Origin: an uncultured Flavobacteriaceae bacterium
GTDB lineage: Bacteria > Bacteroidota > Bacteroidia > Flavobacteriales > Flavobacteriaceae
NCBI GenBank assembly: GCA_947486785.1
Contig: CANKUU010000001.1
Span: forward strand, 372,001 to 436,000
Length of the DNA stretch: 64,000 bases
Direction: 5' to 3'
The translations under genes and the position numbers were made by a program. This document shows, one piece after another, positions 1 through 64,000 of this stretch (position 1 is the first letter of the stretch; the number at the start of each line of letters is the position of its first letter). The notes beneath the pieces are model-generated. The model had not been told where the DNA came from, did not search any database, and saw only the letters and a list, made by a program, of their open reading frames with translations.

Positions 1-528
1 TGCTTCAATAATAACTGCGCAAACATCACCTTTATCTATTTCTTTTTTAAATTGTTCGCTATCATTTAGGGGTAATATACTTACCTTTTGTTGCTTATTT
101 AATGGAGAATTAATTTTTTCATTATCGGTTGCAGCAACTGCCGCGGAAGTTCTACCATGGAAGCCATTTTTGAAGGCTATGATTCTCGTTTTTCCAGTAT
201 GAAAGGAAGCCATTTTTAGTGCATTTTCATTTGCCTCTGCACCAGAATTGCATAAAAATAACTGATGGTTTTCACAATTTGAAAGTTGCCCAAGTTTTGT
301 GGCAAGTGCTACCTGTAATGGGTTATGAACGGCATTACTATAAAACCCAATTTTATCTAACTGATTTTTAATACGTTTAACATAATGCGGATGCGAATGC
401 CCAATTGAAATAACGGCATGGCCACCGTAAAAATCATGGTACTCTTCACCTTTATCATCGGTAACGATAATCCCTTTTGCAGAAACAGGGGTTACATGGT
501 AAAGTGGGTAAACATCAAATAAATTCAT
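1..528 (-). CDS. argD: Acetylornithine/succinylornithine aminotransferase, N-terminal part (runs off window)
   Basis: This is a PLP-dependent class III aminotransferase that converts N-acyl-glutamate semialdehyde to N-acyl-ornithine in the cytoplasm. Only the first 176 residues lie in the window, from the ATG at 528. The visible sequence begins MNLFDVYPLYHVTPVSAKG, followed by the family signatures GGHAVISIGHSHP, NSGAEANENALKMA and KNGFHGRTSAAVAATD, and it ends at VIIEA just before the usual cofactor region. The Schiff-base lysine would lie outside the window. It is the most distal visible gene of the leftward arg operon, 72 bases after proC. ArgD against a related ornithine aminotransferase cannot be fully separated from half a protein, but the argG-argC-proC context favours ArgD. 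Confidence 0.93.
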   Translation of the reverse strand, partial: MNLFDVYPLYHVTPVSAKGIIVTDDKGEEYHDFYGGHAVISIGHSHPHYVKRIKNQLDKIGFYSNAVHNPLQVALATKLGQLSNCENHQLFLCNSGAEANENALKMASFHTGKTRIIAFKNGFHGRTSAAVAATDNEKINSPLNKQQKVSILPLNDSEQFKKEIDKGDVCAVIIEA

Positions 529-600
529 TTTTTCACTTTTTAGTCATTTTCATTTGAAGGCAGCTTATTACGTTCTGGTTAACAATGTCTGCGGAATATT

Positions 601-1401
601 TTAAAGCTGTTTTTCTTTAATTCTACTAATTTTATCAAACGAGGCGATAATGCCTTGAATAAGTGATGAACTTAAACCTTGGTGTTCCATTTCGTTTAAG
701 CCTTGTATAGTGCAGCCTTGAGGTGTGGTTACTTTATCTATTTCTGCTTCTGGGTGGCTTTCTGATTCTATTAAAAGACTTGCCGCACCATTACAAGTAT
801 GCATGGCTAATTCTTGAGCTTCTTTTGCATCAAAACCAAGTTGTATAGCACCTTGCGTGGTAGCTCTAATTAAACGCATCCAAAAGGCGATACCACTTGC
901 GCATATTACGGTTGCAGCTTGCATTTGATCTTCCGGTATTTCTAAAGTATGCCCCATTTTGTTAAAAATAGCTTTTGCTAAATCTATTTTAGTTTCACCC
1001 TTTTTATTTGCACAAATACAAGTCATAGATTTGCCGACGGAAATTGCGGTGTTTGGCATGCTTCTAATTATATGGTGCTCTGTGCCTATAATAGCCTCAA
1101 TCTTTGCGATACTGAAGCCAGTTATGGTAGAAATAATGACGTGTTTTTGGCAAATTAGGTCTTTGGTGTTTTCAAGTATGGCTTGTAACTGACTGGGCTG
1201 TACTGCAAAAATTAGAATGTCAGCGTTTTTAACGGCTTCTCTATTGTCTGAAGTGATAATGACATTACCGTATTTTTCAAAACTATAAATTTCTAGTGGA
1301 TTTCTTTTGGTGAGGTACATTTGGGTTTTACCATTGGCATTTAAAATGCCTTTGGCAATAGATAAGCCTAAATTTCCTGCTCCTATAATCGCTATTTTCA
1401 T
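601..1401 (-). CDS. proC: Pyrroline-5-carboxylate reductase
   Basis: This enzyme reduces pyrroline-5-carboxylate to proline with NAD(P)H. The 266-residue protein opens with a Rossmann motif (IIGAGNLGLSIAKGIL, residues about 4-19) and has the family C-terminal signature TTPQGCTIQGLNEMEHQGL (about 225-243), so it is full length. It lies between argC (13-base gap) and argD (72-base gap) on the same strand, inside an arginine operon. Glutamate semialdehyde and pyrroline-5-carboxylate connect the proline and arginine/ornithine routes, so co-expression is chemically sensible. The alternative, a role in recycling ornithine-derived pyrroline-5-carboxylate rather than bulk proline synthesis, cannot be judged from sequence. 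Confidence 0.93.
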   Translation of the reverse strand: MKIAIIGAGNLGLSIAKGILNANGKTQMYLTKRNPLEIYSFEKYGNVIITSDNREAVKNADILIFAVQPSQLQAILENTKDLICQKHVIISTITGFSIAKIEAIIGTEHHIIRSMPNTAISVGKSMTCICANKKGETKIDLAKAIFNKMGHTLEIPEDQMQAATVICASGIAFWMRLIRATTQGAIQLGFDAKEAQELAMHTCNGAASLLIESESHPEAEIDKVTTPQGCTIQGLNEMEHQGLSSSLIQGIIASFDKISRIKEKQL

Positions 1402-1414
1402 ATTATTTTCTTTT

Positions 1415-2389
1415 TTAAAATATGCTTCCTTTTAATAATAAACCTTCTGTTTCTGCTAAACCAAACATCAAGTTCATATTTTGAACTGCTTGTCCGGATG
1501 CCCCTTTTAATAAATTATCTATGGCAGATGTTATTAAAAGAGTATCATTATGTTGATGTAAATGAATATGACATAAATTGGTATTTACAACTTGTTTTAA
1601 ATGGATGGGTGCCTCAGAAATATGAGTAAAAGAGGCATCCATGTAAAAATCTTTGTACAGCTGAATTACGTTTTCAAATTTTTCTTCCAAGTTGAGATAG
1701 GCCGTTGCAAAAATTCCTCTTGTAAAGTTTCCCCTGTTCGGTAGAAAGTATAGGCTACCAATATTTTTTTGTAATGACCTTAAGCTTTCATTGATTTCAC
1801 TTAAATGTTGATGCGTAAAAGGTTTATACCAACTTACATTATTATTTCGCCAACTATAATGTGTGTTATTAGACAAACTTACACCTGCACCCGTACTGCC
1901 CGTAACTGCATTTATATGAACGTTTTGCTTTAATTTATTTGCTTTTGCTAGGGGTAATAAGGCGAGTTGAATAGCAGTAGCAAAACATCCTGGATTGGCA
2001 ATATAAGGTGCCAGTTTAATTTGTTCTTTGTTTAATTCAGGTAACCCGTATACAAACTGTTTGTGGTCTAAAAATGATTCTTCTTTTAACCGAAAGTCAT
2101 TACTTAAATCAATAATTTTGGTCTTTTCTGAAAATTGATGCTTTTGCAAAAATTTTGTTGAATTGCCATGCCCTAAACACAAAAAAACAACATCAATAGC
2201 GGTATTTACAGTAGCGGTAAAGTTTAAATCTATTGCGCCTAAAAGATCAGGATGTGCAGATGAAATTGCTTTTCCTGCCCTTGTGGTGCTGTATACAAAG
2301 GCGATTTCTACTTGAGAATGATTTAGCAGTAACCGTATTAATTCTCCGCCAGTATACCCCGACCCTCCTATAACACCAGCTTTAATCAT
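1415..2389 (-). CDS. argC: N-acetyl-gamma-glutamyl-phosphate reductase
   Basis: ArgC performs the NADPH-dependent reduction of N-acyl-glutamyl phosphate to the semialdehyde. Visible motifs are the N-terminal GVIGGSGYTGGELIRLL nucleotide-binding loop, the catalytic cysteine in IANPGCFATAIQLAL, and the conserved histidine region HQHLSEI. The reading frame is open further upstream to 2449, but that would lie inside argG. I chose the ATG at 2389, which gives MIKAGVIGGSG and the usual length of about 324 residues; an ATG at 2398 is the alternative. Either start overlaps the argG stop (2382), which suggests translational coupling. The usual PHL-type element before TRGI reads PNRGNFTRGI here, a variation away from the active site. 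Confidence 0.95.
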   Translation of the reverse strand: MIKAGVIGGSGYTGGELIRLLLNHSQVEIAFVYSTTRAGKAISSAHPDLLGAIDLNFTATVNTAIDVVFLCLGHGNSTKFLQKHQFSEKTKIIDLSNDFRLKEESFLDHKQFVYGLPELNKEQIKLAPYIANPGCFATAIQLALLPLAKANKLKQNVHINAVTGSTGAGVSLSNNTHYSWRNNNVSWYKPFTHQHLSEINESLRSLQKNIGSLYFLPNRGNFTRGIFATAYLNLEEKFENVIQLYKDFYMDASFTHISEAPIHLKQVVNTNLCHIHLHQHNDTLLITSAIDNLLKGASGQAVQNMNLMFGLAETEGLLLKGSIF

Positions 2390-3566
2390 TGTTAACATGG
2401 TTATAAATTTTTCCTGAATTTGATAGAATTTTAATAAACCCTTTTGCATCGTCTGCAGACCAGCCTTTATTTATTTCACCGTAGCTACCAAAGGAAGCAT
2501 TCATTAAATCATGTTTAGAAGAAATACCCAGTAGCCTAAATTGAAAAGGATAAAGGCCTACATAAACATCACCAGAAACGGTTTTTTGGGTATCAGTAAG
2601 AAAAGCTTCAATATTTCGCATTACTGCATCTAAATAATTGCCTTCATGTAAAAGCATTCCGTAGAAATTGCCTTGTTGCTCCTTTTGATATTGCTGCCAT
2701 TTAGTTAGCGTGTGTTTTTCTAGTAGGTGGTGTGCTTTAATAATAATAAGGGCTGCAGAAGCCTCAAAACCTACTCTACCTTTAATGCCAATAATGGTAT
2801 CGCCAACATGAATATCTCTTCCAATAGCATATTTAGAAGCTATTTTTTCGAGTTTTTCAATATTTGCTACCGAATGATCTTTAACATCGTTAATTGCAAT
2901 TAATTCTCCTTTTTTAAAAGTTAATTTTACCTCAGAAGGTTTCTTTTCCTTTAACTGGCTAGGGTAGGCACTATCTGGCAAAGGCTTTGTTGAGGTCAGT
3001 GTTTCTTCACCGCCAACTGATGTGCCCCAAAGACCACGATTTATCGAATATTTTGCTTTTTCCCATGGGTAATCAATGCCGTTTTGCTTTAAGTATTCTA
3101 TTTCTTCTTCTCTAGCTAGCGTATTATCTCTTATTGGGGTGATAATTTTAATTTCGGGTGCTATAATTTGAAAAATCATATCAAATCTTACCTGGTCATT
3201 TCCTGCGCCAGTACTACCGTGTGCAATAAAGTTTGCGCCAATTTTTTTAGCGTAGTTTACAATTTCAATAGCTTGAACAATTCGCTCGGCACTTACAGAT
3301 AATGGGTACGTATTGTTTTTTAAAACATTACCAAAAATGAGGTATTTTACTACTTTTTGGTAAAAGGTTTGAACCGCGTCAATAGAGCTGAAAGAACTAG
3401 CTCCTAATTGTAACGCTTTTACTTTTATGTCATCAATTTCTTCTTTTGAAAACCCGCCCGTATTTACACTGACAGCATGCACCTCATACCCTTTTTCTTT
3501 ACTTAAATATTTGGCACAATAAGAGGTGTCTAATCCACCGCTATAGGCTAAAACTAATTTATTCAT
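2382..3566 (-). CDS. argG: Argininosuccinate synthase
   Basis: ArgG joins citrulline and aspartate using ATP to form argininosuccinate. The 394-residue protein begins MNKLVLAYSGGLDTSYCAKYL, the ATP-pyrophosphatase P-loop (YSGGLDTS) of the family. It continues with FIAHGSTGAGNDQVRFD and the YSINRGLWGTSVGGEE region typical of argininosuccinate synthases. It overlaps the upstream GNAT gene by 8 bases and the downstream argC start by a few bases, so the three are almost certainly one transcript. Length is normal for the family. Confidence 0.96.
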   Translation of the reverse strand: MNKLVLAYSGGLDTSYCAKYLSKEKGYEVHAVSVNTGGFSKEEIDDIKVKALQLGASSFSSIDAVQTFYQKVVKYLIFGNVLKNNTYPLSVSAERIVQAIEIVNYAKKIGANFIAHGSTGAGNDQVRFDMIFQIIAPEIKIITPIRDNTLAREEEIEYLKQNGIDYPWEKAKYSINRGLWGTSVGGEETLTSTKPLPDSAYPSQLKEKKPSEVKLTFKKGELIAINDVKDHSVANIEKLEKIASKYAIGRDIHVGDTIIGIKGRVGFEASAALIIIKAHHLLEKHTLTKWQQYQKEQQGNFYGMLLHEGNYLDAVMRNIEAFLTDTQKTVSGDVYVGLYPFQFRLLGISSKHDLMNASFGSYGEINKGWSADDAKGFIKILSNSGKIYNHVNND

Positions 3567-4179
3567 TTTTATCTTTTTTAAGAAATAATTGTTGCTTTAT
3601 GCTTTTTAATCTACTAAAAGCGTTTCCGCTAATTTTTTTCAAATTTTTATTTCCCTCTGGATCAGGGTCATAGAGCATGCCTGTACAAAGACACATTTTT
3701 TGATTAGTTCTGGTTAAAACGTCAAAATTTTTGCAGGTTTTGCATCCTTTCCAAAATTCAGGATCATCTGTAAGCTCTGAAAAGGTTACTGGTTTGTAGC
3801 CTAATTCGTAATTAATTTTCATGACTGGTAAGCCTGTTGTAATTCCGAAAATTTTGGCTTTTGGAAATTTGTCTTGAGAGAGTTTAAATATTCGTGCTTT
3901 AATTTTTTTTGCTAGGCCTTGTGCTCTGTAATTTGGGTGTACAATTAGGCCAGAATTTGCAACATATTTTCCGTGGCCCCATATTTCGATATAACAAAAG
4001 CCTGCAAAATTTTCACCATCTAATGCAATAACTGCGTTACCATTTTCTACCTTTTTTTTAATGTAATCTGGTGTTCGCTTAGCAATACCTGTACCTCTTA
4101 CTTTTGCAGATTCGGCAATAGTGTCACAGATGATGTCTGCATATATAAAATGTGATGCGTTAGCAACAATGATATTCAT
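3559..4179 (-). CDS. GNAT-family N-acyltransferase at head of arginine operon
   Basis: This 206-residue protein has a GNAT acyltransferase core. The acetyl-CoA pyrophosphate loop is visible as VHPNYRAQGLAKKIK (about residues 101-115). Downstream of the core is a short Cys-rich tail, GCKTCKNF followed by MCLCTGM, which gives a CxxC...CxC set that could hold a metal ion, and then a basic C-terminus. No classical ArgA or ArgJ (N-acetylglutamate formation) is seen in the window. Because this gene overlaps argG by 8 bases and is the first gene of the operon, it may acylate glutamate as the first arginine step. That role is inference from context; the family assignment itself is from motif. It could instead acetylate another substrate. 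Confidence 0.8.
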   Translation of the reverse strand: MNIIVANASHFIYADIICDTIAESAKVRGTGIAKRTPDYIKKKVENGNAVIALDGENFAGFCYIEIWGHGKYVANSGLIVHPNYRAQGLAKKIKARIFKLSQDKFPKAKIFGITTGLPVMKINYELGYKPVTFSELTDDPEFWKGCKTCKNFDVLTRTNQKMCLCTGMLYDPDPEGNKNLKKISGNAFSRLKSIKQQLFLKKDKNE

Positions 4180-4408
4180 TGCTATGAGATTTAGTAATTA
4201 TAAAATAGTTGATCTGATTTTGCGGAAATGGACTCACCTATTTCCAAGAAATGTAGAATACCCTTACGGGCGACGGCGTGTAGACAATGCATGAACGAAA
4301 GCAGTAGTGCTTTTAAAAGATAGTATGTAGACTTGTTTGTTCATTCCGAGGTAAATGTACAAATTATCTTTAATTAACCTTACGTGTAGGCTATTTTTTA
4401 CAAAAATT
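4180..4408. other. Intergenic leader upstream of the arginine operon
   Basis: This 229-base gap separates the GNAT start (4179) from the end of the GT-C gene (4409), so it must hold the promoter and any leader of the leftward arg operon. A small inverted repeat, AAAGC-AGTAGT-GCTTT, lies at about 4300-4315. I found no convincing TTTG/TAnnTTTG promoter pair and no open frame. An arginine-responsive operator cannot be recognised by eye. Confidence 0.4.
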
Positions 4409-5752
4409 TTAAATTTTGTTGCGTTTTGCTAAGAGTTCATAAATTAGAAAGAGTAATACTGAGAAATATTCAATTGCAATTAGCCATAAGTTTTCTTTAA
4501 AATCTTCGAGCGAATAGGCAAAATAACTCAACACAATAACTGCTGACCATAAAAAAGCATATTTATACTTTGTAAAGGCGCTTAATACTACCAAAAATAT
4601 AATATACCATGGGTGTACTGTTGCGGAAATAAAATAATAAAAGCTTAAGACCCACAGCATAGAACTTATTAAAATTGGTAATTTTTCGTTTTTCCTAAAA
4701 AAAGTAATTAGTACTACGAAGGCAATTGTTACAATAGGTGTTATTTGTCCATAGGTTTTTATTAGCTTCCATGGTTTTATATCAAACTGAATTGCTATCT
4801 GTTTAATAGCATTATAGAGGCCTGCGTTAAATTCAAAATTTGAAAACCAGAGACCAATAGTTTTGCTGTAATTGGTTATAAACTCGGAGGAATAAAAAGG
4901 AATAAAAATTAAAAGGGATCCAAGAGCAACGAGGGTATAAAAGAAGATGGCTCTCTTAAATTTAAAGTGTTTTAAAAATAATGGAAGAAATAATAGCGGT
5001 ACTAGCTTTATAGAGATAGAGCAAGCATATACAAAAGCTGCCCATTGCCATTTATGAATAGATAATAGATATAATGCCCAAACAAAAAAGAAAAGCATTA
5101 CACCCTCGAAATGAAGATTACCTGTTAACTCTATAAGTACTAAAGGATTTAAAAAGTACCAAAAAATTAAATGGGGTGATTGGTTGATGTTTTTTAAAAG
5201 TTTTCTTCCAAAATAAACAATGCCTATATCTGCCAATAGAATACTACAGCGCATAGTAATAATAGCGCCTAAAATGGTTTTACCTCCTAATAAAGATGCC
5301 AAGGCAAAAAGCAGTTGATTTAAAGGGGGGTAATTGCTAAAATGTTTCGCGCTTAAACCTCCCATGCCATGGTATAATTCTTTGGCATTGGCAATGGGCA
5401 AATCTGGTTGCTCAATTAAGGTATTTGGAACATTTAAATAAGGATTGATAAAATTACGCACCAATTCTCCATCCCATATAAAACGATAAAAGTCTTGCGA
5501 TAGGTTGGGTTCGGCAAATAGAAAGATCAATCGAAATAGAATACCAGCTACTAATAGAAATCTAAAATTCCATTTTTCAATACGTACAATTTTAAAGCAT
5601 AAAAAGAATAAAATAGCAAAAATGCCTAGTAGATTTAAGAAATCTGTTCTTACTAAATGATAAGCAAACGTGTAATATAAAAAAAGACTTAGCGCCACCA
5701 TTAAGATGGATCGTTTATGGAGTTTCCAATGTGTAACGAACTGGGCGGACAT
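4409..5752 (-). CDS. GT-C-fold membrane glycosyltransferase (mannosyltransferase-like)
   Basis: A 447-residue polytopic membrane protein with roughly ten or more hydrophobic segments. The first extramembrane loop carries NLSQDFYRFIWDGELV with Asp at about residues 87 and 94. This resembles the (S)DDIYRYLWDG-type loop of polyprenol-phosphate-sugar-dependent GT-C transferases (GT39/GT87-like mannosyltransferases). It would transfer a sugar from a lipid-linked donor to an acceptor on the outer face of the inner membrane. It follows the processive GT2 and DPM1-like GT2 genes on the same strand, after a 187-base gap. A DPM1-like enzyme makes exactly the polyprenol-phosphate-sugar donor that a GT-C needs, so the two may cooperate. 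Acceptor and sugar are unknown. Confidence 0.7.
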   Translation of the reverse strand: MSAQFVTHWKLHKRSILMVALSLFLYYTFAYHLVRTDFLNLLGIFAILFFLCFKIVRIEKWNFRFLLVAGILFRLIFLFAEPNLSQDFYRFIWDGELVRNFINPYLNVPNTLIEQPDLPIANAKELYHGMGGLSAKHFSNYPPLNQLLFALASLLGGKTILGAIITMRCSILLADIGIVYFGRKLLKNINQSPHLIFWYFLNPLVLIELTGNLHFEGVMLFFFVWALYLLSIHKWQWAAFVYACSISIKLVPLLFLPLFLKHFKFKRAIFFYTLVALGSLLIFIPFYSSEFITNYSKTIGLWFSNFEFNAGLYNAIKQIAIQFDIKPWKLIKTYGQITPIVTIAFVVLITFFRKNEKLPILISSMLWVLSFYYFISATVHPWYIIFLVVLSAFTKYKYAFLWSAVIVLSYFAYSLEDFKENLWLIAIEYFSVLLFLIYELLAKRNKI

Positions 5753-5939
5753 GTATGGTTGAATAGTTATACTACTAAGAAACGAAAATTATTTATTTTT
5801 TAACCCTTTATTTTTAAGGAGCTTACATCTTTAAAATTAGATTTTTTGATACAATATTCAAGTACACTAAAAATGGTGTAGATACTTTAATGAGTGTTGT
5901 AATTCTTTATTTAAGTATAAACCTATACGCTTAACAAGA

Positions 5940-7424
5940 TTAAACTCGTGCTGTAAGCGATTTAAAAAATACATAACCAAAGCCCAAGAATAACATGAAG
6001 TGAAAAGGAAATAGTCCGAAATCATTCAATGGAATGGCACTATACATACCAAAGAGAAAATAGCCCATTAAGCCAAATTCAAGTATCATATTTGGGGATA
6101 GCTTTTTTGCTAGATATTTATTTCCTTTCCAACTTTCAGTAAGATTGTTGATATTAAATTTAGGTGTTCTAACAAACTCGCTTCTCTTGCCCATATGGCC
6201 CTCTAAAACAGCTAGTGAATTATGTAATGAGAAGCCTAAAGCTACTGAGAAAAAAGTGAAGAATATTCGAATATAATCGACAAAATTGTCTAATCCACTA
6301 CCTTGAATACTTTTGTAGGTAAACCAATAACAGATAAATAATATAATGGTACTTAAAGCAAAAAAGCTAAGGGCAGAGAAAACCCACTCTAAATGCGGAA
6401 ATGTTGCCTTAATGTACATGGCGGGTATGCTCAGAAGTGATACGATAAATACACACAAGAACATAGAGCTGTTTAAAAGATGCATAACACCATGAAACTT
6501 GGTTTTAAAATTGATGTTTTTTGCGGTAATAACACTCCAAACGGTTTTTCTAAAATTTTCAGCTCCCCCTTTATTCCACCGAAATTGTTGCGAACGAGCA
6601 GCGCTAATTACAACAGGTAGTTCAGCAGGTGTTTCTACATCCTCTAGGTATTTAAATTTCCAATTTTTTAACTGAGCACGATAGCTTAAATCAAGATCTT
6701 CGGTAAGGGTGTCGCCTTCCCAATTACCTGCATCAATAATACATTTTTTGCGCCATATACCAGCAGTACCATTAAAATTGATAAAATGACCTTTAGAATT
6801 TCTTCCAACTTGTTCTAGGGTAAAATGCGCATCTAAGGCAAAAGCTTGAATTTTGGTAAGGGTAGAGTAGTCTCTGTTGATATGCCCCCATCTTGTTTGA
6901 ACAACGCCAATTTCAGGGTCTTTAAAATAGATAACCGTCTTTTTTAACCAATCGCTATCGGGCAAGAAGTCAGCATCAAAAATGGCAATAAACTCGCCTT
7001 TCGCAATTTCTAGTCCTTCTTTTAATGCACCTGCTTTAAAACCTTGTCGATTGGTGCGGCGTATGTGTTGAATGTCTAATCCGGTAGCTTGAAGATCTTT
7101 AACCCATTTAGCGGTGTCTAATACAGATTTGTCTGTGGAGTCATCTAAAACTTGAACCTCTAATTTACTTTTTGGGTATTCGATTTTAGAAATATTTTCT
7201 AACAAGCGCTCCATAACGTACTCTTCATTGTACACGGGTAGTTGAATGGTAACGTACGGCACTTCTTTGGCATCTAAAAGATTAAACTTTGGGGCAGTCT
7301 TATTTTGATGTTTGTTGCCTAGATAGTTAACTAAAAGGTTCAATTGGGCAAGGCTGTAAAAGAAGATTAATAACAGCGCGATACTGTAAGTTGCAAGAAC
7401 GATGTAAGCGATTGTTAACTCCAT
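5940..7424 (-). CDS. Processive GT2 glycosyltransferase, cellulose-synthase-like, membrane
   Basis: A 494-residue protein with one N-terminal transmembrane helix, a cytosolic GT2 domain and several C-terminal membrane helices, the layout of BcsA/CesA-like synthases. The catalytic set is complete: DDS (94-96), DAD (140-142), TED (241-243) and QQFRW (279-283). The QxxRW motif marks processive or lipid-directed beta-glycan transferases. There is no PilZ domain, and no cellulose (bcs) accessory genes are nearby, so cellulose itself is unlikely. The product could be a glycolipid or a mannan/glucan-like polymer. It begins one base before the end of the DPM1-like gene region (7426), so the two are co-transcribed. 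Confidence 0.85.
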   Translation of the reverse strand: MELTIAYIVLATYSIALLLIFFYSLAQLNLLVNYLGNKHQNKTAPKFNLLDAKEVPYVTIQLPVYNEEYVMERLLENISKIEYPKSKLEVQVLDDSTDKSVLDTAKWVKDLQATGLDIQHIRRTNRQGFKAGALKEGLEIAKGEFIAIFDADFLPDSDWLKKTVIYFKDPEIGVVQTRWGHINRDYSTLTKIQAFALDAHFTLEQVGRNSKGHFINFNGTAGIWRKKCIIDAGNWEGDTLTEDLDLSYRAQLKNWKFKYLEDVETPAELPVVISAARSQQFRWNKGGAENFRKTVWSVITAKNINFKTKFHGVMHLLNSSMFLCVFIVSLLSIPAMYIKATFPHLEWVFSALSFFALSTIILFICYWFTYKSIQGSGLDNFVDYIRIFFTFFSVALGFSLHNSLAVLEGHMGKRSEFVRTPKFNINNLTESWKGNKYLAKKLSPNMILEFGLMGYFLFGMYSAIPLNDFGLFPFHFMLFLGFGYVFFKSLTARV

Positions 7425-7425
7425 A

Positions 7426-8115
7426 TTATTTTAAACTGTATTTAAAAATCCAGCCAAGAATTTTTATGCCCGCAAATATACTACCTTTTACGGTTCCTGA
7501 CACTTTTGAAATGCCAATTCTTTTTTTGTAATGCACTGGTACTTCGGTGTATGCTAACTTACTTTTTAAGACTTTTAATTGCATTTCTACTGTCCATCCA
7601 TAAGTTTTATCTTCCATGTTTAAAGATAATAACTTATTGTATGTTATGGCTCTAAACGGTCCTAAGTCGGTAAATGTTGCGCCAAAGAATAATTTCATTA
7701 GGGTGGTGGCAAGCCAATTACCAAAAATTTGTTGAGGTGTCATGCTACCTTCCTCTCGTAAATGTTTTACTCGTGCACCAACAACAAAATCCATATTTTC
7801 TTTTAAAATTGGGGTGATTATCTTGTCTAATTCTTCTGGGTAGTCGGAATAATCACCATCTAAAAACACTACAATATCTGGTGTAGTGGGTTGGCTTGCT
7901 ATATAGCTCATGCCCTTTAAGCAGGCATATCCGTAGCCTTTTTTATTTTCGGTAAGTACTGTAGCACCCGCAGATTTGGCACTATCAAAGGTGGTATCTG
8001 TTGAGTTGTTGTTGACTACTATAATCTCTTCTACTGAGTTAGGAATTTCTTTAATAACTGCAGCAATTGAATCTTCTTCGTTAAAGGCAGGAATTATGAC
8101 TTTAATTTTTGTCAT
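7426..8115 (-). CDS. DPM1-like GT2 glycosyltransferase (polyprenyl-phosphate sugar synthase type)
   Basis: A 229-residue soluble GT2 enzyme of the dolichyl/undecaprenyl-phosphate mannose synthase type. It opens KVIIPAFNEEDSIAAVI and has the NNNSTD motif (35-40) and DGD (86-88) for nucleotide-sugar and metal binding. Such enzymes move a sugar from GDP- or UDP-sugar onto polyprenyl phosphate. There is no C-terminal membrane domain, as in the human DPM1 type. Its end abuts the processive GT2 and its start overlaps the MORN-repeat gene by one base, so it is in one transcription unit. Specificity (mannose or glucose) cannot be read from the sequence. Confidence 0.85.
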   Translation of the reverse strand: MTKIKVIIPAFNEEDSIAAVIKEIPNSVEEIIVVNNNSTDTTFDSAKSAGATVLTENKKGYGYACLKGMSYIASQPTTPDIVVFLDGDYSDYPEELDKIITPILKENMDFVVGARVKHLREEGSMTPQQIFGNWLATTLMKLFFGATFTDLGPFRAITYNKLLSLNMEDKTYGWTVEMQLKVLKSKLAYTEVPVHYKKRIGISKVSGTVKGSIFAGIKILGWIFKYSLK

Positions 8116-8600
8116 TATTTTAAATCAGAAAGTTTGTTTTCGCGTCTAAAACTACTAAAACTGAACCATTCTTTAACTTTTCGGCCATTAATATATTTTT
8201 CAGCAGAGCTTAATTTAGTATTATTGTAGAGTAAACAATATCCGTTTTTAACGCCTTCTATAAGTTGACATTTTTTGTTTAAACGACCGTTCTGGTCATA
8301 AAAAAGCCACCAATCTGTTTTTTTTCCATTATTATAATGCCCTTCTTTGGCTAACTTTCCGTTACTACTATAAAAGTGCCAATACTTGTTACGTTTGTTA
8401 TTTGTGTAATATCCTTGTTCTGAAAGATTACCGTTGTAGCGATAAAATTTCCAATAGCCATGTTTTAAACCATTATTTAGCCAACCTTCTGCCTTGGTGG
8501 TGCCATTTTTATAGTATTCTTTATGGTAACCATTAGTTGCATCGAAAGGTTTTTCGAAGAATGAAATTAGAGCGAATATTAGTATGTATTTAACAAACAA
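8115..8600 (-). CDS. MORN_2-repeat (YwqK-like) secreted protein
   Basis: A 161-residue protein with an N-terminal hydrophobic segment (residues about 1-16) and about five tandem MORN_2 repeats of roughly 22-24 residues, for example YYKNGTTKAEGWLNNGLKHG and FYSSNGKLAKEGHYNNGKK. Related proteins are often labelled YwqK-family antitoxins, but no toxin partner lies next to it, so the name should not be taken as function. It overlaps the DPM1-like gene by one base. Repeats of this kind usually form an extended beta sheet; a scaffold or binding role at the envelope is a guess. Confidence 0.7.
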   Translation of the reverse strand: MFVKYILIFALISFFEKPFDATNGYHKEYYKNGTTKAEGWLNNGLKHGYWKFYRYNGNLSEQGYYTNNKRNKYWHFYSSNGKLAKEGHYNNGKKTDWWLFYDQNGRLNKKCQLIEGVKNGYCLLYNNTKLSSAEKYINGRKVKEWFSFSSFRRENKLSDLK

Positions 8601-8653
8601 AGTTTTGTTTTTAATTTTGGTCGTTCATCGAGTAATTTACTAACAAACTAAAA

Positions 8654-10246
8654 TTATTTTTTATTTACAAATTTCATTAAATTAACATCATTTCCTAAAA
8701 GTACTTCCGTAGGATTAATTCGTCCGGCTATTGGCCCGTTTTCTAATTTTAAAACACCACGTGGACAAACAGCGGAACAAACGCCACAACCAACGCAGCT
8801 AGAGCGAACAATATTTTCGCCTTTTTGAGCGTAAGCACGAACATCAATACCTTGTTCACAATAGGTTGAGCAGTTGCCACAGGAAATACATTGCCCTCCA
8901 TTAGTGGTAATTCTAAATCGAGATTTAAATCGTTGCACAAAACCTAAATAGGCTGCTAAAGGACATCCGAAACGACACCATACACGATTACCAAAAATAG
9001 GATAGAAGCCAGTACCAATAACCCCAGCAAATACAGCGCCTATTAAAAAGCTATAGGTTGTCATAATGCTTTGTACTTTTATGCCAAATACCGTACTGGT
9101 TTCAGCAAAAAATCCGTACAAGGTAAAACCAGTCATTACCAATGCAAAAAGTAGAACACTATGAATAAGCCAACGCTCAACCTTCCACGAAAATAGTGAT
9201 TTGCTAGAATGTTGTCTGTAAGGATCTCCTAGAGTTTCTGCTAAACCACCGCAGCCACAAACCCATGAGCAGTACCATCTTTTGCCAAAAAAGTATACCA
9301 TAACGGGTACAATTACTAAAGTTAAAACAATACCCCAAACCAAAATGAACAGGCCTAATCCGCCGCTAGATAAAAGTTCTTTTAAGTTCCAGCTAAAAAA
9401 GAAATCATAGTCTAAAGGAAATGCATTTTTAAAATCATAGCCTTTTGAATAAGATAGTTGAAGTCTTACCATAATTTCAGGGATTAGAAACGCAAATACA
9501 ATTTGAAAAAATAATACAGAAGTAGTGCGCAGTACTTGATATTTGTTATGGCGATATTTGATATACATGCGTATGGCCATAACAGTCATTACCACGCAGT
9601 ACATAAAACCGTATACAAACCATTGGCCAGCAGGGTTTCCACTTAAACTTTTGCTTATGGGGTCTACTAAATAGGTCCAATTTATAGCATATTCAGATTT
9701 GAAATATAAAATAAGATAAAAGCTCACTAAAAAGAAAAAAACAAGCCAAGCTATCCACCCTTTATTCGTAGAACTTTGATGGTAGATATGATCGTTTTTA
9801 ATTCCTTTAGGGCCAAGAGTGACTACCTGTGGAACGATAAATAAAAGTGCACCTATAATACCTAAACCAAAGGTGAGAAACCACATAAGACCTTTGTTTT
9901 CTGGAATAAAGCCATAGCCCGATTTTTTTCGAATAGCAGTCGCCAAGTCATCAGAGCTTGTATATATTTTCTTGCTCCATTCTTTATTTTTTACATGAAC
10001 GCTATTGGCTTTATTAATACTTTCTTGAACTATTGGGGCTATTGCTTGATAACCGGCAAATTCTTTACCTACGATATTAGCTTCTAAATTTTTTTTGAAA
10101 ATTTCACTTTTTATACCATGATTTTCTATCAAGGTATCAAAGCTAGTTTTATCAAGTTTAAAGCTTCCTGAAAAGGGGAGTATGGCAAAAATTACGAGTG
10201 CTACTATAAAAAGAGCGATCCCTATGTTTTGTATTATTTTCATCAT
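8654..10246 (-). CDS. NapH/NosR-like membrane polyferredoxin (4Fe-4S)
   Basis: A 530-residue integral membrane protein with several helices and two typical 4Fe-4S clusters near the C-terminus: Cys 453/456/459/463 (QCISCGNCSTYC) and 484/487/490/494 (CVGCGVCSAVCP). Two further cysteine-rich membrane-edge motifs, WYCSWVCGCGG and VWCRFGCPLAAY, are the CxxxCP-type elements of NapH, NosR and CcoG proteins. An N-terminal periplasmic region of about 100 residues follows the first helix. It likely passes electrons between the quinone pool or a cytosolic donor and a periplasmic acceptor. It starts three bases after the FAD oxidoreductase gene ends, which makes that enzyme the probable electron partner. 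The terminal acceptor is not evident. Confidence 0.82.
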   Translation of the reverse strand: MMKIIQNIGIALFIVALVIFAILPFSGSFKLDKTSFDTLIENHGIKSEIFKKNLEANIVGKEFAGYQAIAPIVQESINKANSVHVKNKEWSKKIYTSSDDLATAIRKKSGYGFIPENKGLMWFLTFGLGIIGALLFIVPQVVTLGPKGIKNDHIYHQSSTNKGWIAWLVFFFLVSFYLILYFKSEYAINWTYLVDPISKSLSGNPAGQWFVYGFMYCVVMTVMAIRMYIKYRHNKYQVLRTTSVLFFQIVFAFLIPEIMVRLQLSYSKGYDFKNAFPLDYDFFFSWNLKELLSSGGLGLFILVWGIVLTLVIVPVMVYFFGKRWYCSWVCGCGGLAETLGDPYRQHSSKSLFSWKVERWLIHSVLLFALVMTGFTLYGFFAETSTVFGIKVQSIMTTYSFLIGAVFAGVIGTGFYPIFGNRVWCRFGCPLAAYLGFVQRFKSRFRITTNGGQCISCGNCSTYCEQGIDVRAYAQKGENIVRSSCVGCGVCSAVCPRGVLKLENGPIAGRINPTEVLLGNDVNLMKFVNKK

Positions 10247-10249
10247 CTA

Positions 10250-11602
10250 TTATGCCTTAGTGTTCTTGAAAATTCGTTTCCAACTTTTTTTCTTTGGTCG
10301 AATGGTGGTGCCATAATCTAAATTATATTTAGAAATAATTTTGTCCTCATATTGGGTATAAAATTCCGGATCAAAGTTAGCATCCTTTAAATATTCCATC
10401 ACCTCAGACACACTTCGTTTTTCGCTCAACCAACGGTCAAAAATTTCATGGCGCATACGAATGCCAAAAGTATTTATACCTAAAAATTGTTTGGTTTCTT
10501 TATCAAAAGCAACAGTAATACAAATATTTTCTTTGTCATCTCGCCAATGAAAATGCGCTTCATTGTCTTTTTTGTAACGTTCAGAAAAAACCCACCCATA
10601 GGTTTGGTACTCAATATCTAAAAATTTAGCAGAGTTAAACCAGTGGCCTGGTTTGTATTCAGTTTTTGTGCCACAAATGGTTTGCGCAAGTGTTTCGCCC
10701 ATCATTCTACCGGTATACCAAACAGCTTCAATAGGCCTTCTTTGGCCAATGCTTTCATGTTGTTCGGCACAATCACCAATAGCAAATATATCATCAATGT
10801 TCGTTTCTAAATAGCGGTTAACTTTTACACCGCGACCTATTTCAATTCCAGAATTTTTTAGAAAATCGATATTTGGTGAAACTCCGGCTGTAAGCCCAAC
10901 TACACTACACTCGATAGTGTCACCTTTATCTGTGGTAACGGCCTTTGCTCTTCCATTTTCATCAGCTAAAATTTCTACTAAATTAGTAGCCAAACGTAAA
11001 TCTATATGATGATCTAGAATATGCTCGTTAATTAATGCAGATTCTCCAGCAGGTAAAACCCCATTCCAAAAGCTAGTTTCTCTAACTAAAAATGTTACGG
11101 GTATTTTTCTACTACGAAGCATTTCGGCCATTTCAATGCCTATGAGCCCTCCACCAACAATAACTGCTCGTTTACAGGTTTTGTTGTCTGGTGCATTTGC
11201 TTCAAGCTGATCTAAGTCTTGCTTTGAATATAGGCCTTGTACACCCAATAAATCTTGACCTGGCCAACCAAATTTATTAGGTTTAGAACCAGTTGCAATA
11301 ATTAATTTATCATATTTGATAGGGTCACCGTTTGCCAAATCTATTTTCTTTTTGGCAGTATCAACAGTTTCTACTTTACCATTAACCAAGTCGATACGAT
11401 TCTTTTTCCAAAACCATTTCTCATAAGGTTGGGTATGTTCAAACGTCATATGCCCCATAAATACATACATTAAGGCAGTACGCGAAAAAAAATAGTCTGT
11501 CTCTGCAGATACTATAGTAATTTTTTTATTGGATTTTTTTCTAATATGCCTGGCAGCAGTAACTCCCGAAATACCATTGCCAATAATAACGATATGCTCC
11601 AT
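10250..11602 (-). CDS. NAD(P)/FAD-dependent oxidoreductase
   Basis: A 450-residue two-dinucleotide-fold flavoprotein of the pyridine-nucleotide-disulfide (NirB-N/rubredoxin-reductase-like) class. The FAD motif IIGNGISGVTAARHI lies at the N-terminus, the NAD(P) motif VIVGGGLIGIEMAEML at about 145-160, and the FAD ribityl motif FAIGDCAE at about 275-282. There is no CxxxxC redox disulfide, so it is not a glutathione-reductase-type enzyme. A C-terminal extension of about 100 residues follows the FAD fold. It is the first gene of a leftward operon with the membrane polyferredoxin, and a DUF547 gene reads away from the shared upstream gap. It probably feeds NAD(P)H electrons to the polyferredoxin. 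Confidence 0.85.
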   Translation of the reverse strand: MEHIVIIGNGISGVTAARHIRKKSNKKITIVSAETDYFFSRTALMYVFMGHMTFEHTQPYEKWFWKKNRIDLVNGKVETVDTAKKKIDLANGDPIKYDKLIIATGSKPNKFGWPGQDLLGVQGLYSKQDLDQLEANAPDNKTCKRAVIVGGGLIGIEMAEMLRSRKIPVTFLVRETSFWNGVLPAGESALINEHILDHHIDLRLATNLVEILADENGRAKAVTTDKGDTIECSVVGLTAGVSPNIDFLKNSGIEIGRGVKVNRYLETNIDDIFAIGDCAEQHESIGQRRPIEAVWYTGRMMGETLAQTICGTKTEYKPGHWFNSAKFLDIEYQTYGWVFSERYKKDNEAHFHWRDDKENICITVAFDKETKQFLGINTFGIRMRHEIFDRWLSEKRSVSEVMEYLKDANFDPEFYTQYEDKIISKYNLDYGTTIRPKKKSWKRIFKNTKA

Positions 11603-11803
11603 GAAATAATTTAAGTATGTTATTGCTTTGGTCGTTGTTAAACTTAAGAACTTAATAGCTTTGATTTATTTAGAAGCAGTTTAAATATGTCTTTTGTAAT
11701 AAATGGGCTATTATTTTTAAAAGTAGAAATCTAAAAACTATTATGAAGGTAAGGTAGGAGTTTTTTGAAGTATTCAATTATTTTTTTGTAGGGTTAATGA
11801 AAA

Positions 11804-11834
11804 TTGTTCGACTTACATGCCATAAGTAACTTTA
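11804..11834 (+). promoter_or_regulatory. Putative Bacteroidetes-type promoter for the DUF547 operon
   Basis: TTG at 11804-11806 is followed after 20 bases by TAACTTTA at 11827-11834, one mismatch from the -33/-7 pair TTTG-N19/20-TAnnTTTG. The predicted start of transcription would lie only a few bases before the ATG at 11848, giving a very short leader. This was read by eye. Confidence 0.4.
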
Positions 11835-11847
11835 TAATTACAAGAAC

Positions 11848-12567
11848 ATGATGAAAAATAGTAGTTTAATTCTAGTATTACTAGTCTCTGTGTCTTTCTC
11901 CTTTGGGCAAAGTAGTACTTCAGATTTTTTTAAAAAAGCCGACTCTTTCTTTAAGGAGTATGTTAAAAATGGTCTTGTTGACTATGCAGCAATAAAAAAT
12001 AACCCAGATGCTTTAAATGAGGTATTAGAAATGGCATCAAACATTTCTGTCTCAAAAGATCAAGCAGATGAGTACAAAGCTTTTTGGATAAATGGCTATA
12101 ACCTTCTGGTAATTGATGGCGTAATTAAAAAATACCCAATAAAGTCACCTTTAGATCAGCCAGGTTTTTTTGACAAAGAAAAAAAGAATTTAGCGGGTGA
12201 AGTAGTAACCCTAAATGATATTGAAAATAAGCTTCTTCGCAAGAATTTTCCTAAAGAAGCGCGATTTCATTTTGTACTTGTTTGTGGTGGTTTGGGTTGT
12301 CCTCCAATTATTAATGAAGCCTATGTGCCTAGTAAACTAGATGAGCAATTAGAGCGACAGACTACAAAAGCAATAAATGACCCTAAGTTTATTCGACTTC
12401 AAAAAAATAAGCTTAAAATTTCACAGATATTTGAATGGTATAAAAGTGATTTTGAACATGAGGGTAAAGTTACAGACTTTATCAATAAGTATAGATCTGA
12501 AAAACTGCCAGAAAAAGTAAAAGTGTCTTATTACCCGTATGATTGGACCTTAAACGAAGCGCAATAA
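11848..12567 (+). CDS. DUF547 secreted protein (first of two in the window)
   Basis: A 239-residue protein with a signal peptide (residues about 1-20, ending SFSFGQ) and a DUF547 domain. Shared marks with the second DUF547 protein of this window (18633-19505) include FWINGYNLLVI, the YPIKS element, the LNDIENKLLRKNF segment, a Cys motif (CGGLGCPP), an IFEWYKSDF motif and the terminal YDWTLNEA. The function of DUF547 is not established; a conserved Cys/His set suggests an enzyme. It is divergent from the FAD/polyferredoxin operon and is followed by an outer-membrane barrel gene. A double start ATGATG (11848/11851) leaves the start uncertain by one codon. Confidence 0.8.
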   Translation: MMKNSSLILVLLVSVSFSFGQSSTSDFFKKADSFFKEYVKNGLVDYAAIKNNPDALNEVLEMASNISVSKDQADEYKAFWINGYNLLVIDGVIKKYPIKSPLDQPGFFDKEKKNLAGEVVTLNDIENKLLRKNFPKEARFHFVLVCGGLGCPPIINEAYVPSKLDEQLERQTTKAINDPKFIRLQKNKLKISQIFEWYKSDFEHEGKVTDFINKYRSEKLPEKVKVSYYPYDWTLNEAQ

Positions 12568-12658
12568 TTGTTTAAATAGCAAGCGCTCACTTTAGTTTGA
12601 TCTCAAACTATTTTTTAAATCAGACATCGAAATAACCAAGAATTTTAAAATTAAGGAA

Positions 12659-13561
12659 ATGAAAAATATGAAGAATTATTTAGTGGTTTTAGCAGCTTTA
12701 CTTACCACGTTATTGAGTGTTGCTCAAGAAGATGAAGGCACAACAGGCGAAATGGATGATCAAAAAGAACAAAGTAATATTCAACAATATACGCCTTCTA
12801 AACTTATTGGAAAAGGTCAAGTAGACGTAAAATGGTTTAATAATTTGTACACACAAACTAAAATTGCTGGTACAGCGGTTAAACAACCACGAAGTACTTT
12901 TTTTACTTCTACGTTTGAGTTTTATGCAGGGGTAGGCAATTCTAAAAGGGTTAATTTAGGTTTAATAGCGCGGTTTCGATCAAATGTGATCAATGATAGA
13001 GACGCTTTAGATGTTTTTAAGTTTGATGGTGAAACCGGAACGGCTCGCTCAGGATTTACTGCAATTGCGCCAGCAATCAAATTTGTTCCTTTTGTAAGTT
13101 TGAGTAATTTTAGCATTCAAAGTTCTCTTTTTATTCCCTTAATAGACAATGAAGTGGAAGAAGACGTTTTTTTAGAACAAAAAGGCTTTGTTTGGCAAAA
13201 TCGTCTGTATTATGATTACACATTTCCTGGAGGAGATTGGCAACTATTTACAGAATTTACTACTGAGTTAAATTTTGGTTCTGGTGATGAAAGTTTTGCA
13301 AACAATAGCCTTAATTTAAATCCTGGTGTATTTTTAAGCTATTTTCCAAGTTCAAAGTTTACCATTTTAGCCTTGGCTCAACATTCACAACGCTTAGATT
13401 TAGGGAATAATTTTTCTCAAGATTTTACCGCCTTGGGCGGTGGTGTAAAATATCAGCTAACTAAAGCATTAAATTTAGAACTCTTATACACTAATTTTGT
13501 AAGAGGTAGTAATACGGGGCTTGGTGAAACCTTTAATTTAGGGTTGCGAGGAATATTTTAG
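12659..13561 (+). CDS. Outer-membrane beta-barrel protein, unknown function
   Basis: A 300-residue secreted protein with a signal peptide ending about SVAQ (residue 22) and a short acidic linker. The rest consists of alternating hydrophobic/polar strands rich in aromatic residues and ends in phenylalanine (LGLRGIF), the usual barrel terminus. The sequence suggests a 10-14-strand barrel of the MetA-pathway or transporter type, but I recognise no specific family. It follows the DUF547 gene by 91 bases and precedes the GH113 lipoprotein, with the same orientation. A role in passing a small substrate across the outer membrane is possible but unproven. Confidence 0.6.
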   Translation: MKNMKNYLVVLAALLTTLLSVAQEDEGTTGEMDDQKEQSNIQQYTPSKLIGKGQVDVKWFNNLYTQTKIAGTAVKQPRSTFFTSTFEFYAGVGNSKRVNLGLIARFRSNVINDRDALDVFKFDGETGTARSGFTAIAPAIKFVPFVSLSNFSIQSSLFIPLIDNEVEEDVFLEQKGFVWQNRLYYDYTFPGGDWQLFTEFTTELNFGSGDESFANNSLNLNPGVFLSYFPSSKFTILALAQHSQRLDLGNNFSQDFTALGGGVKYQLTKALNLELLYTNFVRGSNTGLGETFNLGLRGIF

Positions 13562-13612
13562 TCATAAAGATTGAATAAAATAGTTTACTTTTGGTTTCTT
13601 AAATGCAAATGA

Positions 13613-14614
13613 ATGAGGAACTTAGGAATTGTTTTGTTTTGTTTAATTCAATTTTCATGTGCAAGCCAAAAGGTAAATAAAATTAACGGAGTTAGTTTTG
13701 TAGCTTCTGGTGATAGGGTTACTCAAGAGCAGGTAGACGAGGTGCTTTCTATTTATGCAAACCATGCAGCGGTTATGCCTTTCGGATTTATTAAAGATAT
13801 TAATACTCCTAAAATCATATATAATTCTGATCGTCAATGGTTTGGTGAAACCAAAGCAGGAGTAAAACAGTATGCTGAACTTTTGCAGAAAAATGGGGTT
13901 AAAGTGATGATTAAGCCTCAGATCTGGATTTGGAAAGGTGAGTTTACGGGTTCTTTAACCATGAACTCTGAAGAAGATTGGAAAATTTTAGAATCTTCCT
14001 ACGAACAATTTATTTTAACTTATGCACGACAGGCGCAAGAAATTAATGCCGAAATATTTTGTATTGGTACTGAATTAGAGCTTTTTGTTAAAAATAGACC
14101 AGCGTATTGGATAAATTTAATAAAAAAAATAAGGCAGATTTATGACGGAAAACTAACCTATGCAGCTAATTGGGATGAATATACTAAAACCTCTTTTTGG
14201 AGCCAATTAGACTATATTGGCATTGATGCCTATTTTCCGTTATCTGATAAAAAAACACCTTCTGTACAAGAACTCAAAAACGCATGGAAACCGTGGAAAA
14301 AGAATATTATGACTTTAGCCAAATCAGAAAATAAGAAAGTGCTTTTTACCGAATTTGGTTATCGAAGTATTGATTTTAATGCAAAAAAACCTTGGGCGGT
14401 AGATCAACATTCTGAAGGGGTAAACCTTGAGGCGCAAGTAAACGCTAAACAGGCTATTTTTTTAGAGTTTTGGTCCGAGGATTGGTTTGCAGGAGGCTAT
14501 GTTTGGAAGTGGTTTATTGATCACAACAATGCTGGCGGAAATACCGATAATCGATTTACACCGCAGAATAAACCTGCGCAGCAAGTGTTAAAAGAGTTTT
14601 ATAAATCACATTAG
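13613..14614 (+). CDS. GH113-like glycoside hydrolase, lipoprotein
   Basis: A 333-residue TIM-barrel glycosidase with a lipoprotein signal (LIQFSC, lipid Cys16). The two catalytic glutamates are visible in the expected places: IGTELELF (E154, general acid/base) after strand 4 and LFTEFGYRS (E247, nucleophile) after strand 7. The pattern, together with YIGIDAYFPL, matches GH113, whose characterised members are beta-mannanases or mannosidases. It would act in the periplasm or at the outer membrane. The next gene, another lipoprotein, starts two bases after its stop. A -7-like TACTTTTG lies at 13586-13593, without a clear upstream element. The natural substrate is unknown; there are no SusC/SusD genes nearby, so this is not a standard polysaccharide-utilisation locus. 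Confidence 0.78.
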   Translation: MRNLGIVLFCLIQFSCASQKVNKINGVSFVASGDRVTQEQVDEVLSIYANHAAVMPFGFIKDINTPKIIYNSDRQWFGETKAGVKQYAELLQKNGVKVMIKPQIWIWKGEFTGSLTMNSEEDWKILESSYEQFILTYARQAQEINAEIFCIGTELELFVKNRPAYWINLIKKIRQIYDGKLTYAANWDEYTKTSFWSQLDYIGIDAYFPLSDKKTPSVQELKNAWKPWKKNIMTLAKSENKKVLFTEFGYRSIDFNAKKPWAVDQHSEGVNLEAQVNAKQAIFLEFWSEDWFAGGYVWKWFIDHNNAGGNTDNRFTPQNKPAQQVLKEFYKSH

Positions 14615-14615
14615 T

Positions 14616-15341
14616 ATGAAACGATTTGGCGTTCTATTTTTGATGGCAAATATTTTGAGTTGTTCAACAGACTCACTAGCAGAACAACTAACTCTAAGCA
14701 ATAGTTTTACAAACCAACAAGTTGTTCAAGAAAATGTAATTGCATGCGCTGCTAGTAGTGATGAAGATGAAAGTATTAATGTCTTCTTTTACCCTAGAAA
14801 TGGAGCTACTAACTTTCAATATTTTGAAACTGCAGATGCCAGCGTGGATAAGGATAATTTTGATAACTACATTCCAGTTATTGTGCCTGTACGAGATGTT
14901 TTTAATGGATATCTTAAGAAATTTGAAATTTTTTCTGAAACGGAAAAATGGATTATTGTTTCTTTTGATGAAGGTTTAAAAACTCATTTATCTGCTCCAA
15001 TTCGATTAAAGCATCTTACCAAACCAACCGAATATATTTCTGAAAACGTTTCTATTGATGCGTCTACAAAAATGCCTGTATTTTCTTGGCAAAATGGTAG
15101 GTATGCAGATACAGAAATATATTTTCAGGTAATTTCAAGTATTTACAACAACTTACTTTCAGGTACATATACCTACGAAAAACAATTTCAATACTACAAT
15201 CTAGATTTAGTTGTTTTAAATATCACGACCAGTACACCGCCAGAATTAACTAGTAATTTGCCCTATAAATTTTCGCTGTTAGGGGTAAGTGAAGATAATT
15301 GGGTGAATTTTTTTTCTGAGAAAATATTTACCGTTAACTAG
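14616..15341 (+). CDS. Hypothetical lipoprotein
   Basis: A 241-residue protein with a lipoprotein signal (MANILSCSTD, lipid Cys at about 16). The mature part is beta-rich, with pairs of hydrophobic strands such as KFEIFSETEKWIIVSFDEG and YFQVISSIYNNLLSG, suggesting one or two immunoglobulin-like or lipocalin-like domains. I recognise no family. It starts two bases after the GH113 gene and precedes a BamA-like barrel, so it is likely co-expressed and may be exported with them. Confidence 0.6.
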   Translation: MKRFGVLFLMANILSCSTDSLAEQLTLSNSFTNQQVVQENVIACAASSDEDESINVFFYPRNGATNFQYFETADASVDKDNFDNYIPVIVPVRDVFNGYLKKFEIFSETEKWIIVSFDEGLKTHLSAPIRLKHLTKPTEYISENVSIDASTKMPVFSWQNGRYADTEIYFQVISSIYNNLLSGTYTYEKQFQYYNLDLVVLNITTSTPPELTSNLPYKFSLLGVSEDNWVNFFSEKIFTVN

Positions 15342-15401
15342 GTGATTAAACTGATTTTTTTGTTTAATTTTTACTTTATCTTTGGCTTGTCGAAATAGAT
15401 A

Positions 15402-16667
15402 ATGTTGATGATTAGGACATTTTTTTTTGTGATGTTTTTTATGCTTTTTGCCCGTTGCTTTGCGCAACAGCACTTGGTTTCAAGCTTGAATGTTGAAGGT
15501 AATTCTCGCACAAAAACTGTGTTTCTAAAGAGAATTATTAAGGTAAGGGCCGGAGATCTTTTAGATTCAGTTGTAATTGCAAATGACATTCGTAGATTAA
15601 GTCGCCTTCCGTCAGTTGCCCGTGCCAATTTTGAAGTGATTATCTCAAAAGAATCATGCCAAGTAATTTATCACATAGAAGATAATTTTACTTTAATACC
15701 CTATGCAAACCTTTTTTCATCCTCTAATGATGATTTTGCTTTTCGTGTAGGTTTGCAAGAGTTTAATTTTTTAGGAAGAAATATTACACTAGGTGGCTTT
15801 TATCAACTCGATGTTTTTAATTCAGTTGGGTTAAGTTTTCGGGCGCCTTATCTATTTAGCCCCAAGCTAGGTATTTCTCTAAATTATCATAATATTACTA
15901 CTCAAGAACCAGTTTTTTTTAATAATACTACTGCAGATTATAGATACAACAACAAGGCAGTTGAGGTTTTAGGTTTGTACGAGTTTAATACAAAAAATAG
16001 GGTGGAGTTTGGGTTTAGCCCGTTTACAGAAGAATATTCTTATTTGTCTGGAGCATCTTCTAATGAAGTTCCGAAAAATTTAACGGTAAAGAAGCATCTT
16101 TTAAAACTAATTTATGACTACAACGCTTTAGAATATTTTTATCAGTACGTTGAGGGTTTTAGAAGTAATTTAAATTTGCAATATGTGGGTAGTTCAAGTG
16201 CAAGTGCCCCTAAGTTTATAATAGGTTTTAATGATTTTACATATTTTAGACGTATCGGTGAAAAAGGGAATTGGGCAAGCCGTTTACGTTTAGGTTTAGC
16301 TAGTAATGTAGACACCCCATTTGCTCCTTTTTCGGTAGATAATAATTTAAATATTAGGGGTGTTGGTAATACTATTGATCGCGGTACAGGGGCCGTTGTT
16401 TTTAATACAGAGTATAGGCATACTTTAGTAGATCGGCGATGGTTTGTATTGCAGAGTAATATTTTTGTTGATGGTGGTTCTTGGCGAAACCCAGGGGGAG
16501 GATTGGGCGATTTTGCTGACAGTCAAAATATTCGTATTTACCCAGGTGTTGGGCTACGGTTTATGCATAAAAAGATTTTTAATGCCATATTTCGAATAGA
16601 CTATGGTTATGGGATCACCAAAGAAGGTTCTAAAGGCTTAGTTTTTGGAATAGGTCAATATTTTTGA
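15402..16667 (+). CDS. BamA/TamA-family outer-membrane protein with a single POTRA-like domain
   Basis: A 421-residue protein with a signal peptide (ending ARCFAQ, about residue 22). It has one POTRA-like domain (VEGNSRTKTVFLKRIIKVRAGD, read in two parts, to about residue 95) and a 16-strand-type barrel ending KGLVFGIGQYF. The barrel carries the IRGVG motif and a DRGTG segment, similar to the (V/I)RGY/F element of Omp85 proteins. Full BamA has five POTRA domains, so this is a short Omp85 relative, similar in layout to other small surface-antigen (D15) proteins. The substrate is unknown. It may help insert or export the adjacent lipoprotein or barrel proteins. An ATG two codons downstream is an equally good start. 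Confidence 0.75.
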   Translation: MLMIRTFFFVMFFMLFARCFAQQHLVSSLNVEGNSRTKTVFLKRIIKVRAGDLLDSVVIANDIRRLSRLPSVARANFEVIISKESCQVIYHIEDNFTLIPYANLFSSSNDDFAFRVGLQEFNFLGRNITLGGFYQLDVFNSVGLSFRAPYLFSPKLGISLNYHNITTQEPVFFNNTTADYRYNNKAVEVLGLYEFNTKNRVEFGFSPFTEEYSYLSGASSNEVPKNLTVKKHLLKLIYDYNALEYFYQYVEGFRSNLNLQYVGSSSASAPKFIIGFNDFTYFRRIGEKGNWASRLRLGLASNVDTPFAPFSVDNNLNIRGVGNTIDRGTGAVVFNTEYRHTLVDRRWFVLQSNIFVDGGSWRNPGGGLGDFADSQNIRIYPGVGLRFMHKKIFNAIFRIDYGYGITKEGSKGLVFGIGQYF

Positions 16668-16724
16668 TCGTGCGGTATTCTAAAGATAATTGTTTACCAA
16701 AACGTTAATTAATTTATTTGCTAA

Positions 16725-16757
16725 TTGGTTTACATATTGTTAAGATCTTTAATTTTG
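16725..16757 (+). promoter_or_regulatory. Putative promoter for the amidase gene
   Basis: TAATTTTG at 16750-16757 is a full match to the TAnnTTTG -7 element. TTG at 16725-16727 sits 22 bases upstream, at the loose end of the accepted spacing. The leader to the ATG at 16812 would be about 48 bases. Confidence 0.4.
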
Positions 16758-16811
16758 TTTTAGCTTATAAACTCTTTAGGCATTGTTTTTGAAAAGGCTA
16801 AGCGATATACA

Positions 16812-17879
16812 ATGAAGATGATGTTACGTTTTTTTAAGAATTGCAGTTTAACCATTTTTTTATTTATTTATTTTCAAATTTCTGCGCAAGATAACTTTGG
16901 CTTTGCAAAAGCTGAAAAAGGAGATGGGATACATTCATTACTACGAAGGCAAGGGGTTAACCCTTATGAAGCTTATGATAGGTTTATTGCTTTAAATTAT
17001 GGTAATCTTCGTGATAGCGTTTTTTTGTATGAAGGACGATTGTATAAGATTCCGTTGTTAAAACAAGATACAGTTACTGTTGTAGATACGATTAAGAAAA
17101 AAACCAAAGCGATAAAAACAATACAAGCTAAATCGTATCCTATTTTTGGTGAAAAACATAAAACTGTACTGGCTAAAAGTGATCAACTTAAAAATGCGGT
17201 TTACTATTTAGTTTCAGGGCATGGTGGTCCAGATCCGGGAGCTATGGCGGTACATAACGGAAAGTCTATTGCCGAAGATGAGTATGCATATGACATTACA
17301 CTTCGCTTAGCAAAAGAGTTATTAGCACATGGGGCCGAGGTTTATATTATTATTCAAGATCCCAATGACGGTATTAGAGATGAGCGCTATCTGCCTTTAG
17401 ACCATGATGAGGTTGCTTTGGGTGGTAAGGTTATTCCTCTAAATCAGTCTGCGAGATTAAAGCAACGTGTTACAATTATTAACAATCTACACAGAAAAAA
17501 TAGCGGTAAATTTCAACGATTAATTGTTACTCATGTAGATAGTAGAAGTAAAGGTCAAAATATTGATGTTTTCTTTTATCATCATCAAGAAAGTAAGAAC
17601 GGTAAGAAGTTGGCAGAAAGTATTCATAAAACTTTTGAGAAAAAGTATAAAAAATATCAACCAAATCGCACTTATACAGGTACTTTTCAAGATAGAACGT
17701 CCTTATATTTGGTAAAGAAAACGCATCCAGCGATGACATTTATTGAAATAGGAAACATTAGAAATAAAAAAGATCAAAGGCGAATTTTAGAACCAGATAA
17801 TCGACAGGCTTTAGCGAAATGGATTTCGGAAGGGGTACTTTTAGACTTTAAGGGTGGTGAGATAGGTCGGATAAGATAA
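16812..17879 (+). CDS. N-acetylmuramoyl-L-alanine amidase (Amidase_3) with LysM-like N-terminal part
   Basis: A 355-residue exported protein with a signal peptide ending about QISAQ (residue 25). A region of about 50 residues (KGDGIHSLLRRQGVNPYEAY through LYKIP) is shaped like a LysM peptidoglycan-binding module. The amidase domain begins VSGHGGPDPGA with the zinc His137, followed by the downstream glutamate in KSIAEDEYAYD, the second zinc His in LIVTHVDSRS and the catalytic Glu in TFIEIGNIRN. It would cut the amide between muramic acid and L-alanine during cell-wall turnover or division. It is about 150 bases after the BamA-like gene and has its own candidate promoter. It could be an AmiC-type division amidase. 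Confidence 0.87.
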   Translation: MKMMLRFFKNCSLTIFLFIYFQISAQDNFGFAKAEKGDGIHSLLRRQGVNPYEAYDRFIALNYGNLRDSVFLYEGRLYKIPLLKQDTVTVVDTIKKKTKAIKTIQAKSYPIFGEKHKTVLAKSDQLKNAVYYLVSGHGGPDPGAMAVHNGKSIAEDEYAYDITLRLAKELLAHGAEVYIIIQDPNDGIRDERYLPLDHDEVALGGKVIPLNQSARLKQRVTIINNLHRKNSGKFQRLIVTHVDSRSKGQNIDVFFYHHQESKNGKKLAESIHKTFEKKYKKYQPNRTYTGTFQDRTSLYLVKKTHPAMTFIEIGNIRNKKDQRRILEPDNRQALAKWISEGVLLDFKGGEIGRIR

Positions 17880-17929
17880 TTTTTTTGTTTCGGGTTTTCA
17901 TCTCGAAATTATTTTTCTTTGAATGTAGG

Positions 17930-18646
17930 TTATACTTTATTTTTAAGCAGAATATTTTTTTTGTAGTATTCGTATAATTGTTCGGGGCTTGCACCCATGT
18001 AGTTTTTTAAATGTATAATGCCGTAATGAAATTGTAAACTCAGTTTACCTCGTTCTTCATATCTTCTGGCAGACGTTTTAACTTTGTTAGAAAGCACCTT
18101 AAACCGAGCTAATTTGTATAGTCTTCCTATAAACTCATTGTCTTCATATACGAGGTATTTCTCGTTAAAACCTTTCGATTTTTTGAATAATTCTTTGGTA
18201 ATAAAAAGCGATTGGTCACCTCCACGGCATAGTCTGTTATTAAATTTTGAAAACCAAGCAAAAAATCGTAAAAAAGTACTTTTACTATTAAATTTCATTT
18301 GAAAACAACCGGCAGCGTACCCATTATTTACAGCTTCTAGTATATTACGATCAAAATTTTTAGGAGGAAAAGTGTCAACATGTAAAAAATAAAAGATCTC
18401 ACCTTTGGCATGTTGGGCACCAAAATTCATTTGTTTTGCTCGGCCTTTTTCTGAAATAAAAATTTTTAAAGTATAACGAGAAGCTACTGCAATCGTATCA
18501 TCGAAACTACCGCCATCTACAATTAAAATTTCTTTAATATTTAAAGAAGAACAGTGCGCTGTTAAATACTCTAATAGTTTAGCTACCGAATGCTCTTCAT
18601 TAAGGACAGGAATAATAATACTGAGTTTGGGTTTATTTTGCTTCAT
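17930..18646 (-). CDS. TIGR04283-type arsenosugar-cluster glycosyltransferase (GT2)
   Basis: A 238-residue GT2 enzyme: LSIIIPVLNEEHSVAKLLEYL at the N-terminus (read to position 29), ILIVDGGSFDDT, EKGRAKQMNFGA and FLHVDT (donor and metal binding), then CRGGDQSLF and KYLVYEDNEFIGRL. This combination, especially GRAxQMNxGA and GDQxxF, matches the TIGR04283 subfamily, which NCBI ties to arsenosugar synthesis (rSAM/selenodomain-associated transferase 2). The start overlaps the end of the DUF547 gene by 14 bases. The substrate of this family is not firmly established. Confidence 0.85.
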   Translation of the reverse strand: MKQNKPKLSIIIPVLNEEHSVAKLLEYLTAHCSSLNIKEILIVDGGSFDDTIAVASRYTLKIFISEKGRAKQMNFGAQHAKGEIFYFLHVDTFPPKNFDRNILEAVNNGYAAGCFQMKFNSKSTFLRFFAWFSKFNNRLCRGGDQSLFITKELFKKSKGFNEKYLVYEDNEFIGRLYKLARFKVLSNKVKTSARRYEERGKLSLQFHYGIIHLKNYMGASPEQLYEYYKKNILLKNKV

Positions 18647-19505
18647 TTAAACTCCAATCATATTTAAGGTATTTTAAAGATGCGTTCTCACTTATTTTTA
18701 TAGTAGCAAACAAGTTAATATAATCAATTAAAGAACCATTTTTGGTAAAATCTTTCTTGTACCATTTAAAGATATTAGAAAGTTCTATTTTGTGTTTGGC
18801 AATTAAATTTTTGTCAGAATTATTTATAAAGTCGACCGTAAGTTTTTGTAATTGTGACTCTATTTGGCTAGAGGTAAAGGCTTCATTTAACAACTTCGGA
18901 CACGAGTAAGACGCACAGTTTATGGCGAAATGAACGCGAGGCTCATTCATTTGGCGCAAAACTTTGTGTTCAATATCACCCAAAGAAAATGTTTTTGCCC
19001 CAATTTTTACCCATGCTTTGCTCCAAGGATTTTTAAGATCTTTAATACTTCTTGTAGGATAATTGTTAAGAATTAATTTTACCGTGGCAGCGTTATACAA
19101 GTTAATATAATATGCCAGTTTTTCGTTTTTCGACCAGTTAGTTTTAGGATTGTTTTTTGCCAAATAAAGTAGATAATTATCTAATGTTTCAACTTTAGAT
19201 AATATACCTTTATAATTAACTTCACCTTTAATGTTTACGTAGGTTGCCAAAAGCTTATTCCATACGCTATGGTCAACCCTAGTGTTCGTTTTATCGTTCG
19301 CATTTAATATTGGTGATTCATTAATTTTAATAGCAAGTTGCGCACTATCTTTTTTAGCTTTTACAGCTTTGGCGGGCAGTGGAAGAGTGTCTGAAATCAC
19401 GAATTTTGTACGATCAATTTTGGTTTTAGAAGAACTTGCTTTGTTAACGGTAGGAGCACAAGACAAAGAAAAAAATGTAAAAAGGATAAAAGTTATTTTA
19501 ATCAT
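18633..19505 (-). CDS. DUF547 lipoprotein (second of two)
   Basis: A 290-residue lipoprotein (FFSLSCAP lipobox, lipid Cys16) with an unstructured, lysine-rich linker of about 60 residues and a DUF547 domain. Conserved elements are LAYYINLYNAATVKLIL, NYPTRSIKDL, FSLGDIEHKVLR, NCASYSCPKL and the end YDWSLNEAK, which parallel the shorter DUF547 protein at 11848-12567. DUF547 genes are recurrent neighbours of the TIGR04282/TIGR04283 transferases in Bacteroidetes, but their reaction is unknown. The downstream transferase overlaps it by 14 bases, while a 127-base gap separates it from the phosphorylase gene upstream. Confidence 0.82.
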   Translation of the reverse strand: MIKITFILFTFFSLSCAPTVNKASSSKTKIDRTKFVISDTLPLPAKAVKAKKDSAQLAIKINESPILNANDKTNTRVDHSVWNKLLATYVNIKGEVNYKGILSKVETLDNYLLYLAKNNPKTNWSKNEKLAYYINLYNAATVKLILNNYPTRSIKDLKNPWSKAWVKIGAKTFSLGDIEHKVLRQMNEPRVHFAINCASYSCPKLLNEAFTSSQIESQLQKLTVDFINNSDKNLIAKHKIELSNIFKWYKKDFTKNGSLIDYINLFATIKISENASLKYLKYDWSLNEAK

Positions 19506-19632
19506 TTCAATTTTTGAGATAACAAATTTAAGAGTAAAACAAATGTTCTAATTACTACTTTTAACATAGTAAACCAAAGTAAGAAACATCTTAAAATAGT
19601 ATCCTTTTAAGGATAAATAGCTAAAAATGATC

Positions 19633-20448
19633 TTAGAGTTGTTTTACTAATTCTTTAAAAAGTTTGATCATTTTAGGCTCGGTCTTTTCTGCAATGCTAA
19701 TGATATCTTGAATGTCTACAGGTTGCAGGCAATCTGGATTGCATTCGTCTGTTAAAACAGATACTGCTATAATGGGTAGTCGCAAATGATTTGCAACAAT
19801 CACTTCTGGTACGGTGCTCATACCCACGGCATCGGCACCAAGTGTTTTTAACATTCTATATTCTGCGCGTGTTTCTAGTTGTGGGCCCACAACCGAAGCA
19901 TACACACCTTTTTTAAGCGAAATTTGTTCTGTAGCTGCAATACGCACCAATTTTTCGCGCATAGCAGTATCATATGGGGCCGACATATCGGTAAAGCGAT
20001 CTCCAAATTCTGCAACATTTTTAAACGCTAGAGGTGAACCTCCTTGTAAATTTATATGATCTTCTAATAACATTATATCGCCTTTTTTGAAGTCTAAATT
20101 AATAGCTCCGGCAGCATTAGAGATAAAAAGATTTTTAATGCCTAATTGATGCATAACTCTAATAGGATATGTAATATCCATAAAATCATAACCTTCATAT
20201 AAATGAAAGCGACCTTGCATCACAACAACTTTTTTACCTTCAAAAGAGCCGTAAATTAATTTTCCAGTATGAAACTCAACTGTTGCCAACGGAAAAAAGG
20301 GTATGTGGTTATAATGTGCTTCAATAGAATCTTCTATTTCATGTACTAATTTGCCTAATCCAGTACCGAGAACAATACCAAGTTCAGGAGCTTCAAATCC
20401 TTTGTTTTTTAAGTATTCTACTGATTCGTCTAGTTGTTTTTGTGTCAT
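19633..20448 (-). CDS. punA: Trimeric-type purine nucleoside phosphorylase
   Basis: A 271-residue class-I (trimeric) PNP that splits purine nucleosides with phosphate. Motifs are VLGTGLGKL (phosphate loop), MQGRFHLYEGY, LFISNAAGAIN, and VGPQLETRAEYRML with ADAVGMSTVPEVIVANH. At the base-specificity position the sequence reads VLTDEC with D234, where the human enzyme has N243 in LITNK. In human PNP an N243D change is known to allow adenosine, so this enzyme may accept 6-aminopurines. It sits between TIGR04282 (4-base overlap) and DUF547. In an arsenosugar route a phosphorylase would remove adenine from an arseno-deoxyadenosine. The housekeeping PNP role remains possible. Confidence 0.88.
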   Translation of the reverse strand: MTQKQLDESVEYLKNKGFEAPELGIVLGTGLGKLVHEIEDSIEAHYNHIPFFPLATVEFHTGKLIYGSFEGKKVVVMQGRFHLYEGYDFMDITYPIRVMHQLGIKNLFISNAAGAINLDFKKGDIMLLEDHINLQGGSPLAFKNVAEFGDRFTDMSAPYDTAMREKLVRIAATEQISLKKGVYASVVGPQLETRAEYRMLKTLGADAVGMSTVPEVIVANHLRLPIIAVSVLTDECNPDCLQPVDIQDIISIAEKTEPKMIKLFKELVKQL

Positions 20449-21122
20449 TTTTTCAGGTGTTTTAAAAAAGGCTGAAAGGCAGGCGTTGTAGCTATGTCTT
20501 CATAATGGTCAACATCATTTCTTTGGCTTAAAACCTTTAAATTTTCATTTAATAAGTTGTTTAGCGTGTCTTGCAGAACCGTCTCGGTGCCCCAAGCTTT
20601 GTTCTTAAAAATATCGGTATTAAGAGTAGTCATGCCTAGCAGATAGTAACCCCCATCATCAGCGGGCCCTATGACATAGTTTGCAGTCTTTAAAGCATCA
20701 AAAGCTTCCTCTAAATCAATTTGATTTAAATCATATAAATCACTTCCGATAACGATAATACGTTCAAAGCCAGAGGCAAATCCTTCTTGAAAAGCATTTG
20801 CCATGCGAGCCCCTAAATTAGAGCCTTTTTGTAATTTTTTTTCAAAAATACTGTTTGGCCAAATATCATTTTCCCATATTTCTTCGGAATACCATACTTG
20901 TTTCGCTACATTCAGATTTTTAGTTATGTCGGCGGTGTGGTTTAATAAAAAAGTATAAATTTCTAAGGCACTTTCGGCTCCTACTGTTGCAGCTAATCTA
21001 GTTTTGCATTTACCAAGTTCGGGGTTTCTAGTGAAAATTAGCAATAAGTTTGTAGAGGCGATGTTGTGATAATTTACTGTGGATGCTTCTTTGTTTTTTT
21101 CTTGAGGTAAAATAATGCCCAT
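20445..21122 (-). CDS. TIGR04282-type arsenosugar-cluster transferase
   Basis: A 225-residue nucleotidyl/glycosyltransferase-like protein with LLLIFTRNPELGKCKTRLAA, GSDLYDLNQIDLEEAF, YVIGPADDGGYYLLG and WGTETVLQDTL. These are the marks of TIGR04282 (rSAM/selenodomain-associated transferase 1, also called an arsenosugar biosynthesis glycosyltransferase). Its fold resembles CofC/GlmU-like nucleotidyltransferases. The ATG at 21122 gives an N-terminal extension of about 25 residues before the conserved TNLLLIFTRNP. It overlaps the PNP gene by 4 bases (ATGA type), so the pair is translationally coupled. The biochemical role is not established. Confidence 0.86.
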   Translation of the reverse strand: MGIILPQEKNKEASTVNYHNIASTNLLLIFTRNPELGKCKTRLAATVGAESALEIYTFLLNHTADITKNLNVAKQVWYSEEIWENDIWPNSIFEKKLQKGSNLGARMANAFQEGFASGFERIIVIGSDLYDLNQIDLEEAFDALKTANYVIGPADDGGYYLLGMTTLNTDIFKNKAWGTETVLQDTLNNLLNENLKVLSQRNDVDHYEDIATTPAFQPFLKHLKK

Positions 21123-21177
21123 GAGCTTTATCAGGTTTAGCTAATTAATTTAGAGGATACTAAGATGCTGTTCACTA

Positions 21178-21675
21178 TTAATCATAAACCTTAATACCTT
21201 GGTTTAAATACCTACTCCATTGTTTATTAAAAGTATGAACGCTATCGGTTACGGTAGTTTTATTTTTATAAACAGAATGCCCTTGATTTTTCCATTCAAA
21301 TATACCTCCATATAAATTTTTCACATTCGTGTAGCCAGCTTTTTGAAGCTTTTCACCAATATCTTCAGATCTCACGCCAATAGAGCAATAAACTATAATT
21401 GGAGTGCTCTTGTCTGTAATTTTATGAATTACAGCCTCTTCCTTAAATGATTCGTATCCAACCCAAACGGCATCTTTTAAGTGACTAACTTCATATTCTT
21501 CTTTTTTTCGGGTATCAAAAAATACTGTTTTATCATTGGCTTGCTCCAATTCACTTACAAAGATATAGGGTACGCTGTCAGTATTTAACTGGTTAAGGGC
21601 TTTATCTAATTTTTTTTGCCCTAAAATAGAGGTGTTAACCAATACAAAGGCAATTAAGGAGTACATAAATCTCAT
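21178..21675 (-). CDS. Exported rhodanese-like protein
   Basis: A 165-residue protein with a signal peptide (ending ILGQ, about residue 19) and one rhodanese domain. FFDTRKKEEYEVSHLKDAVWVG leads into it and the active-site loop is VYCSIGVRSEDIG, a six-residue CSIGVRS loop as in sulfur-transfer rhodaneses. It would act in the periplasm. It is the first gene of the leftward run with TIGR04282 and PNP (55-base gap). A possible role is sulfur or thiol handling linked to arsenic chemistry, which is inferred only from its neighbours. Confidence 0.85.
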   Translation of the reverse strand: MRFMYSLIAFVLVNTSILGQKKLDKALNQLNTDSVPYIFVSELEQANDKTVFFDTRKKEEYEVSHLKDAVWVGYESFKEEAVIHKITDKSTPIIVYCSIGVRSEDIGEKLQKAGYTNVKNLYGGIFEWKNQGHSVYKNKTTVTDSVHTFNKQWSRYLNQGIKVYD

Positions 21676-21694
21676 AAATTGTAAAAGTTTATTT

Positions 21695-21702
21695 CAAAGA
21701 TA
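21695..21702 (-). promoter_or_regulatory. Putative -7 element before the rhodanese/TIGR04282 operon
   Basis: CAAAGATA on the plus strand reads TATCTTTG on the minus strand, a full TAnnTTTG match placed 20 bases before the rhodanese start codon. No TTTG/TTG is seen at the expected upstream spacing, so support is partial. Confidence 0.35.
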
Positions 21703-21721
21703 CTATAATGGCGGTCTATAA

Positions 21722-22368
21722 ATAAGGCCCTTGTTCATTAAAAAAATGCTAAAGACCTCGTTCGTAAAACCAATTTGTGTTGCGATGGTTGTTTTTGCCA
21801 AATTATCGCAATCATCAATAGAAAATATGTTGTTATGACTAGTCGTAGTATTATTTTGAACCTTACCACTAGTAGTGTCATTTTTTCGTATTTAGATAGG
21901 TTTATAAGATGCTCAAGTGTTCATAGCTATTGCAACCAATGGTGGCTGTAGCTGTTATCTAAAGGATTTTAAATTGTAGTAATTTTAGTTTTAAGAAATT
22001 ATAAATAATCATGTAGCGAATAGAATTTTAAAAAATGGAGTGTGGTAATCGCACCTTTAGCTTAAGAGATCTAATTTTTTAAAAGTAATAGTGTTATATG
22101 ACAAATTGGTGTTTCAAGTACATGCTATAGCATTATAATTAAAATATTGACGGTTTGCTTAGCAGCCTACTTTACAGCTATGATGACAGAAATCTAAATA
22201 CATTCATAAAATTATTTGTCGGTGTAAGAAGGGCTTGCGACGAATTGTTTTAAAAATATAAAATTTTTTCGCTTGAGATGAATCAATTTTTTTCTTGTAA
22301 ACAGTTGTTGAGATTAATTCATCATAACTTTAGGTATTAAAATGCTGACAATCAAAAAGTTATTGAAA
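21722..22368. other. Long non-coding gap, nothing recognised
   Basis: About 650 bases between the rhodanese gene and the tRNA terminator contain no open frame of useful length on either strand and no repeat, element or hairpin that I can name. A cluster of short ACTAGT/GACTAGTC-like words occurs near 21836-21880. It may be a decayed gene, an untranslated RNA or simple spacer. Confidence 0.5.
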
Positions 22369-22394
22369 CAAAAAATCCTCGCATTTGCGAGGAT
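22369..22394 (-). terminator. Rho-independent terminator of tRNA-Phe
   Basis: A perfect stem ATCCTCGC/GCGAGGAT with a 4-base loop (22375-22394) is followed on the minus strand by a run of T (AAAAAA at 22369-22374 on the plus strand). It begins 6 bases after the tRNA 3' end. Confidence 0.85.
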
Positions 22395-22400
22395 CTATTG

Positions 22401-22473
22401 TGGTGCCTCCAGGAATCGAACCAGGGACACATGGATTTTCAGTCCATTGCTCTACCAACTGAGCTAAGGCACC
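22401..22473 (-). tRNA. tRNA-Phe (anticodon GAA)
   Basis: A 73-base cloverleaf on the minus strand. The acceptor stem GGTGCCT pairs with AGGCACC, the D arm is TAGCTCAGTTGGTAGAGC, the anticodon loop CTGAAAATC reads GAA, and the T loop is TTCGATTC. The discriminator base is A, and CCA is not encoded because the next bases are CAA. It stands alone with its own promoter and terminator. Confidence 0.96.
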
Positions 22474-22490
22474 ATACCCGTAAGGGGCTG

Positions 22491-22521
22491 CAAATATAAT
22501 TTCAAATTTAAGATATACAAA
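22491..22521 (-). promoter_or_regulatory. Promoter of tRNA-Phe
   Basis: On the minus strand TTTG (22521-22518) is followed after exactly 19 bases by TATATTTG (22498-22491), a perfect Bacteroidetes -33/-7 pair. Transcription would begin near 22484, about ten bases before the mature tRNA 5' end at 22473. The coaX gene reads away on the other strand. Confidence 0.8.
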
Positions 22522-22574
22522 CAAAAACATAAAAAAAGGTTCTCTTTTCTTTTACATTTTATAATATTTGTAAT

Positions 22575-23303
22575 ATGAACTTAATTATAGATGTTGGCAA
22601 TACCCTTGTGAAATTAGGGGTTTACGACAAAGAAAAGCTTGTTTATTATGAGGTTTTAAAGAGTAAATATTTTTTTGAACAATTAAAAAAAATATTTTCT
22701 CGCTATTCAGCAATTAATTGGGCAATTGTTTCTGCCGTGGGCAATTTAGAGCAAAAAGACTTAGTAGCGTTATCTGTTTTTTGTAAAGTTCATATACTGA
22801 GTAACGATTCAAAAGTTCCTTTTAAGAACTCATACGCTACACCATATTCGCTCGGTGTAGACCGCATTGCTTTGGCTACGGCAGCTTTTTATCATAACCC
22901 AACGGCAAATACTTTGGTGATAGATGCAGGTACTTGTATCACATATGACATGGTTAATGATTATGGAGAGTATTTGGGTGGGGCAATTTCGCCGGGTATA
23001 AAAATGCGTTACAAAGCACTTCATAACCAGACTAAGAAATTACCCTTTCTTGAACTAGACGACCCCATAGACCTTATTGGTAACTCAACTCAAAGTAGTA
23101 TTCATAGCGGTGTAGTTAATGGTGTTAAAGCGGAAATCGATGGAATAATTGATCAATATGAAAAGCGTTTTAAAGATTTAACAGTTATTTTAACAGGCGG
23201 CGACGCCCATTTTTTGTCAGAACGATTAAAAAATACCATATTTGCGGATTCCAAATTTCTCCTAAAAGGATTAAACTTTTTGTTGGAATACAATAAGCAC
23301 TAA
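22575..23303 (+). CDS. coaX: Type III pantothenate kinase
   Basis: CoaX phosphorylates pantothenate, the first step of coenzyme A synthesis, without the feedback control of CoaA. The 242-residue protein begins MNLIIDVGNTLVKLGVYD (ASKHA phosphate-1 motif DVGNT). It has GVDRIALATAAF, the conserved VIDAGTCITYDMV (adenosine/metal Asp) and GGAISPGIKMRYKAL. It heads a rightward gene run and ends one base before the next gene, so the following outer-membrane protein is co-transcribed. Confidence 0.96.
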   Translation: MNLIIDVGNTLVKLGVYDKEKLVYYEVLKSKYFFEQLKKIFSRYSAINWAIVSAVGNLEQKDLVALSVFCKVHILSNDSKVPFKNSYATPYSLGVDRIALATAAFYHNPTANTLVIDAGTCITYDMVNDYGEYLGGAISPGIKMRYKALHNQTKKLPFLELDDPIDLIGNSTQSSIHSGVVNGVKAEIDGIIDQYEKRFKDLTVILTGGDAHFLSERLKNTIFADSKFLLKGLNFLLEYNKH

Positions 23304-24590
23304 ATGGTTAGAAAAATTGTAATTGCAATAGCCTTCATATTAGCTATTGGTTTAAACGCTCAAGATGGTTCAGTTTCGCCATACTCTTATTTTGGTATTG
23401 GTAATGTTAGAGCTAATAGTTCAATCGAAAATCAAATGATGGGGGGCATAGGTATTTATACAGATAGTATACATGCTAGTTTGTCAAATCCTTCAGGATA
23501 TTCCAAATTAAGACTTACCACCTACGCTGGGGGTATATCGCGAAAAGAGCTAAGCTTAAAAAGTGCATCTGCAAGAGAGAGTAGTAGTGTTAGTTCCTTA
23601 AACTATTTATCCATTGGTTTTCCTATTGCTAAGCGATTAGGTCTCGGTTTTGGATTAAACAGGCGTTCTGCAGTTGGATATAATTTTGAATCAACTGTTT
23701 CAGTTTCAAATGGAGACAATAGCTCTTCCGATGTTCGAAATTTGTACTCCGGTAGTGGTGGCCTTAATAAGGTTTATGTCTCTTTGGGTTACGAATTAAT
23801 TAAAAATTTAAGCATCGGAGTTACGGCTAATTATAATTTTGGCAACTTTGATAATTCGCGAGCGCAAACTATTGAGAATGTTGAGCTTGGAACCTCAGAT
23901 AATAGATTTTCTAGTGTTTCAGGGGTGGATTTAAACTATGCGTTAAATTACGAAAACAAAATCAGTGATAAGCATACATTTTATACCTCTTTACGTGTAA
24001 ATACGCAGGCCAACCTTATCTCTCGTAATAGGAGAACAATTAATTCTTTTTCATCCACTTCTGGATCTGTTAGAGAAGAATTTGAGGTTGACCTTACAGC
24101 TACTGGTTTAGACGAGACAGATTTAAAAATACCTGCAACTACTACTTTTGGTTTAGGTTTTGGGGAAAACAAAAAATGGTTTTTAGGGGGCGAGTATAGT
24201 TTTCAAGAATTGAACACTTTTTCTAATGTCTTTATAGAGGTTGATGATTTTTCTTATCAGGATGCCAAGACATTTGCTCTGGGTGGCTATTATATTCCTG
24301 ATTATACTTCTTTTACAAGTTATTTTAAGCGAATAATCTATAGGGCAGGAATGCGCTATAATCAAACAGGCATGGTAGTAAATCAAAAGGAAATTAATAA
24401 TTTTGGCATAACTTTTGGAGTTGGACTACCGCTAGCCACTAATACGGGGAGTTTTTCTAACGTAAATGTTGGATTCGAAATTGGTCGACGTGGAACAACA
24501 GCTGCTGGATTAATTGAGGAGACCTATTTTAAGTTTAACGTAGGGCTATCTTTAAATGATAGATGGTTTCAAAAAAGAAAAATAAACTAA
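23304..24590 (+). CDS. Outer-membrane beta-barrel protein downstream of coaX
   Basis: A 428-residue exported protein with a signal peptide ending GLNAQ (about residue 19). It then has a long series of amphipathic strands with YSYFGIGNVR and LGLGFGLNRRSAVGYNF near the start, which is a FadL-like or porin-like look. It starts directly after the coaX stop. This coaX/OMP/TPR/LptC order is common in flavobacteria, so a role in outer-membrane assembly or lipid transport is plausible. I cannot name the family. The C-terminus (FQKRKIN) is not the usual aromatic barrel end. Confidence 0.65.
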   Translation: MVRKIVIAIAFILAIGLNAQDGSVSPYSYFGIGNVRANSSIENQMMGGIGIYTDSIHASLSNPSGYSKLRLTTYAGGISRKELSLKSASARESSSVSSLNYLSIGFPIAKRLGLGFGLNRRSAVGYNFESTVSVSNGDNSSSDVRNLYSGSGGLNKVYVSLGYELIKNLSIGVTANYNFGNFDNSRAQTIENVELGTSDNRFSSVSGVDLNYALNYENKISDKHTFYTSLRVNTQANLISRNRRTINSFSSTSGSVREEFEVDLTATGLDETDLKIPATTTFGLGFGENKKWFLGGEYSFQELNTFSNVFIEVDDFSYQDAKTFALGGYYIPDYTSFTSYFKRIIYRAGMRYNQTGMVVNQKEINNFGITFGVGLPLATNTGSFSNVNVGFEIGRRGTTAAGLIEETYFKFNVGLSLNDRWFQKRKIN

Positions 24591-24627
24591 TTTAAATTTA
24601 GTACATTAACCACATAAAATTAAATAT

Positions 24628-26001
24628 ATGAAAACGAAACTCTACTTTACGGCGATTATGCTTCTGGGTAGTATGGCGATTAGCAATGCTCAAGCTCAAA
24701 ATACTGAGTGTATGACTAATCTATCAATCTACACAGAACACGTAAAAGTTAAAAATTATGATGCAGCATATACCCCTTGGAAAATGGTTTATGAGACTTG
24801 TCCTGAATCTAACTGGGCAAACTTTGCATATGGTGAGCGTATTTTAAAAGATAAGATTAAGAAATCTTCGGGTGCAGACAAAGACGCGTTAATCAACGAT
24901 CTTTTGGAGCTATTTGATTCTAGTATAAAATTTTTTCCTAAGAAGACTAGTAAAGCAAAGGTGACCATAAAAAAAGTAGAGTTAAAAAACAAACATAAAA
25001 TTATTTCAGAAGAAGAAATCTATAGTGCTTTGGGAACTGCTTTTAAAGAAGATAAAGTTAATTTTAAAAATCCAAGAGCACTATATTTATATTTTTCTAG
25101 TTTGGTAGATCTGCACAAAGCAGGTAAAAAAGATCTTCAAGAGGTTTTTGATGTATATGATGAGGTTACTGAAAAAATTGAAGTTGAAAATAAAAAGTTG
25201 ACAGATGCGATTGCAAAACTTCTACCAAAAGAAGAGGCAGGTACTTTAACTACGAAAGAAAAGAAAAAATTAAAAGGGTACAATACTAATTCTGGGTCTT
25301 TTGGTAAAATCGCTGGTAGTATTGATTCAAAACTTGGACCCCTTGCAGATTGTAGTAATTTAATTCCTCTATACGAGAAGTCTTTTGAAGAAAAGAAGGG
25401 TGATATCGTTTGGGTTAAACGTGCGGTGGGTTTAATGTTTAATAAAGAATGTACAGATGACCCTATGTTTCAGAAACTATTTGAAGCACAACTAGCGCTA
25501 GACCCATCTGCAGATGCCTACGTTTATGGGGGTACATTAAAAATGAAAAACGGTAATTCTTCTGGTGCTTTAGCAGATTTTGATAAGGCTTTAAGTTTAG
25601 AGACTGATTCGGATAAAAGATCAAAGATCGCTTACAAAGTTGCTGTTATCAACAAGCGTAAAGGAAGTAAATCTACCGCTAGAAAATACGCTCAAAAAGC
25701 TATTGATGCCAATCCTGCAAACGGAAAAGCATATTTACTAATAGCAAGCTTGTACGCTGGTAGTGCGAATGCATGTGGTAACACTACTTTTGAAAAACGT
25801 GCCATTTATTGGAAAGCTGCTGAAATGGCGAGAAAAGCTGGTAGGGTAGACCCTTCATTAGGTGGTAGAGCAAACCAAGCGGTAAAAAGTTACATGGCGA
25901 AAGCGCCAACTAAACAAATGATTTTTACAGAGGGTATGGCTGGTAAAACAGTAACCTTTAATTGTTGGGTAGGTGGTAGCGTAAAAGTGCCAAACTTATA
26001 A
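24628..26001 (+). CDS. TPR-repeat exported protein
   Basis: A 457-residue protein with a signal peptide ending AQAQ (about residue 24) and helical repeats. Clear TPR units lie in the C-terminal half, for example ALADFDKALSLETDSDKRS and ARKYAQKAIDANPANGKAYL. The middle part (about 110-230) is charged and probably coiled. Cysteines at the N-terminus (NTECMTNL) and near the end (FNCWVGG) might form a disulfide. It overlaps lptC by one base (TAATG), indicating coupling. It is probably a periplasmic scaffold working with the neighbouring outer-membrane protein and LptC; its function is not established. Confidence 0.8.
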   Translation: MKTKLYFTAIMLLGSMAISNAQAQNTECMTNLSIYTEHVKVKNYDAAYTPWKMVYETCPESNWANFAYGERILKDKIKKSSGADKDALINDLLELFDSSIKFFPKKTSKAKVTIKKVELKNKHKIISEEEIYSALGTAFKEDKVNFKNPRALYLYFSSLVDLHKAGKKDLQEVFDVYDEVTEKIEVENKKLTDAIAKLLPKEEAGTLTTKEKKKLKGYNTNSGSFGKIAGSIDSKLGPLADCSNLIPLYEKSFEEKKGDIVWVKRAVGLMFNKECTDDPMFQKLFEAQLALDPSADAYVYGGTLKMKNGNSSGALADFDKALSLETDSDKRSKIAYKVAVINKRKGSKSTARKYAQKAIDANPANGKAYLLIASLYAGSANACGNTTFEKRAIYWKAAEMARKAGRVDPSLGGRANQAVKSYMAKAPTKQMIFTEGMAGKTVTFNCWVGGSVKVPNL

Positions 26002-26627
26002 TGAAACAAGATTATAAAAACAATATTTTGAAAAGCATTGCCATGGTTTGTTTGGCGATGCTTTTTTTTGCTTGTACCGATACTTATAAGCGCGTTGGTG
26101 ATGAGGCGAAAAAGCCAATGTTTCCTGTGGGCGTTGCTGAAAATTTTACTTTTACTTACACAGAGGCTAAAGAAACTATGATGGGCGATACTACTGAAGT
26201 TACAAAAGTAATAGCGGTATTATCGGGGCCTATAAGTGAAAATTTCACCAATCTCGATTTCCCATTTAGAACCTTTCCTGAAGGTTTAATTTTAGATTTT
26301 TACGATGATGATAAAAAAAAGAGTGTCGTAAAAGCAGATTATGGAATTGTCTATTCTGCTACTAATTTGATAGATTTGCAAGGTAATGTGGTTTTAGAAA
26401 GTCATGATGGTACAAAATTGGAAACACCACAACTGTATATTGATCAAGACAACAAATGGAGTTTTACCCACGAAAAATTTAAATATACCAACCCTAAAGA
26501 CGGAACTATTATGGATGGGGTGGGAATGGATTTTAGTCAAGATAAGAATTTTTTGTATGCGCATAAAACCAATGGTCTAATGCTAATACCAGACGAAAAG
26601 GAAGAAACAAAACCGAAAGAACAATGA
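26001..26627 (+). CDS. lptC: LptC-like LPS-export periplasmic protein (lipoprotein form)
   Basis: A 208-residue protein with a lipoprotein signal (LFFACTDT) and a single beta-jellyroll LptC domain. Strands such as GLILDFYDDDKKKSVVKADY, LIDLQGNVVLESHDG and TPQLYIDQDNKWSF carry the (D/Q)G-x-V and L-x-T-x-x-L pattern of the LptA/LptC/OstA fold. LptC receives LPS from the LptBFG transporter and passes it to LptA. The lipid anchor replaces the N-terminal helix of the E. coli protein. It overlaps the TPR gene and the next small gene at both ends. Confidence 0.85.
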   Translation: MKQDYKNNILKSIAMVCLAMLFFACTDTYKRVGDEAKKPMFPVGVAENFTFTYTEAKETMMGDTTEVTKVIAVLSGPISENFTNLDFPFRTFPEGLILDFYDDDKKKSVVKADYGIVYSATNLIDLQGNVVLESHDGTKLETPQLYIDQDNKWSFTHEKFKYTNPKDGTIMDGVGMDFSQDKNFLYAHKTNGLMLIPDEKEETKPKEQ

Positions 26628-26827
26628 TAAAAATATTACGATATACAGAATACCTGTACTTAATTGTAGCAATTATTTCGGTCTATAAAATTTCACAGAA
26701 TTGGAATGTAGATCGTAATCAGGCTTATTTATTTATCTTTTTCGCTATTGCCTCGGCGGGTATGTTTTTCTTTAGAAGAACATATCGAAAGAAATTTGAG
26801 AAAAGGCAACGCGATAATCAAAAGTAG
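26624..26827 (+). CDS. Small two-helix membrane protein
   Basis: A 67-residue protein with two hydrophobic helices (LYLIVAIISVYKI and AYLFIFFAIASAGMFFF) and a very basic tail. It overlaps lptC by 4 bases (ATGA) and ends 2 bases before the CNNM-domain gene, so it is tightly coupled to both. I recognise no family. Its tight conserved placement and clean start argue that it is a real gene. Confidence 0.75.
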   Translation: MIKILRYTEYLYLIVAIISVYKISQNWNVDRNQAYLFIFFAIASAGMFFFRRTYRKKFEKRQRDNQK

Positions 26828-26829
26828 TT

Positions 26830-28116
26830 GTGGAAACTTCTAGTATCATTATTGTTCTATCGCTTGTATTTTCGGCTTTCTTTTCAGGTATGGAGATCGC
26901 TTTTATATCGGCCAATAAAATTCATATAGAAATTGAGAAGAAGCAAGACGGTTTTCTTGCAAAATTACTAACGCTTATTACCCAAAAACCATCAAAATTT
27001 ATTGCCACAATGCTAATTGGTAATAACATAGCTTTGGTTATCTACGGTATATTTATGGGCGATTTTCTTTCGCGCTGGTTGCTTCAAAATGCGGTTGATA
27101 ATAATGCAATTTTCACCTATTTAAACAGTTTTAGCCTGTTAGCCCAAACTGTAATTTCAACTTTAGTAATCTTAATAACGGCCGAATTTCTACCCAAAGT
27201 ACTATTTCAAATCTATTCGAATACACTTCTGAAGATTTTAGCTTTGCCGGCTTATATTTTTTATATTTTATTTTCTTTTATATCTGATTTTGTAATTGCG
27301 ATATCTGATTTTATTTTGAAAGCATTTTTTAAGACAGAAGGCGATGAGGTTCAGTTAGCGTTTAGTAAGATAGAACTTGGAGATTATATCACAGAGCAGA
27401 TGGAGGCCGTAGAGGAGGAAGATGAAGTAGATTCAGAGATTCAAATTTTTCAGAATGCTCTAGAATTTACAGGGGTTAAGGCAAGAGAGGTAATGGTGCC
27501 AAGAACAGAAATTACAGCCTTAGAGCTGCATGAAACGCCAAAAAGTTTAGCAAAGTTATTTAATGAGTCAGGATATTCGAAAATATTAATTTATAAGGAT
27601 ACAGTTGATAATATTATAGGGTATGTGCATTCTTATGAGCTTTTTAAGAAACCTAAAACAATTAAGAGTATTCTGCGTCCGGTGGAGTTAGTGCCAGAAA
27701 CTATGTTAATACATGATATTTTAAAGGTCTTAATGAAAAAACGGAAAAGTATAGCTGTGGTTCTTGATGAATATGGTGGCACGTCTGGTATTATGACTGT
27801 TGAAGATATTGTAGAAGAACTTTTTGGTGAAATAGAAGATGAGCACGATTCTACGGACTTTACAGAAGAACAACTTAGCGAAACAAGCTACAAATTTTCT
27901 GCAAGGTTAGAGGTTGATTATTTGAATGAAAATTACAAATTTGAACTACCTGAAAGTGATGAGTACGAAACTTTAGGCGGCTTGATTGTAAACCAAACTG
28001 GTGAAATTCCTGAACAAGATGCCGAAATCAGCGTTGCTAATTTTAGTTTTAAAATTTTAGAAGTATCAAGCACTAAAATTGATACGGTTTTAATGAACAT
28101 CATTTCTAAAGACTAG
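26830..28116 (+). CDS. CNNM/CBS-domain protein (HlyC/CorC family)
   Basis: A 428-residue protein with an N-terminal CNNM membrane domain of about four helices (FSAFFSGMEIAFISANK and IATMLIGNNIALVIYG are diagnostic). A CBS pair follows (VMVPRTEITAL, then VLDEYGGTSGIMTVEDIVEELFGEI) and then a C-terminal CorC_HlyC domain. The family is linked to magnesium and cobalt export or homeostasis. The start codon is GTG at 26830, two bases after the stop of the small membrane protein. It completes the coaX operon. Confidence 0.9.
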   Translation: METSSIIIVLSLVFSAFFSGMEIAFISANKIHIEIEKKQDGFLAKLLTLITQKPSKFIATMLIGNNIALVIYGIFMGDFLSRWLLQNAVDNNAIFTYLNSFSLLAQTVISTLVILITAEFLPKVLFQIYSNTLLKILALPAYIFYILFSFISDFVIAISDFILKAFFKTEGDEVQLAFSKIELGDYITEQMEAVEEEDEVDSEIQIFQNALEFTGVKAREVMVPRTEITALELHETPKSLAKLFNESGYSKILIYKDTVDNIIGYVHSYELFKKPKTIKSILRPVELVPETMLIHDILKVLMKKRKSIAVVLDEYGGTSGIMTVEDIVEELFGEIEDEHDSTDFTEEQLSETSYKFSARLEVDYLNENYKFELPESDEYETLGGLIVNQTGEIPEQDAEISVANFSFKILEVSSTKIDTVLMNIISKD

Positions 28117-28323
28117 CCGACATAGGGAAACTTTACCTCTACTAATTATTGAATTTTATTTTTTAATTAAAATATCACAGGAATATGGTGAGTTTAGCAT
28201 TTCTGCATATGTTTTGATGAAAAAGAGAGTTTGGTAGACTTAATATTTACTTTCATACTTGAATCTTCAATGTTAAGGTACTACTTCGCTTTAAAAGAGG
28301 TACTTATGCTTACTTAATATAAA

Positions 28324-28355
28324 TTTGAACAGGTGAAAAGAAAATGGTAATTTTG
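28324..28355 (+). promoter_or_regulatory. Promoter of the PpiD-like gene
   Basis: TTTG at 28324-28327, a 20-base spacer, then TAATTTTG at 28348-28355: a perfect Bacteroidetes -33/-7 pair. The leader to the ATG at 28397 would be about 35 bases. The gap from 28117 to 28323 holds nothing else I can name. Confidence 0.7.
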
Positions 28356-28396
28356 CCAGCTTAATAACAACAAGGAAAAAATAAATATTCCGTAGT

Positions 28397-30532
28397 ATGG
28401 CAATTTTAGAAAATATCAGAAAGAGAACCACCATTTTGATTCTTATCATTGGTTTGGCCTTATTTGCATTTGTAATATCAGGGGTTTTTGTAAACGGTGA
28501 TATTGCAGGAGAAGGAAAAGTAGGGTCTGCTGTGGCAGAAATCAACGGAAAGGAAATTTCTATTGATGCGTTTAGAAAAAATATAGAGGCAGCTTCTAGA
28601 AATGGGTCTGGTCAGTCCTCAATGCAACTAATCAATAGTGTGTTTGATCAAGAAGTTAAACGTACGATACTCAATGAACAATTTGATAAATTAGGTATTG
28701 AAGTAGGGCAAGATCAAATTATCGACTTTTTGAAGACTTCTGGGTATTCTCAAAATCCAAGCTTTCAAAATGAGGATGGTATTTTTGATCCTTCCATCTT
28801 CAAACAAACGGTTGCAGATTGGAAAGCGAATAATCCTTTACAATATGATTCTTGGTTGCAGACCGAACAGGTGATAATGCATTTGGCAAAAGAGAAAACG
28901 TATTATGATTTAATTAAAGCTGGTGTTGGTGCTACATTAAAGGAGGGTGAGCTCGACTATAAATTGGCAAATGACAAAATGGATATAAAATACGTGAAAG
29001 TTCCTTTTTCTAGTATACCTGACAGTTCTATTACGGTTGCCAAGAGTGAAATCTCTGAGTATATTAATGCCCATCAAAAAGATTTTAAGCAAGAAGCTTC
29101 AAGAGACATCCATTTTGTATATTTCGAAGAAAAGCCTTCTGAGGCAGATATAGAAAGTGCAAAACAATATGTGGCTAAGTTGATGAATGATCAATATGGT
29201 TTTGATAGAACTAAAGCCTCAGTTGAAGGAGAAGCAGTTAATGATACTGTTTTAGGTTTTAGAAATACGAAGGATGTTGCAACCTTTTTAGACCTGCATT
29301 CAGACATCAAATTTGATTCAATTTATAAATCTAAGAGTGAATTACCTGCATTATTTGCAGATAGTTTAGTTGCTTTAAATATAGGAGAAACTTTTGGCCC
29401 TTATCGCGATGGTGATTATTTTAAGGTGTCAAAAATGATAAATAAAAAAGAGGGTGGTTCAGTAAAAGCAAGTCATATTTTGGTTGCTTATGAAGGCGCA
29501 CAGCGAGCTAAGCCAGAAGTAAAGAGAACTAAAGAAGAAGCAGAGGCAAGGGCGAAAGAACTATTAAAAGATGCACGAAGCAAAGATGCTGACTTTGCAC
29601 AAATGGCAAGAGAAAATTCAGACGGTGGTTCTGCGCCTCAAGGTGGAGATTTAGGCTTTTTTCAAAAAGAACGAATGGTTCCAGCTTTTAGCGATTTTGC
29701 TTTCTCTAATCCAGTAGGTACCATTGGTATGGTTGAAACCGATTTTGGTTTTCATATCATAAAGGTAGAAGAAAAAGAAGAGATTTATCAAATAGCTCAT
29801 TTGGCACGTATTATAGAAGCTTCTGAAGAAACTTTAAATAGCTTGTTCACTGAAGCTACAAAATTTGAAATGGGCACATCTTCTAATGGAAAGGTATTTA
29901 CCGATTTTGCTAAAGAAAATAATTATGAAATTAAACCGGTTAACAAGATTAAAGCCTTAGACGAAAATCTTCCAGGTATTGGTAGTCAGCGGCAAATCGT
30001 TCAATGGGCATTTAATGAAGATACTGAAATTGGTGACATCAAGAGATTTGGCATTAATAATGGGTATGCTGTAGTACAATTATTAGCCCAGTATAAAGAG
30101 GGTTTAATGTCTGTTGAAGATGCTTCGGCTCAGGTATTACCAATTATCAGAAAAGAAAAGAAAGCTGCTCAAATTTTGAATACGTATAAAGGCAAAACCA
30201 TGGAGGAAATTGCTAAAGAGGGTAACTTTACCGTTTCAAATGCTACAGGTTTAACTGTAAAATCACCCATAATCCCAGGTTCGGGTAGTGAACCTGCTGT
30301 TGTAGGTGCAGCATATGCCATGAAAGAAGGGGATACCTCTGATTTAATTGTTGGTACATCTGGTGTGTTTAAGTTAAATTTAATTAAGAAAGAGGAAGCT
30401 CCAAGCTTAGATAATTATAGCACTTATGCGAATAGCTTAAAAGCAGCAACGGCAAATAAAGTAAACACTGAAGTGTATAACGCTTTAAAAGAGGCTTCGG
30501 ATATTGAAGATTTAAGAGCTGATTTTTACTAA
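28397..30532 (+). CDS. PpiD/SurA-type peptidyl-prolyl isomerase, membrane-anchored
   Basis: A 711-residue periplasmic chaperone. One N-terminal helix (TILILIIGLALFAFVISGVF, residues about 12-31) anchors it. A SurA_N-like domain follows (EINGKEISIDAFRKNI onward), and a parvulin domain near residues 355-460 contains VKASHILVAYEG, FAQMARENSDGGSAPQGGDLG, read in two parts, and FGFHIIKVEE. The C-terminal region is a second degenerate parvulin-like part. It helps fold outer-membrane and secreted proteins leaving the Sec translocon, which fits the envelope genes upstream. It has its own promoter. Confidence 0.92.
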   Translation: MAILENIRKRTTILILIIGLALFAFVISGVFVNGDIAGEGKVGSAVAEINGKEISIDAFRKNIEAASRNGSGQSSMQLINSVFDQEVKRTILNEQFDKLGIEVGQDQIIDFLKTSGYSQNPSFQNEDGIFDPSIFKQTVADWKANNPLQYDSWLQTEQVIMHLAKEKTYYDLIKAGVGATLKEGELDYKLANDKMDIKYVKVPFSSIPDSSITVAKSEISEYINAHQKDFKQEASRDIHFVYFEEKPSEADIESAKQYVAKLMNDQYGFDRTKASVEGEAVNDTVLGFRNTKDVATFLDLHSDIKFDSIYKSKSELPALFADSLVALNIGETFGPYRDGDYFKVSKMINKKEGGSVKASHILVAYEGAQRAKPEVKRTKEEAEARAKELLKDARSKDADFAQMARENSDGGSAPQGGDLGFFQKERMVPAFSDFAFSNPVGTIGMVETDFGFHIIKVEEKEEIYQIAHLARIIEASEETLNSLFTEATKFEMGTSSNGKVFTDFAKENNYEIKPVNKIKALDENLPGIGSQRQIVQWAFNEDTEIGDIKRFGINNGYAVVQLLAQYKEGLMSVEDASAQVLPIIRKEKKAAQILNTYKGKTMEEIAKEGNFTVSNATGLTVKSPIIPGSGSEPAVVGAAYAMKEGDTSDLIVGTSGVFKLNLIKKEEAPSLDNYSTYANSLKAATANKVNTEVYNALKEASDIEDLRADFY

Positions 30533-30560
30533 GAAAATAACCAACTTACTAAATTTTACT

Positions 30561-30586
30561 AGCCTTCTGAAAAGAAGGCTTTTTTA
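30561..30586 (+). terminator. Rho-independent terminator after the PpiD-like gene
   Basis: A perfect 8-bp stem AGCCTTCT/AGAAGGCT with a GAAA loop (30561-30580) is followed by TTTTTT. The stop codon of the convergent GHMP kinase (30584-30586) lies inside the T run, so the two genes share this boundary. Confidence 0.85.
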
Positions 30587-31492
30587 TAGCATCATTTTTT
30601 TAAAGGGTATTACAATTGAATAGCCTTTTTTATTAAAGTAGCCACAGGTTTGCTTGTCACCAGCTGCTAGAACAAAATCTCCACCCCATGCACCTAAGCT
30701 TTTGACTGCACCATTAAAGTCCGAAAATAATTCTGATTGAATGCTAGGTATGCCTAAAACTGCGGAAAGTAGTTCTTCATGCGATGTCATAAGTTTTTTA
30801 AAATCAATTAAATTGTTACAAGCAACCATGTTTTTAGTAAGTTCACTTAAAGTCTTAACTATATGAAGCGAATCTATTTTTTGTTTTCTATAGGCAGCTA
30901 TACCCTCTCGACTATTCTTTTTTTTATTGAGATATATAAAGTATAAAGAGTCGGCAAAGGAAGGAGTTTGTGTTACTGGATGTACAATAGGTTTTTTATT
31001 TTTTAATTGATAAAGAATAGGGGTGTTTTGCTTGGCGCAAGAGATATCATAACCACTACCACCAAAAGTATTTTCTAATAGAATATGTGCGTTAATCTGC
31101 GCCCATTGTGCTATGTTATTTATTAGGGTAGATGAAGATCCTAAACCCCAATCTCTTGGGAAGTCTAGTTTGGTTTCAACAACCAAGCCCTTGCAGGCGG
31201 CTAAAAAATTAGTATTTAACTGTTTTGCTTGCAAAAGAATGTTTTGCAGTACTTTAGAAATATCTTGGTCCGAAGAAGATATTTCTTCTAAATTGGCTAT
31301 ATGGTATAAACCTTCAAACCAAACTTCACCTTTTTCATCTAAACTTCGCCATAAAAGGTTTTTGGAGTTATTTGTTCTAAAACGTAAATATTGCCCATAT
31401 TTTGTGGGTATTGCCCATGCTAAAGCACCATCCAATACGGCATATTCTCCTGAGAGCAATAGCTTTCCGTGGCTATAAAATTCGCTAACCAT
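30584..31492 (-). CDS. GYDIA-family GHMP kinase
   Basis: A 302-residue GHMP small-molecule kinase. The N-terminal FYSHGKLLLSGEYAVLDGALAW is the phosphomevalonate/mevalonate-kinase-like motif, PRDWGLGSSSTLINNIAQW is the ATP loop, and FGGSGYDISCAKQ is the GYDIA signature that names this Bacteroidetes family. It overlaps the HMG-CoA reductase stop by one base. A kinase of the mevalonate pathway (mevalonate or phosphomevalonate) is the natural reading, since these lineages make isoprenoids from mevalonate, but the exact step is not settled by sequence. Confidence 0.88.
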   Translation of the reverse strand: MVSEFYSHGKLLLSGEYAVLDGALAWAIPTKYGQYLRFRTNNSKNLLWRSLDEKGEVWFEGLYHIANLEEISSSDQDISKVLQNILLQAKQLNTNFLAACKGLVVETKLDFPRDWGLGSSSTLINNIAQWAQINAHILLENTFGGSGYDISCAKQNTPILYQLKNKKPIVHPVTQTPSFADSLYFIYLNKKKNSREGIAAYRKQKIDSLHIVKTLSELTKNMVACNNLIDFKKLMTSHEELLSAVLGIPSIQSELFSDFNGAVKSLGAWGGDFVLAAGDKQTCGYFNKKGYSIVIPFKKMML

Positions 31493-32808
31493 TATTGCTT
31501 TCTTAAATTATTAAACGCTTGAACGACCGCATTATGAGTTGCTGCATTATTTTTGAAATGATGGGTGAGGGTATTTTTTTCTTCTTGAGTAGCGCCAAGT
31601 TGATTTAAAATGTTTAGCAAGTGCATTTTCATATGACCTTTTTGAATACCCGTAGTAACCAATGAGCGTAGTGCAGCAAAATTTTGAGCTAAACCAGCAA
31701 CCGCAACTATTTGCATTAATTCTTTAGCAGATGGTTTTTGTAGTATTTCTAATGCCAGTTTAACCAAGGGGTGTAAGCTGGTTAATCCACCAACAGTTCC
31801 TAACGCTAAGGGTAATTGAATCCAAAATTTAAAAACACCATTATTAATCGCTGCATCTGTTAAGCTAGCATAGGAGCCATTTCTAGAAGCATACGCATGC
31901 ACGCCTGCCTCTACCGCTCTAAAATCATTACCAGTAGCTAAAATTACTGCATCGATGCCATTCATGATGCCTTTATTATGAGTAACTGCACGATAGGGTT
32001 CTATTTTTGCTATTTGAACAGCTTGAACCATTTTAGTCGCAAAAGCATTTGCTTTATTAATATCTGGCGATAGCTCAGCGATAGGACAGCTCACTTCTGC
32101 ACGTACCAAGCAGTTGGGTACATAGTTGCTTAGAATACTCATTACAATCTCAATATTCTTCTCATGCTCCTCAAAAGGCGTATACAAGAGGGCTTCTGCT
32201 TTTAAGGTTGTAGCAAACTGCTCAAGGCAAGTATTGATGAAATTAGCGCCCATTGCGTCTTTCGTTTCAAAGCTACAATGTAACTGGTAGTAATGATCTA
32301 ATTTAGCCGTTTTGTCAATTAGTTTAATATCTGAGATGCCACCGCCCCTCTTTTTCATATTACTGGTAATGGCTGTGGTCTCAGAAAATAGTTTGGGTTT
32401 TATGGTTTTAAAGAAACTATTTAGTTTTTTAAAGCCTCCTTTGTAGATAAAATGAACCTGACCAATTTTTTCTGTACCGATGATGGTAGTCTTAAATCCG
32501 CCCCGTTTTAGCCAAAATTTTGAAGCTTTGCTAGCTGCAGCAACTACAGAGCTCTCTTCAATCGCCATAGGTATAGCGTAAAGTTTATCGTTTATTAAAA
32601 AATTAGGTGCAATGCCTAAGGGTAGATAATAATTGGTAATTGTATTCTCTATAAACTCGTCATGTAATTTTTGAACAGTACTATCCGCGTTTAAATACCT
32701 CTTTAAAAGAGCTTTTGCTGATTTCGAATCTTGAGTGTATTGTTCTACTACCCAATCAATTTTTTCTTCTTTTGTGAGTTTAGAAAACCCCTCTATAGGT
32801 ACAATCAT
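31492..32808 (-). CDS. Hydroxymethylglutaryl-CoA reductase, class II type
   Basis: This enzyme reduces HMG-CoA to mevalonate. Class II motifs are present: AMEESSVVAAASKASKFW (catalytic Glu), THNKGIMNGIDAVILATGND (Lys and Asp) and AVAGLAQNFAALRSL followed by GIQKGHMKMH (catalytic His). The frame is open to 32871, but that stretch is not conserved. The ATG at 32808 gives MIVPIEGFSKLTKEEKIDW, the normal start, and it lies 14 bases below a strong promoter that would exclude the longer form. It forms a two-gene operon with the GYDIA kinase. Confidence 0.93.
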   Translation of the reverse strand: MIVPIEGFSKLTKEEKIDWVVEQYTQDSKSAKALLKRYLNADSTVQKLHDEFIENTITNYYLPLGIAPNFLINDKLYAIPMAIEESSVVAAASKASKFWLKRGGFKTTIIGTEKIGQVHFIYKGGFKKLNSFFKTIKPKLFSETTAITSNMKKRGGGISDIKLIDKTAKLDHYYQLHCSFETKDAMGANFINTCLEQFATTLKAEALLYTPFEEHEKNIEIVMSILSNYVPNCLVRAEVSCPIAELSPDINKANAFATKMVQAVQIAKIEPYRAVTHNKGIMNGIDAVILATGNDFRAVEAGVHAYASRNGSYASLTDAAINNGVFKFWIQLPLALGTVGGLTSLHPLVKLALEILQKPSAKELMQIVAVAGLAQNFAALRSLVTTGIQKGHMKMHLLNILNQLGATQEEKNTLTHHFKNNAATHNAVVQAFNNLRKQ

Positions 32809-32828
32809 AAAGCAATTATTTTCGCAAG

Positions 32829-32860
32829 CAAAGATAGGTATAAACCTTTTTGAGGTCAAA
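32829..32860 (-). promoter_or_regulatory. Promoter of the HMG-CoA reductase operon
   Basis: On the minus strand TTTG (32860-32857) is followed after 20 bases by TATCTTTG (32836-32829), a full -33/-7 match. The predicted transcript begins near 32822, upstream of the ATG at 32808 but downstream of the alternative start at 32871. Confidence 0.7.
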
Positions 32861-32972
32861 ATTTTGAGCATCAGGTCGTTGGTGGTAAAAATGTTTTTCT
32901 TTTTTGATTTTAAATATGGTTTTTGAAATTATTATTAGTAATCTTGAAAAAAATAATCTGATTTTACTAAAA

Positions 32973-35138
32973 ATGAAAAATTTAAACATCTTGTTGTTTT
33001 TGCTACTTATTGTGTCAATTTCAACATTTGGCCAACAAAAAAAAATAACAGTAGAAGACATCTATCGCGGTACTTTTAGAACCGAGGGTTTAGATGAATT
33101 GCGGTCTATGAAAAACGGTAAACAATACACCGTTTTAAATGTTGATAGATCAACTAAAGCTACTACTGTAGATGCTTATGACTATAAAACCTTATCAAAA
33201 ACTAAAACTATAGTCTCGAGTGCAGACTTAAACGGTGTAACTTCTTTTTCATCCTACGAGTTTACTTCAGATGAGACTAAATTAATATTAGCTACCCAAA
33301 TAGAGCCAATTTATAGACACTCAAGCTTAGGTATATTTTACGTCTATGATCTTTTGTCAAAAAGTTTAATTAAAATTTCAGATCAAAAAATTCAAGAACC
33401 TACAATCTCACCAAACGGCAAAGAAGTCGCCTATGTGGCCAATAATAATATTTACATATTTAACTTAGAATCTAAGGAAACCGAGAAAATTACGAATGAC
33501 GGTGAAAAAAACAAAATTATCAACGGAGTAACGGATTGGGTTTATGAAGAAGAATTTGCTTTTGTACGCAGTTTCGATTGGAATGCTGATGGGTCTAAAA
33601 TAGCATTTTTAAAGTTTGATGAAACTGATGTTCCAGAATTTTCTATGGATATTTATGGAACCGAACTTTACCCAAAGCCATATGTTTTTAAATACCCTAA
33701 GGCGGGCGAAAACAACGCTGTAGTTACTTTGCATATGTACGATGTAAAAAAAGAAGAGCTTTCGAAAGTAGCATTAGGCGATGCCTACTATATACCGCGT
33801 ATTAAATGGATGAATAATAAAAATCATTTAAGTGTACAAACCCTTAATCGACACCAGAATCATCTACGTTTGTTAGATGTAAATGTAGCAACTAATTCAG
33901 TATCACTACTGCTTGAAGAAAAGGACAAAGCGTATATTGATATTACCGACAACCTAACTTTTTTGGCTGGTGATAGTTTTATTTGGACGAGTGAAAAAGA
34001 TGGTTGGAATCATATATACTTGTATGATCAAGATGGTTCGCTAGTTAATCAAATTACCAAAGGCAATTGGGAGGTGACACGGTATTATGGCTATGATCAG
34101 AATGAAGATAGAGTATATTACCAATCTACAGAAAATGGCTCAATTAATCGAGGGGTATATAGTATAGATAGTAGTGGCGGAACAAAAAAAATATTGGCTG
34201 CAGAGTCAGGAACAAATGCAGCGGATTTTAGTTCAGATTTTACTTATTTTATAAATACATACTCTAGTGCTACAACGCCATACAAATACACTTTACACAA
34301 AGCTTTATCAGGTAAAAAGGTAAAAAATATCAAAGACAATGAAAACTTGTTAAAGACACTTCAAGCTTATGAAACGAGTAAAAAAGAGTTTTCTACCATT
34401 TCAATAAACGGTAACGAGTTAAACATGTATATGATAAAACCTAAAAACTTTGATACCGCTAAGAAATATCCACTTTTATTATATCAATATAGTGGGCCTG
34501 GCTCTCAGAATGTTGCAAATAGATGGGGTTCAGGAAACGATTATTGGCATCAAATGTTAGCGTCAGAAGGATATATTGTGGCCTGTGTAGACGGTAGAGG
34601 TACGGGCTTTAAAGGGAGTGACTTTAAAAAAGTCACCTACTTAAATTTAGTAAAGTATGAAACAGAAGATCAAATTGCTGTAGGTAAAAAATTAAGCGAA
34701 TTAGCGTATGTAGATGAAAATAGAACAGGAATTTGGGGATGGAGCTTTGGGGGCGATATGGCTACGAATTGTATTTTAAAGGGTAATGATGTTTTTGAAG
34801 CTGCTATTGCAGTTGCTCCGGTAACCTCATGGCGTTTTTACGATACTATTTATACCGAACGTTTTATGCGTACGCCAGCAGAAAACCCTAATGGGTATGA
34901 TGATAATTCTCCTTTTAATTATCCAGAATTGTTGAAAGGAAAGTTTTTGCTAGTCCATGGTTCTGCGGATGATAATGTGCACGTACAAAATAGTATGCGA
35001 ATGATTGAAGCACTAATTCAAGCAAACAAACAATTCGATTGGGCTATTTATCCTGATAAAAATCATGGTATTTATGGAGGTAATACACGTATTCAACTCT
35101 ATAACAAAATGACCAATTTTATTAAAACCAATTTGTAA
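32973..35138 (+). CDS. Dipeptidyl-peptidase IV-like S9 family peptidase
   Basis: A 721-residue exported serine peptidase that removes N-terminal dipeptides (X-Pro). The frame is open from 32904, but the ATG at 32973 gives a proper signal peptide (MKNLNILLFLLLIVSISTFG), so I use that. An eight-bladed propeller precedes the alpha/beta-hydrolase domain. The DPP-IV glutamate region is DWVYEEEFAF, the nucleophile is in GWSFGGDM (GWSYGG in mammals), and the Asp is in GSADDNVH and the His in KNHGIYGG. The gene is 15 bases before a peptide transporter gene, so peptides it releases may be imported by that protein. Confidence 0.92.
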   Translation: MKNLNILLFLLLIVSISTFGQQKKITVEDIYRGTFRTEGLDELRSMKNGKQYTVLNVDRSTKATTVDAYDYKTLSKTKTIVSSADLNGVTSFSSYEFTSDETKLILATQIEPIYRHSSLGIFYVYDLLSKSLIKISDQKIQEPTISPNGKEVAYVANNNIYIFNLESKETEKITNDGEKNKIINGVTDWVYEEEFAFVRSFDWNADGSKIAFLKFDETDVPEFSMDIYGTELYPKPYVFKYPKAGENNAVVTLHMYDVKKEELSKVALGDAYYIPRIKWMNNKNHLSVQTLNRHQNHLRLLDVNVATNSVSLLLEEKDKAYIDITDNLTFLAGDSFIWTSEKDGWNHIYLYDQDGSLVNQITKGNWEVTRYYGYDQNEDRVYYQSTENGSINRGVYSIDSSGGTKKILAAESGTNAADFSSDFTYFINTYSSATTPYKYTLHKALSGKKVKNIKDNENLLKTLQAYETSKKEFSTISINGNELNMYMIKPKNFDTAKKYPLLLYQYSGPGSQNVANRWGSGNDYWHQMLASEGYIVACVDGRGTGFKGSDFKKVTYLNLVKYETEDQIAVGKKLSELAYVDENRTGIWGWSFGGDMATNCILKGNDVFEAAIAVAPVTSWRFYDTIYTERFMRTPAENPNGYDDNSPFNYPELLKGKFLLVHGSADDNVHVQNSMRMIEALIQANKQFDWAIYPDKNHGIYGGNTRIQLYNKMTNFIKTNL

Positions 35139-35153
35139 CTTAATATTAAATAT

Positions 35154-36518
35154 ATGAATAGTATCACAAGACCAGCTCATGAAAGAGAGCTATGGGGGCA
35201 TCCAGTAGGATTATATGTGCTCTTTTTTACAGAAATGTGGGAAAGATTTTCATATTACGGAATGAGAGCCTTATTTACGCTTTTTTTAGTAGCAGAGACC
35301 ACATCCAGTAATGCAGGTTTTGGATGGACAAATGGAGAGGCATTAGCCCTTTATGGTTGGTATACCATGTTAGTTTATGTGTCTTCGATACCAGGTGGTT
35401 GGATAGCAGATAGATTGTTAGGTCAAAAAAAGACGGTAATGCTAGGTGGTGCATTGCTATGTATCGGCCATGCAATTTTGGCCCTCAATTCTGAAATGAC
35501 TTTCTATATTGGATGTTTCTTTATCATTTTAGGAGTTGGCTGCTTAAAACCAAATATTTCTTCAATGGTTGGTGGCTTATACAAACCCAAAGATGAGCGC
35601 AGAGATTTAGGTTTTTACGTATTTTACATGGGTATTAATATAGGGGGCTTTTTAGCGCCTATTGTTTGTGGTTATGTGGGCGAAAATATTAGTTGGCATT
35701 ACGGTTTTGGTCTTGCTGCTATTGGTATGTTCCTTGGTCAAATAGTTTATGTTTGGGGTCAAAAATATTTAAAAAATGTAGGAAATCTTATTTCAAATAA
35801 AAGCGCAGAGGGTAAAGAGCTTTTAGAGAGAAAGCTTAGTCCTATCGAAAAAGATAGAGTAAAAGTATTATTGTTGTCCTTTTTATTAATAATCCTATTT
35901 TGGGCGGCTTTTGAACAAGCGGGAGGATTAATGAATTTATATGCAGAGCAAAAAACAGACCGTAACTTTTTTGACTTATTTGTTATTCCAGCTTCTGTTT
36001 TTCAATCGGTGAACTCCTTTTTTATAGTAACTTTAGCTACAGCTGTGGGTGCTTTTTGGTTAAAATGGGGAAAGAAAGGAAAAGAATCTTCCTCTATTTT
36101 TAAAATGGCGGTAGGTATGGTAATTATGGCTTTGGGCTTTGGATTTATGGCAGCAGCATCGGCAGAGTATGATAGCAATGGTTCATCTGCAATGTATTGG
36201 TTAATACTCGCTTATTTATTTCATACGGTTGGCGAATTGTGTGCTTCGCCTGTATCCCTCTCGTTTATAACTAAACTAGCTCCATTAAAATATGCTTCTA
36301 TAATAATGGGACTTTATTGGGCGGCAACTGGTTTTGGTAATAAAATTGCAGGTCTAATAGGCGAGGCAGCCCAAGATATGGGAGAGTTTGAGATTTTCGC
36401 AGGAATAGCTGTAGTCTGGTCAATAATAGGTTTTATAGTAATAGCTATGCTTAAACCTTTGAAGCGTTTAACACATGGTGCAGAGGACATGGATGTAACC
36501 AGTACTATTGAATCATGA
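35154..36518 (+). CDS. POT-family proton-dependent oligopeptide transporter
   Basis: A 454-residue major-facilitator protein with about 12-14 helices. The N-terminus contains FFTEMWERFSYYGMRA, carrying the ExxERF proton-coupling motif of POT/PTR transporters, followed by GWIADRLLGQKKTVMLGG. The second PTR signature FYMGINIGGFLAPIVCGYVG is present. It imports di- and tripeptides with protons across the inner membrane. It follows the DPP-IV-like peptidase by 15 bases, a sensible digest-and-import pair. Confidence 0.93.
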   Translation: MNSITRPAHERELWGHPVGLYVLFFTEMWERFSYYGMRALFTLFLVAETTSSNAGFGWTNGEALALYGWYTMLVYVSSIPGGWIADRLLGQKKTVMLGGALLCIGHAILALNSEMTFYIGCFFIILGVGCLKPNISSMVGGLYKPKDERRDLGFYVFYMGINIGGFLAPIVCGYVGENISWHYGFGLAAIGMFLGQIVYVWGQKYLKNVGNLISNKSAEGKELLERKLSPIEKDRVKVLLLSFLLIILFWAAFEQAGGLMNLYAEQKTDRNFFDLFVIPASVFQSVNSFFIVTLATAVGAFWLKWGKKGKESSSIFKMAVGMVIMALGFGFMAAASAEYDSNGSSAMYWLILAYLFHTVGELCASPVSLSFITKLAPLKYASIIMGLYWAATGFGNKIAGLIGEAAQDMGEFEIFAGIAVVWSIIGFIVIAMLKPLKRLTHGAEDMDVTSTIES

Positions 36519-36562
36519 AGCAGCAAATGTTGAGCTAACAGCGCATTAATTTTAGATTCTTA

Positions 36563-38575
36563 TTAGTCAAGATAGTAGGCTCCCTTTTCACCAGTATAAT
36601 GAAAAGGGAGTTTTCTTTTGACGCAAGTTTGTTTCCAACGTTGCACATAACTATGGTAATTGCTACCATCTGCAATTATCATTTTAGGTTTGTTTTTAAT
36701 GATTAAGCGTTCTAAATTAAGCTTCGGCGATTTGGTGAGCAAAATGTAGTCGCTAGGTAAGCTGTCATAAACACCCAAATTATCAATAATTAATATTGAT
36801 TCACCTTTTTGTTTATATCGATTTTGCATTTTTTTGAAAACGGTTTTATGAAGGCGCTCAGCAATACTATATTCAGAAATAAGGTCTGTAGATATAAGGG
36901 TGTCGCTATATATTACTGTTAGCACAGACGCTTTTTGATGCAACAGTAAAGAGGTTTTAGTTTGATGCGCAATAACAAGCCTCTCATGTTGTTGAATTAT
37001 AGGGTTTTTGTATGCGCGCCATAGTTGAAAGCTTATGATACATAAGAATACAAAGTATAGTCTTTTAAGACTAAATTTTGTTAGTGTTACTGTAGCGCCA
37101 ATTAGTATGAGGTAGCTTATGACTAGCTCGGTTATGTCAAATGAGATTCCTCTAAATAGAAATACCTCTTGTTGGGCAACCCATTTAATAATGATATTCA
37201 TAAATCCGATTAAACTATTATATCCAAATACTAAAAAATTAGGTAACAGATTTAAGGTAGCAAGTACAATTACTAAAATGCCTACTCCAAGAATGAGTCC
37301 TAAAAAAGGAACTACCAAAAGGTTTGAAATAAAGAACAACCCCGGAAATTGATGAAAATAGAACAAACTTATAGGTAAAACGCCCAATTGCGCTGCTATA
37401 CTTACCGAGAATAACTGCCATATATTTTTTAAAATGCGGTTATTTGGTAACCATAGTCTTTGTAGTAAAGGATATAACCAAACTATTGCGATAACAGCAG
37501 CATAGCTCATTTGAAACCCAGCTTGTAAAAGTAGCATTGGATTAATTACGAGTAGTATAAAAAACATAGATAGCGCAAGAAGATTAAAAGTATTGCTTGG
37601 TCGATTTAAGTACAAGGCATAAGCTACAAATGAAAACATCGTAACTGCTCTAATTACTGAAGCTGAAAACCCTGATAAAAAGGCGAAGCACCAAAGTAGA
37701 ACTGCAATAATGAGTAGTTTTAAGGTTTTACTCTTAAAAAGTTGTTCTAAAGGCTGAAGTAAAAATTGAAGCACTATTAAAATTATACCGATGTGTAGTC
37801 CAGAAACAGCGAGTATATGTACGGCACCTGCATTTATATAGTCGTTGTAGGTGTCCTCTGAAATGTCTTTCCGTTGCCCAAGTAGTAAGGCTTGTATTAC
37901 GGCTAATTGTTCAGGTTCAAAATTTGCTTGTTTTAGTTTAGAGATGATGTTATTTCGTAGCGTTGCGGCCAGTCCAAATACGGTTTTAGATCTGTTTTTT
38001 AATAGTACATATTGTTTGCTCTTTAGTCGTAATTGATGATAAATACCTAAGTTTTTTAAATAGTTTCGATAATCAAATTGATATAAATTTAAAGGAGGTT
38101 TTATTGCTGTAAGAGCGGCATAGGTAACAAACTCATCATCTATCTTTAATTTTTTAGCTATGCTATTTTTAGATAAAATAAATAGAACTTTTCCATAGCT
38201 CGTGTTGTCGTCCATAGACATTACTTTTAACACATAGCGATCGGAATAGGAAGACGATTTTAAAACTTCATGAACTTTAAATCTCCAGGTATGTTTTACT
38301 TTAAATTGTTGACTGCTGTAATGGTTGGGGTGGTTTTTAGGACTCCATAGCGTAACTCCAAAGACACCAATACTAGTTATAGTAGCCAAGCAAATAAGTC
38401 CAAATGCAATCGATTTTCTAGAGTTGTGCTTTAAAAATACAAAACCTAAGGCGCTAATGAGGCTAAGACTAATTAATAAGGCATACTCAATTTTAAAATC
38501 AAAATTATGACCTATTAAAATACCCAATATTAAAAATAAGGTTAATTTAATAGGAATGAATTTAAGAATATGCAT
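36563..38575 (-). CDS. ComEC/Rec2-family membrane protein
   Basis: A 670-residue inner-membrane channel protein for DNA uptake. An N-terminal DUF4131 part with an OB-like fold (to about 190) precedes the Competence domain, with the diagnostic GAVHILAVSGLHIGIILIVL (about residue 250) and LSGFSASVIRAVTMFSFVAY. The C-terminal part (from about 520) lacks a recognisable HxHxDH metallo-beta-lactamase motif, so this is the short form without the nuclease-like domain, as in many Bacteroidetes. It stands alone, convergent with the peptide transporter. Confidence 0.88.
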   Translation of the reverse strand: MHILKFIPIKLTLFLILGILIGHNFDFKIEYALLISLSLISALGFVFLKHNSRKSIAFGLICLATITSIGVFGVTLWSPKNHPNHYSSQQFKVKHTWRFKVHEVLKSSSYSDRYVLKVMSMDDNTSYGKVLFILSKNSIAKKLKIDDEFVTYAALTAIKPPLNLYQFDYRNYLKNLGIYHQLRLKSKQYVLLKNRSKTVFGLAATLRNNIISKLKQANFEPEQLAVIQALLLGQRKDISEDTYNDYINAGAVHILAVSGLHIGIILIVLQFLLQPLEQLFKSKTLKLLIIAVLLWCFAFLSGFSASVIRAVTMFSFVAYALYLNRPSNTFNLLALSMFFILLVINPMLLLQAGFQMSYAAVIAIVWLYPLLQRLWLPNNRILKNIWQLFSVSIAAQLGVLPISLFYFHQFPGLFFISNLLVVPFLGLILGVGILVIVLATLNLLPNFLVFGYNSLIGFMNIIIKWVAQQEVFLFRGISFDITELVISYLILIGATVTLTKFSLKRLYFVFLCIISFQLWRAYKNPIIQQHERLVIAHQTKTSLLLHQKASVLTVIYSDTLISTDLISEYSIAERLHKTVFKKMQNRYKQKGESILIIDNLGVYDSLPSDYILLTKSPKLNLERLIIKNKPKMIIADGSNYHSYVQRWKQTCVKRKLPFHYTGEKGAYYLD
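36580..36619 (+). terminator. Terminator after the peptide transporter, inside the convergent comEC end
   Basis: A perfect 11-bp inverted repeat CTCCCTTTTCA/TGAAAAGGGAG (36580-36590 and 36600-36610) is followed by TTTTCTTTT. It begins 62 bases after the transporter stop and overlaps the last codons of comEC on the other strand, so the same DNA serves as coding sequence and terminator. Confidence 0.55.
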
Positions 38576-38686
38576 TGCGTAATTTCTTACACAAAAGGTA
38601 CTAAAATATATCTTATATTTCTATTTATTTTTTAAGGCCATGTGGCTTCAAAGTTTTAAGTAAATGTCTTAAGCCTTATGGTTTAG

Positions 38687-39235
38687 CTATAGTATGCGTG
38701 TTGCTTTTATAAATGTAGAATTCCAGTAGGTTTCTCGCATTGATGATATAATAACCCCACGAGAGGATGATGAATGTATAAATTTAACTTCATTACCCTT
38801 TGTTGAAACCACCATTCCTACATGGTTAATACGTTTACCTCTTTTTTTAGTTTTAAAGAAAAGTAAATCACCTTTTTCAACTTTGTTTATTTTAATCCGT
38901 TTTCCTTCGTTGGCCATTACGTAAGAAACTCTAGGTATAGGAACATTGTGTTTGCGAAAAGAAACATATAGAAGGCCAGAGCAATCCATTCCCTTTTTTG
39001 TAGTTCCACCATATTTGTAGCGTGTTCCAGAGAAGCTTAAAGCAGTATTGATAATATTATCAGCTACTGTAAGTTTTGTTTTTTTTAATTCTTTGTTTGA
39101 TGCTTTGCTCGATTCAGGTTTTGAACCCTTAACAGAAACAGATCTTTTTACGGAATTTTTACTTTGAGCAGTTCTTTTTTTTGCGCCACAGCTACAAATA
39201 AAAAGCAGTAATAAAAAATAAAGAGATTTTTGCAT
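38687..39235 (-). CDS. NlpC/P60 (C40) cell-wall peptidase, lipoprotein
   Basis: A 182-residue lipoprotein (LLFICSCGAKK lipobox) with a basic, Ser/Lys-rich linker and an NlpC/P60 domain. KYGGTTKKGMDCSGLLYVSF holds the catalytic Cys, GKRINHVGMVV the His, and FIHSSSSRGV the third polar residue region. It would cut gamma-D-Glu-diaminopimelate bonds in peptidoglycan. It lies alone between comEC and lpxB, with gaps of 111 and 219 bases; the latter contains an 18-base perfect AT palindrome (39290-39307). Family length is normal for short Spr-like enzymes. Confidence 0.9.
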   Translation of the reverse strand: MQKSLYFLLLLFICSCGAKKRTAQSKNSVKRSVSVKGSKPESSKASNKELKKTKLTVADNIINTALSFSGTRYKYGGTTKKGMDCSGLLYVSFRKHNVPIPRVSYVMANEGKRIKINKVEKGDLLFFKTKKRGKRINHVGMVVSTKGNEVKFIHSSSSRGVIISSMRETYWNSTFIKATRIL

Positions 39236-39454
39236 TAGTATAGCTAATTTCCATTTTAAGTTATACTGAATAAGCTAAATATTAGTTGCTTTCTTTTTAA
39301 AAAGAAAAAGTCAGCTTTCCTAAACTAGCATTTATTAGTGAATATAAATAGAATTCAAAAGTATAAAATTATAGAAAAGTTAAAACAATGATTACCGAAT
39401 GATAATAAAACTTTCAGCTCAAAATGTTTTTGTCACGTTTAAAAAGGTTTGTTT

Positions 39455-40600
39455 TTAAGAGGTAGATTTTGAATTTAAAGACCCAGAATCACGGGTATTT
39501 TGTACAATGAGTTTAGCTGCCGTTGCACTAGCACCTGTACCTCCTAATTTTTCTTTTAGCAGCTTGTATGCTGCTATTTGTGATGAACGATGTGGTTCGC
39601 TAAGAATTTTTTCAAGTTCTAATTTTAAATTATTTGTGCTAAGTTCATTCTGAATTAATTCTTTCACTACTTCTTTTTTCATGATAAGATTTACCAAAGA
39701 AATGTACTCTAAAGTAATAATTCGCTTTGCTATATGATACGATAACCAATTCGCTTTATAGCACACCACTTGTGGCACATTAAACATAGCAGTTTCTAAG
39801 GTAGCCGTTCCGCTGGTAACCAAGGCAGCATGAGATACGCTAAGCAGATCATAGGTTTTGTTAGATACAAAAGCAACATTTGGGAGGGTTAAAAAGGTAT
39901 TATAAAAATCTTTTTCTAAGCTCGGTGCCCCTGCTATTACAAATTGATAATCTTTAAAATAATGAGTTATCGATAGCATTAAATTAAGCATTTTTTGTAC
40001 CTCTTGCTTTCGACTACCTGGCAAAAGAGCAATAATAGGTTTTTCTAGGTGTAGCTCGTTTATTTTACGAAATTTAAGAGGATCTGCAGCAGTACGGTTT
40101 GCAATAGCATCTAGAAGTGGATGACCAACAAAATGTACAGAAAAATTATGAGCCTCATAAAATTCTTTTTCAAAGGGAAGAATTACATACATGGCATCTA
40201 TATCACGTTTTATTTTCTTAATTCGTCTTGCTCTAGATGCCCATACTTGTGGAGAAATGTAATAATTGGTTCTAAAATTTTGTTCTTTTGCCCATTTGGC
40301 AATTCGTAAATTAAACCCAGAGTAGTCTATAAATATGAGTGCATCAGGTTTAAAATCTGAGATATCATTTTTGCAAAATTTAATATTTTTAAAAATAGTA
40401 GCAAGGTTTAGAAGCACCTCTAAAAAACCCATAAATGCTAATGATTTGTAGTGCTTTACGAGAGTGCCTCCTGCTCGCTGCATTAAGTCGCCTCCCCAAA
40501 AGCGTATTTCTGCATGAGTATCTTCTGTACGCAGCGCCTTAATGAGGTTGGACCCGTGTAGGTCGCCAGATGCTTCTCCTGCGATTATATAGTATTTCAT
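39455..40600 (-). CDS. lpxB: Lipid-A-disaccharide synthase
   Basis: LpxB joins UDP-2,3-diacylglucosamine and lipid X to form the lipid A disaccharide at the inner face of the inner membrane. The 381-residue protein begins KYYIIAGEASGDLHGSNLIKAL, the GT19 signature, with FIDYSGFNLRIAKWAK, VGHPLLDAI, LLPGSRKQEVQKML and TSGTATLETAMFNVPQVVCY. It follows the small membrane protein by 18 bases and surE on the same strand. The C-terminal 15 residues are unusually Ser/Asn-rich. Confidence 0.95.
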   Translation of the reverse strand: MKYYIIAGEASGDLHGSNLIKALRTEDTHAEIRFWGGDLMQRAGGTLVKHYKSLAFMGFLEVLLNLATIFKNIKFCKNDISDFKPDALIFIDYSGFNLRIAKWAKEQNFRTNYYISPQVWASRARRIKKIKRDIDAMYVILPFEKEFYEAHNFSVHFVGHPLLDAIANRTAADPLKFRKINELHLEKPIIALLPGSRKQEVQKMLNLMLSITHYFKDYQFVIAGAPSLEKDFYNTFLTLPNVAFVSNKTYDLLSVSHAALVTSGTATLETAMFNVPQVVCYKANWLSYHIAKRIITLEYISLVNLIMKKEVVKELIQNELSTNNLKLELEKILSEPHRSSQIAAYKLLKEKLGGTGASATAAKLIVQNTRDSGSLNSKSTS

Positions 40601-40618
40601 TTTTTAACTTCTACGGTC

Positions 40619-40900
40619 TTAGAATATTTTATAGAATAAGATGAGAAATGCAGTAAAAAGTGTCGCTATTAATACTCCTTTTGCCCTGTGGTCTCTTCTA
40701 ATTCTTAAAAACAAGAAAAATGCGATAAGGTTTAAAATTGCACCTAAAGCTAGTAATGTACCTAAATGACCTTGCACAATAGCCGCTTCAAAAGATTCTC
40801 GAATACCTAAATTAGAAAACACCAGAACATATAAAAGTGTCCCCGTAATATTTGCAATTAGACCTACTGCAATACCTATTAAAAGTTCTTTTTTATGCAT
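40619..40900 (-). CDS. Small membrane protein between surE and lpxB
   Basis: A 93-residue hydrophobic protein with three predicted helices (LIGIAVGLIANITGTLLYVL, LGTLLALGAILNLIAFFLFL and VLIATLFTAFLILFYKI). It overlaps the surE stop by 8 bases and lies 18 bases before lpxB, so it belongs to that operon. I recognise no named family. Its position suggests a conserved flavobacterial gene. Confidence 0.8.
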   Translation of the reverse strand: MHKKELLIGIAVGLIANITGTLLYVLVFSNLGIRESFEAAIVQGHLGTLLALGAILNLIAFFLFLRIRRDHRAKGVLIATLFTAFLILFYKIF

Positions 40901-41672
40901 TTAATTTCCAGTTGTTAATTTGTTGTAATACGTGATGTGCGGTTAAATCAAATTGCGTGGGTACTACAGAAATATAGCCGTTAGCCAATGCCCACTCATC
41001 GGTGTCTTTTCCATCATCTAAAAGCTCAAACTCACCAGTAAGCCAATAATAGTCTTTACCCATGGGGTTAGTACGCTTGTCAAATTTCTCTTTCCAATTC
41101 GCACGTGCTTGGCGGCAAATTTTAATACCTTTGATTTTAGTTTCTTCTAATTTAGGAATATTTACATTAAGCACTACGTTATCGGGTATGCCATTGCTTA
41201 TTGCCTTTGAAACAATATTGGTTATAGCCTTACCCGCTTGATCAAAATCAGCATTCCAAGAATAGTCACATAAAGAGAAGCCTATTGCTGGTATACCTTC
41301 AATTCCAGCTTCGATTGCGGCACTCATAGTACCAGAATAAACAACGTTTATTGACGAGTTTGAACCATGATTTATACCACTAACACAGATATCCGGTTTT
41401 CGGTCTAATATCTCTTGAAGCGCCATTTTTACACAATCTGCCGGAGTTCCGCTACAACTGTATTCTAAATCAGCTCCGTTTAGAGCATCAAGCTTCATTT
41501 TTTTTACATACAAAGCAGTATCTAAGGTGATGGCATGCCCTTTTCCCGATTGCGGGCTGTCTGGTGCAACTACCACTACCTCACCAATTTGTTTCATAAA
41601 CCTAATTAAGGCTCGAAGACCAGGAGCGGTAATTCCGTCATCATTTGTTACAAGAATTAAAGGTTTCTTCAC
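40893..41672 (-). CDS. surE: 5'/3'-nucleotidase SurE
   Basis: SurE is a metal-dependent nucleoside monophosphatase active in stress survival. The 259-residue protein begins PLILVTNDDGITAPGLRAL, the N-DD motif that binds the divalent metal, followed by VVAPDSPQSGKGHAITL, SGTPADCVK and VSGINHGSNSSINVVYSGTMSAA, read in two parts. It is the first gene of a leftward operon with the 93-residue membrane protein and lpxB. A -7-like TATTTTTG (minus strand, 41698-41691) precedes it without a matching -33 element. Confidence 0.95.
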   Translation of the reverse strand: MKKPLILVTNDDGITAPGLRALIRFMKQIGEVVVVAPDSPQSGKGHAITLDTALYVKKMKLDALNGADLEYSCSGTPADCVKMALQEILDRKPDICVSGINHGSNSSINVVYSGTMSAAIEAGIEGIPAIGFSLCDYSWNADFDQAGKAITNIVSKAISNGIPDNVVLNVNIPKLEETKIKGIKICRQARANWKEKFDKRTNPMGKDYYWLTGEFELLDDGKDTDEWALANGYISVVPTQFDLTAHHVLQQINNWKLNA

Positions 41673-41931
41673 TTCATATAATTTTAATTACAAAAATACG
41701 TTTAAAATAAAATATAAGGCTAACGATAAGCGCAACAAAAAAAATAGGACGACAAGGTAAACTGGCATGGTTTTTTCAGTATCTTACACTTTATTACAAC
41801 ATAAAAGTATTAACTTCAATTTTAAAAGGCTTCAGGCCTTAAAAACTATTTATCAAATGCGTCTTATCTAAAATGTTTTGCCAGTCATACATTTTTTAAC
41901 TCAAACACCAAGACAATAAAAACGCACACGA

Positions 41932-44079
41932 ATGAAAAAGAATTTTGCCTACGGTTTATTTGCATTACTAATTGCGGTTGCATCTTGCAGTTTTACAAAT
42001 AAAAAATTTGAAAACGATGACAAAGACAAATTATTAATTGATATTATTACCTACGTTTTGGCTAAGTTACATTATGAGCCAAAAAATATAGATGATGACT
42101 TCTCGGCACATGTTTTTGATGATTTTATTGGTGTAATTGATCCAACAAAGCGTTATTTTTTGGCTTCGGACATTGCTGAATTTGAAGCTCAAAAATTTCA
42201 AATAGATGATCAAATTCAAAACACAGATATTACTTTTTTTAATTTGGTTTACGATCGCTTGATACAGCGAATGGCCGAAGCTGAAGTTATTTACAAAGAA
42301 GTTTTGGCAGAGCCTTTTGATTATTCTAAAGATGAAACTATTGACATTAAATATGATGACATGAGTTTTGTGGCTTCAAGGTCTGATTTAAAAGACCGTT
42401 GGAGGAAACAATTAAAATATGCAACCCTAAATACCTATGATGGAAAGGTGTCTCATCATGATGAAGATGAAGAAACTGCAAAAGCTCATGGCCACGAGAT
42501 AAATGAGAAGCATTTAACTCCTGCTGAAGCAGAAGAATCTGCAAGACTATCTACAAAGAAAACTTTAGATGAATATTTCGATTTTGTTGCCGATTTGCAA
42601 CGAAAAGACTGGTTTGTTCAGTACATAAACACCATTGTTGATGAGTTTGACCCGCATACCTTTTATTTTGCGCCAGAAGAAAAAGAGAAATTTGATACCA
42701 GTATGTCTGGTAAATTTGAGGGTATTGGAGCGAGATTGACAAAAAAACCTGAAGGCGCTAAAATTGTTAGTATTATTTCGGGCGGACCAGTTTGGAGAGA
42801 CGCCAGAATAGAAGTGGGCGATTTAATTGTAAAAGTAGGTCAAGAAGGTGAAGAACCTGTAGATATTGTAGGAATGCGCCTAGCAGATGCTATAAAAATG
42901 ATTAAAGGAGCCCAAGGAACTAAAGTAAATTTAACAGTTCGAAAAATTGATGGTTCCTATGAAGTTGTAACACTTACAAGAGATGTGGTAGAACTAGAAG
43001 AATCTTTCGCGAAATCTGCTAAAGTTTTAGCAAAAGATCAAAAATTTGGTTTAATTAATCTTCCAAAATTTTATGTAGATTTTGAGGACTATAGCGAGCG
43101 AAATGCTGCTTCAGATGTGGCAAAAGAAGTAGAGCGTTTAAAACAAGAGGGTGTTGAAGGTTTAATTTTAGACCTTCGTGATAATGGAGGGGGATCCTTA
43201 AAAACAGTAGTTGAAATGGCTGGCCTTTTTATTAAAGAGGGACCAATTGTTCAAGTGCAGTCATCAGGTAAATCTAAAGATGTTTATGATGACAAAGATG
43301 AACGAATTCAATGGGATGGCCCATTAGTAATTTTGGTAAATGAGTTATCAGCTTCAGCCTCTGAAATTTTAGCAGCAGCTATGCAAGATTACAAAAGAGC
43401 GGTAGTAATAGGTAGTAAACAGACTTTTGGTAAAGGAACCGTTCAGAATGTTGTTGATTTGAATAATGTAGTTAGAAGTAGCGAAAATGGAGACATGGGA
43501 GCTTTAAAATTAACAACACAAAAATTCTATCGTATAAATGGAGGCTCAACACAATTAGAGGGTGTAAAAAGCGATGTAGTGGTGCCAGACCGATACAGCT
43601 ATATAGAAATTGGAGAGAGAGATCAATCAAACCCATTAAAATGGGATAAAATTTCACCTGCAGATTATGAGGTTTGGACAGATTATATAGACTATGACGC
43701 AACAATAGCAAACAGCGCTGCCCGAATGGCCAAGAACCAGCAGATTAAACTAATTGAAGAAAATGCGAAATGGTTAAAGGCAATACAAGATGAAAATGTG
43801 ATTTCTCTTAAATATGAGACCTATAAATTACATGAAGAAAAGCACAAAGAAAAATCAAAGTACTTTAAAAAAATGAGAGATTATGATTCGCATTTAACTT
43901 TTGAGTCTTTAAAGTACGAGAAAGAATTGTTTGTTAAAGATTCAGTTTTACGTGAAAAAAGAGATCGATGGCATATTAATCTGGCAAAAGACGTTTACGT
44001 TGAAGAGGCGGTAAACGTATTGCGAGATTTAAAGATGAATAACATGAAAAAATCAAAACTGGCTAGTGTAAAGGGTTAG
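41932..44079 (+). CDS. prc: Carboxy-terminal processing protease (Tsp/Prc, S41)
   Basis: A 715-residue periplasmic protease that degrades proteins from the C-terminus. It has a lipoprotein-type signal (IAVASCSFTNK). The long Tsp-specific N-terminal domain contains FDPHTFYFAPEEKEKFDTSM, read in two parts, and a PDZ domain follows (residues about 250-340, FEGIGARL and GDLIVKVG). The S41 core follows with GLILDLRDNGGGS, the nucleophile region LSASASEILAAAM and the catalytic lysine in GSKQTFGKGTVQ. The C-terminal DUF3340 part is helical and highly charged. It is divergent from surE and closed by a strong terminator. Confidence 0.94.
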   Translation: MKKNFAYGLFALLIAVASCSFTNKKFENDDKDKLLIDIITYVLAKLHYEPKNIDDDFSAHVFDDFIGVIDPTKRYFLASDIAEFEAQKFQIDDQIQNTDITFFNLVYDRLIQRMAEAEVIYKEVLAEPFDYSKDETIDIKYDDMSFVASRSDLKDRWRKQLKYATLNTYDGKVSHHDEDEETAKAHGHEINEKHLTPAEAEESARLSTKKTLDEYFDFVADLQRKDWFVQYINTIVDEFDPHTFYFAPEEKEKFDTSMSGKFEGIGARLTKKPEGAKIVSIISGGPVWRDARIEVGDLIVKVGQEGEEPVDIVGMRLADAIKMIKGAQGTKVNLTVRKIDGSYEVVTLTRDVVELEESFAKSAKVLAKDQKFGLINLPKFYVDFEDYSERNAASDVAKEVERLKQEGVEGLILDLRDNGGGSLKTVVEMAGLFIKEGPIVQVQSSGKSKDVYDDKDERIQWDGPLVILVNELSASASEILAAAMQDYKRAVVIGSKQTFGKGTVQNVVDLNNVVRSSENGDMGALKLTTQKFYRINGGSTQLEGVKSDVVVPDRYSYIEIGERDQSNPLKWDKISPADYEVWTDYIDYDATIANSAARMAKNQQIKLIEENAKWLKAIQDENVISLKYETYKLHEEKHKEKSKYFKKMRDYDSHLTFESLKYEKELFVKDSVLREKRDRWHINLAKDVYVEEAVNVLRDLKMNNMKKSKLASVKG

Positions 44080-44412
44080 AAGCGATTTTTTAAACTAATT
44101 GTGGCCGCTGTTGAAAAACAGCGGCCTTATTTTTGTGAGCACTTTTTTATAAATCAATTCGTGCAATAAAATGTATGCTAGACCCTACTGGTAATATAAA
44201 AATTTAAATCTTTTTTAAATTGATTTTACATCCACAGAGTAACATCTCAAAAAGAACTTTAGACTATCTGTAAATGATAGTTGGTTGTAAGTGAATCCAA
44301 CTACATAGTCAAGCACATTTCATTTTGCTCGTTTCTCACAAAATAAACAGAGCTTACCTTTACTAAGCGCCAACTGAAAACAAAAATCAAAATTGAATAG
44401 GAATTTAAAATT
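44080..44412. other. Gap between prc and the restriction-modification pair
   Basis: This 333-base stretch contains the prc terminator (44103-44136) and then an AT-rich part with two small inverted repeats just before the methyltransferase gene. These are ACTATC-TGTAAAT-GATAGT (44263-44281) and GTTGG...CCAAC immediately after it (about 44281-44303). They could be operator sites, as restriction-modification systems are often autoregulated, but no C-protein gene is present. No gene is seen. Confidence 0.45.
44103..44136 (+). terminator. Rho-independent terminator after prc
   Basis: A perfect GC-rich stem GGCCGCTG/CAGCGGCC with an 8-base loop is followed by TTATTTTTG. It lies about 25 bases after the prc stop. 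Confidence 0.88.
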
Positions 44413-46665
44413 ATGTCCGTAAATTTATCCGTGTACGTAAAAACGTCCGTTAATAATATGGCTACAATTAACTTTTATTTAGACAAACCAGATAAAAAAG
44501 GGTTTGCACCAATTCATCTACGAATAAACTGTAACGGAAATCAAGTTAAGGTTTCTACGGGACAGAAAATAGAACCTAAAAACTTCAATAAATCCAAACA
44601 GGAAGCGATTGGGTTAAGTGTAGAATCTCACGAAATCAACCATTATTTAGATTTCCTAAGAGAACGAGCGGATGAACTTCTGCACCATTCTAACAAAAAA
44701 ACCTTTGTAAAAGACGAAATAAAAAGAATATTGAACGAACACATCGAAAACTATAAAGAAAATAGCAATGTAAATATTGTAAAAGAACAAGTTGCACTTT
44801 ATGGCAAACCATTCACTTTTGTTGATTTATTTGCTGGAGCTGGAGGTTTTAGCGAGGGATTCTTACAAGTTGAGCATAACAATAAATTCTTTGATTTCGT
44901 TGTTGCCAACGATATTAATGAAAATTGCGAATTAACTCACATTGTTCGTTACAATCACCAATTAGGTTTAGACGCAGAATTTCTTAAACAAGACATTACA
45001 GAACCAGATTTTTTAGACAATTTATTAGAAAAAATTGACGGTCGTCAAATTGATGTTGTCTGTGGTGGGCCACCTTGTCAAAGTTTCAGTCTTGCGGGAA
45101 AAAGAAAAAAATTTGACAAAAAAGATGATTTGTTCTCTCATTATTTAGAGGTAATTAAGGTCTTACAACCTAAATACTTCGTTATGGAAAATGTCAAGGG
45201 AATTTTGACTAAAGAAAAAGGCAAAATAAAAGAACTAATAATCAAAGAGATTAACTCTATTGTGGACATAAAAGAGATTCCATTACTAATCTCATTCATA
45301 AAAAAAATACGAGAAGAATCTAATTCCTTTCTTTTTGACAGTATTATAAAGCGAGTAGAACTAGAAAAACTATTTGAAAAAGATAAAGAAACTGGAAAAG
45401 CGGATTTCATCTCTTTTGTAGAAAATAGATTTAAAAAACTAACGCCAAAAATCGTAGATTATAAAACCAGTAAAACGGACAATAATATTAATACAATTCG
45501 CCATGGTTTTAACCTTTTGGCTAGAACAAAAGAATGGGAAAAGCTAAAACGGGATATTATAAAGGAAAAAGATTTTTGCAATATTGATAGCGACAATTTC
45601 GCTAATACTTTCACAGATTTCCTTACAGAAATCAGTTCTGAAAATGTAATTTCAAAAATTGAAGACGCTTTCAATATTCTAGAAGTATCAAGTTCTTATA
45701 GAAAAGATTGCGAAGACATTATTACAGCTTTGAAAATCTACACAACGTCTTTTGATGAATCTATTGGAATATTAAAATCACATTGTAATCAAAAACAAAA
45801 TAAAGAGTTAGATTCCATTCTTGAAAGCATTAGACTTTACAAAATAGAGCAACCATTTGTTGCAAATGCATCAAATTATGGTGTTCCACAAAATAGAGAA
45901 AGAGTACTTTTTATAGGTTGTCGCAAGGACCAAAAATTTATTTCTAAAATTCCGGCAACAGTATCAGAAGAAGAAAAGGTTACCATTTTTGAAGCTTTGT
46001 ATGACTTAGATTTCATAGGTAATAATCAAGAAGCCCATCGTTATGAATTGGTTGATATTTCAGCTCAATACAACGGAACAGCAAAGAAAATGGTTAAACT
46101 CTTGAAGAAACGCAGAGTTGATGGAAAGCCAATTTCAAAAGGGGGAAAGTCGTTTGCAGAATGGTCAAAAAAAGGTCGATTGATTGAACGTTTCAAACCT
46201 CAAACTAAACCATTCTATGTCAGGAACAGCGAGGCACTTGAAAATGGGGAAAAGTATTTCGACTTACTGAATAATCACAAAACAAGTAATCAAAACGAAA
46301 CTGTTATTGAAAGGCTTGGTGTCATTTTAAAAAATGGTAGTTACAAAAAAGCACAACCAGAACTTGAAAAATTAAATCTTTCTACAAACAAAAGAAATTA
46401 CAATGTTTTAAAGCCAGACGAACAAAGCTCTACCATAATGACCATTGCAGACGATTATATTCACTATAATTCGCCAAGGTCGTTAACAGTAAGAGAAATG
46501 GCCCGCTTACAATCGTTTGATGACTCTTTTGTATTTCAAGGAAAACGCTCAACTGGTGGAAATAACAGAAAAACAGAAGTGCCACAATACACTTTAGTAG
46601 GCAATGCTGTTCCACCTTTATTAGCAAGAGCAGTAGCAAGTGAAATTTTAAAACATATCAAGTGA
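44413..46665 (+). CDS. C5-cytosine DNA methyltransferase with N-terminal integrase-type Arm domain
   Basis: A 750-residue type II modification enzyme placing methyl groups on the C5 of cytosine. Motif I FVDLFAGAGGF (136-146), motif IV GGPPCQSFS with nucleophile Cys222, motif VI ENVKG (259-263), motif VIII NYGVPQNRERV (488-498) and C-terminal motifs TVREMARLQSFDDSF and VGNAVPPLLARA are all intact. Two features are unusual. First, residues about 16-110 (MATINFYLDKPDKKGFAPIHL and GQKIEPKNFNKSKQ) look like the Arm DNA-binding domain of Bacteroidetes tyrosine integrases. Second, residues about 265-480, between motifs VI and VIII, are a charged helical insertion absent in ordinary enzymes. The start could be 44413 or the ATG at 44458. 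The nuclease gene overlaps its stop by 4 bases. Confidence 0.92.
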   Translation: MSVNLSVYVKTSVNNMATINFYLDKPDKKGFAPIHLRINCNGNQVKVSTGQKIEPKNFNKSKQEAIGLSVESHEINHYLDFLRERADELLHHSNKKTFVKDEIKRILNEHIENYKENSNVNIVKEQVALYGKPFTFVDLFAGAGGFSEGFLQVEHNNKFFDFVVANDINENCELTHIVRYNHQLGLDAEFLKQDITEPDFLDNLLEKIDGRQIDVVCGGPPCQSFSLAGKRKKFDKKDDLFSHYLEVIKVLQPKYFVMENVKGILTKEKGKIKELIIKEINSIVDIKEIPLLISFIKKIREESNSFLFDSIIKRVELEKLFEKDKETGKADFISFVENRFKKLTPKIVDYKTSKTDNNINTIRHGFNLLARTKEWEKLKRDIIKEKDFCNIDSDNFANTFTDFLTEISSENVISKIEDAFNILEVSSSYRKDCEDIITALKIYTTSFDESIGILKSHCNQKQNKELDSILESIRLYKIEQPFVANASNYGVPQNRERVLFIGCRKDQKFISKIPATVSEEEKVTIFEALYDLDFIGNNQEAHRYELVDISAQYNGTAKKMVKLLKKRRVDGKPISKGGKSFAEWSKKGRLIERFKPQTKPFYVRNSEALENGEKYFDLLNNHKTSNQNETVIERLGVILKNGSYKKAQPELEKLNLSTNKRNYNVLKPDEQSSTIMTIADDYIHYNSPRSLTVREMARLQSFDDSFVFQGKRSTGGNNRKTEVPQYTLVGNAVPPLLARAVASEILKHIK

Positions 46666-47843
46666 GAAAGCTTACCGACGAAGAACAAGAAAAGATAAAG
46701 TTCTTGACTAAGAACCAAATTTCTCTTACTTTAATTGAACCAACCGAAACCGGATTGAAAAAATCCATTATGGATGCGACTGGTTCTGTTCGTAGTTATT
46801 TGAAAAGTAAAAACATTCACGATTATGAATTGCAGAATCAAGGTACAGAGAGTAAAGTTATGATTCCAACAATTATTCATACTGGTTTTAAGATTATAAA
46901 ATCAAAAGCATCTCTATATCGTCCTTTAACTAAAAAAGGAGACCCAAGAATTTGGTTTTATGGTTTAACAAAAATTGCTGACCCTAACGATATTATTGGA
47001 ATAACTTTCTTTGATAACCGATTTCAAGTTTTCAACTTAACAAAATTAAATATCAAAGAATTGATTAATTCTTCAATTCTAAATCCATTTCAAGAATTAA
47101 TTAATGCAATCAATACGACAGAAAATGAGGTTGCTTACGAGCTTTTAGCTATGTTAAGGAAAATTGCGAATGCTGGCCCAATTCCTTCAATGGTTGACGC
47201 TGACACTTCGGTTGGAAGAACACTTGAAACAACTCTCGGAATTGATATTAATTCCTCTAAACAACCAGATTACAAAGGAATTGAGCTTAAATCATTTAGA
47301 AAAAGTAGAACAAATCGAAAAAATCTATTTGCACAAGTTCCAGATTGGAAATTGAGTAAATTTAAAAGTTCGGCAGAAATTCTTGATAATTTTGGCTACG
47401 AACGAGAAGAGGATTTTAAGCTGTATTGCACAGTTTCGGCAATTACGAGAAACTCGCAAGGATTGAACTTAAGAATCGATAGTGACATTAAACAATTGAT
47501 TGAAAACTCAGATAAACCAGAGGTTGGCGATTTTGTGGTTTGGACGTTAGACAAACTTCATAATCGACTAAAGTCAAAACACAAAGAAACCTTTTGGGTA
47601 GAAGCCGAAAGTACCAGAATAAATGACCGAGAGCATTTTCAATATAAGTTGGTAGAACATACTAAAAAGCCAATCACTTCTCAATTTGATTTGTTAATTG
47701 AGCAAGGAATTATTACACTTGACCATTTAATCAAGCGAAATTCAAAAGGAAAGGTTGTCGAAAAAGGACCGTTATTTAAAATAAAACCGAAAGGAGTAGA
47801 ATTACTGTTTCCGCCAAGCGAAAGTTATAATTTAATGACATAG
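46662..47843 (+). CDS. MvaI/BcnI-family type II restriction endonuclease with N-terminal extension
   Basis: A 393-residue nuclease starting with GTG inside the methyltransferase stop (GTGA overlap). The catalytic core resembles MvaI/BcnI: SMVDADTSVGRTLETTLGI followed by QPDYKGIELKSFRK, giving D203-x4-E208-x-K210, the exact spacing of the MvaI active site. Known MvaI/BcnI enzymes are about 240 residues, act as monomers and cut CCWGG or CCSGG. This one carries about 165 extra N-terminal residues (with IWFYGLTKIADPNDIIGITF), perhaps an effector or DNA-recognition domain. Recognition of a CCNGG-like site is likely but unproven. Confidence 0.85.
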   Translation: MRKLTDEEQEKIKFLTKNQISLTLIEPTETGLKKSIMDATGSVRSYLKSKNIHDYELQNQGTESKVMIPTIIHTGFKIIKSKASLYRPLTKKGDPRIWFYGLTKIADPNDIIGITFFDNRFQVFNLTKLNIKELINSSILNPFQELINAINTTENEVAYELLAMLRKIANAGPIPSMVDADTSVGRTLETTLGIDINSSKQPDYKGIELKSFRKSRTNRKNLFAQVPDWKLSKFKSSAEILDNFGYEREEDFKLYCTVSAITRNSQGLNLRIDSDIKQLIENSDKPEVGDFVVWTLDKLHNRLKSKHKETFWVEAESTRINDREHFQYKLVEHTKKPITSQFDLLIEQGIITLDHLIKRNSKGKVVEKGPLFKIKPKGVELLFPPSESYNLMT

Positions 47844-48217
47844 CGGAATTGCCAACGCTGAAAGCTATACACATTTCCAGTCGCGCCTATACCAAAACTG
47901 TAAAAGAGTATGTCTTTGCTAACGTCAAGTATGTGGAAAAACGTTAGCTAGGTATCAATGTGTGTAAAATGTAGCTAGTAAAGGCTTTACCAAAGGTTTT
48001 TACTTTCTTATCAAGTTCGCCTAATTTTTAATTTGGTTATATTCAGAAAAAATTAAAAATATGGATCAGTTTTAATACGAAAGTAAGTATTCGTCAACTG
48101 CCTACTTTTCATATACCAGACCATTACCTAACAGTATAAACAGGGTTATAAAATTTATGGCTCAGTTCTTACTAGCTTCAACAATGCTTATATTTTTTGT
48201 ACTCAGGGTTCTACTTC
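47844..48217. other. Gap after the restriction gene, with one inverted repeat
   Basis: A 374-base gap between convergent genes (nuclease and msrA). It holds a perfect 8-bp inverted repeat GCTAACGT/ACGTTAGC (47918-47925 and 47941-47948) with a 15-base loop but no T run, so it is a weak terminator candidate at best. No gene and no direct repeats matching the left flank were noticed. Confidence 0.4.
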
Positions 48218-48766
48218 TTAATGTTGTGGTTTTAGTTTATCCGCATACATTTTTCTTAATTTGATAATTTTTGGAGTTATTACCGCACTACAATATCCTT
48301 GTGAGCTATTGTTATTATAATAATTTTGATGGTATTCTTCTGCACTATAAAAAGTTTCTGATGGGCTAAGCTCAGTTACTATGGGGTTTTCAAAATAAGG
48401 TGCTACTTCTTTTATAACTAGCTCAGCAGCTATTTTTTGAGCTTCACTATGGTAATAAATTACAGATCGGTATTGTGTGCCCACATCACCCCCTTGTCTA
48501 TTTAATGTGGTTGGATCATGACTTGTCATAAAAATCACCAGCAAATCTTTATAAGATATGATATTAGTATCAAAGGTTACTTGAACTACCTCGGCATGAC
48601 CGGTAAGACCAGAGCACACCTCTCTGTAGGTTGGCTTACCAGGTGCTGTTCCTCCGGTATAACCTGAAACTATTTTTTCAATTCCGTTTATCCGCTGTAA
48701 AACAGCTTCTATACACCAAAAGCATCCGCCGCCAATGGTTGCTAATTCTAGTTTTTTAGCCCTCAT
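48218..48766 (-). CDS. msrA: Peptide-methionine (S)-S-oxide reductase
   Basis: MsrA repairs the S-epimer of methionine sulfoxide. The 182-residue protein has the catalytic motif IGGGCFWCIEAVLQ near the N-terminus, SGYTGGTAPGKPTYREVCSG, HAEVVQVTFD, and QYRSVIYYH with FYSAEEYHQNYY near the C-terminus. It has no signal peptide and is probably cytosolic. It begins 11 bases inside the end of msrB and forms a two-gene operon with it. Confidence 0.96.
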   Translation of the reverse strand: MRAKKLELATIGGGCFWCIEAVLQRINGIEKIVSGYTGGTAPGKPTYREVCSGLTGHAEVVQVTFDTNIISYKDLLVIFMTSHDPTTLNRQGGDVGTQYRSVIYYHSEAQKIAAELVIKEVAPYFENPIVTELSPSETFYSAEEYHQNYYNNNSSQGYCSAVITPKIIKLRKMYADKLKPQH

Positions 48767-49238
48767 TTGTTGTTCTTTCTTTTTTATCTGTCGATTCAGG
48801 TTGTAATTGCATTGATTCAGAATTGATACAATATCTTAGACCGCTAGGTGGAGGTCCGTCAGGAAATATATGGCCTAAATGGGCATCGCAAGTATTACAC
48901 ATTACTTCTACTCGTACCATACCAAAGGAGCTGTCTTTTTTGTATTTAATTGCATTTTCTTTAATCGGTTGGGTAAAGCTAGGCCAACCCGTTCCAGACT
49001 CAAATTTTATACTCGAGTCAAATAAGGGTGCATCACAGCAAACACAGTTGTATTGTCCAGCTTTATGTATTCCGCAGAGGGCTCCAGAATTTGGAGCTTC
49101 TGTGCCGTTCTTTCTTGTTATTCTAAACTGTTCTGGACTTAATATTTTAAGCCATTCTTCTTCTGTTTTTTCAATCCTTTTATCCGGTATGGGGTTTTGA
49201 GAAACACTAAAATGAATAACATCTTTCCATGTAAGCAT
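48756..49238 (-). CDS. msrB: Peptide-methionine (R)-S-oxide reductase
   Basis: MsrB repairs the R-epimer of methionine sulfoxide. The 160-residue protein has the zinc CxxC pairs (YNCVCCDAPLF and VMCNTCDAHLGHIF), the motif FESGTGWPSF, and the catalytic cysteine in GLRYCINSESM. The N-terminus (MLTWKDVIHF) is about 20 residues longer than the core family. Its stop overlaps the msrA start by 11 bases, so the pair is translated together, covering both sulfoxide epimers. Confidence 0.96.
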   Translation of the reverse strand: MLTWKDVIHFSVSQNPIPDKRIEKTEEEWLKILSPEQFRITRKNGTEAPNSGALCGIHKAGQYNCVCCDAPLFDSSIKFESGTGWPSFTQPIKENAIKYKKDSSFGMVRVEVMCNTCDAHLGHIFPDGPPPSGLRYCINSESMQLQPESTDKKERTTNEG

Positions 49239-49373
49239 ATAAGTTTTGTCTTTAAGTCTTAAATAATTGTTTGTGTTGTAAACTGCAAAAAATGCTAGTA
49301 CAAATTAATCATAAACTAATTGATAAACACGAGATTTATGTCGAAATTTTATCTTCGTACTTACAAATGAATG

Positions 49374-49406
49374 TTGATGCAAATTCTTAAAATTGAAGTA
49401 ACTTTG
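49374..49406 (+). promoter_or_regulatory. Putative promoter of the nuclease gene
   Basis: TTG at 49374-49376, a 22-base spacer, then TAACTTTG at 49399-49406, a full -7 match. The predicted transcription start falls at or next to the ATG at 49412, which would leave almost no leader. Confidence 0.42.
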
Positions 49407-49411
49407 CGCTA

Positions 49412-50233
49412 ATGGTGCACCTAAGATCTAAAAATACAAATAAACTTATTTACACCTCATTGCTCTTGGTTTGTGTAGTAGGTTTTTGGCTTTTCGATAA
49501 TTTTTATACCCCTGATACGTATTCAGATGATGCTATTGTTGGCAATAGAACTACAATACCAGAATGGTTTTTGCCCAGTTCTACAACGGGTGATATAGTA
49601 GCTCATGAACATTTTATGTTATCGTATAATGAACCTTATGAACAAGCGGAGTGGGTGGCATATCTTTTAAAAAAAGAACATTTGAGTTATGATAATAGAA
49701 AGCGACCCTATTTTATCGAAGACCCAAAAGTAAGAACAAAATCGGCTGATTGGCGTAATTATAAAAGATCTGGATATGATCGAGGACACCTTTGTCCGGC
49801 AGGAGATAGGCGTTTCTCAAAACAAGCCTATAATGAAACTTTTTACACCAGCAATATAAGCCCTCAGCAAAGCGATTTTAATGCGGGTATATGGAATAGA
49901 TTAGAACGGCTAGTTCGGCAATGGGCTAAAAAGTATGGTACTGTTTTCGTCGTTACGGGTGGAGTTTTAGGTGAAGGGTTGAACGAGATAGGGGTAGAGG
50001 ATGTAGATGTGCCCAAATATTTTTATAAAATAGTAGCCCGTGGTAAGGCTAATGATCTAAAAGTTATTGGTTTTCTAATGCCAGCTAAAGAGAGTAGTAG
50101 ACCTTTAGAACAATTTATTGTGCCCATTGATTCCATAGAAAAGGTAACCAAAATAAATTTTTTTAAGAACATCAAAAAAGAGCACGAGTCAAAACTTGAG
50201 CGAAAGGTAACAACAGAAAATTGGCAGCTTTAA
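49412..50233 (+). CDS. DNA/RNA non-specific endonuclease (NUC family)
   Basis: A 273-residue nuclease with one N-terminal hydrophobic helix (LIYTSLLLVCVVGFWLF, residues about 12-28), either an uncleaved anchor or a signal. The beta-beta-alpha metal motif is YDRGHLCPAGDRRF (catalytic His in DRGH), with YTSNISPQQSDFNAGIWNRLE supplying the metal-binding Asn. Such enzymes cut any nucleic acid outside the cytoplasm for nutrition or defence against DNA entry. It is flanked by msrB (divergent) and rodA (convergent, 12 bases away). Confidence 0.9.
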   Translation: MVHLRSKNTNKLIYTSLLLVCVVGFWLFDNFYTPDTYSDDAIVGNRTTIPEWFLPSSTTGDIVAHEHFMLSYNEPYEQAEWVAYLLKKEHLSYDNRKRPYFIEDPKVRTKSADWRNYKRSGYDRGHLCPAGDRRFSKQAYNETFYTSNISPQQSDFNAGIWNRLERLVRQWAKKYGTVFVVTGGVLGEGLNEIGVEDVDVPKYFYKIVARGKANDLKVIGFLMPAKESSRPLEQFIVPIDSIEKVTKINFFKNIKKEHESKLERKVTTENWQL

Positions 50234-50245
50234 GTAAAAGGTGTA

Positions 50246-51529
50246 TTAAATGCCTTCTTTCATACGATTAGCATCAAGTTTAAGCATAATAAATAATAGG
50301 ATGGTGAAAAAGAGTAGTCCTGATCCGCCATAGCTAAAAAAGGGTAGTGGAATACCTATTGTAGGCAGCAAACCTATTACCATGCCTATATTAATAAAGT
50401 AGTGTATAAAAAGAATAGAGATTACCCCATAGCCGTACATTCTGCCGAAAGGATTCTTTTGACGTTCTGATATATACACCAAACGTAAAAGAAGAAATGT
50501 AAAGAGTAATACTACAGAAGATGTTCCTAAAAAGCCCCATTCTTCCCCTACGGTACTAAAGATATAGTCTGTATGTTGCTCAGGTACAAAATCCCCTTTG
50601 GTTCGAGTGCCTTCTAAAAAACCTTTGCCGAAGATTCCGCCAGATTCAATTGCTTTTTCAGATTGATAGGTATTGTAGCCAATGGTTTTTCTAATTTTTT
50701 CAAGCTTTGCAGGATCTTTTTCTAAACGCAACCATAAGCTAAATCTATCGCGATGCCTTTGTTCAAAAACCTTATTAAAAACAAAATTCACAGATAATGA
50801 GAAAACAATAGCAACTACTGCTGCTACAATCATTGGGGTAACAGGCACTCTAAAACTTTTCTTTTTTAACAAAAGAACAAGAATAAGGGTTAGGGTAATA
50901 ATAATACTCACCCAAGTAGGACCAAATATTAAGGTACATATAAATATAACTATTGCTAAAAGTACCAATCCTAAATAATAGATGGGTAAACCTTCTCTAA
51001 AGATGACAAAAACCATGGCGAAAAATACGAGGGCACTACCGGGGTCGGGTTGTGGTATAATCAGAATTGCAGGTATTAATACCACTAAGAAAGCATAGAG
51101 TTGATCTTTCTGGCGTTTTATATCTGTTTGTATGTCACTAAGATATTTTGCAAGTGCAAGTGCGGTTGCTACTTTAGCCAGTTCAGAGGGTTGAAGGTTA
51201 AAAAAACCTAAATCGTACCAAGAGGTAGCTCCAGCAATAGTTTTTCCGAAAACAAAGAGACCCAGTAGCAGTAGCATTGAAATAAGGTATAAAAGGCTAG
51301 AAAACCGTTCATAGAAACTTGCTTCAAGAGCTAACACCACTATAATAGTTAAAAAACTTACTCCAATAAAAAATAGTTGTTTGCCGTGTAATGTGCCAAA
51401 ATCAAATATAGATTGGTCAGCTTCTGTAAAAGTGCTTGAATAGATATTAATCCATCCTATTAATAATAATGCAAAATAGATGAATACACTAAGCCAATCA
51501 ATTCTTTGAAGTACACTTTTGCCAGCCAT
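50246..51529 (-). CDS. rodA: Rod-shape SEDS glycosyltransferase RodA
   Basis: RodA polymerises lipid II into glycan strands for side-wall growth, together with PBP2. The 427-residue polytopic protein has the SEDS signatures LQPSELAKVATALALAKYL, IPQPDPGSALVFFAM, HTDYIFSTVGEEWGFLG and the C-terminal GIPLPFFSYGGSGLLFF. An insertion between helices 6 and 7 (FEQRHRDRFSLWLRLEKD) is longer than in E. coli. It follows mrdA by 6 bases and is the last gene of the mre operon. Confidence 0.95.
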   Translation of the reverse strand: MAGKSVLQRIDWLSVFIYFALLLIGWINIYSSTFTEADQSIFDFGTLHGKQLFFIGVSFLTIIVVLALEASFYERFSSLLYLISMLLLLGLFVFGKTIAGATSWYDLGFFNLQPSELAKVATALALAKYLSDIQTDIKRQKDQLYAFLVVLIPAILIIPQPDPGSALVFFAMVFVIFREGLPIYYLGLVLLAIVIFICTLIFGPTWVSIIITLTLILVLLLKKKSFRVPVTPMIVAAVVAIVFSLSVNFVFNKVFEQRHRDRFSLWLRLEKDPAKLEKIRKTIGYNTYQSEKAIESGGIFGKGFLEGTRTKGDFVPEQHTDYIFSTVGEEWGFLGTSSVVLLFTFLLLRLVYISERQKNPFGRMYGYGVISILFIHYFINIGMVIGLLPTIGIPLPFFSYGGSGLLFFTILLFIMLKLDANRMKEGI

Positions 51530-51535
51530 TTTTAA

Positions 51536-53452
51536 TTATTTAGTGCTATTATCTGCTTTTGGCTTTTTAGCATGTTTGCTCCAGTCTCGTTCATTTATTT
51601 TGAATTTCTCACCGCTATATGGCTTGGCATATTCTGACTCTAATGTTCTTTCGAGCATTCGCTTTTCAAGATCTTTACGTGTAATTTTTCGTTTCAAATA
51701 TTTTTCGATGAGTAGTGAAGCAATATGTCCAGCATATCTAGATCCATAGTATCCATTTTGAATATAAACTGCAATGGCTATTTTAGGATTGTCCACCGGT
51801 GCAAATGCAACAAATACAGAATTGTCGGTTAGTTGTGTTCTAACGCTATCAATAACCATATAATTTTCTACAGTTCCTGTTTTACCTGCAATTTGTATAT
51901 CTGGTATCTTCACCCCTTTTGCGGTACCTAAATTATAAACGTCAGCCATACCTTGAATAACGGGCTCAAAATGTTCTTTGTCTATAGTCGTATACTTTGG
52001 TTTTGTAAAAGCAGGATTTGAAATGTCTTTTCCTTCTATTTTTTTTAAGATATGGGGTGTAAAATAATAGCCTCTGTTGGCGATGGCAGCGGTCATATTT
52101 GCGAGTTGTATTGGCGTTACATTAACTTCGCCTTGCCCAATGGCATTGGAGTAAGTTGTTGTTGCTGACCATCTTTTGTCACCTTCGCCATACCATTTGT
52201 TGTACATTTTTGTATTAGGTACAGACCCTCGTCTTCCGGTATGTAAGTCAGAACCTAAATAAGAACCTAGACCAAAACTTCTTACATGTTTTTCCCAGGC
52301 GTCCATTGCTTCTGCGTTAGATGAAAACTGTTCAAATATTTTTTTATAAACACCTACAAAATAGGCATTACATGATTCGTAAATACCGCTATTCAAATTA
52401 CGAACACCACCACCGCAATGACAGCCTTTTTTTCTTCTACCAATATAAAACCCATGATGACAGGTAATAGTAGTGCTAGGGCTTATTGCGCCAACTTGCA
52501 AACCTATGAGTGCATTTATAGCTTTAAACGGTGATCCTGGACTTTTTTCAAATGAAATAGACCTATCAAAAGTGGGTTTTGATATTGAATCATAATGAAG
52601 TTTGCTATAGTTTTTGGATCTTTTTCTGCCAACTAATAGTGATGGGTCATAGGTAGGACCAGAAATCATAGTCAAAATTTCACCACTTGAAGGCTCTATG
52701 GCTACAATACCTCCCCATTTACCTTGCATTAGAAGTTCGCCATATTCTTGAAGTTCTTTGTCAATGGTGATATGAATTTCTTTCCCCTGTTCGGGTTCAA
52801 CATCAAGAGCACCATCTTTATACTTTCCAATGTCGCGATTAAATCGGTCTTTTTGTATGTATTGTATTCCTTTTCTACCTCTTAAAGTATCTTCGTATAC
52901 TTTTTCAACGCCCGTTCTGCCCGTTAATTCGCCCTGAACATAATTTTTGTTTTTGGCTAAATCTCGATCATTAACCTCACTGATATACCCTAATACGTTT
53001 GCTGCTGAATTGGTATCATAATAACGAAGTGATCTTTTTTGAATATAAAAGCCCGTGTATCTTCGCATTTTCTCTTGTAGTTTTGCATAATCTTCTTTAG
53101 ATAGTTGATGCACTAAAACCGATGGCAGTCTAGGAGAATAAATTCGAGCACGTTTTAATTTTTTAATAAAATTTTCTTTAGTCATGCCAAGAAGTCCACA
53201 AAACTCAAGCGTGTCTAATGCTTTAACTTCTCTAGGGATAACCATTACGTCATATGCAGGGTCATTTCCTACTAATAGTTTCCCATATCTATCATAGATA
53301 TATCCCCTTTCTGGGTAGTCATAAATAGCTTTAATAGCGGGGTCCTCCATTAATTGATCAGGAGAAAAACTAAAAATTTGCAAATAAGATAATCTACCGA
53401 TAAAAGTGATACCGATTATTATGATTATTGAAGAAAGAAGTACTTTTTTCAT
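51536..53452 (-). CDS. mrdA: Penicillin-binding protein 2 (transpeptidase)
   Basis: This protein cross-links the wall during cell elongation, with RodA as partner. The 638-residue protein has one N-terminal helix, a dimerisation region with ERGYIYDRYGKLLVGNDP, and the transpeptidase domain: SPGSPFK (SxxK, nucleophile), SNAIGQGE (SxN) and AGKTGTVEN (KTG). A basic C-terminal tail of about 40 residues follows. It overlaps mreD by one base and ends 6 bases before rodA, so all five mre/rod genes read as one operon. Confidence 0.95.
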   Translation of the reverse strand: MKKVLLSSIIIIIGITFIGRLSYLQIFSFSPDQLMEDPAIKAIYDYPERGYIYDRYGKLLVGNDPAYDVMVIPREVKALDTLEFCGLLGMTKENFIKKLKRARIYSPRLPSVLVHQLSKEDYAKLQEKMRRYTGFYIQKRSLRYYDTNSAANVLGYISEVNDRDLAKNKNYVQGELTGRTGVEKVYEDTLRGRKGIQYIQKDRFNRDIGKYKDGALDVEPEQGKEIHITIDKELQEYGELLMQGKWGGIVAIEPSSGEILTMISGPTYDPSLLVGRKRSKNYSKLHYDSISKPTFDRSISFEKSPGSPFKAINALIGLQVGAISPSTTITCHHGFYIGRRKKGCHCGGGVRNLNSGIYESCNAYFVGVYKKIFEQFSSNAEAMDAWEKHVRSFGLGSYLGSDLHTGRRGSVPNTKMYNKWYGEGDKRWSATTTYSNAIGQGEVNVTPIQLANMTAAIANRGYYFTPHILKKIEGKDISNPAFTKPKYTTIDKEHFEPVIQGMADVYNLGTAKGVKIPDIQIAGKTGTVENYMVIDSVRTQLTDNSVFVAFAPVDNPKIAIAVYIQNGYYGSRYAGHIASLLIEKYLKRKITRKDLEKRMLERTLESEYAKPYSGEKFKINERDWSKHAKKPKADNSTK

Positions 53453-53961
53453 TATTTTTTTTCGATACTAAAGAGTGAGCTAAACAGTAAACAAAAAAAT
53501 AAAGTGGCTAAGGTCATCGCTACTGCTTTTTTAAAGATAAGCAGAATGTTATCAAAACTAAAAATTTCTACGGTAAAGAAAATTAAGTGATGTATTACAA
53601 TTAATAACGCTAAAAAAGTGAATTGTTGTACCTGTGTTGCGCTACTTAATTTAAAACTTTGAAATTCATAATTTACGCCAAATACAAAACGCATTATAGT
53701 AGGTCTCAAATAGGCAATGGTTATTGTTGCCATAGCATTAATGGCCATGGTATCTGAAAAAAAATCAACAAATAAGCCTAGTAAAAAGCTAAGTCCGATA
53801 AAAGTTGCTCTATGCTGTTTTACAGGGTACCAGTATATAAATAATACGTATACCATAGGGTTAATATACCCCAAGAAGTTGAGCCTATTAAAAATAAGAA
53901 CCTGCACTAAAACAAGAAGTGTAAATCGAATAACATTTATGAAGTAGTAATTACTAATCAT
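53452..53961 (-). CDS. mreD: Rod-shape protein MreD
   Basis: A 169-residue membrane protein with about five to six helices (for example FTLLVLVQVLIFNRLNFLGY and FLLGLFVDFFSDTMAINAMA), matching MreD in size and in the conserved GLxxDxxS-like element. It bridges MreC and the RodA/PBP2 complex in the inner membrane. It is coupled to mreC by a 4-base overlap and to mrdA by a 1-base overlap. Confidence 0.9.
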   Translation of the reverse strand: MISNYYFINVIRFTLLVLVQVLIFNRLNFLGYINPMVYVLFIYWYPVKQHRATFIGLSFLLGLFVDFFSDTMAINAMATITIAYLRPTIMRFVFGVNYEFQSFKLSSATQVQQFTFLALLIVIHHLIFFTVEIFSFDNILLIFKKAVAMTLATLFFCLLFSSLFSIEKK

Positions 53962-54773
53962 TTAAAATCGGTCTTTTGCTGTAATTCGAGTACTTCTTTA
54001 CGGTTTAGATTATTAATAATATATACATTTTTTATGTTCGTCATATCATTGAACAAGGCAATATCAATACGCCAAAAACTTTTTGAATTGTCTAAATCAA
54101 ATTTAGAGATGGTGCCAATAGGAATGTTTTCAGGAAAAATACTACTCATTCCGCCGGTAACAATGGTGTCACCTACCACTAATGGTACTAATCTTGGAAT
54201 ATCAACTAACTGAACGGTATAAAAGTTTTCTGTATTCCAAACCAAAGAGCCAAAATGGTTTGTGTTTTTCAGTTTTGCATTAATATTAGATTTTTCGTTT
54301 AAAATGCTTTGTACGGTTGCATTATGATTTGAAACGTTTTCTATAATCCCTAAAATGCCTTCTGAAGTAATTACACCCATATCTGATAATACACTATCTT
54401 TTTTGCCCTTGTTTATTGTTATGTAATTACGAGGATGGGCAAAGCTATTTTTTATAACCTCTGCTGAAGTAATGGTATAGCTTAATTGCGAAGTATCTAG
54501 CTCAACAATTCGGGTGTTTTTCTTATTAAATAATAATGACCTTAATCTTGTATTTTCTTTAACCAGTTTTTTATTTTCCTTTTCTAGATTAAAATAGGAG
54601 CTAAGGTTATGTGAAGTTTTATAGATGTTACCTGTAAACCAACTCGCCGAATTAAAGAAGCTAGATTGATGATAGGAGTGAGATTGTATAGTAAAACCAA
54701 TAGATACCAACATCAGAAAGACATAGAGAAGAAAATTCTTATATCTTAAAACAAAGTTGATAATCTGCTGCAT
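53958..54773 (-). CDS. mreC: Rod-shape protein MreC
   Basis: A 271-residue bitopic protein: one N-terminal helix (FLLYVFLMLVSIGFTI), a coiled segment with KENKKLVKENTRLRSLL (about 62-80), and the two beta domains with GKKDSVLSDMGVITSEGILGI, read in two parts, and VGDTIVTGGMSSIFPENIPIG. It organises PBP2 and RodA on the periplasmic side. It overlaps mreD by 4 bases and follows mreB after an 86-base gap. Confidence 0.93.
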   Translation of the reverse strand: MQQIINFVLRYKNFLLYVFLMLVSIGFTIQSHSYHQSSFFNSASWFTGNIYKTSHNLSSYFNLEKENKKLVKENTRLRSLLFNKKNTRIVELDTSQLSYTITSAEVIKNSFAHPRNYITINKGKKDSVLSDMGVITSEGILGIIENVSNHNATVQSILNEKSNINAKLKNTNHFGSLVWNTENFYTVQLVDIPRLVPLVVGDTIVTGGMSSIFPENIPIGTISKFDLDNSKSFWRIDIALFNDMTNIKNVYIINNLNRKEVLELQQKTDFK

Positions 54774-54859
54774 GCACTTTAGGCTTTATGTAGCCTTAAA
54801 CGCTTAAAGGCTAGAATAAAAGAAAAATTTAAAAATTAGATGTTTTTGAATTAAAGGAC

Positions 54860-55888
54860 TTATTTAATTAAGATACTTTTATATCGGTCTAAATTCTTTA
54901 AAGCAATGCCAGTGCCTCGCACTACTGCTCTTAATGGGTCTTCTGCAATATAAACTGGTAAATCGGTTTTTTGTGATAGCCGCCTGTCTAATCCTCGAAG
55001 CATTGATCCTCCACCGGCAAGATAAATACCTGTGTTATATATGTCAGCTGCTAATTCTGGCGGGGTTTGCGATAAAGTTTCCATAACCGCATCTTCTACA
55101 CGTAATATAGATTTGTCTAATGCTTTTGCTATTTCTCTGTATGAAATTTGAACTTGTTTCGGTTTACCGGTAAGTAAATCACGACCTTGAACTGATTTCT
55201 CGTCTGGGGGTGTCTGTAAATCTTCGGTTGCAGAACCAATTTCTATTTTGATATTTTCTGCGGTACTTTCTCCAACGTATAAATTGTGTTGCGTACGCAT
55301 GTAATAAATAATATCATTGGTGAAAACATCACCTGCAATTTTTACAGATTTGTCACATACAATACCACCTAAGGCGATTACTGCAATCTCAGTTGTACCA
55401 CCACCTATGTCAACAATCATGTTTCCTTTTGGCTGCATAATATCTAATCCAATACCAATAGCTGCTGCCATAGGTTCATGAATTAGGTATACTTCTTTGC
55501 CGTTTACACGTTCTGCAGATTCTTTTACCGCTCTCATTTCTACCTCGGTTATACCTGAAGGAATACATATAACCATACGTAGCGCGGGTGGAAACCATTT
55601 CTTCTTTAGCGCAGGAATGTTTTTTATAAACATATTGATCATCTTTTCAGATGCATCAAAATCTGCTATTACACCATCTTTAAGAGGGCGAATGGTTTTT
55701 ATATTTTCATGTGTTTTTCCTTGCATCATATTGGCTTCTTTGCCAACTGCAATGATTTTGCCAGAAATACGATCTCGGGCAACGATAGAAGGACTGTCTA
55801 CAACGACTTTGTCCATGTGTATTATTAGAGTGTTCGCAGTACCTAAGTCAATTGCGATTTCCTCTGTTAAGAAATCAAAAAATCCCAT
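54860..55888 (-). CDS. mreB: Rod-shape actin MreB
   Basis: MreB forms membrane-bound filaments that steer wall synthesis. The 342-residue protein contains EIAIDLGTANTLIIH (phosphate 1), VVDSPSIVA, VCIPSGITEVEMRAVKESAE, MIVDIGGGTTEIAVIALGGI (phosphate 2) and IYLAGGGSMLRGLDRRL (adenosine). It is the first gene of the rod operon. A -7-like TACTTTTG (minus strand, 55947-55940) lies about 50 bases upstream, without a recognisable -33 element. purH lies a further 168 bases up. Confidence 0.97.
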   Translation of the reverse strand: MGFFDFLTEEIAIDLGTANTLIIHMDKVVVDSPSIVARDRISGKIIAVGKEANMMQGKTHENIKTIRPLKDGVIADFDASEKMINMFIKNIPALKKKWFPPALRMVICIPSGITEVEMRAVKESAERVNGKEVYLIHEPMAAAIGIGLDIMQPKGNMIVDIGGGTTEIAVIALGGIVCDKSVKIAGDVFTNDIIYYMRTQHNLYVGESTAENIKIEIGSATEDLQTPPDEKSVQGRDLLTGKPKQVQISYREIAKALDKSILRVEDAVMETLSQTPPELAADIYNTGIYLAGGGSMLRGLDRRLSQKTDLPVYIAEDPLRAVVRGTGIALKNLDRYKSILIK

Positions 55889-56056
55889 TGTTAATTCGTT
55901 TGATTATGTTTCGTGTATGCGTGGGGTGCATTTCATCGTCAAAAGTAGTAAATTAACCTGCTATTTAGTGCTTTATGTTGTGAATTTAGCGGTTCTTGTC
56001 GTCAAACGCCCAACTCTTGAAGCTTACGAGGCTAAAAACTATTGGTTTAGTGTTTT

Positions 56057-57586
56057 TTAATGCTTAAAATGACGTGTGCCTGTCATTACCATTGCAACAT
56101 TATTAGCATTACAATAATCAATACTAAGTTGATCTTTTATAGATCCACCAGGTTGAATGACTGCCGAAATTCCGCTTTTTTCTGCAATTTCTACACAATC
56201 AGGAAATGGAAAAAAAGCATCACTTGCCATAACAGCACCGTCTAAATTAAAATTAAATGATTTTGCTTTATGGATAGCTTGGTTTAAGGCATCCACCCGA
56301 GAGGTTTGGCCGGTACCACTAGCACAAAGTTGTTTATTTTTAGCAAGAACAATTGTATTTGATTTAGTGTGTTTGCATAATTTAGAGGCAAATATAAGAT
56401 CTTCAATTTCTTTTTCAGAGGGCGATTTGGTGGTTACCGTTTTTAAATCGTTAATGGTATCGGTCTTATGATCTTTTTCTTGTAGCAGCATTCCGTTTAA
56501 ACATGTTCTAATATTCATTTTAGGCATGTCTACGTTGTTCTGAACTAAAATGATACGATTTTTCTTTCCTTTTAGTATGGTTAAAGCTTCAGTAGCATAG
56601 CTTGGTGCAATAACTACTTCGCAAAATAGTTTGTGAATTTCTTCTGCTGTTGCCTTGTCAATTTCTTTGTTGCTAATTAATACACCGCCAAAAGCAGAAA
56701 TAGGGTCTCCAGCGAGCGCATCTATATAGGCTTTTTGTAAACTTTCTCTTTGGGCTAACCCACAAGCATTATTGTGTTTTAATATGGCGAATGTAGGTTC
56801 ATCATTTTTAAATTCGAGCATTAAATTAACCGCAGCATCAACATCCAAAAGGTTATTGTACGAAAGTTCTTTACCGTGTAGTTGAGAGAACATGGCATCA
56901 AAATCACCAAAGAAGAACCCTTTTTGATGTGGGTTTTCACCATATCTAAGCGCTTTTCCGTTTGTTTCACTCAGTTTTAATGCTGCTATGCTGTTATTGG
57001 CATTAAAATAGTTAAAAATAGAGGTGTCGTAATGTGAAGAAACATTGAAGGATTTTGTAGCAAAACGTTTTCTATCTTCTAAAGTGGTGCTTCCGTTTCC
57101 TGTGGTAATTAGCTCTAAAACCTCTTCGTAATCTTCCATTGAAGATACGCAGAGTACATCTTTGAAATTTTTAGCTGCAGCACGAATTAAAGAAATACCA
57201 CCAATATCAATTTTTTCTATAATATCTTCTTCAGAAGCTCCGCTGGCAACTGTTTTTTCAAAAGGGTATAAATCAACGATTACAATATCTAATTGTGGAA
57301 TGTCAAATTCCGCTAGCTGTGCAATATCACCATCGTGGTCTTGGCGGTTTAAAATACCTCCAAAAACCTTGGGGTGCAAGGTTTTTACACGACCACCCAA
57401 AATTGAGGGGTAGCTGGTAACCTCTTCAACAGGTATTACATCAATACCTAAATTGGTTATAAATTTTTCTGTTCCACCGGTAGAATAGATAGTAATACCG
57501 AGTTCTTTGAATTTTTGAACAAGAGGTTCAAGACCGTCTTTATGAAATACTGATATTAATGCTGAAGTAGCTTTTTTAGTGCTCAT
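56057..57586 (-). CDS. purH: Bifunctional AICAR transformylase/IMP cyclohydrolase
   Basis: PurH carries out the last two steps of IMP synthesis. The 509-residue protein has an N-terminal MGS-like IMP cyclohydrolase domain (TIYSTGGTEKFI, GGRVKTLHPKVFGGIL) and a C-terminal AICARFT domain with LRYGENPHQKGFF, AILKHNNACGLAQ (catalytic Lys-His), DPISAFGGVLISN and SDAFFPFPDCVE. It lies upstream of mreB on the same strand, an order seen in other Bacteroidetes. A -7-like TAATTTTG (minus strand, 57629-57622) lies about 40 bases before the start. Confidence 0.97.
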   Translation of the reverse strand: MSTKKATSALISVFHKDGLEPLVQKFKELGITIYSTGGTEKFITNLGIDVIPVEEVTSYPSILGGRVKTLHPKVFGGILNRQDHDGDIAQLAEFDIPQLDIVIVDLYPFEKTVASGASEEDIIEKIDIGGISLIRAAAKNFKDVLCVSSMEDYEEVLELITTGNGSTTLEDRKRFATKSFNVSSHYDTSIFNYFNANNSIAALKLSETNGKALRYGENPHQKGFFFGDFDAMFSQLHGKELSYNNLLDVDAAVNLMLEFKNDEPTFAILKHNNACGLAQRESLQKAYIDALAGDPISAFGGVLISNKEIDKATAEEIHKLFCEVVIAPSYATEALTILKGKKNRIILVQNNVDMPKMNIRTCLNGMLLQEKDHKTDTINDLKTVTTKSPSEKEIEDLIFASKLCKHTKSNTIVLAKNKQLCASGTGQTSRVDALNQAIHKAKSFNFNLDGAVMASDAFFPFPDCVEIAEKSGISAVIQPGGSIKDQLSIDYCNANNVAMVMTGTRHFKH

Positions 57587-57690
57587 TTTTTGCGTGCTAA
57601 AGGTTAGGAGTATTAAGCAAGCAAAATTACTTTTTTTGAAAGGAACATATACGTCAGGTTATCAACAATAGGGCTAAAGTTTTGAACGGT

Positions 57691-58146
57691 TTAGTCTAAA
57701 ATTTTAGCAACTTGTAAATTTATGAATTCTAAAAACCTTTCATCGGCTTGGGTAAAAGGATCAGCCGAATTCGAATCAATATCAATTTGCCCTATGTTTA
57801 CTCCGTTTTTAAATAACGGAATAACAATTTCAGCTTTTACAGTAATACTGCATGCGATATAGTTATCTTGTGCTTTTACATCAGGCACTACAAAATTTTG
57901 ATTAGAAACTGCTACTTGTCCACAGATGCCTTTACCAAACGGAATGATAACATGATCTGTAGGTTCGCCTGCATATGGGCCTAATTTCAACTCTTCTTTG
58001 TTGCCGTTCTTAAAATAAAACCCTACCCAGTCATAATAAGAAATATTGTTTTTTAGTAGTTCGCAAACCTGTTGTAGGCGATCAATTATACCAAGAGTAC
58101 GATCTTCTAAAATGGCAAGCGCTTCGAGCTGTAATTTATCAAACAT
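57691..58146 (-). CDS. GAF-domain free methionine-(R)-sulfoxide reductase
   Basis: A 151-residue single GAF domain of the fRMsr (YebR) type, which reduces free methionine-R-sulfoxide. It contains YYDWVGFYF, LGPYAGEP, IPFGKGICGQVAV and DNYIACSITVKAEIVIPLF, with the conserved cysteines in GICG and ACS, followed by IGQIDIDSN. Length matches the family. It has a strong own promoter and stands between purH and a lipoprotein gene. A purely regulatory GAF protein is less likely given the cysteines. Confidence 0.87.
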   Translation of the reverse strand: MFDKLQLEALAILEDRTLGIIDRLQQVCELLKNNISYYDWVGFYFKNGNKEELKLGPYAGEPTDHVIIPFGKGICGQVAVSNQNFVVPDVKAQDNYIACSITVKAEIVIPLFKNGVNIGQIDIDSNSADPFTQADERFLEFINLQVAKILD

Positions 58147-58162
58147 AGTCGTTAAATTTTCT

Positions 58163-58194
58163 CAAAAATAGTTGTTTGTAGCGTTGTTGGCAAA
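58163..58194 (-). promoter_or_regulatory. Promoter of the fRMsr gene
   Basis: On the minus strand TTTG (58194-58191) is followed after 20 bases by TATTTTTG (58170-58163), a full -33/-7 match. The transcript would begin about 10 bases before the ATG at 58146. Confidence 0.7.
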
Positions 58195-58242
58195 ACTTAA
58201 AAATATAATTTTAGAGCATGGATATTAAAAACAAAGCAAAAT

Positions 58243-58275
58243 AAAAGGGATGTCTATTTCTAGACATCCCTTTTT
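58243..58275 (-). terminator. Terminator after the 361-residue lipoprotein gene (possibly bidirectional)
   Basis: A perfect 14-bp stem AAAAGGGATGTCTA/TAGACATCCCTTTT with a 4-base loop (58243-58274) has T runs on either strand. It lies 22 bases after the stop of the lipoprotein gene. Confidence 0.85.
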
Positions 58276-58296
58276 AAATTATTTTAAAACTATTCG

Positions 58297-59382
58297 TTAG
58301 GGTTGAATTTTCACATCAAACGTAATGAAGTCAGAAGTACGAAAACCAGCCTGAAGTTCAGTAATCTTAATTAAACCTTTTTTGCCATAGTTATCAACAA
58401 ACTCGATAACATCGCCAACACCAAGGTCTGTTATTTTTTGATTTCCTGAACTGGTAATATCATTTAAATCACCCGACATAGAAACGGCATTGAACTCAGC
58501 TTCTGTCATCGTAGATAAATTGAAGAACATATTATTTAAGGTTTCATTTTCAGAATCGTCTTCATTTTCGTCTGGTTCAAGCCCCATAACGTCAAAGCCA
58601 AAAGAGGTATTGTACTGATTAGTTGAAGCAAAAGAAGCATTTTCACCGGCAGATACTCCAGAAGCGCCATAGTAGTAACCAAAATCCCAAAAAGCTCTAA
58701 ATTCAGCTCCTGTATTTATTTTGTAAACTGTTTCATTTAAAAGCGAAAAGAACGTTTCTGTGCTTCCATCTTGGGCAGGGGCAAATAGCTTAACATTTGT
58801 AAATTCTCTAACTGCCGCCGCTGGGTTAGCTCCGGTACCTACTGTAACGGTAATTGTACCTGCACCTAAAGCTAATCTTTTATTGACGTCTCTAAAATCA
58901 CCTTTGCCTCGAGTGGTCCAAAAAGAGTAAACAATTGAACCATTTTCAATATTTGGTACGGGTAAGTTAAATGTAAAATCTATAGCATTTCTAGTTGCGC
59001 CATCTAAATCTATTGAACCGTCGTTGTTTAAGACTTTATCTAAGTCATCGCTATTCAATTCAAAATTATTGAATGGCATATCTCCTGCGCCTGAGATATT
59101 TTGTGTGATGTACAATCGACGTTGCGTTGTTTCATCTGAGGTAAATATAATTCTTCCTGGCACCGTTGTACCAACTTCGCCAGTTGCCGTCGCTTCTGTA
59201 ATATTTGTAGAAGGATCGGCTTCGCTAAATCTTAATGTGGCTACTTCTGTTTCTTCTGTGCCTTCGCCTCCTTCTGGCGTTTCAAAACCGGTGTTGTCAT
59301 CTGAATTACAGCCTATTGCAAGCAGTGTCATTGCAAAAATGATAAAGCTGGTTTTAAAATGGAGTTTCAAAATTCTTTTCAT
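58297..59382 (-). CDS. Hypothetical lipoprotein with acidic linker
   Basis: A 361-residue lipoprotein (MTLLAIGCNSDD lipobox) with a Glu/Gly/Thr-rich linker (about 30-47) followed by beta-rich sequence, with strands such as GRIIFTSDETTQRRLYITQN and RFSEADPSTNITEATATG. The acidic linker after the lipid Cys resembles the surface-export signal of Bacteroidetes lipoproteins, so it may sit on the cell surface. I recognise no family; the domain NVKLFAPAQDGSTETFFSL is suggestive of a carbohydrate-binding or adhesin-like fold. It is monocistronic, closed by the terminator at 58243. Confidence 0.7.
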   Translation of the reverse strand: MKRILKLHFKTSFIIFAMTLLAIGCNSDDNTGFETPEGGEGTEETEVATLRFSEADPSTNITEATATGEVGTTVPGRIIFTSDETTQRRLYITQNISGAGDMPFNNFELNSDDLDKVLNNDGSIDLDGATRNAIDFTFNLPVPNIENGSIVYSFWTTRGKGDFRDVNKRLALGAGTITVTVGTGANPAAAVREFTNVKLFAPAQDGSTETFFSLLNETVYKINTGAEFRAFWDFGYYYGASGVSAGENASFASTNQYNTSFGFDVMGLEPDENEDDSENETLNNMFFNLSTMTEAEFNAVSMSGDLNDITSSGNQKITDLGVGDVIEFVDNYGKKGLIKITELQAGFRTSDFITFDVKIQP

Positions 59383-59657
59383 GATTAATTTTTTTGAGTT
59401 AAAATGTTATAAATAATCGACGAACTGTTTTACTTGTTAGTTCACTACCTTAACTTAAAAAATTGCATTCTAGTATATCTGAATCGCAAATTAATATAGT
59501 TAGCTTTAGGTTATTGCTTGTTAAAAGCCCTATAAATGTGGCTAAAAGCATATTTGTTTTGTGCTATTTTATGCTTTACTTAATCACTTTTGGATTAAAA
59601 CATGCTACAGGTAGGTTTTTTTAATTTCTCTATTATAATATTTTGTATTTTTGATTT
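59383..59657. other. Divergent gap between lipoprotein and metal operon
   Basis: This 275-base AT-rich gap must contain promoters for the lipoprotein (leftward) and for the HYC_CC_PP operon (rightward). A -7-like TATTTTTG lies at 59646-59653, only 4 bases before the GTG start, too close to be used for the assigned start. I see no other clear promoter pair and no gene. Confidence 0.35.
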
Positions 59658-60074
59658 GTGAAAAATTTTGCGCTAAAAATAAGCTCTTTACTGATGGCAG
59701 TTTTGCTTTTACTTTCCACAACATCTTGGAAAGTTGAAAAGCATTATTGCATGGGTCGCTTAATGGACGTTGCTTGGTTTACTAAGGTTGATACGTGTGG
59801 CATGGATGGGTCGCTTATCGAAGAAGAAGGTAGTAAACACATAAGCATAGGTTCTTGTTGCGATGATGAGGTATTTTTTGTTGATGGCCAAAAAGACTTG
59901 CATTTAGATTTTTCTAGTTTAGAGGTGTATCAACCTTTGTTTGTAGCAAATTTACATTTTACCTATCAAAAAGTAGGGGCGCTAAAAGCCCTTAAGCAAA
60001 TTTCAAGAGAAGAATATCCGCCGCCACTACTCATTAAGGATATACAATTGCTTGATGAGGTGTTTTTAATATAA
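59658..60074 (+). CDS. HYC_CC_PP-family exported protein
   Basis: A 138-residue exported protein with a signal peptide (LLMAVLLLLSTTSW). It shows all three named motifs of the Bacteroidetes HYC_CC_PP family: KHYCMGRLMDVAWF (HYC), SIGSCCDDE (CC) and REEYPPPLLIK (PP). A further Cys lies in VDTCGMDGS, giving a Cys/His-rich mature protein suited to metal binding. The start codon is GTG. Members of this family are typically next to heavy-metal and TonB genes, as here, but the biochemical role is not established. Confidence 0.88.
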   Translation: MKNFALKISSLLMAVLLLLSTTSWKVEKHYCMGRLMDVAWFTKVDTCGMDGSLIEEEGSKHISIGSCCDDEVFFVDGQKDLHLDFSSLEVYQPLFVANLHFTYQKVGALKALKQISREEYPPPLLIKDIQLLDEVFLI

Positions 60075-60198
60075 GTTTATTTTCATTCCGGTTTTATACG
60101 GGATCCTGTTTCTTTAAATCTAAACGGATTTAGAAACAAAAGTTCCATTTAAAAGTGTAATTCGATTTCTCAAGGGAAATGAAAATATATTACTTACC

Positions 60199-60924
60199 AT
60201 GAAAAATACATATCAAATAACAGGCATGACTTGTAATGGATGCGTTTCGTCTGTTAAAAGAGCTTTACTTGAAATTGACGGTGTCGAAGATGTTAAAATT
60301 AGTTTAGAGAAATCAGAAGCTGAAATATCTTTCTCTAGTCACACTCCACTAACGAATATTAAGTCAGTTTTAAAACCAAAGTATACAATTTCTGAAAAAC
60401 CAAGAACCTCTGTAGAGATAACTACAATACCTACAGAAAAGTCTAAAATTGAACAGCTAAAGCCCTTATTTCTTATTTTTTTATACTTATTTGGAGCGGT
60501 TTTTTTATTAAACGCTAAAGACCGTATTGTATCAGAAGCGATGCTTGATTTTATGGGTCTTTTTTATGTTGTTTTTAGCTTTTTTAAGTTTTTAGATTTA
60601 AAGGGGTTTCCAGATAGTTTTAGAATGTATGACCCTCTAGCGAAAATTTTTCCTATCTACGGTTGGTTGTATCCTTTTATCGAATTGATTCTTGGAATTT
60701 TATTTTTAATGCGATTTCAAATTACAACGGCGCTTGTGGTTACGATTGTAATTTTAGGCCTAACCACAATTGGCGTAAGCAAAGCTTTATTTGCTAAAAA
60801 AAGTATTCGCTGTGCTTGTTTAGGAACAGCCTTAAAACTGCCTATGACCGAGGCAACTTTTATTGAAAATGCTATTATGCTTGTTATGGCAGTTATTCTA
60901 TTAGTACAAACGATAATGGCTTAG
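60199..60924 (+). CDS. HMA-domain protein fused to a MauE/DoxX-like membrane domain
   Basis: A 241-residue protein in two parts. Residues 1-70 form a heavy-metal-associated domain (TYQITGMTCNGCVSSVKRAL with the GMTCxxC metal site, Cys12 and Cys15). The rest is a four-helix membrane domain (LIFLYLFGAVFLLNAKD, IYGWLYPFIELILGILFLM, TALVVTIVILGLTTIGV) resembling MauE/DoxX, with a Cys pair in SIRCACLGTALKLP. It probably captures Cu(I) or a similar ion and passes it across or along the membrane, or handles redox. It follows the HYC gene by 124 bases (that gap contains a possible hairpin at 60109-60139) and precedes a TonB receptor. Confidence 0.85.
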   Translation: MKNTYQITGMTCNGCVSSVKRALLEIDGVEDVKISLEKSEAEISFSSHTPLTNIKSVLKPKYTISEKPRTSVEITTIPTEKSKIEQLKPLFLIFLYLFGAVFLLNAKDRIVSEAMLDFMGLFYVVFSFFKFLDLKGFPDSFRMYDPLAKIFPIYGWLYPFIELILGILFLMRFQITTALVVTIVILGLTTIGVSKALFAKKSIRCACLGTALKLPMTEATFIENAIMLVMAVILLVQTIMA

Positions 60925-60962
60925 CCAAAAATTAGAGGTTTTTTTCATTTAATCATAATATC

Positions 60963-63233
60963 ATGAAGTTATATATACGTATATTAATATGCTTGCTACC
61001 TTTTGCAGCTATATCACAAGATATAGTGGAGGGTATTATTACAGAAGCTAATCAAAACAATAAAAAAATAGGTCTTGCTGGGGCCAATGTGTACTGGTTA
61101 AATTCGCAAATAGGTACAATTACAAACAATGAAGGCTTTTTTAGCATTCCATTCTCTAAGAACCATAATAAATTAATCATAAGTTATGTGGGTTTTAAAT
61201 CTGATACCATTAAAATTAATGGGCCTAAGAAGATAAATCATACCTTACAACCCAGCTCCGAATTAGATGAGGTGGTGGTGCAAAAGAAGCGCGACGCTGT
61301 TCAAAAAGCATATTTAACCCCTCAAAATGTAATAACGGTCAATAGCGCCGAATTGTTGAAAGCTGCTTGTTGCAATCTTTCAGAGAGTTTTGAAACAAAC
61401 CCAGCCATAGATGTTAATTTTTCAGATGCCCTAACGGGGACCAAACAAATACAAATGTTGGGTCTTACTAGCCCGTATTTACTAATTACACAAGAGAATA
61501 TACCCATGGTACGTGGTGCATCACAAGCGTTTGGTTTAACTTTTACGCCTGGTACTTGGGTAGAAAGTATACAGATTACAAAGGGTGCAGGTAGTGTTGT
61601 AAATGGCTATGAGAGTATTTCGGGTCAAATAAATGCAGAGCTAGTAAAACCATTTACAGATCATCAGTTCTTCGTAAATGGTTATTATAATAAAAATGGT
61701 CGTTTGGAAATAAATACGCATTTAAATCACAAAATCGACGATAGGTGGAGTACTGGTTTGTACGTTCATGGTAATGCAAGAACACAAAAAGAAGATAATA
61801 ATGAAGATGGTTTTTTAGATGCCCCATTGGCTAATCAAATTAATATTATGAGTCGGTGGCAGTATCAAAATGTACAAGCAGGCTGGGTTAGCTTTTTAAA
61901 TATTCGTTTTTTAAACGATGAAAAGCAAGTAGGTCAAGTTAACTTTGATCCAGACGCCATTAATGCAATACGAGGCTTTAATCCTGCGAATGGCTTTACT
62001 GGAGGTGAAATTTGGGGTAGTGAAATAGCTACAAAAAGGTTTGATACGTCGGTAAAATTAGGTTATGTTTTTCCAGAATTACCCTATCAAAGCTTTGGTT
62101 TTCAAGCTTCGTATAGTCATCACGATCAAGAATCTTATTTTGGGGTTAAAAGGTATAATATCATGCATAAAAGTATATACTCGAACCTCATTTTTAATTC
62201 AATTTTAGGTAATACTAAAAATAAGTTTAAAACAGGGCTTACTTTTGCTTTCGACGGATACCAAGAGCTTGTAAATACATTCGATTATTCTAGAGATGAC
62301 GCCTCTGTTGGAGGGTTCTTCGAATATAGTTTTGATGATTTAGAAAAAGTTAGCTTAACTGCTGGGCTTCGAATAGATACTCATAACAGACTAGGCACTT
62401 TTATTACTCCACGTCTGCACATTCGGTATTCACCTTGGGAAAAGGCAAGCTTACGGGCTTCTTTTGGAAGGGGAAAAAGAGCAGCAAATATTTTTGCTGA
62501 AAACCAGCAGTTATTTGCTAGTGTAAGGCAAATTCAAATTTCAAATGCAGATGGAGAGGTATATGGTTTAAACCCGGAAGACGCTTGGAATTTTGGTGCT
62601 AGTTTCTTGCAAGGCTTTAGGTTTTTAGACCGGCCTGGTAATGTAACTATAGATTTCTATAAAACAGACTTTAAAAATCAAATCGTTGTTGATTGGGAGA
62701 ATCCTAGATTGATAAAGTTTTACAATTTAGAAGGTACAAGTACTGCTAGTAGTGTTCAATTTGAGGTAAATCACGAAATACTTCCAAATTTAGAATTAAG
62801 AACGGCTTACAAGTTTTATGATGTAAATACCGATTACCAATCTGAAAACCTTCAAAAGCCACTACAGGCTCAACATCGTTTTTTTCTAAATATGGGTTTC
62901 GAAACTGTACCTAAAGAAAACGGGTCATTATGGCGTTTTGACTATACTTTGCATACCGTAGGCGAGCAGCGACTTCCAAACACAGAGGTTAATCCACCAC
63001 AATATCGCTTGCCCGGTTATTCTAAGGGCTACAGTTTAATGAATGCTCAAGTAACTAAAGTATTTTCAAAAAAATTCGAATTTTATGTTGGTGGTGAAAA
63101 TTTGAGTAATTTTAAACAAAGTAATCCTGTTTTAGGGGCGGAAAATCCATTTGGCGCAAATTTTGATACCAGTATTATCTATGCACCTATAATGGGGAGA
63201 ATGTTTTATGCTGGATTTAGATATAAACAATAA
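60963..63233 (+). CDS. TonB-dependent receptor with CarboxypepD_reg-like domain
   Basis: A 756-residue outer-membrane receptor with a signal peptide ending AAISQ and an N-terminal CarboxypepD_reg-like domain (about 20-95, ending KINHTLQPSSELDEVVV). The plug domain follows (LGLTSPYLLITQENIPMVRG, GAGSVVNGYESISGQINAEL), then a 22-strand barrel with the terminal aromatic-rich MGRMFYAGFRYKQ. An unusual CC pair sits in the plug (LLKAACCNLSESF). No SusD partner exists, so it is not a glycan receptor. Between two HMA-domain genes it most likely takes up a metal complex, with copper the best guess. Confidence 0.9.
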   Translation: MKLYIRILICLLPFAAISQDIVEGIITEANQNNKKIGLAGANVYWLNSQIGTITNNEGFFSIPFSKNHNKLIISYVGFKSDTIKINGPKKINHTLQPSSELDEVVVQKKRDAVQKAYLTPQNVITVNSAELLKAACCNLSESFETNPAIDVNFSDALTGTKQIQMLGLTSPYLLITQENIPMVRGASQAFGLTFTPGTWVESIQITKGAGSVVNGYESISGQINAELVKPFTDHQFFVNGYYNKNGRLEINTHLNHKIDDRWSTGLYVHGNARTQKEDNNEDGFLDAPLANQINIMSRWQYQNVQAGWVSFLNIRFLNDEKQVGQVNFDPDAINAIRGFNPANGFTGGEIWGSEIATKRFDTSVKLGYVFPELPYQSFGFQASYSHHDQESYFGVKRYNIMHKSIYSNLIFNSILGNTKNKFKTGLTFAFDGYQELVNTFDYSRDDASVGGFFEYSFDDLEKVSLTAGLRIDTHNRLGTFITPRLHIRYSPWEKASLRASFGRGKRAANIFAENQQLFASVRQIQISNADGEVYGLNPEDAWNFGASFLQGFRFLDRPGNVTIDFYKTDFKNQIVVDWENPRLIKFYNLEGTSTASSVQFEVNHEILPNLELRTAYKFYDVNTDYQSENLQKPLQAQHRFFLNMGFETVPKENGSLWRFDYTLHTVGEQRLPNTEVNPPQYRLPGYSKGYSLMNAQVTKVFSKKFEFYVGGENLSNFKQSNPVLGAENPFGANFDTSIIYAPIMGRMFYAGFRYKQ

Positions 63234-63250
63234 TAATTAAAAGATAAATC

Positions 63251-63616
63251 ATGAAAAAAGTAATTACAATGGTGGCTATTGTCTTTTTTGCTGCCGCTTC
63301 TTTTGCACAAGAAAAGAATAAAAAGATGACTATGGAGGTTGATGGTAAATGTGAAATGTGTAAAATGCGCATTGAAACCGCAGCTTTAAAAGTAAAGGGA
63401 GTAAAGTATGCCTTGTGGGATATACCATCTCGCCAGCTTTCATTAATTGTAGACGAGCGCAAGACAGACCCTATGAAAATCAAAACGGCTTTAGTAAGTG
63501 TGGGGCATGATACTAAAGAGCTAAAAGCTACCGAAGAGGCTTATGCAAGTGTACACCCTTGTTGTAAGTATAGAGAAAACAATACTGACGATAGCGATGA
63601 ACACAAAAAGAAGTAG
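63251..63616 (+). CDS. Exported HMA-domain metallochaperone-like protein
   Basis: A 121-residue protein with a signal peptide (FFAAASFAQ, about residue 20) and an HMA domain (TMEVDGKCEMCKMRIETAAL with the CxxC metal site). A second Cys pair lies near the C-terminus (VHPCCKYRENN) before a charged tail ending in lysines. It probably carries a soft metal in the periplasm between the TonB receptor and the inner-membrane HMA/MauE protein. It starts 17 bases after the receptor stop and ends the operon. Confidence 0.88.
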   Translation: MKKVITMVAIVFFAAASFAQEKNKKMTMEVDGKCEMCKMRIETAALKVKGVKYALWDIPSRQLSLIVDERKTDPMKIKTALVSVGHDTKELKATEEAYASVHPCCKYRENNTDDSDEHKKK

Positions 63617-63645
63617 TTGTCTGTTTTTTACTTCTTAGGAGTAGC

Positions 63646-64000
63646 TTATAACGATAAGGTTTGAACTTCAGAAATAAGCGTGCCATTCGCTGAAATACCT
63701 TCGATAAATATTTTCACAGAATTAAGATTAAAATTCGGAAATTTGAAACTCGCATTTCCATTTGTGTTAACATTTATATTAGGTTCCCAATGCACAGTTC
63801 CAAACTCCAAAAAATCTTCACTATTATTTGATGAATATTTTGGGTTATAAAATTTATCTGGTTTACCTCGGTCATCATAAACATCGTAGTATAGATTGGT
63901 AGGTTGCACAAAGGGTTTGTCCTTGTTGTGATCATAAATATATGCTTTAAACCAAATTTTTTCGTTTCTGAAAAATGCAGTTTTATTTAGATGTAGGTGA
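63646..64000 (-). CDS. C-terminal part of an MG2-type surface protein (runs off window)
   Basis: The frame is open from the window edge to a stop at 63646 (at least 118 residues). An internal GTG at 63909 is not the start. It reads LHLNKTAFFRNEKIWFKAYI, then TNLYYDVYDDRGK, KFYNPKYSSNN, and FGTVHWEPNINVNTNGNASF with KIFIEGISANG near the end. The first part is the MG2 (macroglobulin-like) pattern usually found near the N-terminus of Bacteroidetes MG2/TonB-plug proteins, while the last part resembles their C-terminal domain. It may therefore be internally shortened. It reads toward the metal operon. Confidence 0.6.
   Translation of the reverse strand, partial: HLHLNKTAFFRNEKIWFKAYIYDHNKDKPFVQPTNLYYDVYDDRGKPDKFYNPKYSSNNSEDFLEFGTVHWEPNINVNTNGNASFKFPNFNLNSVKIFIEGISANGTLISEVQTLSL

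Follow-up and report, generated by a model that had tools for sequence, protein, structure and literature searches.

The 64,000-nucleotide window analysed here, from an uncultured Flavobacteriaceae bacterium (genome G000), carries a five-gene run that forms the latter half of an arsenosugar-type locus split in two, and not an ArsS-free pathway. The radical-SAM enzyme ArsS and the run's TIGR04282 and TIGR04283 transferases sit on different contigs of this genome, and the methyltransferase ArsM is lacking. We favour, with modest confidence, an ArsM-independent variant of the pathway, in which an imported methylated arsenical would feed ArsS, and the purine nucleoside phosphorylase (PNP), TIGR04282 protein and TIGR04283 protein of the window would finish the sugar.

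A compact five-gene run with defined ends

The first-pass annotation of this DNA had read five minus-strand ORFs as a single run with clear ends, devoid of ArsS and ArsM. The ORF list and a profile search confirm its coordinates and family names (Table 1), the overlaps of 14 bases between the glycosyltransferase (GT) and DUF547 genes (18633-18646) and of 4 bases between the PNP and TIGR04282 genes (20445-20448), and the absence of both enzymes from the run. A convergent amidase gene bounds the run downstream, and an ORF-poor stretch followed by tRNA-Phe bounds it upstream. This gene order recurs in many Flavobacteriaceae genomes, whether or not ArsM and additional genes are present, so the run is not a chance arrangement. 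Promoter-like sites show no excess over shuffled sequences (22 versus 22.2), and a terminator scan returns 5 terminator-like sites versus 3.2 in shuffles.

Table 1. Features of the window and of the ArsS locus in the same genome
Feature	Coordinates	Strand	Evidence and remarks
N-acetylmuramoyl-L-alanine amidase gene	16812-17879		convergent to the run, downstream of it
TIGR04283 family glycosyltransferase (GT2-type)	17930..18646	-	TIGR04283 232.5 bits, cut-off 182; PF00535
DUF547 protein	18633..19505	-	PF04784 99.6 bits, cut-off 27; N-terminus lipoprotein-like by eye
PNP/DUF547 intergenic gap	19506..19632	-	site of arsenosugar ArsM in relatives with the same flanks
Purine nucleoside phosphorylase (PNP)	19633..20448	-	NF006054 341.8 bits, cut-off 218
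TIGR04282 family CofC-like nucleotidyltransferase-type protein	20445..21122	-	TIGR04282 211.6 bits, cut-off 134
Exported rhodanese-domain protein, first gene of the run	21178..21675	-	NF045521 rhoda_near_glyco 207.3 bits, cut-off 145; VYCSIGVRS active-site loop
tRNA-Phe	22400-22473		upstream of the run, beyond a 724-base stretch with no listed ORF >=80 aa
ArsS	G000:C25:35662-36567		TIGR04167 437.1 bits, cut-off 300 (profile search of the genome)
SusC, SusD and symporter (locus L003)	2030-8156		in one run with ArsS (L003 9521-10576)

The TIGR04282 protein is similar to the F420 enzyme CofC but scores only 30.4 bits against that family's cut-off of 105; at E 0.01 or better it has a single solved relative, the putative nucleotide-diphospho-sugar transferase 3cgx, and its KTR motif is present in 100 of the 107 genomes compared. 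The TIGR04283 protein likewise resembles mycofactocin MftF but reaches 33.4 bits against a cut-off of 280. The predicted structure of the DUF547 protein is of high confidence (pLDDT 95-99 over residues 81-290), but a comparison with the PDB gives no match at E 1 or better (best E 1.7), and no function is therefore assigned from structure.

The window PNP is the only one that a search at E 1e-30 detects in this genome, and it belongs to a family found in 139 of 149 genomes with or without ArsS, a near-universal distribution that makes it weak evidence for an arsenical role. The 6-oxopurine PNPs carry Asn where the window protein has Asp234, and Asp is a possible sign of adenine use. We reject this residue as a marker: Asp occurs in 123/123 PNPs compared, including 14 from genomes without ArsS and the cluster and one that is a second copy in G030, and the position is thus uninformative here.

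ArsS is encoded on contig C25

Between the two explanations first offered for the missing enzyme, that ArsS lies elsewhere proved correct, as a whole-genome search places it on contig C25. The protein keeps the radical-SAM CxxxCxxC motif and the C-terminal cysteine motif CYGC, and is 90% identical to ArsS of the ArsM-bearing genome G023; both motifs are intact in 15/15 genomes with ArsS and without ArsM. For the biochemistry of ArsS we draw on other work (PMC12159101, a review; PMC8552651). Its neighbours on C25 are a divergent TIGR04282 gene, SusC, SusD, a sodium symporter and a metallophosphoesterase/AhpD-like fusion.

The first-pass annotation had named as evidence against its reading a complete locus elsewhere with its own TIGR04282 and TIGR04283 copies, and a cluster kept in genomes without ArsS. 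Part of this is observed: a TIGR04282 relative does lie beside ArsS, and 5/149 genomes keep the cluster without an intact ArsS. That relative, however, scores 105.8 bits against a cut-off of 134 and lacks the KTR motif, which is missing from 32/32 compared members of the C25 type, and we therefore do not accept it as evidence that a complete locus exists elsewhere; nor is there a second TIGR04283 protein above cut-off, the window copy being the only one in the genome.

ArsS and the cluster are linked across the family

The presence/absence correlation proposed with the annotation was run on 149 genomes of the same family and reveals a strong association: TIGR04283 and ArsS occur together in 106 genomes, ArsS alone in 13, TIGR04283 alone in 5 and neither in 25 (Fisher p 2.8e-14). 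The two genes lie <=30 kb apart in 79 of the 106 genomes that have both, and a different pathway without ArsS is thus not the main story. The window genes and the C25 genes form a single run in G042, G065, G067, G077, G096, G130 and G146; Psychroserpens algicola shows this arrangement. Where the two halves adjoin, their gene order equals that of ArsM-bearing relatives.

The genomes that keep the cluster without intact ArsS comprise G016, with a broken ArsS remnant, and G001, G034, G089 and G113, with no ArsS; part of the cluster can thus serve something else. They are the starting point for a reading of the pathway as decaying, with ArsM lost first, ArsS next and the cluster kept mainly for the genome's PNP, since the rhodanese, TIGR04282, PNP and GT genes remain in them and nearly every genome has just one PNP copy. 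We regard such decay as very improbable. ArsS, SusC, SusD, the symporter and the rhodanese, TIGR04282, PNP and GT genes all have open frames in G000 and ten relatives, and synonymous change, itself saturated, far exceeds non-synonymous change (G000-G046 pN 0.027 versus pS 0.81 for ArsS, and 0.244 versus 0.77 for GT). The GT, TIGR04282 and rhodanese genes look constrained even in 4/5 genomes without ArsS, a constraint that may date from before ArsS loss.

ArsM is absent from the assembly

The absence of ArsM from the run extends to the entire assembly by two ArsM models. The best NF008823 match reaches 45.7 bits (cut-off 263) and is a protein that passes the UbiE/MenG cut-offs; the best NF038099 match reaches 31.2 bits (cut-off 400), compared with 568 for the positive control G023. 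ArsM is also missing from the genus-mate G046. In relatives it follows PNP (L037 of G023, L049 of G029, L063 of G010 and L259 of G087). A tblastn search with ArsM finds no relic at E 1 in positions 15001-25000 of the window, including the PNP/DUF547 gap. Fetched cluster loci from the 15 genomes with ArsS but no ArsM, and from the 5 ArsS-less genomes, likewise yield no remnant.

Across the family, ArsM is present in 104 of 119 ArsS genomes and missing from 15, and all 94 genomes with arsenosugar-type ArsM have ArsS. These counts bear on the proposal that ArsS and the cluster in the ArsM-less lineages use a non-arsenic substrate, imported by SusCD and the symporter, with the arsenosugar name inherited from relatives. 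Among the named G000 neighbours there is indeed no arsenic gene beyond ArsS and its usual companions, and the five genomes without intact ArsS also fit this proposal. It is nonetheless improbable given the close association of ArsS with ArsM, and the high conservation of ArsS between ArsM-bearing and ArsM-less genomes, together with the kept cysteine motifs, argues for the same reaction.

An importer often adjoins ArsS where ArsM is lacking

A SusCD-symporter set is present in the ArsS run of 11/15 ArsM-less and 11/104 ArsM-bearing ArsS genomes (p 6e-7); importer and ArsM are thus not mutually exclusive. Another ArsM-less genome has a TonB-plus-ABC importer instead, and G043, G058 and G083 have neither the set in the ArsS run nor a symporter match elsewhere in the genome. 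The symporter occurs in 25/149 genomes, all 25 with ArsS and 24 with it in the ArsS run. Among named records, ArsS shares the run in 78/80 symporter loci, and 27 of the 50 searched genomes with a symporter and ArsS run have no ArsM. Several carriers are cultured strains, among them Maribacter ulvicola, Winogradskyella sediminis and Psychroserpens algicola, which have the importer and lack ArsM. Two strains of Winogradskyella psychrotolerans differ: importer and ArsS are present in both, but ArsM was detected in the locus of E3R09 (L216) and not in D3R19 (L224).

ArsM status has shifted repeatedly among importer carriers. A tree-based test on 12 independent pairs shows the importer differing in the same direction in 5.6 on average, in the other in 0.0 and not at all in 6.4 (median p 0.031), a marginal result (p 0.031-0.25) on moderately supported trees, with counts of a kind that cannot tell gain from loss. 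The ArsS-only tree, with 6/116 inner branches starred and just 3 pairs on starred branches, was set aside in favour of a four-protein concatenation, from which two long rows (G002 and G057) were left out.

Co-occurrence of importer and ArsM in 11 genomes indicates that the importer is useful even when ArsM is present, and is compatible with an unrelated methyltransferase replacing ArsM in the cell, the importer carrying another compound, for example a nutrient or the acceptor that the pathway uses. A 271-aa methyltransferase on contig C7 that passes no NCBIfam cut-off could be such an enzyme. We consider replacement unlikely: neither pathway half in G000 encodes a methyltransferase, the C7 protein falls well short of NF008823 (44.4 bits, cut-off 263), and the association of the importer with lack of ArsM would be left unexplained.

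The nearest solved relatives of the symporter, a choline transporter and glucose transporters, have weak scores and do not identify its substrate; that of SusC is BT_2264, and the importer sequences indicate no arsenical. SusC/SusD pairs usually carry larger molecules than dimethylarsinate. A phosphate (arsenate-type) carrier lies near ArsM in nine clusters, all ArsM-bearing (PitA in 8 genomes, PstSCAB in one). Among the titles and abstract openings of the matches listed in a literature search (best 20 of 21, 20 of 38 and 20 of 3,144 in three), with subscription journals mostly outside its reach, none deals with ArsS loci that lack ArsM or with an importer for them.

Proposed ArsM-independent pathway

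Gene content, the split into two loci, the co-occurrence of the cluster with ArsS, the absence of ArsM, the linkage of the importer to ArsS and its association with lack of ArsM are all observed; from there we infer the chemical steps in this organism, and the identity of the imported compound, as follows. In a lineage without ArsM, dimethylated arsenic cannot be made by the known route. The SusC/SusD pair, sodium-solute symporter and metallophosphoesterase would import and trim a methylated organoarsenical from algae or other microbes, and ArsS would join the 5'-deoxyadenosyl group of SAM to dimethylated arsenic. Besides its ordinary purine salvage, PNP may cut adenine from the ArsS product, yielding arsenoribose-1-phosphate, which the CofC-like TIGR04282 protein would activate. 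The TIGR04283 glycosyltransferase would then transfer the dimethylarsinoyl-ribosyl unit to an acceptor that is probably either glycerol or the head group of a lipid, and the DUF547 and rhodanese proteins may act outside the cytoplasm.

The system shares ArsS, TIGR04282, TIGR04283, PNP, DUF547 and an AhpD-like TIGR04169 protein with the ArsM-ArsS arsenosugar pathway (Synechocystis; NF038099, TIGR04167, TIGR04282, TIGR04283), but differs in G000 by having neither ArsM type, two loci and a SusC-SusD-symporter-phosphoesterase importer adjoining ArsS. It shares a SusC/SusD pair and an inner-membrane sodium symporter with the SusCD polysaccharide utilisation loci of marine Flavobacteriia, whereas its run in G000 contains no glycoside hydrolase, lyase or sulfatase and is paired with a radical SAM enzyme of C-As bond chemistry. 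We tentatively suggest, as something short of probable, a dedicated outer-membrane import route that supplies ArsS directly with an organoarsenical from algae or other microbes; many marine Flavobacteriaceae may scavenge methylated arsenic to make arsenosugars or arsenolipids, after repeated losses of ArsM.

In seaweed and plankton, arsenosugars and arsenolipids rank among the main organic forms of arsenic, and to our knowledge little is known of their makers other than algae and cyanobacteria. If the proposed pathway holds, the formation of C-As bonds would be coupled to an importer of nutrient type in many Flavobacteriaceae, including Maribacter, Winogradskyella and Polaribacter, arsM presence alone would misjudge which organisms can make arsenosugars, and organoarsenic would be a resource traded between microbes.

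A split arsenosugar-type locus

The window carries a compact minus-strand run of five genes, each scoring over the curated cut-off (DUF547 included) for the family that the first-pass annotation had named, with the overlaps of 4 and 14 bases that it described borne out. At one end the run meets a convergent amidase gene; the other is followed by 724 bases without a listed gene, tRNA-Phe and type III pantothenate kinase (CoaX). That interval matched nothing in Rfam except the tRNA. A genome-wide profile search places TIGR04283 over cut-off in a single copy, the window glycosyltransferase.

Positions of the features discussed (coordinates without prefix are window positions)
Location	Strand	Feature
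17930-21675	minus	Run in the order exported rhodanese, TIGR04282 protein, purine nucleoside phosphorylase (PNP), DUF547 protein, TIGR04283 glycosyltransferase
21676-22399		Interval between rhodanese gene and tRNA-Phe
C25:35662-36567		ArsS
L003		ArsS operon in the order divergent TIGR04282 protein, SusC, SusD (PF12771), sodium-solute symporter, metallophosphoesterase/TIGR04169 fusion, ArsS
L003:1258-1956		Divergent TIGR04282 paralogue
G016:C7:79733-80042		Broken ArsS remnant, 54.7 bits
L022:5191-12730		TonB-type receptor, ABC importer and further radical SAM protein of G056; ABC binding protein NF008633, 384.8 bits (cut-off 203)
L049:7133-8251		PitA inside an ArsM-bearing arsenosugar cluster
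L099:2157-5568		PstSCAB inside an ArsM-bearing arsenosugar cluster
L026:5665-6546		OlsE-like protein, ~295 aa

The window holds no gene for the radical SAM enzyme ArsS (TIGR04167), and the first-pass annotation proposed that ArsS lies elsewhere or that the cluster serves another pathway. The first proposal held: the window spans C1:372001-436000 of the source assembly, G000 (3.57 Mb, 136 contigs, 99.8% complete), which encodes ArsS on contig C25, at 437.1 bits (cut-off 300). In its operon, locus L003, the fusion gene joins a metallophosphoesterase to the AhpD-like protein TIGR04169, and a TetR-type regulator follows ArsS. The divergent TIGR04282 protein scores 105.8 bits, under the cut-off of 134. 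This paralogue accompanies ArsS, and frequently the importer set (SusC, SusD and symporter) too; it lacks the KTR motif, found in 0/32 genomes in the paralogue versus 100/107 in the main type.

The methyltransferase ArsM, absent from the window, was not found in the whole source genome with either NF008823 or the arsenosugar-type model NF038099. The best NF008823 match reached 45.7 bits against a cut-off of 263, in a protein scoring over the UbiE/MenG cut-offs; the best NF038099 scores were 31.2 bits, and 28.0 in genus-mate G046 (control G023, 568). Most ArsS-bearing relatives encode a methyltransferase of ~321-340 aa in the locus. The G023 representative matches NF038099 at 568.7 bits (cut-off 400). 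Such proteins could be taken from fetched loci in 79 of the 94 genomes, and these share 74-100% identity with the G023 protein. A search of the PNP-DUF547 gap in the window, where relatives with the same flanks hold ArsM, found no ArsM relic.

The cluster belongs with ArsS

Across 149 family genomes, evenly drawn with at least 90% completeness requested, ArsS was over cut-off in 119 and TIGR04283 in 111. Of the 149, 106 have both, 13 only ArsS, 5 only TIGR04283 and 25 neither (Fisher p 2.8e-14); in 79 of the 106 the two lie at most 30 kb apart. These counts show that the cluster belongs with ArsS and argue against an ArsS-free pathway as the main story (106 with both versus 5 with TIGR04283 alone). 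The NF045521 rhodanese is present in 101/149 genomes. A second TIGR04283-type match occurs in 13/149; at four loci (L060, L061, L062, L258) it sits away from window-type cluster genes, with a distant DUF547 protein near two.

Cluster and ArsS are apart in 27 genomes, some only through contig ends. The ArsS tree groups twenty of these, the source included, in a single clade (SH-aLRT 98); three of the twenty fall outside it in the concatenated tree. In several of these genomes the amidase and CoaX genes are neighbours of the cluster, and ArsS is flanked by patatin, TetR, heptosyltransferase and PurD genes. Since importer, ArsS and window-type genes form one run in G042, G065, G067, G077, G096, G130 and G146, the window cluster and the C25 operon are that single locus cut in two.

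Five genomes (G001, G016, G034, G089, G113) keep rhodanese, TIGR04282 protein, PNP and glycosyltransferase without an intact ArsS, three of them with DUF547. Arsenosugar-type ArsM was not found in these five; G089 has a canonical-type methyltransferase under cut-off (229.9 bits). The ArsS remnant of G016 is joined by a second piece with an internal stop, and the other four gave no remnant (best 37.3 bits). TIGR04282 protein, rhodanese and glycosyltransferase look constrained in four of the five, and this constraint may date from before ArsS loss. These genomes may have lost ArsS, or the cluster may be useful without it.

An importer beside ArsS and the missing ArsM

Arsenosugar-type ArsM matches (NF008823, 112-133 bits) occur in 94 genomes, every one of which has ArsS; canonical-type matches (NF008823) occur in 17, 15 of them over cut-off, and four genomes have both. 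With either type counted as ArsM, including G105, whose canonical copy has an internal stop, 15 ArsS genomes are ArsM-less; none scored above 40.2 bits with NF038099 (control G023, 568). ArsS neighbourhoods were read in 118/119 genomes, the ArsS of G057 lying just below the identity limit. SusC, SusD and symporter stand in the ArsS run of 11/15 ArsM-less genomes (G000, G042, G046, G065, G066, G067, G077, G096, G129, G130, G146); 11/104 ArsM-bearing ones have the set, ten in the ArsS run and G074 in a separate operon (Fisher p 6e-7). In ArsM-less G056 the place of the set is taken by a TonB-type receptor together with an ABC importer and another radical SAM protein, and three further ArsM-bearing genomes (G002, G105, G142) have the symporter without SusCD. 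The wider count including these types gives 12/15 versus 14/104 (p 3e-7), with no systematic search of ArsM-bearing genomes for the ABC type. Neither importer type was found in the ArsS neighbourhood of ArsM-less G043, G058 and G083; these three, and the 11 genomes with importer and ArsM together, count against the import mechanism proposed below.

Because the genomes are related, the association was tested on a tree built on ArsS, PNP, TIGR04282 and rhodanese, with 117 rows after exclusion of two long ones. On this concatenated tree at least 12 changes of ArsM status are needed. On average the importer followed the same direction in 5.6 of 12 independent pairs, the opposite one in 0.0 and was equal in 6.4; the pair test is borderline (median p 0.031, range 0.031-0.25). 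Near relatives alike in importer and unlike in ArsM (G067/G064, G065/G011, G042/G033+G063, G130/G062) fit ArsM loss after importer gain, while the pair counts do not separate gain from loss.

A symporter profile search of public genomes returned 335 relatives. Among the best 80 loci, from Maribacter, Cellulophaga, Winogradskyella, Polaribacter, Aequorivita, Gillisia and others, ArsS lies in the same run at 78, the other two starting at a contig end. NF038099 was searched in 50 of the 80 genomes, most of them isolates: 20 scored over cut-off, three gave weaker matches of 95-98 bits, the size given by canonical ArsM, and 27 gave neither kind at E 1e-20, which is not a family-wide rate, the loci being chosen by likeness to the source symporter. 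In Winogradskyella psychrotolerans, ArsM is present in E3R09 and not in D3R19.

Transporters and a proposed pathway

Phosphate carriers such as PitA and PstSCAB let arsenate into cells. Other than the SusCD set, the transporters identified near ArsM in ArsM-bearing clusters, some of whose genes are unnamed, are such carriers: PitA (PF01384) in 8 genomes and PstSCAB in G068, with ArsM in 9/9; they are a possible arsenate inlet. Among ArsS genomes with the PNP-to-glycosyltransferase stretch visible, PitA occurs in 7/70 with ArsM versus 0/12 without, numbers too small for a test. Given arsenate entry through phosphate carriers and the transporters seen, ArsM clusters may hold an inlet for inorganic arsenic and ArsM-less clusters mostly one for organic matter, the transporter fitting the arsenic form.

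This pattern and the importer and ArsM counts underlie our proposed mechanism. The importer would bring in methylated arsenic; judging from their families, PNP would carry out phosphorolysis after the ArsS step, the CofC-like TIGR04282 protein would perform activation, and the GT2-type TIGR04283 protein would perform transfer. The sole solved relative found for TIGR04282 is 3cgx, and those of the TIGR04283 protein are polyprenyl-phosphate sugar transferases. With one match in the source genome and a presence in 139/149 genomes, with or without ArsS, PNP must have a role in purine salvage too. Among solved relatives of the symporter, a choline transporter comes nearest (weak match, E 1.3e-7); arsenocholine and arsenobetaine being similar to choline and betaine, this match offers a lead and nothing firmer.

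In 45/118 genomes the ArsS run includes a protein of the fatty-acid-hydroxylase family, in many cases encoded between PNP or ArsM and DUF547 genes, which is a hint that the end product may be a lipid. The protein's best NCBIfam match is OlsE (ornithine lipid hydroxylase), at 87.9 bits versus 475 needed, and neither half of the source pathway contains one.

The first-pass observation of an arsenosugar-type cluster without ArsS or ArsM in the window is confirmed, and its interpretation supported in part. In this Flavobacteriaceae genome the known arsenosugar pathway takes a new form; the counts support both the absence of ArsM and the link of that absence to the importer, and methylated arsenic as the importer's cargo is a testable proposal.
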